Shown piece after piece: positions 1 to 43,579 of a stretch of DNA of 43,579 nucleotides. A program made the translations under genes and the position numbers. The notes beneath the pieces were generated by a model, which was not told the DNA's origin, did no database searches, and was given only the letters and a program-made list of their open reading frames with translations. Position 1 is the first letter of the stretch. Every line of letters begins with the position of its first letter. This DNA is from Synechococcales cyanobacterium bin59.metabat.ball.084 (GTDB taxonomy: Bacteria > Cyanobacteriota > Cyanobacteriia > Cyanobacteriales > Chamaesiphonaceae). The stretch is taken from assembly GCA_013297675.1 (NCBI GenBank), contig JAAFHZ010000017.1:1-43579 (forward strand). Direction: 5' to 3'.

Positions 1-1
1 A

Positions 2-313
2 CCACCAACTTTTAAGTTAGATGGAGCAACAGAAAAAGCCGTATTGAAACAGGCTGTGCAAGATTTACTACCACCCCAAATTATTCACCGGCCCAAAAGT
101 GGCATGATGGTGCCAGTATACATTGGGTTCAAAGATCATTGGAATCGACCAGCGCGCAGACTACTACTAAATAAGAAAGCGGCGATCGCCCCCTATATTA
201 ACTCTGAAGTAGTGAAGAATTGGTTGGATTATCGTGGTGATGCTTGGCGGCGATATGGAGCTAAGCTGTGGCTGCTAGCGAGTTTAGAATACTGGTTGCA
301 GTCTCATCAATGA
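2..313 (+). CDS. asparagine-synthase-like protein, C-terminal part (cut by window edge)
   Basis: The reading frame is open from base 2 to the TGA at 311-313, so the 5' part lies outside the window. The visible 103 residues match the end of the ATP-pyrophosphatase synthetase domain of the AsnB family: a K-x-x-x-L-K-Q-A-V-Q-D-L-L-P-x-x-I segment, then the conserved K-S-G-M-M-V-P stretch and a W-rich tail. The same block occurs in the second asparagine-synthase-like gene at 2852-4582. Family members form amide bonds by adenylating a carboxylate; true AsnB makes asparagine, while homologues act in peptide or glycan modification. The glutaminase half is not visible, so the substrate cannot be guessed. 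Its stop is one base from the stop of the convergent gene on the other strand. Confidence 0.85.
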   Translation, partial: PPTFKLDGATEKAVLKQAVQDLLPPQIIHRPKSGMMVPVYIGFKDHWNRPARRLLLNKKAAIAPYINSEVVKNWLDYRGDAWRRYGAKLWLLASLEYWLQSHQ

Positions 314-314
314 A

Positions 315-1643
315 TCAACCAAATCCACCGCCATCAAAACCGTCGATCGATAACACTCCTTCATCAGACCAAATAGTGAGATCGCCACCGCTATTAAAGT
401 CACTCGATCGGCTAATCGTAATACTGCGCTGTAAGGTTTGGATAAGTTGCTGGGGCGTAAAGCTTTCCAACTCTGCATAGTTACCAGCATCTAGCCAGGT
501 TAACTCAGCCGCAGTAAGGCTCTGACGAGTGGCTGAGGGTAATTCATGAGCGGCACTAGCTGCCGCAGCAGCTTGGCGAATAGATATTTTGTACCGACCA
601 GCGATCGCTTGGCGCGGTAGTAAACCCACATCAATGATTTTAACCGTGGTATCGGGGAACCACCGACTGTCACTCCGCAACCGATGGATCAAATTCACGC
701 CATCAGGGCTAGCATCGTGAAAAGCATATACTATTAAGTCCGGGTTCCGACGCACCATCTCTAAAACGGTATCACAAACATTTTCAGGATAGCCAGTAAT
801 ACTTAAAACAGCACAGTTGTATTCAAAGTGAAAGTGATTTTCTAGCAATATTTGAGCAATGGCTGGTTTATTGCACACGATCAGTCGATCGAAGCTATAA
901 GCGGTTACGGCTGGGTCGGGGGCTGCTGACAAAGTTGCCTGAGGGGCTGGTAATAGTCGATCGATATTGCCATGTACCGCCTGCCACCGTTGCAACCATG
1001 CCATAACTTGGCTGTATTCTACCAAAGAATCTTCCTGAATGTTAGGACTTTTCTTTTGTTGCAAAAATCCCCAGCGAATTATCCACAAACCAGTCAAAAT
1101 TGGCACTCCAAAGCTCATCCAAGATTTGTAAATGATCCCTAGGCCAATTCCACTCAACACCACCATAACTCCTAAAACGTAAAGAAGCATCGTAGCTGTT
1201 TGTCGAGTTGAAGGTCTTGCAGCAGAAGAATTACTAATTTCAAGCAATACAACAGCGCAAACTATATTCAACACGCCCAAAATAATCCAACGGACTTCGC
1301 CTAAAGAAATAGTGACAAATCCGACAAAAATGATGCAAGCCAAACACCCAAACATTGATTTTATGGGGCTTACTCTATTTTTGAGCTTGCGATCAAGTAA
1401 ATAAGCAAACTGTTTAGGAGTAAAAAATAGGGTGCCATTGGCAGAAATAGTTGCCAGTAAATTAGCGAAAAAAGAATCAGTAAATTTCAGATCAATAAAG
1501 GAAACATTGACAGTGGATTCCCTACTAGGTGATTTCATTGTAGTCGGCTCGAAAGCAAAAGCCTGACGACACGATTTACAACGACCCAGATTTGCTTGTC
1601 GATCTTTAAGATTATTATCAGTCTTGCAATTAATACATTTCAT
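315..1643 (-). CDS. zinc-ribbon, multi-TM protein with Toprim-like C-terminal domain
   Basis: A 442-residue protein starting at ATG 1643, nine bases after the stop of the PLP-decarboxylase homologue and so probably in the same transcript. Seen: an N-terminal zinc ribbon (Cys3, Cys6, Cys22, Cys25), a hydrophobic middle with about four transmembrane segments (roughly residues 95-195), then a soluble domain. The soluble part contains L-I-V-C-N-K-P-A-I-A followed about 55 residues later by Y-A-F-H-D-A-S-P-D-G, which resembles the Toprim folds of Spo11/TopoVI-A, although the second acidic residue of the DxD motif is not preserved. The tail is rich in Gly and Asp. I do not recognise a named family. 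The function is unknown and the Toprim reading is an inference. Confidence 0.8.
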   Translation of the reverse strand: MKCINCKTDNNLKDRQANLGRCKSCRQAFAFEPTTMKSPSRESTVNVSFIDLKFTDSFFANLLATISANGTLFFTPKQFAYLLDRKLKNRVSPIKSMFGCLACIIFVGFVTISLGEVRWIILGVLNIVCAVVLLEISNSSAARPSTRQTATMLLYVLGVMVVLSGIGLGIIYKSWMSFGVPILTGLWIIRWGFLQQKKSPNIQEDSLVEYSQVMAWLQRWQAVHGNIDRLLPAPQATLSAAPDPAVTAYSFDRLIVCNKPAIAQILLENHFHFEYNCAVLSITGYPENVCDTVLEMVRRNPDLIVYAFHDASPDGVNLIHRLRSDSRWFPDTTVKIIDVGLLPRQAIAGRYKISIRQAAAAASAAHELPSATRQSLTAAELTWLDAGNYAELESFTPQQLIQTLQRSITISRSSDFNSGGDLTIWSDEGVLSIDGFDGGGFG

Positions 1644-1652
1644 AATTAGTCA

Positions 1653-2861
1653 CTAAATAATTTGGTTTGCCAACAATATTTCAGTGGTTTCTCGCCGCCG
1701 AATCAGCCGATGCATAACAGAATCACCGTTGCCAATAGAGCGATCGATTACCACCTCCGCCGGTCTGGGTCGATGTAAAAAATGCGAAGACATCGCATAG
1801 CCGTAGGCTCCGACATCTAAAATCGCCAGCGTGTCACCAACCTGCAAGGCTGGCAATGGACAACCCTTACCCAAATAATCGCGGGAATAAGTGGTATTAC
1901 CACATACATCTGTATGATAAATCGCAGCGTCATCTAGTTCTGGCACGTCCCGCACCGCCACAATTTGACGATAGCCGCCATGCACTGCCAGCACTGCTAA
2001 ATTTGCCACCGTTGTATCCACACCCACTATTTGCTTATTTCCCTGCCACTTGGTCGCCACCACCTGCGTCAGCAAAGTCCCGCAACCAGCAATTGCCGAT
2101 CGCCCCGGCTCAATTACTAGCTCAATTTTCCGTTTTAGCCGTCCCACTCGTTCCAACAGCACCTCACCAAACAGTTTCCAATCAAACACTGCACTACCTT
2201 GACGATAAGGATAACCAAAGCCCCCACCAAAATCTAAGTATTGCCAGTCCGGGAGCTGAGAACCGATCGATAGCACCATCTCGATCGCCTCAGTAAAAGC
2301 TGCCGTGGCATTAGTGCCCGTTCCGCGATAAAAATGTAGTCCCTGAATTTTGTGGTTCGATCGACCGGCAATTGACACCGCCTCAGCAAACTCTGCTGGC
2401 CGTATTCCAATCCGATTATTACCAGTTAGAGCCGGAAAATTTAACCGCAGACCCAAACGAAAATTGAGATCAAAGCCCTGCGCAGCCTCCGTAAACTGTT
2501 GTAGCTGTGCCAAGCTATCAAAATTCAGGACAGTGACTCCATCATTTAGCACCTGCCGCATTTCTGCCGAATTTAAGTTGCTACCACTATATACAATTTG
2601 GCTAGAACTAAAGCCCGCATGTCTTGCTAAGTAGATATCTCCCGGCGTATTGGCATGTAGACCCCAACCCATTTCCTGAAAAATCTTCAGCAACGATACA
2701 TTTCCATTGGTCACGGCTGCAAAATAGAATGAGGCAGTAGGAATCGCCCGCGTAATCTGCCCAATAGTTTGGCGCAAAACCTCTAAATCATAAACATACA
2801 GCGGTGAACCATAGTTCACCAGCAACTCTTGCACCAAATTCTTAGATAATCTTATTCCCAC
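1653..2861 (-). CDS. fold-III PLP decarboxylase homologue lacking the PLP lysine
   Basis: A 402-residue relative of diaminopimelate/ornithine decarboxylases (alanine-racemase barrel plus C-terminal beta domain). Recognisable blocks are Y-L-D-F-G-G-G-F-G-Y-P-Y (phosphate-binding glycines), I-E-P-G-R-S, V-C-G-N-T-T-Y-S-R-D (the C-E-S-x-D region) and D-V-G-A-Y-G-Y-A-M-S-S-H-F near the C-terminus. The N-terminal Y-A-V-K-A-N-S-N motif that carries the Schiff-base lysine reads F-A-A-V-T-N-G-N, so the lysine position is Val50. The start is GTG 2861, overlapping the end of the asparagine-synthase-like gene by 10 bases, which indicates translational coupling. It is either a non-catalytic homologue or an enzyme with changed chemistry. 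The fold assignment is secure; the activity is doubtful. Confidence 0.88.
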   Translation of the reverse strand: MGIRLSKNLVQELLVNYGSPLYVYDLEVLRQTIGQITRAIPTASFYFAAVTNGNVSLLKIFQEMGWGLHANTPGDIYLARHAGFSSSQIVYSGSNLNSAEMRQVLNDGVTVLNFDSLAQLQQFTEAAQGFDLNFRLGLRLNFPALTGNNRIGIRPAEFAEAVSIAGRSNHKIQGLHFYRGTGTNATAAFTEAIEMVLSIGSQLPDWQYLDFGGGFGYPYRQGSAVFDWKLFGEVLLERVGRLKRKIELVIEPGRSAIAGCGTLLTQVVATKWQGNKQIVGVDTTVANLAVLAVHGGYRQIVAVRDVPELDDAAIYHTDVCGNTTYSRDYLGKGCPLPALQVGDTLAILDVGAYGYAMSSHFLHRPRPAEVVIDRSIGNGDSVMHRLIRRRETTEILLANQII

Positions 2862-4582
2862 GATTTACGATATCTCCATACTTGGTGAGGTACCCAAAAA
2901 GGATGATACCAACTTCGCTCTACTTTGTCATGATCAAGAACTGTCTCGCGCCACAACTGCCAAGAAATCAGTAGCCACAAAATCTCCCCAATCCTACGCC
3001 CCTGAATTTGTCCACCTAGCTCACCCAGAGCCACCCGCATCGCCAAATCAGCTTGAAAACTTCCCTGAGCCGCTAATAAACTGGGATTGAGCCAATGACC
3101 GATCGATCTCCACCATTCTTTTGTACACCAAGCAGTTGTGGGGACTCCCATCCCCCGCTTCTCGCGCCAAACTATTTCAGCAGGCAACAAATCTTCCACC
3201 GCTCGCTTTAAAATATATTTCTCGCAAGCGCCTTTTAAATATAATTCACCATCTAAACCAAAAGTCCACTCGACCAAAGCCATATTACAAAAAGGCGATC
3301 GCACCTTTAAGCCATTAGCCACTGCTAAATTTGTCGCCCGAGGCTGAATATTTTGAGCACCTTTAAGCAAAATGCTGGCTCGCCGCAGTCGATCGAGTAG
3401 TAACCCCTGAGTCAGCCCATCCTGAATCCAATCGATCGGCTGAAATTGTTGAATCTGCTCTAAAAATCCTGGCTGAAACACCCGCTCTTCGTAACCCCAT
3501 AAACGATGAAAAGTTCGTAGATACTGCTGTTCAAAGCTAATGCCAGTCTCATAAACATTGGCAGCAATCAAAGGCTTATTCGTCCAACCAGCAAATAATT
3601 GGTCTCCGCCTTCCCCATTAAAAACAATCTGCACATCTTGGCTTGCAGCCAAATTTAATAAATACAAGGGTGCTGTCACCCCATCACCAAAAGGCACATC
3701 TAAAGCCCGCATTGTTGACGACATCGATCGATAGATCTGCCGGGGGCTAGCATCTACTTTAATTAACGGAATGTTCAAGTGATTGGCCACCTGCTGTGCA
3801 TAAGGATACTCTGATATCCCATGCTGACCAAAGTCTAGAGTGTAAGCAATCACCCTTACCCCAGCTTCTACCAATAATGCGGCCACGATCGAAGAATCTA
3901 AACCTCCAGACAAAAAAACTCCTACTGCTTCGGTGCTTTCCAGATCAGTAATTTGTTGTTTTACCGCCATCCATAATAGTTTTTTCAGCTCGGCAATTAA
4001 GTCTTTTTCGCTGGGCGCTGTTTTGAGAATTTGAGCAGTATTCTGCAACCAAATTTGTTGCTTAGATGTTTCCATTCTTTGCTGCTGCCAAGTAGTGGTA
4101 GTACCAGAGGCAATGGCCGCAATCCCTCGAACTGGACTATATGGAGTGGGAACATAAGATAAGCAACTATAGCCATACAGACCAACTGGATCAACTTCTG
4201 GAGATGATATTAGTGGCAATAAAAGATGTAAGTGGGAAGAAAACCAAATTACTCGATCTATTTTTGTCCAGTAGAGAGTTGAACGACCCAGGATATCTCG
4301 GCCTAAGATTAAACGATGAGCATCGACTATTATCCAGGCATCTTCAGGAGCTAAGCCACTGGCTGATAGAGCAATACGCCCCTTGGTAGTAGTGGTTATC
4401 CAACCACACTCATTAGCAGTCATATGAGATAATTGTCTTTGTAATGTTTCCGCCAAAAAAATTGGTGGACTAGACAACAAACTATCATCTGGCTGATGCC
4501 AGTAACCTAACAACTGCGCTGGTTGATCGCGCGTCTTGGTGGATGCAGAGCAAATTATTTGCCATTGAAAAGAATTAGTCAT
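2852..4582 (-). CDS. asparagine-synthase-like amidoligase without glutaminase cysteine
   Basis: A 576-residue AsnB-family protein. The N-terminal third keeps the class II glutamine amidotransferase outline (L-G-R-D-I-L-G-R-S-T-L-Y-W; S-S-H-L-H-L-L-L-P-L; Y-V-P-T-P-Y-S-P) but starts M-T-N-S-F instead of M-C-G, so the nucleophilic Cys2 is absent. The synthetase domain has the ATP loop S-G-G-L-D-S-S near residue 225 and N-G-E-G-G-D-Q-L-F-A-G-W. Homologues without Cys2 (lasso-peptide cyclases, beta-lactam synthetases) make amides without glutamine hydrolysis. The ATG at 4582 directly abuts the stop of the glycosidase-like gene, and the 3' end overlaps the PLP-decarboxylase homologue, so the set looks like one transcript. 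No lasso precursor or leader peptidase is visible. The substrate is unknown. Confidence 0.88.
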   Translation of the reverse strand: MTNSFQWQIICSASTKTRDQPAQLLGYWHQPDDSLLSSPPIFLAETLQRQLSHMTANECGWITTTTKGRIALSASGLAPEDAWIIVDAHRLILGRDILGRSTLYWTKIDRVIWFSSHLHLLLPLISSPEVDPVGLYGYSCLSYVPTPYSPVRGIAAIASGTTTTWQQQRMETSKQQIWLQNTAQILKTAPSEKDLIAELKKLLWMAVKQQITDLESTEAVGVFLSGGLDSSIVAALLVEAGVRVIAYTLDFGQHGISEYPYAQQVANHLNIPLIKVDASPRQIYRSMSSTMRALDVPFGDGVTAPLYLLNLAASQDVQIVFNGEGGDQLFAGWTNKPLIAANVYETGISFEQQYLRTFHRLWGYEERVFQPGFLEQIQQFQPIDWIQDGLTQGLLLDRLRRASILLKGAQNIQPRATNLAVANGLKVRSPFCNMALVEWTFGLDGELYLKGACEKYILKRAVEDLLPAEIVWREKRGMGVPTTAWCTKEWWRSIGHWLNPSLLAAQGSFQADLAMRVALGELGGQIQGRRIGEILWLLISWQLWRETVLDHDKVERSWYHPFWVPHQVWRYRKSWE

Positions 4583-5797
4583 TTACTTTGTTTTTAGCGT
4601 CTCTGTTCTTTTGCCTAATTCTTTTTCTTTACTAGCAGTTCTTTGAGCAGCAGCACTGCGTAGACTAGCCGCAACAGCTTCAGGATTACCAGCAAAAGGA
4701 AAAATAAAAATACCTTTGATCTTGGGGTTGGCGATCAATTCCGGCAAATGCTGTAGTTGTTTGTCGGTAATCGCGATCCCAGCATTGTCTTCAGCGTAAG
4801 CTAATTCTTCTTGGAAGTTCTTCTCATTGTAGGCTTGAATAAACGCCCGATCGACTTTCCAATTTTTCCAGTCAGCCGCAAAGTAGCGCTTTGACCAGTA
4901 GGGGTTATGGTGACAAATATCGAAGCTGACGTTGGGATTAGCTTGTTTCATTTGGGCAATCATTTCGGTAGCAAATTTAGTGAGCTTGGCGGTGCGATCT
5001 ATTGCTCCTGGTAGCTCGGCATGGTAGGCCAAGTAGTCATCCCACTGCACGGCGTTGATTTTAGGATATTTTTGCACAAACTCTGCCACTACATCTTTAA
5101 AAAGCGTAGCAACTTCTGGGACTTCTACATCTAAAACATAGTGATCGATGCCACTATAGGTTTTGTCTACGCCCGGAACTAGCCAGTTTTTCTGCACAGC
5201 CAGATTGTAAATGGGGCTATTTTTGTCGATCTTAATGCCTTTCTCGAAGTAGGCGTGAACTTCCATGCCTTGCTTTTGAGCTTCATCGATCGTCCAGTTC
5301 AGCCATTGATCTTGAAACAGGTTGGGGCAGCTTGGCTGGTTCAGGAGCTTTTGGGTCACGGCGCTGTTGTACATGGTGCAGCCGTTGCCCCATACCCCAT
5401 GGACAATAGTATTGATACCCTGAGCACGATAATAGCGTACTCGCTGACGAATGACTTGTTCGCTAGCGTTGTTGGTAACAGCATAGCGGCTGAGGTAGAT
5501 GCCGACCATACCTTTGCTGAGTAGGGTTGGGGGTGATGCAGGGGCTATTTTCTTGAGAATAGGTGTAGGCTTGCTAGTGGCAGTTCTGGCGAGGGCATCA
5601 GATAGATCGGGCTGTTGTTCTATGGGCTTTTCAATGGGGGTGGGTTTGGCCTGAGTGAAGAAACTTTGCGGGAGCTTACCAGATTTCATCAACCACCAAC
5701 ACCCGCCACCTAGGGAGCCAAGCACCAACAGGAGCAGGGGAATAATCGGAATGCTGAGGCAGCCGCAGCCTTGGGGTTCGGAGTTTTTACTGGTCAT
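4583..5797 (-). CDS. membrane-anchored GHL10-type glycosidase-like protein
   Basis: A 404-residue protein from ATG 5797; a TTG four codons upstream (5809) is possible. The order is a short Ser/Pro/Gly/Cys-rich head, one transmembrane segment of about 20 residues, a Pro/Thr-rich linker to about residue 90, and then a TIM-barrel-like domain of the bacterial GHL10 (DUF4015-like, 'family 10 glycosylhydrolase') type. Supporting segments are G-I-Y-L-S-R-Y, R-Y-Y-R-A-Q-G-I-N-T-I-V, V-H-A-Y-F-E-K-G, V-Q-W-D-D-Y and G-I-F-I-F-P-F. Such proteins probably act on extracellular glycans, but few have measured activity. It is the first gene of the compact leftward set containing the amidoligase and the PLP-decarboxylase homologue, which hints at work on a cell-surface glycan. 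That link is inferred. Confidence 0.8.
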   Translation of the reverse strand: MTSKNSEPQGCGCLSIPIIPLLLLVLGSLGGGCWWLMKSGKLPQSFFTQAKPTPIEKPIEQQPDLSDALARTATSKPTPILKKIAPASPPTLLSKGMVGIYLSRYAVTNNASEQVIRQRVRYYRAQGINTIVHGVWGNGCTMYNSAVTQKLLNQPSCPNLFQDQWLNWTIDEAQKQGMEVHAYFEKGIKIDKNSPIYNLAVQKNWLVPGVDKTYSGIDHYVLDVEVPEVATLFKDVVAEFVQKYPKINAVQWDDYLAYHAELPGAIDRTAKLTKFATEMIAQMKQANPNVSFDICHHNPYWSKRYFAADWKNWKVDRAFIQAYNEKNFQEELAYAEDNAGIAITDKQLQHLPELIANPKIKGIFIFPFAGNPEAVAASLRSAAAQRTASKEKELGKRTETLKTK

Positions 5798-5859
5798 GAA
5801 GTTGGTCAATGGGTTGCATTTTATTCATTGGTTGATCCAGTTCAAGTATGCCTAATTCC

Positions 5860-6786
5860 TCAGATTCTTGGCTTGCCATGCTCCAAACCAAACCAACTAC
5901 TCGTCGCCATGCCAGCCGCTCTTCCTTGCATCTCTTGCTCCTCTGACCAGCGTAAAACTGCCCGCTGCCCGATCGAACTCTCTAAACTCGAAGACAATAC
6001 CACATCTAACTGGCGCTCTTGAATAAAATCGCCTAATGCTGCCAGCGAACCAGCAATGCAGGGCTTAATCACATAAATCCCTCGCCACCCCTGCTCATAA
6101 CAGTGCCGCAAGCGCCCCAAATTACTGACTAGCTCATCTACCGCCAAAGGCGTATCAAAGCGCTCAGCTAACCGCAGCATTTCAGTCAGACTGGCCACTG
6201 GCTGCTCTAAAAATTCAATAGCACCTGTCGGCAAAGATGATAAGCAAGTACAAGCATCGATATAACTCAGACCAGCATTGGCATCTAGTCGCAGTTTTGC
6301 ACCTTGAGGTAAAGCAGTTAGCAATCGATCGAAAATCACTAACTCTTTCGCTATCTCTGCCACTCCAATCTTCCACTTAAAAGTGCGATAACCCAACTCC
6401 CAAGGTTGTTGCCAAGCCTCTAAAACTTTCTCGCCTGCTGGCAGTAAAAAACTCCAGCTAACATCTGCGCTGATCGGCTCCAACGGCTCATAGCCGTAGG
6501 GAATCGCCGAGCTAAAAGCAAACTGGGTAGCTGGTAACTGATCGGGAACGACCACAGGCCAACATACCGCATCACCCAAAGAAGTACAAAACTCGATCGC
6601 CTGGGCTAAACTCTCTGACCCAAACCAAGGAATCGGGGCAATCTCGCCCCAATAATTTTTCCCGGCTGCATCGATCAACTGAATAATTAAGCCCTCTCGC
6701 ACCGACCATTGACCATGAGCAGTCTGCAACGGATATAAAAAAGGACGCTGATAGCGCCCAAAAGAAAATAGATAGTTACTAGTCAT
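5860..6786 (-). CDS. menC: o-succinylbenzoate synthase
   Basis: A 308-residue enolase-superfamily enzyme that dehydrates SHCHC to o-succinylbenzoate, a step toward phylloquinone, the photosystem I quinone. The capping domain includes G-E-I-A-P-I-P-W-F-G-S-E. The barrel carries K-W-K-I-G (catalytic lysine), R-L-D-A-N-A-G (metal Asp), E-Q-P (metal Glu), V-D-E (metal Asp) and V-I-K-P (second catalytic lysine), all in the family order. The ATG at 6786 gives a normal length. The gene lies 62 bases upstream of the glycosidase-like gene's ATG on the same strand and just after tRNA-Leu; I see no functional link with the downstream set. Confidence 0.95.
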   Translation of the reverse strand: MTSNYLFSFGRYQRPFLYPLQTAHGQWSVREGLIIQLIDAAGKNYWGEIAPIPWFGSESLAQAIEFCTSLGDAVCWPVVVPDQLPATQFAFSSAIPYGYEPLEPISADVSWSFLLPAGEKVLEAWQQPWELGYRTFKWKIGVAEIAKELVIFDRLLTALPQGAKLRLDANAGLSYIDACTCLSSLPTGAIEFLEQPVASLTEMLRLAERFDTPLAVDELVSNLGRLRHCYEQGWRGIYVIKPCIAGSLAALGDFIQERQLDVVLSSSLESSIGQRAVLRWSEEQEMQGRAAGMATSSWFGLEHGKPRI

Positions 6787-6790
6787 GATA

Positions 6791-6874
6791 TGGGGGTGGC
6801 GGGACTCGAACCCGCACAGCCGTTACAACCAACAGATTTTAAGTCTGTCGCGTCTACCATTCCGCCACACCCCC
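6791..6874 (-). tRNA. tRNA-Leu(UAA), intronless
   Basis: Read on the minus strand, the 5' acceptor GGGGGTG (6874-6868) pairs with CACCCCC (6798-6792), followed by discriminator A. The D arm is followed by an anticodon stem-loop ACAGA-CTTAAAA-TCTGT, giving anticodon TAA. A long variable arm follows, then the T arm with GGTTCGAGTCC. The class II structure and A73 fit leucine. CCA is not encoded. The anticodon loop is uninterrupted: the group I intron found at this site in many cyanobacteria and in plastids is absent. It sits between menC and the anti-sigma gene. Confidence 0.95.
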
Positions 6875-6923
6875 AAACACAGGATTCTGATTGTACATTA
6901 TTTTTAGGCAAAATGGTAATTTT

Positions 6924-7763
6924 TTACAAATCAATTTCTTCGCCGCCCATCATCACCGCATCTCCTTCTGGCATCGGAGATTGTTTGGCCGCCTCGATTG
7001 TTACTACCACTGTTTTAGCTGACTGCCATTCTTTCACCGAAACTTTTTGGAATACCTGGCCAGATTTATCGGGCACAAAATCAGCACAGGCCATTTCATC
7101 GTCTCCCATCACTGCCCACATCCGATAGACCTTGCCCTCTGGTAGAGCCGGTACCTTTTGCAGCGCCAACACTGCTGTATCCATGGCTGGAGACATAATT
7201 AAACTGCCAGTAGAACTGCCACCAGCATCCATGCCATTGATCGCCAGTAACTTATTACCAGATTGTCTTAACAACACCTGCTGACTTTGGATTTCTTGCT
7301 GTGCCACCTGCAATTTTTCATCAAACTGTTTTCCAGACTGTTGCATTTCTTGGCGAGCTAATGTCAACTGTCGATCGAGCTGGTAATTTTGCCAACCCAA
7401 AGCAGCCGCTGCCATGGTGGCGATCGAACCCAAACCCCAACCCAGCCAAGGCAAAATCTGATTTTTTAGAGATTGGTGAGTTGGAGTAGCAAGGGTTTGG
7501 GGAACCACAATTTGCTGCCGCATTTGAGCCAAAATTTTTAGCTCTGCGGAGGTTGCCGGAGAACTGGCTACCGATATTGCCGCTACCGGAGCGATTTCAG
7601 CCACCATCGATAAAGCCGCCTGCAACTCTTTTAATTCCTGTTGTGCCGCTGGATTGCTGGCTATATAAGTTTCCGCTGCCGCAGTTTCTGCTGGGGTGAG
7701 ATCACCCAAAACATATCCGGCTATAAGTTCCGACCATTCAACAGGCAAAATAGAAGATTTCAT
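6924..7763 (-). CDS. RskA-type anti-sigma factor (membrane protein)
   Basis: A 279-residue protein immediately after the ECF sigma gene, with a 5-base gap. The N-terminal cytoplasmic part (E-L-I-A-G-Y-V-L-G-D-L-T-P-A-E) matches the anti-sigma domain of the RskA/RslA class. There is no H-x3-C-x2-C zinc motif, so it is a zinc-independent type. One transmembrane segment lies near residues 100-120, followed by a coiled-coil-like Gln-rich stretch and the C-terminal RskA domain, with A-V-L-A-L-Q-K-V-P and G-K-V-Y-R-M-W-A-V. It should hold the sigma factor at the membrane and release it on proteolysis; the signal is unknown. Confidence 0.9.
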   Translation of the reverse strand: MKSSILPVEWSELIAGYVLGDLTPAETAAAETYIASNPAAQQELKELQAALSMVAEIAPVAAISVASSPATSAELKILAQMRQQIVVPQTLATPTHQSLKNQILPWLGWGLGSIATMAAAALGWQNYQLDRQLTLARQEMQQSGKQFDEKLQVAQQEIQSQQVLLRQSGNKLLAINGMDAGGSSTGSLIMSPAMDTAVLALQKVPALPEGKVYRMWAVMGDDEMACADFVPDKSGQVFQKVSVKEWQSAKTVVVTIEAAKQSPMPEGDAVMMGGEEIDL

Positions 7764-7768
7764 AGTAG

Positions 7769-8395
7769 TTACATGAGGTCTTGAAGTAGCGTCTTTAATT
7801 TGAGCAAGCCTTGGCGAGAACGGGTTTTGACTGTTCCCAGTGGAATTTCGAGTTGGTCGGCGATTGTGGATTGGCTAAGTCCGCCGTAGTAGGCCAGTTC
7901 GATTGCCTGCCGCTGTTCGAGTGGAATTTGGGCTAAGGCTGCTCCTACTCGATCGGCTAAAGTCTCTAAATGAGCAGTATCCATTCCAGTAGCTGGGACA
8001 GAATGGGGATGATTTTGCCCATATTGCTCAGCTAGGTTTTGGCGAGATTTGTTTTGGCGCAGCTTGTTGAGCGCCCGCGATCGAGTCACCACTGCCAAAA
8101 AGGTCGAGAGTGCTCCCCGTTGGGGTTCGTACTTATTCGCTCCTTGCCAGAAGGTAACAAACACTTCTTGGGTAAGATCCTCCGCATCATTAGAATTTCC
8201 TAAAATCTTCAGCGCTAGTCGATAGACCATTAGCCCGTATCGATCATAAATTTCACCCACAGCTTTATCATCCCCGGCTTGCAGCGCATTGATCACCACC
8301 AAATCTGGCTGACCTTTCCACCCTGAGGCCATGGGCACAGAGCTAGCTTTGCTGTGAGAGGGAGTGATCGACATGGGGCAAACAAATAAAATCAT
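7769..8395 (-). CDS. ECF RNA polymerase sigma factor (SigK-like)
   Basis: A 208-residue group IV sigma-70. Region 2 has A-V-G-E-I-Y-D-R-Y-G-L-M-V-Y and N-D-A-E-D-L-T-Q-E-V-F-V-T-F-W. Region 4 has I-P-L-E-Q-R-Q-A-I-E-L-A-Y-Y-G-G-L-S followed by the helix-turn-helix L-G-T-V-K-T-R-S-R. It is paired with the RskA-type anti-sigma gene downstream, so the two are almost certainly one regulatory unit. The ATG at 8395 is taken; ATG 8374 (M-S-I-T-P) is equally possible, and neither has a clear Shine-Dalgarno sequence. The pair resembles the SigK/RskA type. The regulon cannot be seen from the window. Confidence 0.93.
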   Translation of the reverse strand: MILFVCPMSITPSHSKASSVPMASGWKGQPDLVVINALQAGDDKAVGEIYDRYGLMVYRLALKILGNSNDAEDLTQEVFVTFWQGANKYEPQRGALSTFLAVVTRSRALNKLRQNKSRQNLAEQYGQNHPHSVPATGMDTAHLETLADRVGAALAQIPLEQRQAIELAYYGGLSQSTIADQLEIPLGTVKTRSRQGLLKLKTLLQDLM

Positions 8396-8523
8396 AATGG
8401 GCGAGGATGATCAAGTTCTATGCCAATCAAAGAATGACCCACCCCAACCTCTAGGTTAATAGAAGGGGTGGGGAAAAGTTTGCTCTTTAACATATGTACA
8501 ATTTTCGATCGACAATGGATTTA

Positions 8524-8569
8524 TCAGATAATAGTAAAAATTCTGTACCTAACTTTTACTATTATCTGA
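8524..8569. repeat. perfect 16-bp inverted repeat between tldE and the ECF sigma gene
   Basis: The left arm TCAGATAATAGTAAAA (8524-8539) is exactly complementary to the right arm TTTTACTATTATCTGA (8554-8569), with a 14-base loop. It lies 38 bases past the tldE stop and about 130 bases upstream of the sigma start, both genes being on the minus strand. No T-run follows on the minus strand, so it is not a classical intrinsic terminator. It could be an mRNA 3'-end stabiliser, an operator ahead of the sigma gene, or the remains of a small mobile repeat. Confidence 0.8.
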
Positions 8570-8606
8570 GAGGACAGATGTTCACAAAACAGAATTGTCT
8601 TCAATG

Positions 8607-9944
8607 TCACAGAGTATAAGTGAAATCCTGAATCAACATTCCCGGCACCCAAGAGCCACCGAGACTGCGACCACCATAGGAATCCATCGTTGCAATATAT
8701 TCACTGAAATTTGTCACGGCTAAGAGATCGTCGCCCCAAAAATCGTATAGGCTGGCATCAAAACGCAGATTTTCGATCGGAGCCACAATTTCGCCATCTT
8801 CCACCCAAAAACAAGCATACCGAGTCATCCCCGTCACCCGTCCCGACTGTCGATCGCTCCAATTTAAGTAGTGTACATTACTCAAATACAGCCCAGTACC
8901 CAACTCTGCTAAAATTTGCTCCTGTGCCAATGTACCCGTAGCTACTACCGGCGATCGAGGAGATTCTTGATCATTTGCTCCATTGGCCGCCTTGCTATAC
9001 TCCCGCGCACTGCGAGAACTCACCAAAGTATTCACCAGCTTACCCTTGGCAATCAGTGGCAATCGATCGACAGCCACCTCTCCCATCTGATTAAACCTAG
9101 GCACCATCCCAGAGGTGAAATCTTCGGTTACTGAAAATAGTGACGATAAATAGTTACCATCCCGCAAAGGAGCCAAACTGCTCTGTCCCTGCTGTAAATC
9201 GGCTTCACTCACCCCACCCCAAGCCAACATATCTACCAAATCAGCCACGGCTGCCGGAGCCAAATAGGTACGATATTTACCCCGCTGAATTGATTTAGGA
9301 GCTTGTTGGAGCCGAGCTAGCTGCTGACGAGATCGATCGATCTGCTGTTGATATTTCTCGGTATCCCACACCGCACCCGCGTAAGCCCCTTTCACCGCCT
9401 GACCATCGGAGGTAAACAAAGAATAATCTAGAGTAAAAGTATCGGCGCTAAACCAATGTTCCTGGCCATTGCGATCGGCATAGCCCCGCAGGTTTACCCC
9501 CGCCGCATAGAGTCCAGTAAAATCTAAACCTTGCACCGCAGCCAAAATAGTTGCCGCCGCTGCATCTGCTGATAACAATTCACCAGATCGATCGCTCACA
9601 CTATGCTCCTGACCAGTAGGCAGCACCAAGTAAGGATCAGGGGAGATTTGAGTGATTTGTCCTCTCAGATCAGCCAGAGCCTGTTGAGCTTGCAGCCGAT
9701 CGATCTCTACTTCCCCCGTGCAAGGAAATTTTTGCCAACAAGTGCGGCCATCTTTAAACAGCTTCAAGGTGCAGCGCACATCCCGCACCGTCCCCGATTG
9801 TCGCACCTGGGAACAGTTGAACCGCGTAAACAAACTATCTTCACCGCTCAAGGTCAATACAAAGCATTCTTCGGTAGTGACGGCCGATCGCAAATCTACT
9901 GCCAACTGTTGAAACCCAGCAAACATTTTGGTATTAAACGACAT
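8607..9944 (-). CDS. tldE: TldE/PmbA-family metalloprotease subunit
   Basis: A 445-residue TldE (PmbA) homologue, the non-catalytic partner of the zinc protease TldD; the heterodimer degrades or trims unfolded peptides and matures some RiPPs. There is no H-E-x3-H motif, as expected for TldE. The C-terminal half has the family's barrel-like region, with R-S-A-R-E-Y, G-L-Y-L-S-N-V-H-Y-L-N-W-S-D and G-E-I-V-A-P-I-E-N-L-R-F. The ATG at 9944 has a strong ribosome-binding site (GGAGGTAAC, 8 bases upstream) inside the end of tldD. The tldD and tldE frames are two bases apart, so the pair is an operon. Confidence 0.9.
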   Translation of the reverse strand: MSFNTKMFAGFQQLAVDLRSAVTTEECFVLTLSGEDSLFTRFNCSQVRQSGTVRDVRCTLKLFKDGRTCWQKFPCTGEVEIDRLQAQQALADLRGQITQISPDPYLVLPTGQEHSVSDRSGELLSADAAAATILAAVQGLDFTGLYAAGVNLRGYADRNGQEHWFSADTFTLDYSLFTSDGQAVKGAYAGAVWDTEKYQQQIDRSRQQLARLQQAPKSIQRGKYRTYLAPAAVADLVDMLAWGGVSEADLQQGQSSLAPLRDGNYLSSLFSVTEDFTSGMVPRFNQMGEVAVDRLPLIAKGKLVNTLVSSRSAREYSKAANGANDQESPRSPVVATGTLAQEQILAELGTGLYLSNVHYLNWSDRQSGRVTGMTRYACFWVEDGEIVAPIENLRFDASLYDFWGDDLLAVTNFSEYIATMDSYGGRSLGGSWVPGMLIQDFTYTL

Positions 9945-9946
9945 CT

Positions 9947-11404
9947 CTAGTTACCTCCAAAAACTTCAACATTAGCGAACGCAGCAACTGGTGAACCATG
10001 ACCCACCCAAATCATCTGATTTGGTTCTCCTTTGCCGCAGTAAGGCGAACCGTAGGTTTTCCAAGTCTCGGCATTGCCCACCGCCACCAAGTTGCCCCAA
10101 AACTTTGGTGTGATATCACGATAGTTAGGATTCCGCAGCGTCTCGGTCAACTGACCATTTTCAATCCGCCTTGCATATTCACAGCCAAACTGAAACTTAT
10201 GCCGCCGATCATCGATCGACCAAGAGCGGTTAGACTCCATATATATCCCTGATTCTACCTGACCAATCACCTCCTCAAAGCTAGCATCTCCCGGCTCCAA
10301 GTTAATATTGGCCATCCGATCGATCGGGGGGCGATTCCAATCACAGGCTCGACTACAAGATACTCCCGGCAAGCCCGATCGAGCCTGACTATCGGCACCG
10401 CCCAAGCCCCGCAGTAGCTGACCGTTTTGAATCAAATATTCTCGTTTGGCCACCGTACCGCTATCATCAAAACCATAGCTGGCAAACTCATCGCTTACCG
10501 TCGGGTCAAAGGTTACATTCATCAATGGTGAACCGTAGGTCAAGTTACCAAAATCACTGGGCTTAATAAAGCTTCCCCCCGCATAGTTGCGCTCATCACC
10601 CAAAATTCGATCAATCTCCAAAGGATGACCAATGCTTTCATGAATCTGTAACAGCATTTGATCGGGATCTAGCACCAAGGTTGTAGTGGTATTCGGACAT
10701 TCTTGGGCGGTGAGCAGTTCCACGGCCTGAGTACCAATCTGCTGTACCCGCGCCCACAAGCTGGGATGATCAAAATAATCCCAGCCCCCCTGATAGCAGT
10801 GACTGCTCATTCCTCCATTGCTGCGAGTTTGGGTAATATTTCCGGCCTGTGCCGTTGCCCCGTAGTCACTGACTAGTAACTGTACCTGCTGATAAATATT
10901 GCTACCGTTGCTGCTCACATAAAAAGTCTCGATTTCTTTGGTGTTCACCATTGCTCTGGTTTGCACGATTTGATCGCTGACTTTCAGGCTCCGACAAATT
11001 TTAATCAGCAATTCATCGATCGCCGCCACCGACAAACTATCTAAAGAGCCAGACTGAGCCGATTGATAATTACCGATGGTTTGAGGCCGTTGAGCGATCG
11101 ACCAAGGATGTACATGGTATTTACTAGTTGCAGTGGCCTGCTGGTGAGCCGCCTGAGCTGCCGCCGCAATCCCTGCCGGAGTCAAGAGGTTGGTGGCACC
11201 ATAACCAATCTGTTCATTTACAATTACTTCTACCATCACTCCAGAGTTGATGGAGTTACCGTTGGTTTGGGGGACACCATCTCGGGCTGAGCGAATGCGA
11301 TCGATCGCTTTCACCCAGCGCAGACCAATCCAATCGGCCTCGATCGGCAGGTCAGCTAAGATTCGATCGAGATTTTCTGGTTGTAAAAGGGCAGTGGCTA
11401 GCAT
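9947..11404 (-). CDS. tldD: TldD-family zinc metalloprotease
   Basis: The catalytic subunit of the TldD-TldE protease. The zinc motif H-E-S-I-G-H-P-L-E is present near the middle, followed by G-D-E-R-N-Y-A-G-G-S-F-I. Later segments D-S-Q-A-R-S-G-L-P-G and G-I-Y-M-E-S-N-R-S-W-S-I-D-D-R-R are typical of the family. The frame is open up to a TTG at 11467, with further ATGs at 11440 and 11431. I take ATG 11404 (M-L-A-T-A-L-L-Q) because the upstream residues look unlike the family's N-terminus, but no candidate has a clear Shine-Dalgarno sequence. It is followed directly by tldE. Confidence 0.88.
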   Translation of the reverse strand: MLATALLQPENLDRILADLPIEADWIGLRWVKAIDRIRSARDGVPQTNGNSINSGVMVEVIVNEQIGYGATNLLTPAGIAAAAQAAHQQATATSKYHVHPWSIAQRPQTIGNYQSAQSGSLDSLSVAAIDELLIKICRSLKVSDQIVQTRAMVNTKEIETFYVSSNGSNIYQQVQLLVSDYGATAQAGNITQTRSNGGMSSHCYQGGWDYFDHPSLWARVQQIGTQAVELLTAQECPNTTTTLVLDPDQMLLQIHESIGHPLEIDRILGDERNYAGGSFIKPSDFGNLTYGSPLMNVTFDPTVSDEFASYGFDDSGTVAKREYLIQNGQLLRGLGGADSQARSGLPGVSCSRACDWNRPPIDRMANINLEPGDASFEEVIGQVESGIYMESNRSWSIDDRRHKFQFGCEYARRIENGQLTETLRNPNYRDITPKFWGNLVAVGNAETWKTYGSPYCGKGEPNQMIWVGHGSPVAAFANVEVFGGN

Positions 11405-12091
11405 GGACAAAAAGAAATTGCAGATTGACATCTTCAACATCCTACAAGAATAGTGATTCCCTATCAAGAAAACAAGGAGAACCCTTCCCTCCGATGTATG
11501 AAGTTCTTACCCTAATATCAAAGCCCTCAAGGGAGATTATGCAAGCTACTATCGCTACCGTATTCGGGACTACAGAGTGATCTGTATCTACAGATGATGA
11601 GCTGATTCAGGTATTTATTATAGCGATTGCCTATTGTGGTAAGGCACATAAACCACAGGAGCAGCTTGATAGTTGTAGTTGGGAAGGGAAATACCGCAGA
11701 ACAGAACCTTTGCAGGGGGTTAAGTAGAGATCTTACATCACAGACTTTTGTGAGGATTTATTGGGCTGTGGTTTGTTGTCGTTCACGAAGTGTCTCTGCA
11801 AAAGAATCGTCTGGTACCTCAAAAAGCTCTAGAGAATAATTGATCGAACCACGGATGCTATTGAGTCAATAACACCTGGATTTTGTATTTTGGATGTGTA
11901 TTGCCATGTATTAGCCTGTTTGGGAAAGATCGTTCCAGTAAGCTGACGGAGCGCTACTATAGTTTTGAGAACTCATTAATCTTCACCAAACTATTCTATA
12001 TAAATGAATTACCGGTTTTGCTAATCCGATGTTTTACGGCTGCTGTTTGAGGTAGAATAAATCCCAAAGTCCCTGCTCCTGGTAAAGTTTG
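11405..12091. other. gene-poor stretch between tldD and the 36-residue peptide gene
   Basis: About 690 bases without an intact gene. It holds the RelE-type toxin relic near its left end. From roughly 11,700 to 11,870 the minus strand has a short open frame (...L-F-E-V-P-D-D-S-F-A-E-T-L-R-E-R-Q) that looks like a fragment but matches nothing I can name. No RNA gene or mobile-element terminus was recognised. The divergent promoters for tldD and for the small peptide gene should lie here, but no clear -35/-10 pair stood out. Confidence 0.5.
11502..11652 (+). pseudogene. RelE/ParE-type toxin relic (frameshifted C-terminal half)
   Basis: One frame from 11502 gives ...I-K-A-L-K-G-D-Y-A-S-Y-Y-R-Y-R-I-R-D-Y-R-V-I-C-I-Y and then stops at TGA 11595. 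Shifting by one base at about 11592 restores D-D-E-L-I-Q-V-F-I-I-A-I-A-Y-C-G-K-A-H-K. Together these are the diagnostic C-terminal core of RelE-family mRNA-cleaving toxins (L-K-G...Y-R-x-R-x-G-D-Y-R-V-I-Y, then V-x-x-I-x-H-R). The N-terminal half is missing and no antitoxin gene is recognisable next to it, so it is a dead fragment. The shifted frame runs on to a stop at 11728. Confidence 0.75.
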
Positions 12092-12202
12092 ATGCCTAAC
12101 GAAGAAGTACTTAATGCTATTGCTGGCGGTCTGGCGATCGTAATTTCGATCGGAGGAATTTTGATGATGTTTACCGATACTTTTACCAGAAAGAAGCGAT
12201 GA
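12092..12202 (+). CDS. 36-residue single-pass membrane peptide
   Basis: ATG 12092 to TGA 12200-12202. It begins M-P-N-E-E-V-L-N-A-I, has one hydrophobic helix of about 18 residues (A-G-G-L-A-I-V-I-S-I-G-G-I-L-M-M), and ends in a basic tail T-R-K-K-R. Acidic head, single helix and basic tail form a pattern shared with many tiny subunits of cyanobacterial photosynthetic and NDH complexes, but it is not one of those I know by sequence (PetN, PetM, PsbI, PsbM, PsbT). The ribosome-binding site is weak. It is convergent with the HD-GYP gene, with 21 bases between the ends. Conservation in other cyanobacteria would settle whether it is real. Confidence 0.6.
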   Translation: MPNEEVLNAIAGGLAIVISIGGILMMFTDTFTRKKR

Positions 12203-12223
12203 TTTTTGGCTGAAATGAGTGGT

Positions 12224-13936
12224 CTACAAAGAATGACCAACTACTCGATAGATTTGTTGTTGTTCAAAGAGATCCAACAAGTCGGCATTGATTTTGTGAG
12301 ATTCGGCTTCCTGGCGCAGGATTGAAAGACTGCGATCGATCGAGAACTTGGGCTTATAAGGTCGATCGTTGGCAGTCAAAGCATCATAAATATCGGCGAT
12401 CGCCATCATTTGAGATTGAATTGGAATCTCCGCAGCTTTGAGTCCACGAGGATAACCGCTGCCATTTAGCTTTTCGTGATGGGCACCAGCAATTTCGGGC
12501 ACATTTTGCAGATTTTTTGTCCAGGGAATCTGCTTCAGAAAATCGTAGGTATGCACCACATGGGCTTCGATCTGTTTTCGTTCAGCCAAAGTTAGGCTAC
12601 CGCGCGGAATCATGAGCTGATCAATCTCCGTAGCCGTCAAAACAGGCCGAAAATGGCCTTGAAAATCAACATACTGCCATTGAGATAGCTCCTGTAGATC
12701 GTGGCTAATAGATTCGATGCTATCTAGCAAACCGGGGACAAAATTCACTTGAGGGTTATCTAGTCTTTTTACTAATTCCCAATGTTGATGCAACCGATCG
12801 AGCTTAGCTTGCAACTCCATATCCAAAAGCTGCTGTTGGTGACAGTGGGGACAGTCATTGGCCTGGTGGGGAATTCCCATTTGAAACTTAGCTTGAGCAC
12901 AGCCTAGCTGCCATTGACTTTGCAAAATCGACAAGCGCTGCTCGATCGACTGAAGCTGCGCCGGATAAAGTTTGCGCTCTTTACCCAAGATCGCTTCTGG
13001 CACACCCACCTTGCCAAAATCATGGAGCAGCGAAGCATAGCGAATTTCTTGCAACTGTCGATCGGTAAACAAGATCGAGCCAAGGCTGCCAGCCGTTGCA
13101 TGATGAGCGGCCTGAGCTAAACTCACGGTCAAATCAGCGACTCGTTCAGAATGTCCGGCAGTAGGCGGATCGCGGGATTCAATTACTTGGACAGCGGCGC
13201 GGATAAATCCAGCAAATAGGTTCTCGATGCTTTCTTGCAGGTGATTGCGCTCGATCGAAATAGCCGCTTGAGAAGCTAATGCGGTAATAATTTGTTCTTC
13301 CCAAGTCGAATAGCTCTGGGTAGCAGTAATTCCATTGGCCTGAGAAATCTTGATATCTGGCTGCTGCTTGCGATTGATTAATTGTAATACCCCGATCGTT
13401 TCACCTTCTTGGTTCTTCATGGGCAATACCAGCACCGAGACAGTGCGATAGCCAAAATCTCGATCGAAGCTGGGATCAATCCGGTAGGGTAACGATGCAT
13501 CTAGGCTATAGGCATCAGTGATATTTAAGCTTTCACCAGTGCTGGCCACGTAGCCCGCCAAGCTTTGGGTGGTAAGAGAAATCCGGGACTCTTGGAAAGA
13601 AGTGATTGGCAAGGAGTCATTTTGAGCGACTTTGAATACCAAGTCTGGAGCAAAATTTGATCGATCGACCAAGTAAACACTGCCTGCGTCACTGCAAGTA
13701 ATTTGGCGACTGCTGGCCAAAATCATCTGTAACAGCTCAGCCAGATTATGGCTACCCGAAAGTGCTTGGCCAACTTCTAGCAATTGGCCAACAATGGTCG
13801 ATTCGGTAGATCTGCTGGTCGATCGACGATCTGCTGAGGTAATCGGGCTAGCAACAAAGTTTTCCACTAAATTGGCTTTACTTGAAGAGGACAACTGGTT
13901 AGATAGAGATCTCTTAAGCCGATTTACCTGGCTCAT
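12224..13936 (-). CDS. GAF plus HD-GYP-type phosphodiesterase with inserted segment
   Basis: About 570 residues from ATG 13936 (a TTG at 13951 is the alternative). A GAF sensor domain spans roughly residues 50-230. An HD-type hydrolase follows: H-S-E-R-V-A near 265, L-L-H-D-F-G-K-V-G-V-P-E near 308, then H-V-V-H-T-Y-D-F-L, A-H-H-E-K-L-N-G-S-G-Y-P-R-G-L and A-D-I-Y-D-A-L-T-A-N-D-R-P-Y. The H-H-E-x2-N/D-G-x-G-Y-P signature identifies the HD-GYP family, which usually hydrolyses cyclic di-GMP. Between the HD motif and the next metal histidine lie about 150 residues instead of some 35, including a C-P-H-C-H knuckle. It overlaps the DUF3082 gene end by 23 bases, suggesting co-transcription. Confidence 0.9.
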   Translation of the reverse strand: MSQVNRLKRSLSNQLSSSSKANLVENFVASPITSADRRSTSRSTESTIVGQLLEVGQALSGSHNLAELLQMILASSRQITCSDAGSVYLVDRSNFAPDLVFKVAQNDSLPITSFQESRISLTTQSLAGYVASTGESLNITDAYSLDASLPYRIDPSFDRDFGYRTVSVLVLPMKNQEGETIGVLQLINRKQQPDIKISQANGITATQSYSTWEEQIITALASQAAISIERNHLQESIENLFAGFIRAAVQVIESRDPPTAGHSERVADLTVSLAQAAHHATAGSLGSILFTDRQLQEIRYASLLHDFGKVGVPEAILGKERKLYPAQLQSIEQRLSILQSQWQLGCAQAKFQMGIPHQANDCPHCHQQQLLDMELQAKLDRLHQHWELVKRLDNPQVNFVPGLLDSIESISHDLQELSQWQYVDFQGHFRPVLTATEIDQLMIPRGSLTLAERKQIEAHVVHTYDFLKQIPWTKNLQNVPEIAGAHHEKLNGSGYPRGLKAAEIPIQSQMMAIADIYDALTANDRPYKPKFSIDRSLSILRQEAESHKINADLLDLFEQQQIYRVVGHSL

Positions 13937-14216
13937 CTTTGCTAAAGGCAATTTTTACTGCCAAGACTATTAATCCCAAACTAATGATGCCAAACACACT
14001 CATGCCCAAAGCTGTCATGCCAGTGACCAGGGTACGCACAGCGATCGAGATATTTACCGCCGCTTGGCTTTTGTTGCTAACCGGAGTACGGGCAAAGGAT
14101 ATGGCGATTTTGCTGGTGAGCAAATACATCATAAAAGCCATCACACCAGCGATCGCTGAGCCAGTCAGACAGCGTAAAGGAGTAGGTAAGGGAACTTGAG
14201 GGGTTGATTCTGTCAT
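13914..14216 (-). CDS. DUF3082-family membrane protein
   Basis: A 100-residue protein with two hydrophobic helices: a first around residues 18-42 (G-S-A-I-A-G-V-M-A-F-M-M-Y-L-L) and a second around 63-90 (V-T-G-M-T-A-L-G-M-S-V-F-G-I). A short Lys/Asp/Glu-rich C-terminus follows. The pattern fits the cyanobacterial and plant DUF3082 family, whose function is unknown. It starts at ATG 14216 and its end overlaps the start of the HD-GYP gene, so the two are probably in one transcript. Confidence 0.75.
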   Translation of the reverse strand: MTESTPQVPLPTPLRCLTGSAIAGVMAFMMYLLTSKIAISFARTPVSNKSQAAVNISIAVRTLVTGMTALGMSVFGIISLGLIVLAVKIAFSKDEPGKSA

Positions 14217-14354
14217 GAGGAAGCGGGGAGTGAATCAATGATTTAGCCTAATTCTAAGATATGAGGTGGCCTCTCGAAGATCTGTGATGTTGCCAAAAGC
14301 TCTGGGGTGTTTGATAATGCCAAAGGTGTTAACTAATCTTTACGAAAACATTAA

Positions 14355-15431
14355 GTGCAGTCCCTTATTAAACCCGAACCTTCTGGTGCCCCTGCTTTAC
14401 AGCGGGAAACACTCCCTTTTACCCTGCAAGATGTCCGTGCGGCAATTCCTGCCCACTGCTTTACCCCTTCTGCGGGACGCTCTTTGAGCTATTTTTTCCG
14501 AGATGTGGCGATCGTTGCTGGCTTGTATGCTTTGGCTTACAAGCTCGATTCTTGGTATTTTTACCCTATCTTTTGGTTAGCTCAGGGCACCATGTTCTGG
14601 GCTTTATTTGTGGTTGGCCACGATTGCGGTCATGGTTCTTTCTCCCGCATGAAGTGGTTAAATAACCTAATTGGCCATATTTCTCACAGTTTTATCTTGG
14701 TGCCTTTCCACGGCTGGCGCATTAGCCACCGCACTCATCACAAAAATACCGGCAACGCCGATAAAGATGAGAGCTGGTATCCGGTCAAGGAGAGCACCTA
14801 CAACGGCATGGGCAAACTAGAGAAGTTTTTACGCTTCGATTTGGCTTTGCTGTTTGTGTATCCGCTGTATTTGTTTCGTCGATCGCCTGAACGAGAATCT
14901 GGTTCTCACTTCCACCCCGATAGCCCACTGTTTAGACCTTCGGAGCGCCAAGATATCATTACCAGCACCATTTGGTGGTTGGGCATGATTGCGCTGTTGG
15001 CCGCCGGGACTTTTACTTGGGGCTTTTTATGGCTGGTGAAGTTCTACTTAGTTCCCTACATTATTTTTGTGATGTGGTTAGACTTAGTGACTTTCTTACA
15101 CCACACCCATGACGATGTGCCTTGGTATCGCGGTGAAGATTGGTACTTCCTAAAAGGGGCAATTTCCACGGTTGATGTAGATTATGGCTTCTTGAACAAT
15201 ATTCATCACGATATTGGCACCCATGTTTTACATCATATCTTCTTGAGCATCCCTCACTACCACCTTCTGGAAGCTACAGAAGCAATTAAACCAGTTATGG
15301 GTGAACATTTCCGGGTCTCAAAGCTCTCGGTTTGGGATGCTTTTTGGGCTGGAGTGAAAAATTGTCACTTTGTTCCAGATACAGGCAGCAAAGTCTATTA
15401 CAGCTCTTTGAGCAAAAACAATTCTAACTAG
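14355..15431 (+). CDS. desB: omega-3 (delta-15) acyl-lipid desaturase
   Basis: A 358-residue membrane di-iron desaturase that puts the omega-3 double bond into thylakoid and plasma-membrane glycerolipids using ferredoxin. All three histidine boxes are present: H-D-C-G-H (with G-H-G-S-F-S), H-R-T-H-H (in H-G-W-R-I-S-H-R-T-H-H) and H-V-L-H-H (in I-H-H-D-I-G-T-H-V-L-H-H). Length and sequence match the DesB of Synechocystis as I remember it, including the opening L-P-F-T-L-Q-D-V-R-A-A-I-P. The start is GTG 14355; no in-frame ATG fits. DesB genes are commonly cold-induced. A terminator follows at 15455. Confidence 0.95.
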   Translation: MQSLIKPEPSGAPALQRETLPFTLQDVRAAIPAHCFTPSAGRSLSYFFRDVAIVAGLYALAYKLDSWYFYPIFWLAQGTMFWALFVVGHDCGHGSFSRMKWLNNLIGHISHSFILVPFHGWRISHRTHHKNTGNADKDESWYPVKESTYNGMGKLEKFLRFDLALLFVYPLYLFRRSPERESGSHFHPDSPLFRPSERQDIITSTIWWLGMIALLAAGTFTWGFLWLVKFYLVPYIIFVMWLDLVTFLHHTHDDVPWYRGEDWYFLKGAISTVDVDYGFLNNIHHDIGTHVLHHIFLSIPHYHLLEATEAIKPVMGEHFRVSKLSVWDAFWAGVKNCHFVPDTGSKVYYSSLSKNNSN

Positions 15432-15454
15432 AATTCTGATTAAATATTCGAGTT

Positions 15455-15480
15455 AATCCTGCTTTCGGGCAGGATTTTTA
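15455..15480 (+). terminator. intrinsic terminator after desB
   Basis: Stem AATCCTGC (15455-15462) pairs with GCAGGATT (15469-15476) around a 6-base loop and runs directly into a T tract. It lies 24 bases past the desB stop on the same strand. Confidence 0.85.
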
Positions 15481-15607
15481 ATAGTTAGATATTGATGAGA
15501 TTCATCAGTCGAAAATGTCATGAGCAGCAAAATACGTTATTTTGGGAAATGATCGGTGCTGAAAATAGCGCCAACAAATTTTGGATATCACAGCAGCAGG
15601 TCAGAAC

Positions 15608-16981
15608 ATGCGCGTTACAGTAATTGGCGGCGGAATAGCAGGCACGGAAGCAGCTTGGCAGATAGCTCAAGCTGGAGTTCCGGTGACTCTCTACGAAATG
15701 CGTCCCACCCGCACCAGCCCTGCCCACCATAGCGAAGAATTAGCTGAATTGGTGTGCAGCAATTCCTTTGGTGCCCAGGCCACCGATCGAGCAGCCGGAT
15801 TACTCCACGAAGAACTGCGTCGCCTGGGTTCGATCGTCATTAGCAAAGCTGACCAGCACGCTGTCCCTGCCGGTGGAGCCTTAGCTGTCGATCGAGGTCG
15901 CTTCAGCCAAGACCTCACCCAAACCCTTGCTCAGCATCCCCTCATTGAGCTAAAGCGAGAAATGCTGCCAGCAATCCCTCAAGATGGCATTGTGGTTTTG
16001 GCTACTGGCCCGCTGACTACTCCCGAGCTGGCGGCAGATATTCAGACCATTACTGGGATGGAATATTTGAGCTTTTTTGATGCGGCTAGTCCAATTATTG
16101 TCGGAGACTCGATCGATCAAACCAAAGCGTTTTTTGCTTCCCGCTATGACAAAGGCGAGGCGGCTTATTTGAACTGCCCGATGAATAAAGAGCAGTATGT
16201 ACACTTTTGGCATGAGCTAAAAACTGCCGAACAGGCTGAGTTAAAAGACTTTGATCGGGAGACTGCCAAGTTTTTTGAAGCTTGCTTGCCGATCGAAGAA
16301 CTCGCTCAGCGGGGTGAAGAAACCATGCGTTATGGTCCGCTCAAACCGGTGGGGTTGTTCGATAGTCGCCATGGTGATTTTCGTGCTCCAGAAAATCAGG
16401 CTTTGCGCCCCTATGCAGTAGTACAGCTTCGCCAAGAAGACAAGGCTGGTCAACTGTGGAACATGGTGGGTTTCCAGACTAATTTACGCTGGGGCGAACA
16501 GAAACGAATTTTCCGGCTGATTCCTGGCTTAGAAAATGCTGAGTTTGTGCGATTGGGTGTGATGCACCGCAATACTTTTATTAATTCACCAAATTTGTTG
16601 CATCCTTCGCTGCAATTTAGAAATCGTCCTACTCTATTGGCCGCAGGGCAAATTACTGGTACTGAGGGGTATACTGCGGCGGCGGCTGGAGGCTGGTTAG
16701 CTGGGACTAATGCAGCTCGCTTGGCTTTGGGTAAAGAGGCTTTGACTATTTCGACTCATGCCATGATGGGATCTTTGTTTGAATTTATCAGCTCGGCGGC
16801 TCCTAAATATTTTCAGCCCATGCCGCCTAATTTTGGGATTTTGCCGGAGTTACCAGTCAAAATTAAGGGCAAGCCAGAGCGTTATGGAGCTTACCGCGAT
16901 CGATCTTTGGCTGCGATCGACGCTCTCAAGCCGTTGGCGATAGATGAAGCTGTTGGTAATAGAGAAATTTTGGCTGTTTAG
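15608..16981 (+). CDS. trmFO: folate/FAD-dependent tRNA (uracil-5-)-methyltransferase
   Basis: A 457-residue TrmFO, which makes 5-methyluridine at position 54 of tRNA using methylenetetrahydrofolate and FAD. The N-terminal FAD loop [15 protein letters not shown] starts three residues into the chosen ATG 15608, the normal family position; the open frame begins earlier at a TTG (15581) without support. Other family blocks are [42 protein letters not shown] and G-Q-I-T-G-T-E-G-Y. No operon partner is visible. Confidence 0.95.
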
Positions 16982-17054
16982 AACACCATAAATCATTAAA
17001 TTTCTAGAAAAGTCTAGCAGGGAAAATTTAACTACAGTGCCCAATCTGGATTTT

Positions 17055-17300
17055 TCACAGTTGATTATTTTGAGGCTTAAATGAGCGACCAGGTCGCTCT
17101 AAACTATCACTACGTCGGTTATTACAAGGGAAACAGGCCAGTCGCAGATTTTCTAGTTTGTTAGAGCCGCCACGACTGCGAGGCTTAAGATGATCGAGCG
17201 TTAGCTGAGCAGGCGGGAAGGCTTCATGACACCAATAGCAGCATGGTCTATTCTTTCTTAATAAGCGAATGCGACGATCTCTTTTTTGCTTAGTTTTCAT
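17055..17300 (-). CDS. small HNH endonuclease
   Basis: An 81-residue protein. Two C-x2-C zinc pairs (C-Y-W-C and C-F-P-C) bracket the HNH core L-T-L-D-H-L-K-P-R-S-R-G-G-S-N-K-L-E-N-L, with the invariant histidine, asparagine and N-L in place. The N-terminus is strongly basic (K-T-K-Q-K-R-D-R-R). Such stand-alone HNH proteins are frequent in cyanobacteria and their targets are generally unknown; no intron, intein or restriction partner is adjacent. The ATG at 17300 follows a short spacer after the threonine-phosphate decarboxylase homologue on the same strand. Confidence 0.9.
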   Translation of the reverse strand: MKTKQKRDRRIRLLRKNRPCCYWCHEAFPPAQLTLDHLKPRSRGGSNKLENLRLACFPCNNRRSDSLERPGRSFKPQNNQL

Positions 17301-17327
17301 ATTAATATTCTGGCGGAGTAGCTAATC

Positions 17328-18401
17328 TTATGCACAAATTTCAGTTAAAGCCGTAAGCAATCTTTGATTCTCAGCTTCAGACTTGAGTGCCACTCTTCCA
17401 TAGTAGGCACCAAGCTCAGGAAAGCTCATGCAGTCTCGGGCAAAAATCTGAAACTGCTGCAATAACTTAGCCTGCACCATTGTAAATGGCTGCACCGTGC
17501 GCAGCAAAAAGAAATTTGCCGCACTAGGGTAAACCTCTAAATTGGGAACCTGCTGTAAACCCGTAAATAATTTTGGCTGGTAGTAATTATACCAATTCCA
17601 AGTTCGATCGATAAACTCCTGATCATTTAAAGCCGCAATCCCAGCTACTTCTGCCAAACGATTCACCGCCCACGGATCGCGCCAGCTCTGCCAGCGGGCT
17701 AACCGATCGGGGTGAGCCACACAGTAACCTAAACGCAGGCCGGGCAAACTATAAAATTTAGTCAGCGAACTAATTACCACTAAATTATCGTATTTCTCCA
17801 CCCAAGGAATCAGACTTTGACTAGGCGAGACAAAATCCATAAAAGATTCATCGACTACTACCAACGAGAATCGATCGAGCAGCGGCAACAAAGTCTCGGT
17901 TGTCCACAGTGCACCACTGGGGTTATGGGGATTGTTCAGCAGCAGCGCAGCCCGAGTTGGAATCACTGGATTATCTAAAATTTGCTCTAGATCTAGCCAA
18001 GTACCCTGCTGATCTACAAGAGGCATAGTTGTAACCGGCGCACTAAAGGCTTGTAGAGCGCGACCATAATCATTAAAAGCAGGAGTCGGTAAAATTGTTT
18101 GGTACTGAGCTAGCTCCCGGCCTGCCCAAGTCAGCAGCTCCGCTGCCCCATTACCGGGCAAAATCCATTCTGGCGAAACCTGTAAATGCTTAGCCAAAGC
18201 TTGGCGTAGCTCTAAATATCCCGGAGTCGGATACTTATCAATATCTAATAAATGTTGCTGCAAAGCAGAAATCACCCCCGATCCTAGACCGAGGGGATTG
18301 ATACTAGCGGAAAAATCTAATATTTGATTGACCGGACAGCCAGCGAGACTAGCTGCCCAGACCAAGTTGCCGCCATGAGTTGGTCGGTTTGATTGATCCA
18401 A
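17328..18401 (-). CDS. threonine-phosphate decarboxylase / HisC-like aminotransferase (cobalamin type)
   Basis: A fold-type I PLP enzyme. Seen: T-H-G-G-N-L and D-F-S-A-S-I-N-P-L-G at the N-terminus, the opening typical of CobD/CobC L-threonine-O-3-phosphate decarboxylases; then L-L-N-N-P-H-N-P-S-G, V-V-D-E-S-F-M-D-F, the PLP lysine in S-S-L-T-K-F-Y-S-L-P-G-L-R-L-G-Y, and a C-terminal R-V-A-L-K-S. It would supply aminopropanol phosphate for the cobalamin lower loop. The frame stays open 63 codons upstream through hup, but TTG 18401 with AGGA in front of it, seven bases after the hup stop, gives the natural N-terminus at about 357 residues. A HisC-like transaminase role is the alternative. Confidence 0.85.
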   Translation of the reverse strand: MDQSNRPTHGGNLVWAASLAGCPVNQILDFSASINPLGLGSGVISALQQHLLDIDKYPTPGYLELRQALAKHLQVSPEWILPGNGAAELLTWAGRELAQYQTILPTPAFNDYGRALQAFSAPVTTMPLVDQQGTWLDLEQILDNPVIPTRAALLLNNPHNPSGALWTTETLLPLLDRFSLVVVDESFMDFVSPSQSLIPWVEKYDNLVVISSLTKFYSLPGLRLGYCVAHPDRLARWQSWRDPWAVNRLAEVAGIAALNDQEFIDRTWNWYNYYQPKLFTGLQQVPNLEVYPSAANFFLLRTVQPFTMVQAKLLQQFQIFARDCMSFPELGAYYGRVALKSEAENQRLLTALTEICA

Positions 18402-18408
18402 AAGTTTC

Positions 18409-18729
18409 CTATTTCTTTTTGGCAGCAGCCTTAGCTGCTGGCTTTTCGGGTTCGGAAGCCGAGACTTTATCCTTAAACAACTTACCAGCCGAGAAAGCCG
18501 GTACTTTGGTTGCAGGAATATCCATCTTTTCGCCAGTCCGAGGGTTCCGGCCTTCCCGTTGTTGACGCTGCCTAGGCTCGAAAGAGCCAAAGCCTACTAA
18601 TGTAACCTTATCGCCAGTCGATACTGCTTCCATAACCACTTCTAGAGCGGCAGAGAGCACAGTGTCAGCTACTTTTTTCGTAACAGCAGCCTTATCAGCA
18701 ACCTGATCGACTAATTCGCCCTTATTCAT
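18409..18729 (-). CDS. hup: HU-family nucleoid DNA-binding protein with basic tail
   Basis: A 106-residue HU homologue: M-N-K-G-E-L-V-D-Q-V-A at the N-terminus, G-D-K-V-T-L-V-G-F-G-S-F-E in the saddle and G-R-N-P-R-T-G-E in the DNA-binding arm. After the usual HU end near residue 93 there is an Ala/Lys tail (A-A-K-A-A-A-K-K-K). The ribosome-binding site AAAGGAGAC precedes ATG 18729. The threonine-phosphate decarboxylase homologue starts seven bases after the stop, so it may be read through from the hup transcript. Confidence 0.95.
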   Translation of the reverse strand: MNKGELVDQVADKAAVTKKVADTVLSAALEVVMEAVSTGDKVTLVGFGSFEPRQRQQREGRNPRTGEKMDIPATKVPAFSAGKLFKDKVSASEPEKPAAKAAAKKK

Positions 18730-19146
18730 TGATTGTCTCCTTTGGTTTCAAGAGAAGTTGGTGATGCTTTTCTATGATTAATCTGGGTATATGGCAGAAA
18801 GAACAGATTTTTTTTTCTATTCGATCTCTCAGACCTTGACTGAATCCGATTTGCACTGACTTATTCTAATAGGAGAAAGGTAATTTTGGAACAGGTAAAT
18901 CTTTAAATTATGTTGATTTTTATACTTTCTTTATTATTTTTGATTGATTTTTTCCTGGGAGGCTGTCTAAAAAGAGTCGTTTGATCGCCAAATCTATACT
19001 TCTATAAGTAATTATACTTATGAAAATTAAGGTTGCCGTAACCTAAGACCACCCAAGATTACAGACGTTACAAACAGTTTACTTAGCAAATTTTATGATT
19101 GATCGTCTGTAATTTTATCTAGAAACCATCGAAAAATCCTCGCATT
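18730..19146. promoter_or_regulatory. hup upstream / hisD downstream intergenic region with two inverted repeats
   Basis: About 415 AT-rich bases. They hold the leader of hup on the minus strand and the 3' side of hisD. Two inverted repeats are visible: ATAAGTA-ATTA-TACTTAT (19004-19021) and ATTACAGACG (19058-19067) with its complement CGTCTGTAAT (19104-19113). The second lies 34 bases past the hisD stop and may end that transcript, although no T-run follows on the minus strand. No gene was found. Confidence 0.5.
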
Positions 19147-20430
19147 TTAGCTGCGATCGATCAGGGTGCTAGAGGGCAAGATTAAGCCTTCAGCCCGCGC
19201 CAGCTCGTCGATTGCGCTTTCTAGTCGGGATAGAGCCACTGGTGAATACTCCACTAAATTAGAGTACTTCATGAAAGTCTCTACCCCTAGGCCGCTGCTA
19301 AAGCGCGCAGCTCCACTGGTGGGCAAAGTTGCCACTGGACCTACCAAATAACTACTCGGTGGAGTCTGCCCTCCCAGAAAAATTGTTCCGGCTCGATCGA
19401 ACTGGCCAGAAAACTCCCAAGGATCATTCACCCACAGTAAAAGTTGAGCCGGAGCAAAGCGATTACTCAGCTCGATCGCCTGTTCGATCTTCTCCGCCAC
19501 AATAATCAGACCACAGTGGGCGATCGCCTTCTCTATTAAAAGAGCGTGAGAATGGTGAGACAGTCGATCAGCAATCTCACGCTGTACCTGCTCAGCCAAA
19601 TCTCGATCGGTTGTAATTAAAATTGCCGCAGCCAGCACATCCCGCTCGGCCTGAGCCAACATATCTGCGGCAATCAGCTTGGGGCTTGCCTGATCATCGG
19701 CCACTATTAATAGCTCTGGGGCACCAGCAAAGCCATCAATGCCCACCGTGTCGGCAACTAGCTGCTTTGCCAGATTCACGTAAGCATTACCTGGCCCCAC
19801 AATTAAATCTACTTGAGGCACAATCTCTGTGCCATAGGCAAAAGCAGCGATTGCCTGCGCTCCACCCATCCGATAAATTTCTTGAATTCCTACCATTTGA
19901 GCTGCCATCAACACCGCTGGTGGAATTGAACCATCAGCGTTGGGCGGCGTGGCCAACACCAAACGCGGCACCCCAGCTACCCTGGCTGGAATGGCATTCA
20001 TCAGTACAGTGCTGGGGTAGCCCATGCGTCCCCGAGGGATATATAAACCCGCACAGCTTACTGGCCGACATTGACGACCGAGAGTGCTGCCCTGAGGAGT
20101 GAAATGCACCCAAGACTTGGGTACATGTAAATTGTGAAAAGTAGTAATTTGTTCAGCAGCGGCCTGCATGGCTTGGAGTAAACCTGTTTCTACCTGCTGG
20201 TAGGCAGCATCTAACTCTGCCCCGTTTACTCGCAATCGATCGAGGGTCAAATGTGGACAGTCATATTCGACAGTGTATTGCAATAGAGCACTGTCTCCAT
20301 GACGGCGCACATTCTGGACAATTTCTCTGACCGTGGCTTCGCGATGGATGGACTGATCATCTTGGTGGCGAGAGCGGATGCGGTCTAACTCTTGCTGGGC
20401 TTCAGCCAGTTGGCGAATGATGCGCACCAT
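19147..20430 (-). CDS. hisD: histidinol dehydrogenase
   Basis: A 427-residue enzyme for the last two steps of histidine synthesis (histidinol to histidine, NAD- and zinc-dependent). Family blocks: E-A-T-V-R-E-I-V-Q-N-V-R-R-H-G-D, G-L-Y-I-P-R-G...Y-P-S-T-V-L-M-N-A-I-P-A, G-G-A-Q-A-I-A-A-F-A-Y-G-T, V-G-P-G-N-A-Y-V-N-L-A-K, G-F-A-G-A-P-E-L and, near the end, V-G-P-V-A-T-L-P-T-S-G-A-A-R-F-S-S-G-L-G-V. ATG 20430 (M-V-R-I-I-R-Q) gives the family's usual N-terminus; the frame is open five codons further to a TTG at 20445. It stands alone, not in a his operon. Confidence 0.95.
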   Translation of the reverse strand: MVRIIRQLAEAQQELDRIRSRHQDDQSIHREATVREIVQNVRRHGDSALLQYTVEYDCPHLTLDRLRVNGAELDAAYQQVETGLLQAMQAAAEQITTFHNLHVPKSWVHFTPQGSTLGRQCRPVSCAGLYIPRGRMGYPSTVLMNAIPARVAGVPRLVLATPPNADGSIPPAVLMAAQMVGIQEIYRMGGAQAIAAFAYGTEIVPQVDLIVGPGNAYVNLAKQLVADTVGIDGFAGAPELLIVADDQASPKLIAADMLAQAERDVLAAAILITTDRDLAEQVQREIADRLSHHSHALLIEKAIAHCGLIIVAEKIEQAIELSNRFAPAQLLLWVNDPWEFSGQFDRAGTIFLGGQTPPSSYLVGPVATLPTSGAARFSSGLGVETFMKYSNLVEYSPVALSRLESAIDELARAEGLILPSSTLIDRS

Positions 20431-20554
20431 GGGTTGGGTAGCCAAACTAGGAACTATGAATCTAGCTTAACGCGATTTTCTCTGGTTCAGAATTTCTTTG
20501 CGCCGGAATTTCTCATTAAAGATCATCTCATGTAGTGAATCTGAATGTTTTTTG

Positions 20555-20596
20555 TATAGTGCCGCAAAACAAAAACATCAAAAAATGGGCACTATA
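20555..20596. promoter_or_regulatory. inverted repeat upstream of the unknown gene at 20642
   Basis: TATAGTGCC (20555-20563) is exactly complementary to GGCACTATA (20588-20596), separated by 24 A-rich bases. It ends 45 bases before the ATG at 20642. This could be an operator or a leader-RNA hairpin for that gene; the divergent hisD starts about 125 bases to the left. Confidence 0.55.
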
Positions 20597-20641
20597 GAGT
20601 AGTACAATCGGGCATTGGCTTAATTTTCTAAAGATTCAGGT

Positions 20642-21280
20642 ATGACTACCATCCAGACAAACCAGCTATCTATCACCGAACTCAGTTCTGTCATGCAGGC
20701 TTTTGAACACGAAGGTGCCAGCGTGCGCGCTTCATTGCGCTCGTTGCTGCAAGATAAAGAAACTATTGCTGCCGCCTTACTTTTATCTCTATCTTTTCTC
20801 AAGGGACAAGCTTTAGATCGAGTCACCATCGAAGAGCTATCGCGGGTAGAGCCAGCGCGGTTTAACCAAAACCTGATTGATTTTCAGATGCGCTGCTCGA
20901 TCGACGGTGGCGCGATGAACATGGGCGTGGCGGTGCTGCAAGAGCGCAATAGCCAAGAAGTCTGCCAATTATTAAATCGGCTGCTGGTCTACAAAGATTT
21001 TGGTCTAAATCGGCTCTGCATTCTGCGATCGGCAGAGTTGATCGAAGACACCCCAGAAATCCAAAACTATTTACCTCGGCTGCTGTCGCCAGAAATTGGC
21101 GGCAGCTTTGTAGATTTACAGGCTGGAGCAATTACTACGCTGTTAACGGTACTTTATGTTTTTCGAGGTCGGCGAAAGTATCTCATTAATGTTCCGCATA
21201 TCGTCCAGTACTTAGAGCAAGAGAATACGCTTCGCCGGAATCCGATCTTGCGAGATTTGATGGTGACAGTGCAAATGTAG
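20642..21280 (+). CDS. conserved-looking protein of unknown function (212 residues)
   Basis: I do not recognise a family. The protein is soluble and mostly helical: an N-terminal T/Q-rich start, helices with L-L-Q-D-K-E-T-I-A-A-A-L-L-L-S-L-S-F-L-K-G, a central G-G-A-M-N-M-G-V-A-V-L-Q-E-R-N, and a C-terminal G-R-R-K-Y-L-I-N-V-P-H-I-V-Q-Y-L. There is no signal peptide and no transmembrane segment. Codon use and HIP1-type CGATCG sites look like the neighbours, so it seems to be a resident gene. It is convergent with glcD, with a short hairpin between the stops. Confidence 0.75.
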   Translation: MTTIQTNQLSITELSSVMQAFEHEGASVRASLRSLLQDKETIAAALLLSLSFLKGQALDRVTIEELSRVEPARFNQNLIDFQMRCSIDGGAMNMGVAVLQERNSQEVCQLLNRLLVYKDFGLNRLCILRSAELIEDTPEIQNYLPRLLSPEIGGSFVDLQAGAITTLLTVLYVFRGRRKYLINVPHIVQYLEQENTLRRNPILRDLMVTVQM

Positions 21281-21298
21281 GCTTATAAAATAAGCCTA
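21278..21298. terminator. hairpin between convergent genes
   Basis: TAGGCTTAT (21278-21286) pairs with ATAAGCCTA (21290-21298) around a 3-base loop. It includes the stop codon of the 20642 gene and lies 16 bases from the glcD stop on the other strand. There is only a weak T context, so it may act as a bidirectional end or as an mRNA stabiliser. Confidence 0.55.
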
Positions 21299-21314
21299 TG
21301 CTGGGATTAGTAAT

Positions 21315-22802
21315 TTAGAGCCGATCGATCCCCTTAAACTCTTTATTTCCCCGGCTAGCCTCTCCACAAGTACGCGGAGTTGGAAAAATCTTCCCCGGAT
21401 TCGCCAACTCCTGAGGATTAAACACCATTCGCACCCACTGCATACTCTCCAAATCTTGCTCACTAAACATCTCTGGCATATAGCAGCGCTTATCAGTGCC
21501 GATCCCGTGCTCACCCGAAATACTGCCGCCTACACGCACACAGAGCTTCAAAATTTCACCCCCCAGCTTCTCCACTTGCTCCAAAGCACCTGCATCGGCT
21601 TGGTTATATAAAATTAGCGGATGCAAATTACCATCCCCCGCATGAAACACATTGGCCACATAATAGCCAAATTCTTCACCCAGACGACCGATTTCCTTCA
21701 ATACATAAGGTAACTGAGTCCGAGGAATCACACCATCCTGCACATAATAATTAGGGCTAATTTTACCCATTGCAGCAAAAGCCGCCTTGCGCCCTTTCCA
21801 CAGCTTCAGCCGAGTTTCTAAATCGCTAGCACTAGTCACATTCCGAGCACCATTCTGGCGACAAATTTCCTCCACCCGCAGCTTATTTGCCTCCACCTCC
21901 ACTGTTAAACCATCAACTTCTACCAGCAAAATTGCCGCCGCATCGCGTGGATAACAGCCCGTGGCTACCACATCTTCTACGGCATTGATACTGAAATTGT
22001 CCATCATCTCAATGCCACCAGGAATAATTCCCGCGCCAATAATGTCTGAAACAGCATTACCTGCCGCTTCGATCGAGTCAAAATCTGCTAGCAGCACACA
22101 GATCGACTCGGGAGTTTTTAAAATTTTCAGCGTAATTTCAGTGGCAATTCCCAAAGTTCCTTCCGAACCCACAAATAAACCCGTCAAATCATAGCCCGGA
22201 GTTTCACCAATTTCGCCCCCAGTGTTAATGATCGAACCATCCGGCAGCACTAGCTCCAACCCCAACACATGGTTAACTGTCACCCCATACTTTAAGCAAT
22301 GCACCCCTCCAGAATTTTCTGCCACATTGCCCCCCACCGAGCAAATCACCTGGCTAGAAGGATCTGGAGCATAGTAAAAACCCGCACCACTGACCGCCTG
22401 AGTGACCCAGTTATTAATTACCCCCGGCTGCACTGTCACTCGCTGGTTGGCCAAATCTATGTTTAAGATTTTATTCATCCGCGCCGTGCCAATTAAGATA
22501 CAGTTTTGGTCTGGCACGGCTCCACCCGATAAGCCAGTACCAGCCCCTCGGGCAATCCAAGGAATCTGTTGCTGGTCACAGAGTTTGACAATGGCCGCTA
22601 CCTCAGTGGTATTCTGAGGTAGCACTACCAATTGGGGGCGTTGTAAGTCATGGTAGCTGGTTAATCCATCACATTCGTAGGTGATTAGCTCTTCCCGTTT
22701 TTGCACCACATGCCTTGTACCAACGATCGCGCTCATTTGTTTGCCGATCGCTGACCAGTCAAAAGCCGAATTGATGATGGGATCTTTTTCCAGAACTTGC
22801 AT
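21315..22802 (-). CDS. glcD: FAD-linked glycolate dehydrogenase subunit GlcD
   Basis: A 495-residue FAD-binding oxidoreductase of the GlcD / D-lactate dehydrogenase type. The PCMH flavin domain shows P-W-I-A-R-G-A-G-T-G-L-S-G-G, D-P-S-S-Q-V-I-C-S-V-G-G-N-V-A-E-N-S-G-G and F-V-G-S-E-G-T-L-G-I-A-T-E. The C-terminal oxidase domain has F-H-A-G-D-G-N-L-H-P-L-I and G-G-S-I-S-G-E-H-G-I-G-T-D-K. In cyanobacteria GlcD oxidises photorespiratory glycolate to glyoxylate. GlcE and GlcF are not adjacent. D-lactate is the main alternative substrate. Confidence 0.92.
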   Translation of the reverse strand: MQVLEKDPIINSAFDWSAIGKQMSAIVGTRHVVQKREELITYECDGLTSYHDLQRPQLVVLPQNTTEVAAIVKLCDQQQIPWIARGAGTGLSGGAVPDQNCILIGTARMNKILNIDLANQRVTVQPGVINNWVTQAVSGAGFYYAPDPSSQVICSVGGNVAENSGGVHCLKYGVTVNHVLGLELVLPDGSIINTGGEIGETPGYDLTGLFVGSEGTLGIATEITLKILKTPESICVLLADFDSIEAAGNAVSDIIGAGIIPGGIEMMDNFSINAVEDVVATGCYPRDAAAILLVEVDGLTVEVEANKLRVEEICRQNGARNVTSASDLETRLKLWKGRKAAFAAMGKISPNYYVQDGVIPRTQLPYVLKEIGRLGEEFGYYVANVFHAGDGNLHPLILYNQADAGALEQVEKLGGEILKLCVRVGGSISGEHGIGTDKRCYMPEMFSEQDLESMQWVRMVFNPQELANPGKIFPTPRTCGEASRGNKEFKGIDRL

Positions 22803-23127
22803 AAGGTGAGATGTGATGGAATTCTATCTAAGACTCTAACAAAAACCTCGCTCAAAAGCGCCCCAAACTCTTACCGAGCTAGAAAATTATGGACATGTAA
22901 TGAGAATGGTTATAATACAGGAAACGACATGGGACGCGAGTACCGAAAAAAAGTTCCGAAGAAACTTGGCAAAGTTTACGGAATTATTCTGGTTACAGAT
23001 GTAGTCAATGTCACAAGGCAATTACAGCCACTTTGATGGCAACATCTCAACACTGGAAGTTGCTCCGAATATATAGTTTTGACACGACCCACCCTACTAG
23101 TTTGCTCAGTATCAAAGGAGTCCAGGT
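22803..23127. promoter_or_regulatory. intergenic region between glcD and the 23128 gene
   Basis: A 325-base divergent spacer. On the plus strand TATAAT occurs at 22911-22916 with TGGACA at 22890-22895 (15-base spacing, short for a sigma-70 promoter), and a TTGACA occurs at 23079-23084 without a convincing -10. AAAGGAG at about 23114 is the ribosome-binding site of the following gene. A 35-codon plus-strand frame from ATG 22929 looks like chance. No RNA gene was recognised. Confidence 0.4.
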
Positions 23128-23700
23128 ATGACAGAAGTTAATAAATCAATCAGTACTCCAGAAACCGACCTGATTCGGTTTCTGTTCGCTCCCGGCATCG
23201 CCCCAGATCATTGTCCCTGGAACCCCGACGACGCTGATTCTGAGTTATACTATCAAGCCAAAGAACAGGCTTTTAGCTTAGATGATTGGTCGGCTGACGA
23301 ACTCCAACAGTCTTCCCACAGTTTTTTTGCCAAGCTGGACGCTTGCTGGCCAGATGAAACCCCCGAAGTTTTGGCTTTGCTGTCTCAGAAGTTTTCTGGT
23401 CGTATTCCCCACCAGTGGCTAGAAAAGGTTGCAGCAGCAGCAACTAAGGCCGCCGCTGAGAAATTGGTAGCAGTAGATCAGCTTGTGACTTGCGTACAAA
23501 ATTTGCTACCTGCTTGGGAAGCTGAAGACTTGCTGGTGTTTGCTCGTCCTTACTCTTATGCTATGCGTTCTGATCCAAGTGCTTTCAACGTAGACAACTT
23601 GGCGCGTTCGATCGAATGGGAAGCTCTATCTCCTACTGAGCAAGTTAAGCTCACCATGATGGTCAGCAAGTACGCTCTTGAACAATTGAACCAAGATTAA
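23128..23700 (+). CDS. acidic protein of unknown function (190 residues)
   Basis: Not recognised as a named family. ATG 23128 has a strong ribosome-binding site, AAAGGAG. The protein is soluble, acidic and Trp-rich (C-P-W-N-P-D-D-A-D-S, D-D-W-S-A-D-E-L, C-W-P-D-E-T-P-E, H-Q-W-L-E-K-V, P-A-W-E-A-E-D-L), with helical C-terminal parts including R-P-Y-S-Y-A-M-R-S-D. It has no signal peptide and no transmembrane segment. The good initiation site and the terminator-like hairpin downstream suggest a well-expressed, single-gene transcript. Its role is unknown. Confidence 0.8.
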   Translation: MTEVNKSISTPETDLIRFLFAPGIAPDHCPWNPDDADSELYYQAKEQAFSLDDWSADELQQSSHSFFAKLDACWPDETPEVLALLSQKFSGRIPHQWLEKVAAAATKAAAEKLVAVDQLVTCVQNLLPAWEAEDLLVFARPYSYAMRSDPSAFNVDNLARSIEWEALSPTEQVKLTMMVSKYALEQLNQD

Positions 23701-23734
23701 TTTCGACTGCCGAGCTCCTTATCTGATCAATCTG

Positions 23735-23763
23735 TTGCTGGTTTTACCGGCAATGGATTTTTT
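23735..23763 (+). terminator. terminator-like hairpin after the 23128 gene
   Basis: TTGCTGG (23735-23741) pairs with CCGGCAA (23747-23753, one G-U pair) around a 5-base loop, and a T6 tract follows three bases later. It lies 35 bases past the stop at 23700. Confidence 0.65.
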
Positions 23764-23773
23764 CCTGTAAGCA

Positions 23774-23799
23774 TTTGGTTCTGATTCATCAGAACCAAA
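23774..23799. repeat. second hairpin after the 23128 gene
   Basis: TTTGGTTCTGA (23774-23784) is fully complementary to TCAGAACCAAA (23789-23799) around a 4-base loop. No T-run follows. It lies just after the preceding terminator-like hairpin and 120 bases upstream of the S1-domain gene, so it may belong to that gene's leader. Confidence 0.6.
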
Positions 23800-23919
23800 G
23801 CAATTGTTGTGGATACTGGACATAACGATTTGATGGAGGTGGCTGGCGATCAACAGCAAAAGGCTTTATTATTCTTTGAACAGTTGGTAAACAAGCGCGA
23901 ATAATCTGAGCAGGATAAT

Positions 23920-24258
23920 ATGGACGAACAAACCTGGTATAGCATTAAGGCTAAATATCCCATCGGTACTTTCGTGCGCGGCAAAGTAATCCAGCATCAG
24001 CCCTATGGTGTTTTTTTAGATATTGGAGAGCCGGGAGTCAAAGGTTTAATTCGGATTGTAGACTTCGTGGATGTAGGTGAAATGCGGGAAGATATGTATC
24101 CTCCGATCGGAGCCATAGTTGGCGGCATTATCTGCGATAACAGCAATAGGGAAAATGCCCAAATTAATCTCAGCACCAAACCCAGCCTCATCCACGATTT
24201 TTTGATGAACCTGCGCAAACAAGATGAAATAGATCCCACTTATCTACAAGATATGTGA
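23920..24258 (+). CDS. S1-domain RNA-binding protein
   Basis: A 112-residue protein made of one S1/OB fold plus a helical tail. The S1 pattern is clear: Y-P-I-G-T-F-V-R-G-K-V-I followed by Q-P-Y-G-V-F-L-D-I-G, G-V-K-G-L-I-R-I-V-D-F-V and G-A-I-V-G-G-I-I. The tail runs from about residue 85 (L-I-H-D-F-L-M-N-L-R-K-Q-D-E). It probably binds RNA or attaches to a ribonucleoprotein; small lone S1 proteins of this size have no assigned role. The ATG at 23920 has AGCAGGA in front. It is monocistronic as far as can be seen. Confidence 0.85.
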   Translation: MDEQTWYSIKAKYPIGTFVRGKVIQHQPYGVFLDIGEPGVKGLIRIVDFVDVGEMREDMYPPIGAIVGGIICDNSNRENAQINLSTKPSLIHDFLMNLRKQDEIDPTYLQDM

Positions 24259-24354
24259 AAGCAAGCAAATGACACTGTTACTCTGTCAGCTAAACAGATG
24301 AGTTCAAGTAACAGAGATTATCCTGAAAATTTTTGCCGTTAACCAGCCTACGGT

Positions 24355-24981
24355 TTAGCTCTCACTGAGCAGCTCACGAATTTTTTGTTCTGTTTGCTCA
24401 TAGGCACCTTCACCAATGTGATCATATCGCAAAATCCCCTGCCGGTCGGCCAAAAACAAATGTGGCCAATAGTTATTATCAAAAGCCTTCCAAGTAGTGA
24501 AGTTGCTATCGATCGCCACCGGATAAGTGATTCCACGCTGCTGCACCGCTTTTTTCACATTGTTAATACTGCGCTCAAAAGCTAACTCCGGCGCATGAAT
24601 ACTCACCACCAACAAACCTTGACTAGCATAGTCTTTATGCCATTTGATAATAGAGGGCAGAGTACGTTGACAGTTAATGCAGCCAAAAGTCCAAAACTGC
24701 AACAAAATCACCTTGCCCTTTTGCTCTGATAGCTTGATGGGCGCAGAGTTCAACCAAGCTTCGATGCCCTGAATTTCTGGAATCTGACGACCCGACGGCT
24801 TGGCCGCTAAAGCTGAGGCCGAAGTTACTAAAGGAGAAGCGATCGCAGAACTGGGGGAGATCGGCTTTATTGCACTAGGGGGCAAATTACCCTCAGAGTT
24901 TTTACCACAACCAGCGATCGTTGATCCCGCCCAACCTAAGCCACCATAACTCAAATAAGTCAAAAGCTCTCGACGATTCAT
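24355..24981 (-). CDS. exported thioredoxin-like (TlpA/DipZ-type) protein
   Basis: A 208-residue protein from ATG 24981, preceded by GAGGTGG; a GTG at 24990 is weaker. The N-terminus N-R-R-E-L-L-T-Y-L-S-Y-G-G-L-G has a twin-arginine-like signal followed by a lipobox-like S-T-I-A-G-C, so it is probably a membrane-anchored periplasmic or lumenal lipoprotein. After a Ser/Pro/Ala linker comes a thioredoxin fold with F-W-T-F-G-C-I-N-C-Q-R-T-L-P; the C-I-N-C active site is typical of TlpA/DipZ-type redoxins. It lies just after ccdA on the same strand and would take electrons from CcdA. Confidence 0.88.
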   Translation of the reverse strand: MNRRELLTYLSYGGLGWAGSTIAGCGKNSEGNLPPSAIKPISPSSAIASPLVTSASALAAKPSGRQIPEIQGIEAWLNSAPIKLSEQKGKVILLQFWTFGCINCQRTLPSIIKWHKDYASQGLLVVSIHAPELAFERSINNVKKAVQQRGITYPVAIDSNFTTWKAFDNNYWPHLFLADRQGILRYDHIGEGAYEQTEQKIRELLSES

Positions 24982-25010
24982 TTTAACCACCTCAAATCAA
25001 CTACAAATAC

Positions 25011-25868
25011 TTAAGATCCGAGGAACCATTTAACACCAGCAAACAGATAATAAATTCCTGTCATTATTAGCGCGACGCTTCCAAACCGAATGACCATTTC
25101 GGAGTGTTGCAGCAACTTACGACTCTGCTTCGCTAACCCCGTAAACAAACTCGCCAAGAAAATCAGCATGGTGTAACCCAAAGCATAGCTAATCATCGTC
25201 AACATGCCCAAAGCTTGAGAACCACTAGCTGCTGCTGCCGTCAACACCGCAAACAATACTGGACTAGCGCAAGGTGAACTCACCAAAGCAAAGGTAAAAC
25301 CCACCCCATAAGAGCCAGCCGACTTAGGTAAAGGAATATTCGTAGTGGGCAATGGAATATTGATAATTCCCATTAACCACAGGCCCATGAGAGTCATAAT
25401 CAAGCCTACCGCCAGATTGAGGTGGCCTTTATAAGATATTGTAAAGCCCCCAATTAATGAAGCAAAAAAGCCTACCAAGCTTAAAACAGTCACTGCGCCC
25501 AGCACAAATAAGCCTGCTTGGACAAAAGCATCCCAGCGAGATTTGATCTTGAGGGTGCCAATATAGCTTAAATTAACCGGTAACATTCCCAAAATACAGG
25601 GCGAAATACTAGCTAATAAACCACCTAAAAATGCTAAGACTATTAGCACGATCGGGTTGCTAGTATCTTGGAGCTTAAACCATTTTTGATAGCTACGCTC
25701 TACTCCCGAGACTAGCTGTTCGATCGGTTCACTAATTACTGGTCCCAATTGCGTAACCACCACCAGCGCAACTAAACCCAAGCCAAAATAGATCAACCAT
25801 TTTTTGGAAATTGGCCATTTCTTTTTAACAGATTCTGAAGTGATTAATTCGTCAGATGGTTGAGACAT
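25011..25868 (-). CDS. ccdA: CcdA/DsbD-type transmembrane electron carrier
   Basis: A 285-residue membrane protein with about seven hydrophobic helices: one near residues 28-48, then the six-helix CcdA core from about residue 75. The two core cysteines lie in I-S-P-C-I-L-G-M-L-P and S-S-P-C-A-S-P-V-L, the CcdA signature. CcdA carries thiol-reducing equivalents from stromal/cytoplasmic thioredoxin across the membrane for apocytochrome c reduction. Compared with ordinary CcdA it has about 70 extra N-terminal residues including one extra helix. The TlpA-like gene follows 30 bases later; two more exported thioredoxins are nearby. Confidence 0.9.
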   Translation of the reverse strand: MSQPSDELITSESVKKKWPISKKWLIYFGLGLVALVVVTQLGPVISEPIEQLVSGVERSYQKWFKLQDTSNPIVLIVLAFLGGLLASISPCILGMLPVNLSYIGTLKIKSRWDAFVQAGLFVLGAVTVLSLVGFFASLIGGFTISYKGHLNLAVGLIMTLMGLWLMGIINIPLPTTNIPLPKSAGSYGVGFTFALVSSPCASPVLFAVLTAAAASGSQALGMLTMISYALGYTMLIFLASLFTGLAKQSRKLLQHSEMVIRFGSVALIMTGIYYLFAGVKWFLGS

Positions 25869-26031
25869 AAAATTCTCGATAAAATTACGATTTTGAGGTG
25901 TAGAAAGTGAGCTTTGTACAGTATCGCGGTTCTGGATCGATTGCAGCTATAGATGAGCGTGCCCCCAAAGGCTTTCATCCGCCTGAATTCACTTCATCCG
26001 AGATAGAACCGCTATCGGGAAGACCTGCTGG

Positions 26032-26571
26032 CTATTTAGCTTTGGCAATAAAAGCATCTAGGGGCTTTTTATAAGTAGCTATTTCTGTTCCATCACGTTC
26101 TTCGGCTAAAACTTTACCGGTAGCCGGGTCTATAACAGCGATCAATCCAGTTTGATTCTGATTTTTAGCTAAGAACTTCTCTAGGCCAAGTTCTTTGGCT
26201 CTAGCCGTAGATTTAGCAATTGCTGCTTTGTCGCTTACATCTAGCACCACAAAATTAGCTTTACCAGCATATTCTTGCTTCAATTTTTCGAGAGTAGGAG
26301 CCACATTTTTACAAGCTGGACACCAACTGGCATAGACATCTACCACTACTGGCTTACCCTGCAATTCTGTAGCTAAGCCACCAATTTGAGCCGCAGCCTG
26401 ATCACCAGTGGATTTAGCCTTGGCCGCACAGGGATTCGCTTTAGCAGCACAAGGATTCACTTTAGCCGCAGTTTCTGTGCTGGGAGAGCTAGTATTGCCA
26501 GAGCAACCGGTAACGGTACCGATCGATAGAACAGAAACCATTGCTAATAGGGCAAAGTAGCGAATTCTCAT
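26032..26571 (-). CDS. thioredoxin-domain lipoprotein (paralogue 1)
   Basis: A 179-residue protein. The signal peptide ends in a lipobox (T-V-T-G-C). The linker contains N-P-C-A-A-K twice in a row, two extra cysteines seven residues apart. The thioredoxin fold follows, with V-V-D-V-Y-A-S-W-C-P-A-C-K-N-V-A-P and I-A-V-I-D-P-A-T-G-K-V-L-A. W-C-P-A-C is an unusual but known active-site variant. It is closely related to the protein at 27432. It lies upstream of ccdA on the same strand, separated by 163 bases, and probably serves in periplasmic thiol exchange. Confidence 0.88.
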   Translation of the reverse strand: MRIRYFALLAMVSVLSIGTVTGCSGNTSSPSTETAAKVNPCAAKANPCAAKAKSTGDQAAAQIGGLATELQGKPVVVDVYASWCPACKNVAPTLEKLKQEYAGKANFVVLDVSDKAAIAKSTARAKELGLEKFLAKNQNQTGLIAVIDPATGKVLAEERDGTEIATYKKPLDAFIAKAK

Positions 26572-26745
26572 TAGGCATCCTCAAGAAAAATAATAACTTT
26601 AATATACAGATCTACCATGCTTAAGGAAGAATGGATTTATAATCTCCAGAAGATTTTAGAATTCGGATATCATTTTTATTAAAATCCATTAGAACCAGAG
26701 CGTTAGCCTTTGGGGTAAACATATCCATCAATATCCACAAAAAAT

Positions 26746-27357
26746 ATGGCTGAACAAGACTGGTTAGTGACTGATGATGGCCAATATATTAATGTAACCC
26801 AGCTATCCACCGACCAAAAATTGCACCAACCCTATCGGCTCTATCGATTTTTGACAGATTTAGAAGATATTTTGGCAGAGGTTTCTGATGATCGGGCTAG
26901 ATTAGAACTGATTAGACCACTGGTACGCCACCTATTAACAAATTCGGAGTGGCTACAACTGAATTTTTCCCTGCCTGACCCAGATACCGGCTGGTCAGTA
27001 GTAATGTTATACGATGAACCAGATTTTGAAATTACTGTCCAAACTGTGGCTTGGGCACCAAAGATGGTTTCACCAGTGCATAACCATGGCACTTGGGGAA
27101 TTGTGGCTTTACTGCATGGACAAGAAAAAAACACTTTTTGGCAGCGATCGGCCACAGCTAATCATCCTGACAAAATCAGCGTAGCTGGTGACTTGATGAT
27201 AGATTCTGGCGATATCCTGAGTTTTTTGCCAAATGCCATTCACCACATTGAAGCGGTGGGCAATGAACCAACAATTAGCTTTAACCTCTATGGCAAAACT
27301 GACTATGAGCAACGCTTTGAGTTTGATGTTGATCTAATGACATCTAAGATTTTTTAA
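26746..27357 (+). CDS. cysteine-dioxygenase-like cupin
   Basis: A 203-residue protein with a C-terminal cupin. The first metal motif is P-V-H-N-H-G-T-W-G-I-V-A-L-L-H-G-Q-E and the second is G-D-I-L-S-F-L-P-N-A-I-H-H-I-E-A-V. The family comprises cysteine dioxygenase-like enzymes (thiol dioxygenases), which oxidise cysteine or a related thiol with Fe(II) and O2. The first half (Y-R-F-L-T-D-L-E-D-I-L) is helical. The gene stands between two exported thioredoxin genes on the other strand, which fits a role in thiol metabolism, but the substrate is not determined by the sequence. It ends at a strong hairpin terminator. Confidence 0.82.
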   Translation: MAEQDWLVTDDGQYINVTQLSTDQKLHQPYRLYRFLTDLEDILAEVSDDRARLELIRPLVRHLLTNSEWLQLNFSLPDPDTGWSVVMLYDEPDFEITVQTVAWAPKMVSPVHNHGTWGIVALLHGQEKNTFWQRSATANHPDKISVAGDLMIDSGDILSFLPNAIHHIEAVGNEPTISFNLYGKTDYEQRFEFDVDLMTSKIF

Positions 27358-27369
27358 GATTGATTTTTT

Positions 27370-27429
27370 AAGTTTGATAGCTAGCAGCTTGCATCATCGG
27401 TGCAAGTGCAGCTATCAAACTTGCTTTTT
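27370..27429 (+). terminator. long hairpin terminator between convergent genes
   Basis: AAGTTTGATAGCT (27370-27382) pairs exactly with AGCTATCAAACTT (27410-27422), and TTGCA pairs with TGCAA near the apex. TTGCTTTTTA follows on the plus strand. It ends the cupin gene's transcript and sits two bases before the stop of the minus-strand thioredoxin gene. Confidence 0.85.
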
Positions 27430-27431
27430 AC

Positions 27432-27899
27432 TTATCTAATGGCGGCATCCAGCACACTTGTATAGTCAGATTTATCTGGATTGTTACGATGTTGTGCCAA
27501 AACATTACCAGTAGCTGGATCAATAATGGCTACTAAGCCAGTTTGAGAGATGTTTTGAGAGAAAAATTGACTCAAGCCAGCTTGTTGAGCTGCGTTTCTG
27601 GAACGGGCGGTAGATCCTTGATCGCTGACATCAAAAACCAAAAAGTTAGCTTTGCCCGCATATTGTTTTTTCAGTTGAGAAACAGTGGGAGCCACGTTTT
27701 TGCAGGCCGGACACCAGCTTGCATAAATTTCTACTACAACTGGCTTGCCCTGAAATTTTTTGCTGAGCTGAGCAATAGTCGTCACCGGAGCCTTAGTCGA
27801 TGCAGCATTTTGCTGAGTACTAGTGGCCTGAGCAGGCAAGTCTAAAATGGTCAGGCTCCCTAAAGTCAAGCCCAAAAAGATGGTTGTAAGCTTAAGCAT
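27432..27899 (-). CDS. exported thioredoxin-domain protein (paralogue 2)
   Basis: A 155-residue protein with a cleavable signal peptide (L-P-A-Q-A before T-S), a short linker and a thioredoxin fold with V-V-V-E-I-Y-A-S-W-C-P-A-C-K-N-V-A-P and L-V-A-I-I-D-P-A-T-G-N-V-L. It shares the W-C-P-A-C motif and long identical stretches with the lipoprotein at 26032, but it lacks the lipobox cysteine and the N-P-C-A-A-K repeat, so this copy is probably soluble. ATG 27899 has TTGGAG in front. The two look like an old duplication around the cupin gene. Confidence 0.88.
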   Translation of the reverse strand: MLKLTTIFLGLTLGSLTILDLPAQATSTQQNAASTKAPVTTIAQLSKKFQGKPVVVEIYASWCPACKNVAPTVSQLKKQYAGKANFLVFDVSDQGSTARSRNAAQQAGLSQFFSQNISQTGLVAIIDPATGNVLAQHRNNPDKSDYTSVLDAAIR

Positions 27900-28046
27900 G
27901 AATTACTCCAAGAATGAGACAAAGTTGATGGGCTACTGCTGATTTGCACAATAGCCTTTAGATATGTACAGCGATCGAAAATAATCGGATTCAATTTTGG
28001 TGAAAATCCACAGACTTTCAGATATTTATTCATACCTAAATCTCTT

Positions 28047-28079
28047 GCAAAACAAAACCCACCGCTTTCAGCAGTGGGC
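28047..28079 (-). terminator. intrinsic terminator of infC
   Basis: On the minus strand CCCACTGC pairs with GCGGTGGG (28078-28071 with 28065-28058, one G-U pair) around a 5-base loop, followed by TTTTGTTTTG. It lies about 20 bases past the infC stop. Confidence 0.85.
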
Positions 28080-28094
28080 TTTGTAATGATGGTA

Positions 28095-28622
28095 TTACTT
28101 CTTTGGTGACATCATCATCATCATGTTGCGGCCTTCTCGTTTAGGAAACTGATTAATTTCCGCCACTTCCTTAAGGTCTTCGGCCATGCGTTTGAGCAGC
28201 GCCTCAGCCAAATCGGCGTGTTGGATTTCGCGGCCCCGGAAAGTTATGGTGGCCTTCACCTTATCGCCAGACTTGAGGAACCGATCGGCTTGGCTAACCC
28301 GCACCTGATAATCGTGTTCCTCAATGGTGTAGCGCATTTTGACTTCTTTGACTTCAGCGGAATGCTGCTTTTTGCGAGCTTCCCTGGCCTTTTTTTCAAG
28401 CTCAAATTTATATTTGCCATAGTCCATAATTCTACAGACTGGCGGATCGGCCTTGTCACTGACTAAGACCAGGTCTAACTCGCGTTCTTCGGCAATTTCT
28501 AATGCCTCAGCCGGAGTTAAAATGCCAAGCTGTTCGCCAGCGGCATCAATCACTCGAATTTTAGGGAAACGAATGCGTTCATTAATTTGTGGGAGATCGC
28601 GGGTGCGTCTTTTTTCGATCAC
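28095..28622 (-). CDS. infC: translation initiation factor IF-3
   Basis: A 175-residue IF-3, which binds the 30S subunit and proofreads initiator tRNA pairing. Family blocks: [46 protein letters not shown], the [10 protein letters not shown] linker, and [11 protein letters not shown] in the C-domain, ending in a Met-rich tail. There is no ATG at the N-terminus: GTG 28622 is taken, and an in-frame ATT 18 bases upstream is also possible. Rare start codons are known in infC and are tied to its autoregulation. Confidence 0.95.
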
Positions 28623-28805
28623 GGGTGACTTGATAGGAATGGTATTTTGGGGGTGAGGGGTTATTTGGGAGTGGGCTAGGAAGTGATCCCAACCAGCGGA
28701 AAGCTTGAATCTAGAGTGATCAAGTATCCGATTTTAAGTTAATTATTATAATACCCAATTTTTTTGGGATCAGCTAAGAACAATTTACGTTTGTTTAAAT
28801 ATCTT

Positions 28806-29753
28806 ATGAATACCAGTCCTACTTTGCCCAAAATTGGCCACCAGCGCGACTGGGTTTGGCGGGGCTGGCAAACCCGCTATGCTTTTAGCCGCCCAGAAAA
28901 TCTCAATAATCAACAGCCTCCAGTATTGTTTTTACACGGTTTTGGCGGCAGCATCGATCACTGGCGCAAGAATTTTGACGTATTTGGCCAAGAGCATACC
29001 GTCTATGCCTTAGATTTGGTGGGCTTTGGAGCCTCGCGTAAGCCTCAGACCGAATACAAAATTTCTCTATGGGTCGAGCAAATCCACGATTTTTGGCAGA
29101 CTTTTGTGGGTGAACCGATGATTATTGTGGGTAACTCGATCGGCTCCTTGGTTGCTTTAGTAGCCGCTGCTACCTATCCCGAAATGGCCAAGTCTTTGGT
29201 GATGGTCAGTTTATTTGATCCCTCGGCAGAACAAGAAGCCATTCCCAAATTTCTGCAACCGGTGCTGAACTTTACCCGGTTAGCCATTATTCGGCCTACC
29301 TTGCTAAAGAGCTTGTTTTATTTGGTGCGCCGCCCCGGTGTCGCCAAAAAATGGGCGAAATTTGCCTATGCCAAAGACGAAGCGATCGATCAGCAGCTCA
29401 TGAATATTTTCTTGACTCCTTCTCAAGATCAAGAAGCCGCCAATGCCTTTCCGGCGATTTTGCGGGGAATGCTCAGCATTTACTTTGCCCCCAACATTCG
29501 GCGCTTTTTACCCCGCATGAAACTACCGATGCTGTTAATCTGGGGTCATTTAGACAAAATTATTCCCCGTAGCAACGTACAAACTTTGGTGCGGCTCAAC
29601 CCCAATATCAAGTTTGTCGAAATTCCTGATGCTGGCCACTGTGCCCATGATGAGACTCCGGCAGAGGTGAACAAACTTATTCAAGAGTGGCTGGTAGACA
29701 ACCAAAAAAATGTGATCCCCGGCTATTCTGGGATGCCGGTTAAGTTATTTTAA
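28806..29753 (+). CDS. alpha/beta-fold hydrolase
   Basis: A 315-residue protein from ATG 28806; the frame opens earlier at a TTG (28764) with no support. Hallmarks: the oxyanion L-F-L-H-G-F-G-G-S, the strand Y-A-L-D-L-V-G-F-G-A-S, the nucleophile elbow V-G-N-S-I-G-S-L-V, the acid in W-G-H-L-D-K-I-I-P and the catalytic histidine in D-A-G-H-C-A-H-D-E. The serine-Asp-His triad is therefore intact. A cap region lies between about residues 150 and 230. Cyanobacteria and plastids have many such hydrolases; the substrate cannot be told. Confidence 0.9.
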   Translation: MNTSPTLPKIGHQRDWVWRGWQTRYAFSRPENLNNQQPPVLFLHGFGGSIDHWRKNFDVFGQEHTVYALDLVGFGASRKPQTEYKISLWVEQIHDFWQTFVGEPMIIVGNSIGSLVALVAAATYPEMAKSLVMVSLFDPSAEQEAIPKFLQPVLNFTRLAIIRPTLLKSLFYLVRRPGVAKKWAKFAYAKDEAIDQQLMNIFLTPSQDQEAANAFPAILRGMLSIYFAPNIRRFLPRMKLPMLLIWGHLDKIIPRSNVQTLVRLNPNIKFVEIPDAGHCAHDETPAEVNKLIQEWLVDNQKNVIPGYSGMPVKLF

Positions 29754-29842
29754 AGCGGCTAGGAATTTATTGGGTGGCCATTGTAATTCTTGAAACATTA
29801 CCGGGAAAACTAGCAAAGTACAACCCCATTCCCGTTAAATCT

Positions 29843-30079
29843 ATGACAGTCAGCAATCACCCGTATTCCTCTGGCCTAACTGCATTGCTCTTGTTAGTTG
29901 GTGCAGTCATCTGGTCAACGATGCGCGTTTTTTCCTCGATTGTATTGTCAATTGTCAGTTACCTATTGACTATTTACGATGCTTGTCAAACGCTAGCGCT
30001 CAGAAAAACTGCTCAAGAGATAGAGGTCATGTATAACTTGGCGAACTATCCTGATGAAATTTCTGTGGCCTCAAAATAG
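29843..30079 (+). CDS. small membrane protein of unknown function
   Basis: 78 residues from ATG 29843; a GTG at 29774 would add 23. One long hydrophobic stretch or two close helices (L-T-A-L-L-L-L-V-G-A-V-I-W ... V-L-S-I-V-S-Y-L-L) is followed by a charged C-terminal helix (K-T-A-Q-E-I-E-V-M-Y-N-L). There is no clear ribosome-binding site at either start. It ends just before a strong terminator, which supports a real transcript. I do not recognise it. Confidence 0.5.
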   Translation: MTVSNHPYSSGLTALLLLVGAVIWSTMRVFSSIVLSIVSYLLTIYDACQTLALRKTAQEIEVMYNLANYPDEISVASK

Positions 30080-30112
30080 TCAAGCAGTGCATATTTAGTC
30101 AACAAGCTGGCG

Positions 30113-30148
30113 AAAACAGCCGCTCAACTAATTGAGCGGCTGTTTTTT
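30113..30148. terminator. strong, probably bidirectional terminator
   Basis: AAAACAGCCGCTCAA (30113-30127) pairs perfectly with TTGAGCGGCTGTTTT (30132-30146), with a 4-base loop and T6 on the plus side; the stem's own A/T end gives Ts on the minus side as well. It lies between the convergent small membrane gene and the BON-like gene. Confidence 0.9.
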
Positions 30149-30190
30149 CGATCTATTCGATCTAACTTATTCGAGCTATCTGTGTAACGT

Positions 30191-30541
30191 CTAGCCGATT
30201 TCTACAGCATCAACGTTTACATCGGTAGCACCAGAGACACCGGCAGCAGTGGCTACCATCTGGTCTAAAATTTCTTGGCTAGGTACAGAACCCTTTAAAA
30301 CAACCGAAGAACCAGTTTGGGCAACCCACAAACCTTCAATATCGGCAAGTGCAGAGTCTTCATCAAAAGCCAAGGCAACTCTTTTGGCGAGACCGCTTTG
30401 ATCGTACTCACCCTCGGGGCCAACTCGCTCAGGAGCGATTTCGCCGCCAGTATTAGGATCTACTGCATCAGCGGCGGGCTGTGCTTGTACATCGGCATTT
30501 TCTGGCTTTTCCATGCCAAACATTTTCTTAAAGAAACCCAT
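30191..30541 (-). CDS. BON-like domain protein
   Basis: A 116-residue acidic protein. The N-terminus M-G-F-F-K-K-M-F-G is amphipathic, not a signal peptide, followed by an Ala/Pro/Asp-rich linker to about residue 45. The C-terminal part (L-A-D-I-E-G-L-W-V-A-Q-T-G-S-S-V-V-L-K-G-S-V-P-S-Q-E then V-S-G-A-T-D-V-N-V-D) has the alpha-beta-beta pattern and glycine of BON domains. BON domains bind phospholipid or polymer surfaces. The protein has no identified role, and the BON call is by pattern only. Confidence 0.7.
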   Translation of the reverse strand: MGFFKKMFGMEKPENADVQAQPAADAVDPNTGGEIAPERVGPEGEYDQSGLAKRVALAFDEDSALADIEGLWVAQTGSSVVLKGSVPSQEILDQMVATAAGVSGATDVNVDAVEIG

Positions 30542-30707
30542 GATTAATACTCCATCGAAAAAAATTACGCACGCATCCCATTATCCATAAGGTTGACTAC
30601 TTGGCAAGCAAAACATTACAAAATTTTCATAAAGCTGCCCATCAAAGTAATGAATCTGTCAACAAATTGATATGATGGCTAGACCTTCCAGATACCATCC
30701 AAAAACC

Positions 30708-31226
30708 ATGAAGCACACCCTATCAGTCTTAGTCCAAGACGAGGCTGGTGTTTTGACTCGCATTGCCGGTTTATTTGCTCGGCGCGGGTTCAACATTGAA
30801 AGCTTGGCCGTCGGACCCAGTGAACAAGATAAACTATCCCGGATTACGATGGTGGTCAACGGCGACGAATATGTGGTGGAGCAGCTCATTAAGCAGCTTT
30901 ATCGCCTCATCAACGTGCTGAAAGTTCAAGATATTACCAGCACCCCCTGCGTGGAGCGAGAATTGATGCTGCTAAAGGTCAATGCTAACAGTGGCACCCG
31001 TGGTGAAATATTGGGCTTAGCCGAAATCTTTCGCGCTCGGGCAGTGGATGTAGCCGAAGACTCAGTGACCCTAGAAGTTGTCGGAGATCCGGGCAAAATA
31101 GTGGCGATCGTTCAAGTCTTGCAAAGATTTGGTCTGCGTGAAATCGCTCGTACTGGCAAAATTTCTATGACCAGAGAATCGCGGGTCAACACCGAGTATC
31201 TGAAAAGCCAAGAAATCAAAGTCTAG
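30708..31226 (+). CDS. ilvN: acetolactate synthase small (regulatory) subunit
   Basis: 172 residues from ATG 30708 ([19 protein letters not shown]), the classical N-terminus; the frame opens 12 codons earlier without support. The ACT domain ([15 protein letters not shown]) binds valine for feedback control. The C-terminal domain ([21 protein letters not shown]) activates the catalytic subunit IlvB, which is not in the window. The last codons are part of a 14-bp repeat that continues past the stop. pyrF follows 33 bases later. Confidence 0.95.
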
Positions 31227-31253
31227 AAATCAAGGTCTGAAAAATCAAGGTCT
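31211..31253 (+). repeat. three tandem 14-15 bp copies across the ilvN stop
   Basis: AGAAATCAAAGTCT (31211-31224), AGAAATCAAGGTCT (31225-31238) and GAAAAATCAAGGTCT (31239-31253) are near-identical. The first encodes the end of IlvN and runs into its stop; the other two fill the spacer before pyrF. Slippage duplication of the gene's 3' end is the simplest explanation. Confidence 0.8.
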
Positions 31254-31259
31254 GAAACT

Positions 31260-31958
31260 ATGTCTACCGATCGAATTATTGTGCCTCTAGATGTCCCCGA
31301 TCTAAAGCAGGCGATCGAACTGATCGATCGCCTCCCCGGCGTTACCTTCTGGAAAGTGGGTCTAGAGCTATTTGTTAGCTCGGGAGCTGAGGTAATTCAG
31401 GTCTTGAAAGAGCGCAACAAGCGGATTTTTTTAGATTTAAAGTTTCATGATATTCCTAACACCGTGGCTGGAGCCTGCCGCTCCGCTGCTCGTCATCAGG
31501 TAGATTTACTGACTATTCATGCGGCCAATGGTCGGGTGGGCATGAAGGCGGCGGTCGGCGCAGTTGCTGATGCCTTGCAGCCGCCCAAAATTGTGGCAGT
31601 CACGCTTTTGACTAGCTTTAACTCTCGGGAAGTGGCCTTTGATCTGCATATTCCATTAGAAATGCAAGATTACGCCATGCAAATGGCGCTAATGGCACAA
31701 GAATCTGGTTGTCAGGGGGCAGTTTGTTCTCCGCAAGAAGTGGCCGCCCTGCGCCGAGCCTGTAGCCAAAACTTTACGCTTATTTGCCCGGGGGTACGTC
31801 CCCAATGGGCAGCAGCCGGAGATCAAAAGCGTACTATGACTCCCTATCAGGCTCTACAGGCTGGAGCTGACTATTTGGTGATTGGTAGACCTATCACTGA
31901 GGCGGTGGATGCGGTAGCTGCTTGGGAGAAAATTACCGAAGAAATGGCAGGTAAGTAA
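31260..31958 (+). CDS. pyrF: orotidine 5'-phosphate decarboxylase
   Basis: A 232-residue class I OMP decarboxylase, the last step of UMP synthesis. The N-terminal I-V-P-L-D-V-P and the catalytic [13 protein letters not shown] (Asp-Lys-Asp network) are intact, followed by [21 protein letters not shown] and [13 protein letters not shown] 31260 gives the normal length. It is close behind ilvN on the same strand and may be co-transcribed with it. Confidence 0.96.
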
Positions 31959-32066
31959 GATGCTATTCTTTTTGACTAATTGAGACATTGTGCCAATTCC
32001 AACCAAATATTCGATCGACTATATTCGACCTATAAACAAATATCAGCAATTTGGGTTGTGGCAAGT

Positions 32067-32381
32067 ATGTTCGATCGGCAGGCAGAAAGTAAGGTCTATG
32101 ACAAGGTGTGCAATATTGTTGCTGATAATCTACACATCAATCGGGATTCGGTTTATGGGGGCTTTCAGTTTAACCGGTTTATCGAAAATTTAGCCTGTTA
32201 TCGAATTCAAAAATCTGGCAATCCCCACTTACTTTATTATCTTGAAGCTGTCAATATTTACTTTGATTTGTCTGAAGAATTTAAAATAGAATTCCCGGTC
32301 GAGCTGATGGAAAAAAATTCAATGACGATCGAAGACTTGGTGAAATATATTGAAGAGAACTGTGTAGCCAAGGCTCAGTAG
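32067..32381 (+). CDS. acyl-carrier-protein-like protein lacking the phosphopantetheine serine
   Basis: 104 residues from ATG 32067; the frame opens earlier at 31980 without resemblance. The second half follows the ACP pattern: Y-Y-L-E-A-V-N-I-Y-F-D-L-S-E-E-F-K-I-E-F-P, then M-T-I-E-D-L-V-K-Y-I-E-E-N, matching D-S-L-D-x-V-E-L-x-x-x-L-E-E-E-F-x-I-x-I-P and the final helix of ACP. At the D-S-L position the sequence is Y-Y-L, with Tyr58 in place of the modified serine. The N-terminal helix K-V-Y-D-K-V-C-N-I-V-A-D-N-L also fits. A non-modifiable ACP-like scaffold is the best reading; the role is unknown. Confidence 0.7.
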   Translation: MFDRQAESKVYDKVCNIVADNLHINRDSVYGGFQFNRFIENLACYRIQKSGNPHLLYYLEAVNIYFDLSEEFKIEFPVELMEKNSMTIEDLVKYIEENCVAKAQ

Positions 32382-32422
32382 GCTAAAAAAGCCAGTATTC
32401 TGAAAAATTAGAGTGAATGAGT

Positions 32423-32460
32423 AGCACTGTAATCCAAAGCTAGGATTGCAGTGCTTCTTC
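32423..32460 (+). terminator. hairpin after the ACP-like gene
   Basis: AGCACTGTAATCC (32423-32435) pairs with GGATTGCAGTGCT (32443-32455, one G-U pair) around a 7-base loop. Only TCTTC follows, so it is a weak intrinsic terminator or a stabilising hairpin. Confidence 0.6.
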
Positions 32461-32496
32461 ATCTCAAAAACTTAAGCAATGTTAAGAAATCTGCGA

Positions 32497-32518
32497 AAAA
32501 CTACATATTTGTAGTTTT
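32497..32518. promoter_or_regulatory. candidate operator upstream of the TetR-type gene
   Basis: AAAACTACA (32497-32505) and TGTAGTTTT (32510-32518) form a perfect palindrome with a 4-base centre, 89 bases before the TetR-type ATG. Close behind it is TTTGACA (near 32531-32537), a possible -35. TetR repressors often bind such palindromes over their own promoter; autoregulation is inferred. Confidence 0.5.
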
Positions 32519-32606
32519 AACTAGTGTAAAGTTTGACACAATCTTTTCCGTTCTCTCGCAAAATGTAAATTAATACGCAACTCAGCTACCATAGGGCTGA
32601 AAAAAC

Positions 32607-33215
32607 ATGTTTACAAAGATTAAGCCCGAGCAAGACACTCGCTCCAAAATTTTATCGACTGCGCGGAGCCTGTTTGCACATCGGGGCTACGACGGCACTA
32701 CGACTAAGGAATTAGCCGAAAAGGCTGGCATTGCCGAAGGTACTCTCTTCAGACACTTTACAAATAAGAAGGCAATTTTGGTGGAAGTGGCTACTCAGGG
32801 CTGGGTAGAATTATTGACCGATCTGTTGATGGAATTGAGCGAAATGGCTAGCTATGAGGCTATCTCTCAAGTTATTTACAAAAGAATGCTGCACTTAGGC
32901 AAAAATTACGAAGTAATGCGGGTTTGTTTTATGGAAGTGCAGTTTCACGCCGATTTGCGTGAAAAAATTCAACAGGAAGTAGTCACCAAAATGACCGATG
33001 TAGCCGAAGCTTTCTTTCAAACGGCGATCGATCGAGGAGTATACCGCCCGCTCAATGCCAAGGTAGTTGCTCAAGTGTTCTTAGGCATGTTTGTAATCGC
33101 AGGTTTCAGCCACGACACCATCATCAGCCCAGAATCTAACCACCAAGAGATGCGGGAGATGGCCGAAGGTCTAGCGGACATCTTCTTAAATGGGGTAATG
33201 ACCAGACCGGTTTAG
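32607..33215 (+). CDS. TetR/AcrR-family transcriptional regulator
   Basis: A 202-residue protein. The N-terminal helix-turn-helix reads I-L-S-T-A-R-S-L-F-A-H-R-G-Y-D-G-T-T-T, then L-A-E-K-A-G-I-A-E-G-T-L-F-R-H-F-T-N-K, the TetR consensus. The C-terminal ligand domain is helical and not assignable to a ligand class. The usual target would be itself and a neighbour; the adjacent genes are the RNA-repair enzyme Pnkp (convergent) and the ACP-like gene upstream. ATG 32607 gives the standard length. A palindrome upstream may be its operator. Confidence 0.93.
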   Translation: MFTKIKPEQDTRSKILSTARSLFAHRGYDGTTTKELAEKAGIAEGTLFRHFTNKKAILVEVATQGWVELLTDLLMELSEMASYEAISQVIYKRMLHLGKNYEVMRVCFMEVQFHADLREKIQQEVVTKMTDVAEAFFQTAIDRGVYRPLNAKVVAQVFLGMFVIAGFSHDTIISPESNHQEMREMAEGLADIFLNGVMTRPV

Positions 33216-33276
33216 CTAGGGTCGTTTTGGTCAGTTTTTTTAGGCAGTGTTTTTGGGCTTATTGTCTTTTGATTTC

Positions 33277-35850
33277 TTATAATCGAGGATCGATCGGCTC
33301 ACTCTCTAATGCCAACACCCCAAAAACACATTCATGAATTTGGCGCAGGGGTTGACGAGTCACAAACCTTTCTAGAGCCTCAATACCCAGAGCGAACTCC
33401 CGCAAAGCCAAAGCCCGCTTGGCTCCTAGTCCTCGCTGGCGCAATCGATCGAGGTATTCGGGCAAATCATATTCTGGGCCATAAATAATCCGTAGATATT
33501 CTGCACCCCGACATTTTACTGCTGGCTGAATTAATCCTTTCTCGCCCCGCTCTACAAAGTTCAGCGACTTTACTACTATCCCCTCACCACCTGCTGCGGT
33601 TAGGGCTTCCCACCATTGGATTGCTGCTGTCACAGCAGCGGTATCCTGAAGATCTACCACCCGGTGATTGGTAGCTAACAATAAGCTTGGGTCAGCCCCA
33701 CAGATCTTGCCGATTTGATCCATGTGCCAGCAGTGATTTTTATTGATATGCACCGCCCCATCGGTGGCCATAATGTGAAAAGGCGCGAGTTTAAAATCTG
33801 CGATCGAGTTCACATTCCAGCAATAGCGCCGGTAAGCATCTACATATTTGTGCGCCAAAGTCGATCGAGCCACTGTTTTGGCTAGTTGCTCGGTAACGGT
33901 GATGCCTCGATCGCTGGCTTGTTGTAAAAGCTGAGTGGCATAGTCTAAGCCATGAGTCGCTGCTGCTCCTACAGCCGCATATTGACCACGCAGTAAACCC
34001 TGCGCTTTCGCTGACCAGGGCATTAATTCACAGTCTAAACAAACCCACTCGGTATCTAGCTGCTGCCAAAAGTCACTATTGGTCAGAGCGGCATTGAGCT
34101 TGGTCAAGAACTCAGTTTCTAACTGGGTTTCAGTGAAAAATCGGCGACCAGTGCGGGTATAGCAAACCCCGATTCCTTCGCCCACAATGCCAAAATGCTG
34201 CTCGATCGCTGCTGCGTTTTTGCCGATCACTACAATCGCCCGCGAACCCATGTGCTTTTCTTCGCAAACTACTTGGGTGATGTTGTGTTGGTGATAGTAA
34301 TCAAACGCCTCGGTGGGATATTCTAAATAACTACCGTGGTTTGATGTCGCTACCGGTGACATAGTGGGTGGTAGATAGATTAACCATTTGGGATTCACTG
34401 CAAACCGACTCATTACCTCCAATGCGGCAATTGATCGATCGGCCTGAATAGTAATTTTAGGATGCAGTCGAGTTTCTAGAAAGCGTTTACCGGTAACGTC
34501 GGTAATATTCAACAAATCATCATTTTCTTGCTGCGCTGTCAGCGTCGGCTCATTGCCACCCAAAGGCTTAATGGGTTCAAAATAAACCCGTGCTGCCGGA
34601 ACCTGTACCAATTCTTGTTCTGGATAGCGCAAAGCGGTGAGCTTGCCCCCAAACACGCAGCCAGTATCAATATCGATCGAGTTATTTAACCACTCAGCCT
34701 CTCGCACCGGCACATGTCCATAGACTACCGTAGCTTTACCACGATAGTTTTGTGCCCAGTTAGCGCGTACTGGTAAGCCATATTCGTCAATCTCCCCAGT
34801 GGTTTCGCCATACATGGCAAAAGATCTCACAAACCCCGAGGTCCGTCCTTGGAGTTCTTCTTTTAGCCCAGCATGAGCGACCACTAGTTTTCCTTCATCT
34901 AAAACATAGTGGCTAATCAGTCCATCCAGGAATTTTTGCAGATCTATTTTATAGTCTTCGGCAACTTCTAGTGGAATGGCATCTAGTTCATCGATCGTCT
35001 GCTGTAAACCATGGCCGACGGTAACTTTCTTGCCTCGCAGATAGCGCATTAATTTGAATTCGTGGTTGCCACAAACACAGAGCGCACTATTGGCCGCAAT
35101 CATATTCCGCACCAGCTTGACTGTATCCAGATTGCGGATACCTCGATCGACTAAATCCCCTACAAATAATACTTTCCTGCCCTCGGGATGAGAGTACGTA
35201 GGAAATTCCCAAAAACCAGTTTCTTTTGCAGGTGTGGCCTGATATCCCAGCTTGCCCAGCAAGATTTCTAGCTCATCACAGCAACCATGAATATCACCAA
35301 TGATATCGAATGGCCCGGTTTCGGTTTTGCGGTTGCTCCAAGAGGGAGCGCGGACAAATTCTACCTGATCGATTTTCTCGACGCTGTTTAGCACATGGGC
35401 AAAGCGAAATTCTTTATCCAAAAAGCGCAAAGACTTCCGCAGGTTTTGGCGATGGCGCTCGACGACATGGATGCCAAAGTTGCGGTTGCCGCGTTGTTGG
35501 TTGCGATCGTGGCAAAGTTGAGCAGGCAGGTCGAAGGCAATTGCCACGGCGAAGCAGTGATAGTCTTTGGCGATTTGTAGTAGGGGCTTACGGTCTTCGG
35601 GTTTGACGTTGGTGGCATCAACTACGGTGAGGCGACCGGCTTTGAGACGTTTGGCTACGATGTAGTGCAGTAGCTCAAATGCTTCGCTAGTGACCGATTG
35701 GTCATTTTCATCATCAGCGAGGATCGATCGACAGTAATCTGATGAAATGATTTCGGTGGGCAAAAAGTGCTTACGGGCAAAGGAAGATTTGCCGGAGCCG
35801 GAAGCGCCAATTAGCACAATGAGTGATAGGTCGGGGATGGATATCTGCAT
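33277..35850 (-). CDS. pnkp: bacterial polynucleotide kinase-phosphatase-ligase (RNA repair)
   Basis: An 857-residue, three-domain enzyme. The kinase (about 1-170) has P-loop G-A-S-G-S-G-K-S-S and V-V-D-A-T-N-V. The metallophosphoesterase (about 180-430) has D-I-I-G-D-I-H-G-C, F-V-G-D-L-V-D-R-G, V-C-G-N-H-E-F-K, A-H-A-G-L and Y-G-H-V-P-V. The nucleotidyltransferase (about 480-857) has E-E-K-H-M-G-S-R with the AMP-accepting lysine. Order and size match Clostridium thermocellum Pnkp, which heals and seals RNA cut by ribotoxins. Normally it works with Hen1, a 3'-terminal ribose methyltransferase, usually encoded next door; no hen1 is visible here. Confidence 0.95.
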   Translation of the reverse strand: MQISIPDLSLIVLIGASGSGKSSFARKHFLPTEIISSDYCRSILADDENDQSVTSEAFELLHYIVAKRLKAGRLTVVDATNVKPEDRKPLLQIAKDYHCFAVAIAFDLPAQLCHDRNQQRGNRNFGIHVVERHRQNLRKSLRFLDKEFRFAHVLNSVEKIDQVEFVRAPSWSNRKTETGPFDIIGDIHGCCDELEILLGKLGYQATPAKETGFWEFPTYSHPEGRKVLFVGDLVDRGIRNLDTVKLVRNMIAANSALCVCGNHEFKLMRYLRGKKVTVGHGLQQTIDELDAIPLEVAEDYKIDLQKFLDGLISHYVLDEGKLVVAHAGLKEELQGRTSGFVRSFAMYGETTGEIDEYGLPVRANWAQNYRGKATVVYGHVPVREAEWLNNSIDIDTGCVFGGKLTALRYPEQELVQVPAARVYFEPIKPLGGNEPTLTAQQENDDLLNITDVTGKRFLETRLHPKITIQADRSIAALEVMSRFAVNPKWLIYLPPTMSPVATSNHGSYLEYPTEAFDYYHQHNITQVVCEEKHMGSRAIVVIGKNAAAIEQHFGIVGEGIGVCYTRTGRRFFTETQLETEFLTKLNAALTNSDFWQQLDTEWVCLDCELMPWSAKAQGLLRGQYAAVGAAATHGLDYATQLLQQASDRGITVTEQLAKTVARSTLAHKYVDAYRRYCWNVNSIADFKLAPFHIMATDGAVHINKNHCWHMDQIGKICGADPSLLLATNHRVVDLQDTAAVTAAIQWWEALTAAGGEGIVVKSLNFVERGEKGLIQPAVKCRGAEYLRIIYGPEYDLPEYLDRLRQRGLGAKRALALREFALGIEALERFVTRQPLRQIHECVFGVLALESEPIDPRL

Positions 35851-36018
35851 TTGGCGACATTAATTGGGCACGAGTGAATGTAGAGTTCTTCGCCGCTGAC
35901 TGTTGCCCCCTGAGAGAATTATGGTGTGGGTTGGAACAAGCGCGAAACAAGAATTGGTATCTGAACTAGCGGCTGTACGAGAGGAATATTGGTCGGGTAA
36001 TGTGCAGTTTGGTTCGGT

Positions 36019-36885
36019 TTAGCCCGGATCAATGCCAAGTTCTTGCAGTTTTGCTTTGAGTTGCTCAACTTCTTGTTTGGCAATAGCTGATTCCCGCTCT
36101 GCCCGTGCTGCCGCTTCATTTGCTTTTGTGGCTTCTTTATTTGCTCGTGTGACTTCTTCCTTTGCTCGTGTGGCTTCTTTATTTGCTCGTGTGGCTTCTT
36201 CCTTTGCTCGTGTGGCTTCTTTATTTGCTCGTGTGGCTTCTTCATTTGCTCGTGCGGCTTCTTCATTTGCTCGTGCTGTTGCTTCACCTGCACGCACAGC
36301 AGATTCTTGAGGAGTGGGAACCAATTCTCCATCAGGTTTAAAGAACCGCAGTTGACCGTCTAGTATTGCCAAATACAGCTCTAATGTCTCGCTCCATTTG
36401 CCTTGTGGTTGATTGGGGATTTCTTGGTAGCAATTGCCGATGAGCCGTAAGCCGACAAATTCTAGAGATTCAGGGTCGAACCAAAAATATTCTGGTGTAC
36501 GAAAACGATCTTGATAGAGCTGTCTTTTAGTGGTTCTGTCTACTTCGGCGGTTGATTCGGAGAGCAGTTCAATAATAATATCTGGGTATTTGCCGTCTTC
36601 TTCCCAAACCACCCAGGAGCGTCGAGGTTGGCGCTGGGTATTTTTTACTAAGAAAAAGTCCGGGCCGCGAAAGTCCCGATTTTTGAGCTGTTGGCGACTA
36701 AAGTAAACTGTCAAATTGGCTCCGATGAAAAAATCATCTCGATCTCGCCATAGCCATTCTAGGCAGCTTACTAATAGCATTGCTTGCAAATAGTGGAGAC
36801 TACTTTCCATTTCGGGTTCATCACTGGCCAACAGGTTGCTGTCGGGCAATAGGTTGGCAAATTCTTGGGAAGAGATAGTTGGCAT
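36019..36885 (-). CDS. Uma2-family (DUF820) nuclease-like protein with heptad-repeat tail
   Basis: 288 residues from ATG 36885; a TTG at 36900 is the other option. The first 190 residues are Uma2/DUF820, a PD-(D/E)XK nuclease fold: F-R-G-P-D-F-F-L-V at the metal-binding Asp, then Y-P-D-I-I-I-E-L-L-S-E-S-T with the E, and R-T-P-E-Y-F-W-F-D. The lysine of the E-x-K motif is not obvious, as is common in this family. The C-terminal 90 residues are A-R-A-N-E-E-A / T-R-A-N-K-E-A / T-R-A-K-E-E-A heptads, a coiled coil encoded by a 21-bp tandem repeat. Uma2 proteins are abundant in cyanobacteria; their function is unknown. Confidence 0.88.
   Translation of the reverse strand: MPTISSQEFANLLPDSNLLASDEPEMESSLHYLQAMLLVSCLEWLWRDRDDFFIGANLTVYFSRQQLKNRDFRGPDFFLVKNTQRQPRRSWVVWEEDGKYPDIIIELLSESTAEVDRTTKRQLYQDRFRTPEYFWFDPESLEFVGLRLIGNCYQEIPNQPQGKWSETLELYLAILDGQLRFFKPDGELVPTPQESAVRAGEATARANEEAARANEEATRANKEATRAKEEATRANKEATRAKEEVTRANKEATKANEAAARAERESAIAKQEVEQLKAKLQELGIDPG
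36119..36286 (-). repeat. 8 x 21-bp tandem repeat inside the Uma2 gene
   Basis: Eight contiguous 21-base units, each close to TTTGCTCGTGTGGCTTCTT plus two bases on the plus strand. Copies 1-5 alternate between endings TA and CC, giving a 42-bp higher-order unit. Because 21 is a multiple of 3, every frame of the repeat stays open or closed as a whole, so copy-number change keeps the gene in frame and adds or removes one heptad of the coiled coil. Confidence 0.92.
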
Positions 36886-37082
36886 AATTTTAGGTACCAA
36901 GTACGCGGTCTTCGAGCTGGTTTGTGGGTGAAAATCCGCTACCTGATTTTAGCTCAAAGTAATGTTGATCGAACCTGGTCACATGATGCCAAAATCTTAA
37001 GTATTTTAATAGTGTTTTGGATTAATTATGGTAGGTGGCGATCAAGAGATACTGGTAAAGCGTTTAATACAGCATTCTATTT

Positions 37083-37385
37083 GTGGCTACAGAACCATTG
37101 AGCAGCAAAACAACAACAGCAGCAGGCAACATATCCCTAGAGATTAAAAGTTTTACCAACACATCGGCAATCAGCGATTTCCATAGAGCTTTGGGACAAT
37201 GCTTAAATTACCAAATTATGCTGGAAGTCCATGATCCAGAACGTAGTCTCTATCTCGCTGTTCCCATTGATGCCTATGAAACGTTTTTCCAAACTAGCTT
37301 AGCTCAAACTTCGATTGCCCGATATCATCTTCAGCTAATTGTTTACAACCCAATTCTTGAGGAGATCGTCCAGTGGATAAAATAG
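37083..37385 (+). pseudogene. xisH: xisH, N-terminally truncated
   Basis: 100 codons matching the C-terminal two-thirds of XisH: L-E-I-K-S-F, A-I-S-D-F-H-R-A-L-G-Q-C-L-N-Y, L-Y-L-A-V-P-I-D-A-Y-E-T-F-F and Q-L-I-V-Y-N-P-I-L-E-E-I-V-Q-W. Full-length XisH is about 135-140 residues; the first 35-40, holding the conserved metal-binding Asp of this PD-(D/E)XK-like fold, are missing, and the stretch before L-E-I-K-S-F is Thr/Ser/Ala-rich and unlike the family. The only start is GTG 37083. xisI overlaps its end by 13 bases. It may be a dead gene or an expressed fragment. Confidence 0.75.
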
Positions 37386-37711
37386 AACTATATCGTCAAT
37401 CCATTCAGACTTTATTACAAGAGCACAATCGCCATTCGCCCAAAAATGGCGGTGATATTGAAAACGAGCTGCTCTTTGACCTAGAACGCGATCGATACCA
37501 GCTCATGCGAGTAGGGTGGCAAGAATTCAAACGTGTGTACCACACCGTCATGCATTTCGACATCAAAGATGGCAAAATCTGGATACAACAAAACATGACC
37601 GACGTAGATGTCGGTCAAGAACTTGTGAATATGGGCGTAGCAAAAGAAGACATTATTCTTGGGTTGCAGCCCCCTTATAAACGCCCTTACACCGGCTATG
37701 GCGTAGCCTAA
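37373..37711 (+). CDS. xisI: XisI-family protein (fdxN-element excision-controlling factor type)
   Basis: A 112-residue, full-length XisI. The N-terminal M-D-K-I-E-L-Y-R-Q-S-I-Q-T-L-L is followed by E-L-L-F-D-L-E-R-D-R-Y-Q-L-M-R-V-G-W, R-V-Y-H-T-V-M-H-F-D-I-K-D-G-K-I-W-I-Q-Q-N, and A-K-E-D-I-I-L-G-L-Q-P-P-Y-K-R-P-Y-T-G-Y. GTG 37373 has GAGGAG upstream, inside xisH. XisH and XisI are named for control of fdxN-element excision in Anabaena, but xisHI pairs are scattered throughout cyanobacteria without that element, and a toxin-antitoxin-like or nuclease-linked role has been considered. Here xisI remains intact while xisH is truncated. Confidence 0.92.
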   Translation: MDKIELYRQSIQTLLQEHNRHSPKNGGDIENELLFDLERDRYQLMRVGWQEFKRVYHTVMHFDIKDGKIWIQQNMTDVDVGQELVNMGVAKEDIILGLQPPYKRPYTGYGVA

Positions 37712-38110
37712 ACTAAAAACACTGTGCCGTTTGGGGCAATGCTGTGAGTTGATCAATGTTAAAGTCGAGCCAACCCAAGGCCAACAATAGCCACAGCATT
37801 GACCTTAGAGGAGTTTTTGGGATTTCCAGGAACCAAACCCGCTAGTGAATATATTGATAGTCAAAACTGTTCAAGATCTTTTCGCCTGGTTAATGTGAAA
37901 TTGGCATCTTGACCCCAATCGCCTCCATTTTCGTGCCGAGACACACCGCACAATTGAGAGAGAGATGCTCGACCGAAACGAAAGAACCCTTTGGGAAAAG
38001 TTAAGGAATATTTCATTTCTGGCACTGTGGGCATCGATCGGCCACCCACATCAAAACTCCGTGCTAACATTTTCGCTTGTAGGATAATTATTATATGCAG
38101 AGATAAAGCC
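37712..38110. promoter_or_regulatory. xisI-chlP spacer
   Basis: About 400 bases. They hold the Uma2 relic near the left end. From about 37,870 to chlP no gene, RNA or repeat was recognised. The chlP promoter should lie in the right part, where TAGGATAATTATTATATG (about 38,080-38,096) offers possible -10 elements close to the GTG start. Confidence 0.4.
37781..37866 (+). pseudogene. Uma2-family N-terminal relic
   Basis: In one frame the sequence reads A-L-T-L-E-E-F-L-G-F-P-G-T-K-P-A-S-E-Y-I, which is the well-known start of one Uma2/DUF820 subfamily (T-L-E-E-F-L-x-L-P-E-T-K-P-A-S-E-Y-I-D-G). Homology ends abruptly after D-S-Q, there is no in-frame ATG, and stops lie at 37760 and about 37913. 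It differs from the subfamily of the intact Uma2 gene at 36019-36885, so it is a separate, deleted gene. Confidence 0.7.
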
Positions 38111-39337
38111 GTGATATTAAGAGTTGCCGTTGTTGGTGGTGGTCCCGCAGGTTCTTGCGCGGCAGAAACCCTAGTTCAAGCCGGAATTGAAACCTATCTA
38201 ATCGAGCGCAAGCTAGATAACGCCAAACCCTGTGGAGGCGCAATTCCCCTCTGTATGGTCGAAGAGTTTAACCTGCCCCCAGAAATCATCGATCGCAAAG
38301 TGCGCAAAATGAAAATGATTTCTCCTTCTAACGTAGAAGTAAACATCGGCCAAACCTTGAAAGACGACGAATACATTGGCATGTGTCGCCGGGAAGTAAT
38401 GGACAGCTACCTGAGGAACCGCGCCGAGCAGCTCGGAGCCAAGCTGATCAACGGCACCGTCCATAAAATAGAAATCCCCAGCAATGACACCGATCCATAC
38501 GTATTGCACTACGCCGACCACAGCAGCGGCCAAGTAGCCGGTAACGCCCAAATATTAAAAGTAGACATGATCATTGGTGCCGACGGTGCCAACTCTCGCG
38601 TGGCTAAGGCGATCGATGCCGGTGATTACAATTACGCGATCGCTTTCCAAGAAAGAATCAAATTGCCCGAAGACAAGCTGGCCTACTACGAAGAACTGGC
38701 TGAAATGTACGTGGGTGACGATGTTTCCCCCGACTTCTACGCTTGGGTATTCCCCAAGTACGACCACGTAGCTGTGGGTACTGGCACCATGAGTCCCAAC
38801 AAAGACAGCATCAAGCGTTTGCAAGCCGGAATTCGCGCTAGAGCTGCTCACCGCTTAGAAGGCGGTCAAATTATTAAAGTCGAGGCTCACCCCATTCCCG
38901 AGCATCCCCGCCCGCGCCGGGTGGTTGGTCGGGTCGCTTTAGTTGGTGATGCAGCAGGCTATGTTACCAAGTCTTCGGGTGAAGGCATTTACTTCGCAGC
39001 TAAATCTGGCCGGATGTGTGCCGAGGCGATCGTAGAGTTATCTGAAAATGGCGCAAGGATTCCTCTAGAGCGGGAAATCAAAAATACCTACATCAAACGT
39101 TGGGACAAAGCTTATGGCTTGACCTACCGAGTTTTGGATATCTTACAAAAAGTCTTCTATCGTTCTGATGCAGCCCGAGAAGCCTTTGTGGAAATGTGCG
39201 ATGACATCGATGTGCAGAAGCTGACTTTCGACAGCTATTTGTATAAGACTGTGGTGCCTGCTAATCCATTGATCCAAATGAAGATTACGGCCAAGACGAT
39301 CGGTAGCTTACTCCGTGGTAACGCTCTAAAACCTTAA
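38111..39337 (+). CDS. chlP: geranylgeranyl reductase (chlorophyll/tocopherol/phylloquinone phytyl synthesis)
   Basis: A 408-residue FAD/NADPH enzyme that saturates the geranylgeranyl tail to phytyl. The dinucleotide loop R-V-A-V-V-G-G-G-P-A-G-S-C-A-A-E is at the N-terminus, followed by R-K-L-D-N-A-K-P-C-G-G-A-I-P-L-C-M-V, M-C-R-R-E-V-M-D, I-G-A-D-G-A-N-S-R-V-A-K, Y-V-G-D-D-V-S-P-D-F-Y-A-W-V-F-P and V-G-D-A-A-G-Y-V-T-K-S-S-G-E-G-I-Y-F. The match to cyanobacterial ChlP is very close along the whole length. GTG 38111 gives the family N-terminus; the open frame reaches back to 37991 without homology. A terminator follows. Confidence 0.97.
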   Translation: MILRVAVVGGGPAGSCAAETLVQAGIETYLIERKLDNAKPCGGAIPLCMVEEFNLPPEIIDRKVRKMKMISPSNVEVNIGQTLKDDEYIGMCRREVMDSYLRNRAEQLGAKLINGTVHKIEIPSNDTDPYVLHYADHSSGQVAGNAQILKVDMIIGADGANSRVAKAIDAGDYNYAIAFQERIKLPEDKLAYYEELAEMYVGDDVSPDFYAWVFPKYDHVAVGTGTMSPNKDSIKRLQAGIRARAAHRLEGGQIIKVEAHPIPEHPRPRRVVGRVALVGDAAGYVTKSSGEGIYFAAKSGRMCAEAIVELSENGARIPLEREIKNTYIKRWDKAYGLTYRVLDILQKVFYRSDAAREAFVEMCDDIDVQKLTFDSYLYKTVVPANPLIQMKITAKTIGSLLRGNALKP

Positions 39338-39365
39338 TCGATCGGCTTTAATATCTCAATAAGCA

Positions 39366-39403
39366 AAGCTCTCCAGAAAAAGTCTGGGGAGCTTCTTATT
39401 TCC
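39366..39403 (+). terminator. terminator after chlP
   Basis: AAGCTCTCCAGA (39366-39377) pairs with TCTGGGGAGCTT (39383-39394, one G-U pair) around a 5-base loop, followed by CTTATTTCC. It begins 28 bases past the chlP stop. Confidence 0.75.
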
Positions 39404-39471
39404 TCAGTAATGCGGAAGACATCCCTGTAGAGGTGGAGCTATTAGTGAAAGTCGATCGCAGGCCATCGTAA

Positions 39472-40158
39472 TTGAAAAAGTTTAAAAAAATCCTAAAATT
39501 CTTGTTGTTAGGCTTGCTCGGTATCTGTTTTGTTGCCCTAATTGGCGCTTTTACCCCAACCAAATGGTTTTATGGAAAGCAAGCCGATTGTAGTGTGCCT
39601 ATTTATATAAGCAACGTCAATAACTTCCATGCCGAGATCATTTTGCCAGTGAGCAACGAAGCCTTTGACTGGCGCAAGCAGCTAGATTTGCAGCAATTAG
39701 GTCAAGATGCTGATAAATATCAATATTTAAGCTTTGGTTGGGGCGATCGAAATTTCTTCTTGAATGCCTCTTTTGATCCCATCGCAATTTTTGATGTGCT
39801 GTTTATTCCGGGGCCAAGTGTCATGCATGTCTGGGGACACACCACACCACAGCTACAGTTGGGCGCAGCCTTTGAACTCAAACAAGTTAACCTCAGCAAA
39901 GCAGAATATTTGCAGCTCACCAAATTTATCAATCACAGCTTTCAGCGATCGGCAGACAACCAGACCTCTTACATCAAACAAGGGTTGTATCAAAACAGTG
40001 GCTTTTATGAGGCGATCGGCAGTTATTCTTTTCTGCATACCTGCAACACCTGGACAGCAGAAGCCCTGCGAGTTGCTGATGTAAACACGCCACTCTGGGG
40101 AGCATTGGCTCCAGCAGTGATGCGACAGATAGACTGTGATTGTGGATTAAGTTTGTAA
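39472..40158 (+). CDS. DUF2459 / TIGR02117-family membrane-anchored protein
   Basis: 228 residues from TTG 39472. One N-terminal hydrophobic helix (F-L-L-L-G-L-L-G-I-C-F-V-A-L-I-G-A-F) acts as an uncleaved anchor or signal. The body contains F-H-A-E-I-I-L-P-V, F-G-W-G-D-R-N-F-F, F-I-P-G-P-S-V-M-H-V-W-G-H and, near the end, H-T-C-N-T-W-T-A-E-A-L-R. The last block (Cys in C-N-T-W) and the early His resemble a circularly permuted papain-like/NlpC-type arrangement, typical of DUF2459. The function is unknown. It stands alone between chlP and the toxin-antitoxin remnant. Confidence 0.85.
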   Translation: MKKFKKILKFLLLGLLGICFVALIGAFTPTKWFYGKQADCSVPIYISNVNNFHAEIILPVSNEAFDWRKQLDLQQLGQDADKYQYLSFGWGDRNFFLNASFDPIAIFDVLFIPGPSVMHVWGHTTPQLQLGAAFELKQVNLSKAEYLQLTKFINHSFQRSADNQTSYIKQGLYQNSGFYEAIGSYSFLHTCNTWTAEALRVADVNTPLWGALAPAVMRQIDCDCGLSL

Positions 40159-40199
40159 AGTAGTGTCACAAACTCTTTTACATGTAAGTTCCTAAACAG

Positions 40200-40499
40200 T
40201 CATGAAGGTACTATTGATAGCTTGAAACCCAAATCGCCTAATTTTTGCAACAGTACAAATAAATCAATGCTGGTCGGAGGGGATGATATTTCCTCGGTAA
40301 CTTCTGGACTAGTATTTGCCTGCAAAAAACCTAATCTAGCTTCTGCAACATTTCTTAAAGCTAAATCTAATTCATCATAAGTACAGTCTTCCAAAACAGC
40401 ATCTAAGTAAGCGGCTGCTTCCTTAGGATCTTTCAAAGACTCAATCAGATACGAATGATAACTGCTACTCGCTGGTGTTTTCACGTTGCTTAAAGTCAT
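40200..40499 (-). CDS. HigA-like addiction-module antidote protein
   Basis: 99 residues from ATG 40499; the reading frame is open further but those codons overlap the toxin frame. The sequence K-T-P-A-S-S-S-Y-H-S-Y-L-I-E-S-L-K-D-P-K-E-A-A-A-Y-L-D-A-V-L-E-D matches the start of the HigA-type 'probable addiction module antidote' family found downstream of HigB-type toxins. The C-terminal half (S-I-D-L-F-V-L-L-Q-K-L-G-D-L-G) is where such antidotes carry a helix-turn-helix; that motif is weak here. It overlaps the toxin frame by 35 bases. The antitoxin appears intact. Confidence 0.8.
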   Translation of the reverse strand: MTLSNVKTPASSSYHSYLIESLKDPKEAAAYLDAVLEDCTYDELDLALRNVAEARLGFLQANTSPEVTEEISSPPTSIDLFVLLQKLGDLGFKLSIVPS

Positions 40500-40707
40500 T
40501 CCAAAGTTGTTTAGCTTTAACAATGTCATCTTCTTGTGTGTCGTTGTCTCCACCACAGATGAGTAGAATAATTTCCAAACCCGCTTCTGCAAAGTATACC
40601 CGATAACCAGGCTCACAGTCAATTTTAAACTCAAAGACACCTTCTCCGACTGATCGATAATCACCTCTGGTACGACCTACTGGCCAATAAGAATTACTCC
40701 GTATCAA
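40465..40707 (-). pseudogene. HigB/RelE-family toxin, N-terminally truncated
   Basis: 80 codons from TTG 40707. The core R-G-D-Y-R-S-V-G-E-G-V-F-E-F-K-I-D-C-E-P-G then Y-R-V-Y-F-A-E-A and I-I-L-L-I-C-G-G-D-N-D-T-Q-E-D-D-I-V-K-A-K is diagnostic for the HigB-like 'addiction module killer' RelE/ParE branch. The family has about 100 residues; the first 30 or so, including the initial helices, are missing, and a stop lies two codons before the TTG. With the antidote still intact this is a toxin-inactivated module. Confidence 0.8.
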
Positions 40708-40795
40708 AAATTAAAAAGCAATGCTAGCTAGAAGCTCAACCAGCAGCTAGAATGTCAGAGGTCTTCAATCCACGCCATCCTAGAGGAAAACCACC

Positions 40796-40936
40796 ATGTC
40801 AGATTTAGATCGCGGAATCATGAAATTTAAAGGTGCCGATAACCCGATCGTCATCGCCATTTCCGCTGCCCTCGTCTTGGGCACCATCACCGCACTAGTA
40901 GTTTGGGCGCTGCGCACCGCTTACGTTGTAGCCTAA
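40796..40936 (+). CDS. 46-residue single-pass membrane protein
   Basis: ATG 40796 to TAA 40934-40936, with a clear ribosome-binding site (AGAGGA, about 8 bases upstream). It begins M-S-D-L-D-R-G-I-M-K-F-K-G-A-D-N-P, followed by one helix (I-V-I-A-I-S-A-A-L-V-L-G-T-I-T-A-L-V-V-W) and a short tail A-L-R-T-A-Y. The layout is typical of tiny thylakoid or respiratory-complex subunits, but I do not recognise a named one. mutL starts nine bases after the stop, so the two are co-transcribed. It looks like a real, conserved-type gene. Confidence 0.8.
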   Translation: MSDLDRGIMKFKGADNPIVIAISAALVLGTITALVVWALRTAYVVA

Positions 40937-40945
40937 GTTTCAACC

Positions 40946-42616
40946 TTGAACAACATCCACACTCTGCCCGCTGAAGTCATCCATCGCATCACCGCCGGTG
41001 AAGTGATCGACTCCTTAGCCGCAGTGGTCAGAGAACTAGCCGAAAACTCGATCGATGCCGGAGCCACCCGTCTGACCATTCAGGTTTACCCCGAACTGTG
41101 GCGAATTCAGGTGGCAGACAACGGACGAGGCATGGACTTGGCCAACCTGCAACAGGCCGCCAGCGCCTACAGCACCAGCAAAATCACCAACTCCGAAGAC
41201 CTATGGCGCATTACCAGCCTGGGGTTTCGGGGTGAAGCTCTGCACAGCATTGCCCAACTTGCCGACCTAGAAATCCTCAGCCGCAGCGCTGAAAGCGGCT
41301 GGCAAGTTACCTATAACCACCAAGGCAAAGTCACCAAAGCCGAAGCTGCGGCGATCGCCCCCGGCACAATCATCACTGCCAGCAACATCTTTGAGGAATG
41401 GCTGCCCCGCCGCGCGGCTTTGCCGCCAGTCAGTCAACAGCTCAAGCAAATCCAAGCCCTAATCGGCAATCTGGCACTTTGTCACCCTCAAGTGCAGTGG
41501 CAAGTCTGGAACAACGAAAAACCCTGGTTTAACATTAACGCCGTCCCCAGCGCCCGCCAAACCTTGCCACAGATTTTGCCTCGGGTACGGGTAGAAGACC
41601 TGCGCCAAATTGTTCTGAATATTTCTGATATCACCGAAGTAGCTGATCACCTGGGCACCAGTCAGATTGAATTGTTACTGGGTTTACCCGATCGATGTCA
41701 CCGGCATCGCGCTGACTGGGTGAAAGTAGCAGTCAATGGCCGCATGGTTACAGCCCCTGAGCTAGAGCAAGCGATCATGTCTGGCATGATGCGCACTTTG
41801 CCCCGCGATCGATATCCGGTCTGTTTCTTACATATTTACCTACCCCCAGCGCAAATTGACTGGAATCGCCATCCGGCTAAATCCGAAATCTACTTACATC
41901 GCATGGATTTTTGGCAGGAGCAGATTAAGAGGTCGATCGAACAAATTTTGCGGCTCAGCTCTAGCGAAGAGCTACTAATTCCGACCAAAGTCGCCCAGCT
42001 TTTGACCGCCGCCGAACAGCCCGGTGGCTACCAAGTACCCCAACGGGAAGTTACCGATGGAGGCTGGCAAAATTCCTTAGAACTAAAAGCCGTTGGCCAA
42101 CTCCTAAACACTTATATAGTCGCTGAACATCCCACAGGTCTATGGCTAGTGGAGCAACATATTGCCCATGAACGAGTACTGTACGAAGAAATCGTGAATG
42201 CTTGGCAGTTACAGGATTTAGAAACACCTTTGCTGTTGGCAGATTTAAGCGAAAAACAGGTCGATCGACTGCAAAAACTCAACCTAGAAATAGATATTTT
42301 TGGGGCTGGCATGTGGGCGATTCGTCGTGTGCCACAACCTTTGTTAAACCGCTTAGATTTGGCAGCAGCCATTATCGAACTTAGTCATGGCAATGACCTG
42401 ACGGCAGCTCAAGTGGCGGTGGCCTGTCGCTGTGCTATTCGCAATGGCACAACTTTGAGCTTACCCGAGATGCAGAATTTGCTAAATCAATGGCAAAACA
42501 CTCGCAATCCGCGCACTTGTCCCCACGGGCGACCGATTTATCTATCGTTTCCAGAGTCGGCGCTTTCTCGATCGTTCCGTCGCCATTGGGTAATTGGCAA
42601 AAGCCATGGAATATAA
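40946..42616 (+). CDS. mutL: DNA mismatch repair protein MutL
   Basis: 556 residues from TTG 40946. The GHKL ATPase motifs are present: E-L-A-E-N-S-I-D-A-G-A, D-N-G-R-G-M, S-T-S-K-I and G-F-R-G-E-A-L. The C-terminal part has the endonuclease-type motif E-Q-H-I-A-H-E-R-V-L-Y-E-E (a variant of DQHAx2Ex4E), A-C-R-C-A-I-R-N-G and the final C-P-H-G-R-P zinc-site motif, so this MutL probably nicks DNA itself as in other bacteria without MutH. The usual I-A-A-G-E-V is I-T-A-G-E-V here. The gene follows the 46-residue membrane protein gene closely. No mutS is in the window. Confidence 0.95.
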   Translation: MNNIHTLPAEVIHRITAGEVIDSLAAVVRELAENSIDAGATRLTIQVYPELWRIQVADNGRGMDLANLQQAASAYSTSKITNSEDLWRITSLGFRGEALHSIAQLADLEILSRSAESGWQVTYNHQGKVTKAEAAAIAPGTIITASNIFEEWLPRRAALPPVSQQLKQIQALIGNLALCHPQVQWQVWNNEKPWFNINAVPSARQTLPQILPRVRVEDLRQIVLNISDITEVADHLGTSQIELLLGLPDRCHRHRADWVKVAVNGRMVTAPELEQAIMSGMMRTLPRDRYPVCFLHIYLPPAQIDWNRHPAKSEIYLHRMDFWQEQIKRSIEQILRLSSSEELLIPTKVAQLLTAAEQPGGYQVPQREVTDGGWQNSLELKAVGQLLNTYIVAEHPTGLWLVEQHIAHERVLYEEIVNAWQLQDLETPLLLADLSEKQVDRLQKLNLEIDIFGAGMWAIRRVPQPLLNRLDLAAAIIELSHGNDLTAAQVAVACRCAIRNGTTLSLPEMQNLLNQWQNTRNPRTCPHGRPIYLSFPESALSRSFRRHWVIGKSHGI

Positions 42617-42685
42617 CAGAAAAGCCCCCTCCTGTTAGCATCTAACTAAACAAAAATTGATATCGAAAGCCACAGCTTTTACTGA

Positions 42686-43030
42686 CTATACAAATACTCT
42701 AGCTAATACACCCACTAAAGAATCAATTGCTGCAAGTATTTCATTACTATTACTTAATTCATTAAGTTTACTATTAACATTTTCAATACCATCTTTAAAC
42801 TGATTTTCTAAAGATTCTAGCTTGAAAGCAATTTGATCTAAAATAGCTCTTCGTAATTTAGACCTGGTAATTGCTAATTCACTTTTTAAATCGAAAAATT
42901 TTCTCATGTACTCTGGACTTTGATCTTGCACATAACCAATTACTTCAGGAGAACCCAAAAGAAGCTCTAACTCTTCTATATCTTGAAGATATTTATCCCT
43001 TGTAACCTTTGTTTGGTTAATAGTTGCCAT
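42686..43030 (-). CDS. helical protein of unknown function (114 residues)
   Basis: Not recognised. ATG 43030 has AAGAAGG upstream. The protein is helical and charged: K-Y-L-Q-D-I-E-E-L-E-L-L-L-G-S-P-E-V-I-G-Y-V, then Y-M-R-K-F-F-D-L-K-S-E-L and coiled-coil-like I-A-F-K-L-E-S-L-E-N-Q-F. It ends with a hydrophobic stretch (L-V-G-V-L-A-R-V-F-V). The DNA is clearly more AT-rich than the genes to the left, with almost no CGATCG sites. It lies 71 bases downstream of another unknown gene on the same strand; the two may be one accessory unit. Confidence 0.65.
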   Translation of the reverse strand: MATINQTKVTRDKYLQDIEELELLLGSPEVIGYVQDQSPEYMRKFFDLKSELAITRSKLRRAILDQIAFKLESLENQFKDGIENVNSKLNELSNSNEILAAIDSLVGVLARVFV

Positions 43031-43101
43031 TTGTGTACCTTCTTAATAAATGAGTGATTTTTTTAGAATTTTACCTAACCGAAAAAGTTGTTTATTGCAT
43101 A

Positions 43102-43579
43102 TCAATTTACCGCTCTATTTTTTTCAACTATTTTTATAAACTCATCAGCTTCTTTGATAAAGGAGTCGATTCTTGCACTTGTAAGCTTATCCTCCAGTAT
43201 TGCTTTGAAAACAGATTTAAATTCTGTAAGTGACTGTGATGCTTCTGTTAATTCCATTACAGTTTTAGATGCAGTCAAAGTAGATTTTCTGAGGCTAACC
43301 CACTCACTAGGATTAGCAATCGGGGTTTTACTAACAATGGGTGGAATTACAGATCTTGTTTCTCTAGAACTTGTGATTGATCTAATATCTACATCAATTG
43401 TTCTACTTAGTTCAGCAATCAGTACTTCTTGTATTTCTAAGGCTTCAAGAATTGTCTTGCCCCTCAATTCCAATTCATTCCTCAAGGTTTGACGAATTTG
43501 AGAGGAAATAGATATTTTGACAATAGACGGAACAAATCCTCTGAGAACTGGATCTTCTTTTAAACCACCACTCAACTTA
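43102..43579 (-). CDS. protein of unknown function, cut by the right window edge
   Basis: The frame has no stop up to base 43579, so the true N-terminus lies outside; a TTG at 43575 is only the first visible start codon. At least 158 residues are visible, soluble and helical, with R-N-E-L-E-L-R-G-K-T-I-L-E-A-L-E-I-Q-E-V-L-I-A-E-L, W-V-S-L-R-K-S-T-L-T-A-S-K-T-V-M-E-L and a C-terminal helix I-K-E-A-D-E-F-I-K-I-V-E-K. I do not recognise the family. Low GC and lack of CGATCG sites match its downstream neighbour and suggest recent acquisition. Confidence 0.6.
   Translation of the reverse strand, partial: KLSGGLKEDPVLRGFVPSIVKISISSQIRQTLRNELELRGKTILEALEIQEVLIAELSRTIDVDIRSITSSRETRSVIPPIVSKTPIANPSEWVSLRKSTLTASKTVMELTEASQSLTEFKSVFKAILEDKLTSARIDSFIKEADEFIKIVEKNRAVN

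Follow-up and report, generated by a model that had tools for sequence, protein, structure and literature searches.

The window, by which we mean the whole stretch of 43,579 nucleotides analysed here (Synechococcales cyanobacterium bin59.metabat.ball.084, contig JAAFHZ010000017.1), raises the question of what a homologue of the fold-III PLP decarboxylases may do once the lysine that forms the internal aldimine is missing. Starting with GTG, the 402-aa open reading frame at 1653-2861 (minus strand) has both Pfam domains of ornithine/DAP/arginine decarboxylases (PF02784 and PF00278), and its nearest curated family is the LysA equivalog TIGR01048, with a score of 238.5 bits that lies below the cut-off of 297.9; its score of 114.5 for the XrtA-associated decarboxylase family TIGR03099 is also below the curated cut-off (478.45). 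An AlphaFold model built from a 35-sequence input reached a mean pLDDT of 85, being weak at residues 220-222 and 356-362, and the top PDB matches found by Foldseek were LysA structures (best 2p3e, TM 0.79). Domains and fold are thus those of a fold-III PLP decarboxylase, as the original prediction had it, and its further claims that the gene is intact rather than decaying and is coupled to an amidoligase agree with the conserved, open-frame orthologues and with an overlap of 10 bases (2852-2861) between the gene and the stop of the upstream amidoligase. We considered whether the protein (hereafter the Lys-less protein) is an ordinary LysA under another name; this was rejected by its motifs and by the TIGR01048 cut-off, and an ordinary Lys-bearing LysA with a YASKAWN motif is separately present in the same genome (L003). 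In public records, genes of this kind are called 'decarboxylase', 'alanine racemase' or 'diaminopimelate decarboxylase', annotations for which their sequences offer no support. The gene and the parts of its product that matter for the question are as follows.

1653-2861, minus strand: fold-III decarboxylase homologue lacking the lysine, 402 aa (PF02784, E 9.7e-24; PF00278, E 1.1e-15)
2712-2714, minus strand: GTG codon of Val50, at the PLP-lysine column
2655-2657, minus strand: His69, where Lys-bearing relatives have the catalytic Asp/Glu
2316-2336, minus strand: HFYRGTG (residues 176-182), replacing HxHxGS
2214-2228, minus strand: GGGFG phosphate loop (212-216), kept
2100-2111, minus strand: EPGR (251-254), kept
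1878-1895, minus strand: TTYSRD (323-328), replacing the catalytic xCExxD block
1785-1811, minus strand: GAYGYAMSS (351-359), with the phosphate-site Tyr kept

Val50 lies within FAAVTNGN (codon 2714-2712, GTG), and HMMER alignments to 2p3e, 3n2b and 2j66 match it to the lysine in the motif of YAVKAN type, which confirms the position assigned to the PLP lysine in the original prediction. A scan of GTDB genomes yielded 36 loci, 35 of which cover the lysine site (the remaining locus, L038, is broken and does not reach it), and Val occupies the column in all 35. In a second set, 27 of 292 Cyanobacteriota genomes matched the profile of the Lys-less protein (E <= 1e-60) and 25 of these, including the window's own genome, have Val, while the other two are a copy that has lost the site by deletion (L065) and an ordinary LysA with Lys (L066); the two counts are not independent because the genome collections overlap. 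The check proposed in the original prediction, namely whether orthologues share the K-to-V change, therefore goes against Val being peculiar to this strain, and a mutation or assembly error in one strain was rejected. Thirty-four orthologues have open frames with 58-65% identity and a fixed Val; L037 and L038 are each broken over two frames and were left out of the alignment of the window plus these 34. Within that alignment V50, T51, N52, H69, Y178, R179, T323, T324, Y325 and R327 are invariant. The most conserved lysines of the protein are K271 (35/35), K276 (34/35) and K332 (31/35); considering that K271 and K276 align with lysines in the C-terminal part of ordinary LysA and are therefore inherited, and that K332 is not fixed, a substitute aldimine lysine was rejected. 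With Val in all site-covering orthologues and Met in two rhizobial relatives described below, ordinary internal-aldimine chemistry at the lysine position, ruled out in the original prediction, is excluded by the sequence. In the deleted copy (L065 1501-3360), the C-terminal half is what is left of the Lys-less protein, fused to the upstream amidoligase by an in-frame deletion, and the phosphate loop is one glycine short.

The remainder of the active site was compared in an alignment of 25 rows, 15 Lys-less and 10 Lys-bearing (L083 being represented by its first 420 residues and L079 by its matched part only), with the catalytic and cup roles of the aligned residues presumed to be those of T. 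brucei ODC. The lysine column contains Lys in 10/10 Lys-bearing rows versus 0/15 Lys-less rows; its Asp/Glu partner is likewise present in 10/10 versus 0/15 (His in 13, Phe in one and Cys in one), and so is the catalytic Cys, which is replaced by Thr in all 15. The residue after the Cys column is Tyr, His or Phe and is followed by SRD in every Lys-less row, giving the pattern (T)(Y/H/F)SRD. The catalytic Cys and Asp/Glu partner of fold-III PLP decarboxylases are hence both missing from the group, while its phosphate and pyridine cup is preserved, GGG, EPGR and GAY being found in 15/15 Lys-less rows; the original prediction was accordingly correct in regarding the glycine loop, the E-P-G-R block and the C-terminal GAYGYAMSS as kept (212-216, 251-254 and 351-359). 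Tyr replaces the second His of HxHxGS in the Lys-less clade, a change that means nothing alone because it is also present in three Lys-bearing XrtA/BtrK-like rows. A tree of the 25 rows separates the Lys-less rows from the others by a branch supported at 100/99, or at 99/97 when the four active-site blocks are removed, although both trees contain several long branches that were flagged by the tree program itself. Judged from the alignment and tree, the joint change of four catalytic columns in a supported branch is beyond chance, and it looks like a coordinated, ancient loss of the lysine and its partners that most simply happened once. In the window-plus-34 alignment, 39 of 42 motif or pocket positions are invariant versus 79 of 348 elsewhere, a contrast that is indicative but somewhat circular, since part of the conservation was known when the columns were picked from the motifs. 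Few other parts of the protein are as conserved as the former active site; a mere scaffold is therefore less likely and an empty pocket is disfavoured.

Comparison with known systems points to LysA (TIGR01048; PDB 2p3e and 1knw) as the nearest in both sequence and structure, sharing the fold, GGGFG, EPGR and GAYG, whereas the Lys-less protein is devoid of the Schiff-base Lys, the catalytic Cys and the Asp/Glu partner and scores below the family cut-off. The decarboxylases of the BtrK/XrtA type (2j66 and 7ru7; TIGR03099) share HxYxG(S/T) in place of HxHxGS, but those in our alignment (L081, annotated as XrtA-associated, L083 and L084) keep Lys and Cys, unlike the Lys-less clade. The XrtA setting also has a model of an asparagine-synthase-like amidotransferase (TIGR03108), just as the Lys-less locus has an amidoligase; the one XrtA cluster that we examined contains an acyl carrier protein and an AMP-binding protein, and no counterpart of the membrane protein found beside the Lys-less gene (see below). 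Antizyme inhibitor is an inactive homologue within the ornithine decarboxylase family, an animal regulator of antizyme with a presumably separate origin, and its structures (PDB 3btn and 4zgz) match the Lys-less protein weakly. PLP-fold enzymes in which the lysine is replaced are represented by the PMP-dependent 3-dehydratases ColD/E1 (PMC8987622), which have an aminotransferase-type fold (ASAT superfamily) and His at the lysine site; the Lys-less protein has a LysA fold and Val or Met there, so that the His-for-Lys replacement of this enzyme type is absent. Our search of the open-access literature found no papers on the Lys-less gene or its cluster, a weak negative as subscription papers fall mostly outside its scope.

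The distribution of the Lys-less gene extends beyond typical cyanobacteria. Two relatives with 42% identity and Val at the lysine column (L063 and L064) come from two Cyanobacteriota genomes, G010 and G044, that yielded no photosynthetic reaction-centre protein at completeness of 91% and 95%, respectively, the second genome having 7% contamination. A plasmid search revealed two rhizobial relatives, in Mesorhizobium huakuii (L071 9962-11155) and Sinorhizobium meliloti GR4 (L080 9941-11047), whose lysine column is occupied by Met (FATMAN); they are annotated as 'alanine racemase' and 'diaminopimelate decarboxylase', and each is located directly after two radical-SAM genes and not beside amidoligases. 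The loss of the lysine thus seems to extend to rhizobia as well as to Cyanobacteriota that lack a photosynthetic reaction centre. Carriage by phages was rejected: 20 phage records matched the protein, all with less than 60% identity (23-31% for the 10 matches listed, among which the three annotated ones are named diaminopimelate decarboxylase), and the viral contig collection yielded no confirmed relative.

The genes around the Lys-less gene may bear on its role, and those within the window are the following.

315-1643, minus strand: T, a protein with a zinc ribbon (CxxC...CxxC), four long helices, a TopoVI-A/Spo11 Toprim-like domain and a disordered tail
318-323, minus strand: C-terminal Phe-Gly codons of T, the ending of 64/65 complete family members
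2852-4582, minus strand: AsnB-A, an asparagine-synthase-like amidoligase without the N-terminal glutaminase Cys (PF00733, E 1.4e-53)
2-313, plus strand: C-terminal end of AsnB-B, a second amidoligase, convergent and truncated at the contig start (PF00733, E 4.5e-16)

Neighbour counts were obtained by scoring profiles of five families around the 36 GTDB loci. T lies downstream of the Lys-less gene in 31 of the 32 loci with at least 1 kb of sequence there, AsnB-A upstream in 26 of 34 (in broken pieces in L006) and a protein of about 210 aa, here called M, upstream in 28 of 34, again among loci with at least 1 kb on that side; M matched DUF3859 below its cut-off in one of two proteins scanned. 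AsnB-B is found downstream in 21 of the 28 loci with at least 4.5 kb and was not found in the other 7. The adjacent amidoligase, taken from this locus to be a partner of the Lys-less gene, is therefore not its constant companion, AsnB-A being present in 26/34 loci versus 31/32 for T, the most constant neighbour. Whole-genome searches of nine genomes whose loci have no neighbouring AsnB-A detected a copy elsewhere in four (E about 1e-257 to 1e-285) and none in five at E <= 1e-60, including three MAGs and one complete genome, Arthrospira PCC 9108. In the window, both T and AsnB-A adjoin the Lys-less gene, and a gene other than M lies upstream of AsnB-A. Gloeothece verrucosa PCC 7822 carries the set of five genes on a linear conjugative plasmid (L070 9440-16258), where a protelomerase gene lies nearby. 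Within positions 1-9000 of the window, Rfam detected only one tRNA and no other RNA element; this tRNA (6791-6874, minus strand) overlaps a predicted plus-strand ORF (6790-7128), which is therefore probably not a gene.

Co-occurrence was assessed in the same draw of 292 genomes, by listed labels, with thresholds of E <= 1e-20 for T and E <= 1e-60 for the Lys-less protein. T was detected in 29 genomes and the Lys-less gene in 26, all of them among the 29; these 26 are the 27 matches mentioned above minus the LysA of G035, and one of them (G123) carries the fused copy. In the three T-only genomes (G004, G018 and G038, which share family code f33 with G010), T adjoins AsnB-B and its FG end is kept (L100, L101 and L102), and the Lys-less gene was not found in them, their best profile matches being ordinary LysA with Lys, Asp and CES. 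T and AsnB-B thus make up the core, to which the Lys-less gene is an addition.

Both amidoligases lack the nucleophile of glutamine-dependent asparagine synthetases and have the adenylating part. An N-terminal Cys (MCGI-type start) is absent from 20/20 AsnB-A rows and 19/19 AsnB-B rows, while the adenylating loop is present in all of them, as SGGLDS in AsnB-A and SGGxDSS in AsnB-B; the window's AsnB-B fragment groups with the AsnB-B of 21 other loci. In AsnB-A, the match to GATase_7 is partial and below cut-off, as is, with respect to its cut-off, the match to TIGR03108; in the two AsnB-B proteins scanned, a remnant GATase domain scores above cut-off and lacks its first 10-18 positions. In the deep relative from G044, the AsnB-A ORF starts with MSGICGW, with Ser at the expected place of the glutaminase Cys. 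The asparagine-synthetase-like ligases TsrC, ScdTA and PesC, which have the adenylating synthetase domain in common with AsnB-A and AsnB-B, modify the C-terminal carboxylate of peptides (PMC13060819). Glutamine is the nitrogen source of PesC, whereas AsnB-A and AsnB-B lack the N-terminal cysteine. A known defence system was also considered and rejected, PADLOC returning one match, QueC for AsnB-A, for five proteins scanned.

T matches PF21180 (E 3e-6), and its four long helices are putatively membrane-spanning. The AlphaFold model of the window's T has a pLDDT of 81, and its last 27 residues (416-442) fall below 50 and are predicted to be disordered; the best Foldseek matches are TopoVI-A/Spo11 proteins, with whole-chain TM values of only 0.23-0.29 because one domain, the Toprim part, matches. 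After a linker that varies in length and sequence, 64 of 65 complete members (57 of 58 distinct tails) end in Phe-Gly, the lone exception (L032) ending in QKC; this count omits open-ended ORFs, fragments (profile end <400) and tails at assembly gaps, and includes some genes twice. Tandem T genes occur in L025 (three intact, 11222-15277) and L022 (one intact plus a broken run, 11182-17735). Outside Cyanobacteriota, one relative of T was found among plasmids, in Streptomyces sp. NBC_01237, as three tandem T-like genes (L103 5228-8588), none of whose products has a terminal FG. The ORF that follows (L103 8692-9228) encodes a small protein with a Gly/Asp-rich tail ending in DDDFG, and about 100 bases after it there is an AsnB-B homologue with 40% identity (L103 9329-11101); no Lys-less gene was found within this 28-kb stretch. 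An HDAD (DxD-type) motif is present in two of the three Streptomyces copies and in 0/22 rows of the T alignment (22 T sequences from 20 loci plus the window). The plasmid collection contains two records at least 40% identical to AsnB-B among the 15 matches listed of 153, the other 13 having at most 30.1% identity.

Taken together, these results show, as far as sequence comparison can, that the fold-III (LysA/ODC) family includes an ancient clade from which the Schiff-base lysine and other catalytic positions were lost and in which the phosphate and pyridine cup was kept. In cyanobacteria, its rebuilt pocket has been almost invariant since the loss, and the gene travels with T, the disordered tail of which has Phe-Gly-COOH at its end, as well as with one or two asparagine-synthase-like ligases that lack the glutaminase Cys. 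What the Lys-less protein does we infer from these features. Our preferred reading, which we put forward tentatively as a serious candidate, is that it serves as a ligand-binding subunit of an amidoligase system and works without an aldimine, with the Phe-Gly end of T as the likeliest ligase target. Under this reading the ligand, bound in the absence of an internal aldimine, would bear a phosphate, resemble PLP/PMP in shape or be an amino-acid-like amine, and the protein would act as an accessory, specificity or donor-holding subunit; the Phe-Gly end is suggested as the target by its position, its invariance and the persistence of such a tail beside AsnB-B when carried by another protein. A narrower form, which we consider rather improbable in its entirety, is C-terminal conjugation or amidation in which AsnB-B would adenylate the Phe-Gly of T and, in Cyanobacteriota, the Lys-less protein would hold or select the amine to be joined. 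Several observations weaken the subunit reading: the rhizobial genes adjoin radical-SAM genes and not amidoligases, AsnB-A was not found in 5/9 genomes, nor AsnB-B downstream in 7/28 loci, and the three Streptomyces T-like proteins, which do not end in FG, weaken the role proposed for the tag. Moreover, the occurrence of T and AsnB-B without the Lys-less gene in 3/29 genomes and in the Streptomyces stretch implies that it is not needed for the core.

Among the alternatives, an enzyme of new chemistry that uses PLP or PMP non-covalently, with Tyr178, Arg179, Thr324, Tyr325, Arg327 and His69 as catalytic residues, is a lesser possibility that still deserves weight: the cup residues are kept, the polar pocket is near-invariant and ColD/E1 (PMC8987622) provide a precedent for a PMP enzyme with a replaced lysine. 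However, these precedents have His, whereas Val or Met offers no proton-transfer group at that place, and the Cys and Asp/Glu are lost too. It is unlikely, though only slightly more so, that the protein is instead a regulatory or structural pseudoenzyme resembling antizyme inhibitor, pairing with or displacing a partner (e.g., the LysA of its own genome or AsnB-A) with its pocket empty; the kept fold, the presence of LysA in the same genome, the overlap with AsnB-A and the existence of catalytically dead paralogues as regulators, such as the trypanosome AdoMetDC prozyme (PMC5201418), would fit, but an empty pocket does not explain why few regions are as conserved as the former active site, and rhizobial genes in another context share the loss. 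A still PLP-dependent enzyme that takes its aldimine from a lysine elsewhere would agree with the preserved PLP contacts; nevertheless, we regard it as very unlikely, given that K271 and K276 are ordinary C-terminal lysines of LysA, K332 is found in 31/35 and the Cys and Asp/Glu partners are lost as well. Gene decay or sequence error, for which the deletion fusion L065 and the frames of L037 and L038 could be cited, has a negligible probability against 34 open-frame orthologues with a fixed Val. The original prediction had offered a regulator, a scaffold or an unusual enzyme; the conserved active site makes the scaffold less likely, and a neofunctionalised ligand-binding protein or a new kind of enzyme remain. 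By its motifs, the protein is not an ordinary PLP-dependent decarboxylase, nor is it likely to be an inert scaffold.

On the evidence of its orthologues, the absence of the lysine is real and deeper than first claimed, being neither decay nor the mutation of one strain. The absence of the aldimine lysine throughout a branch that extends over two phyla provides a clean natural test of what a PLP fold is capable of when its cofactor is not covalently bound. What surrounds the Lys-less gene suggests a ligase system whose C-terminal Phe-Gly tag is portable, on which the open-access search likewise found no papers, and the place of the gene in cyanobacteria beside ligase-like genes and a membrane protein nearly always ending in FG hints at a protein-modifying system that has not yet been studied.
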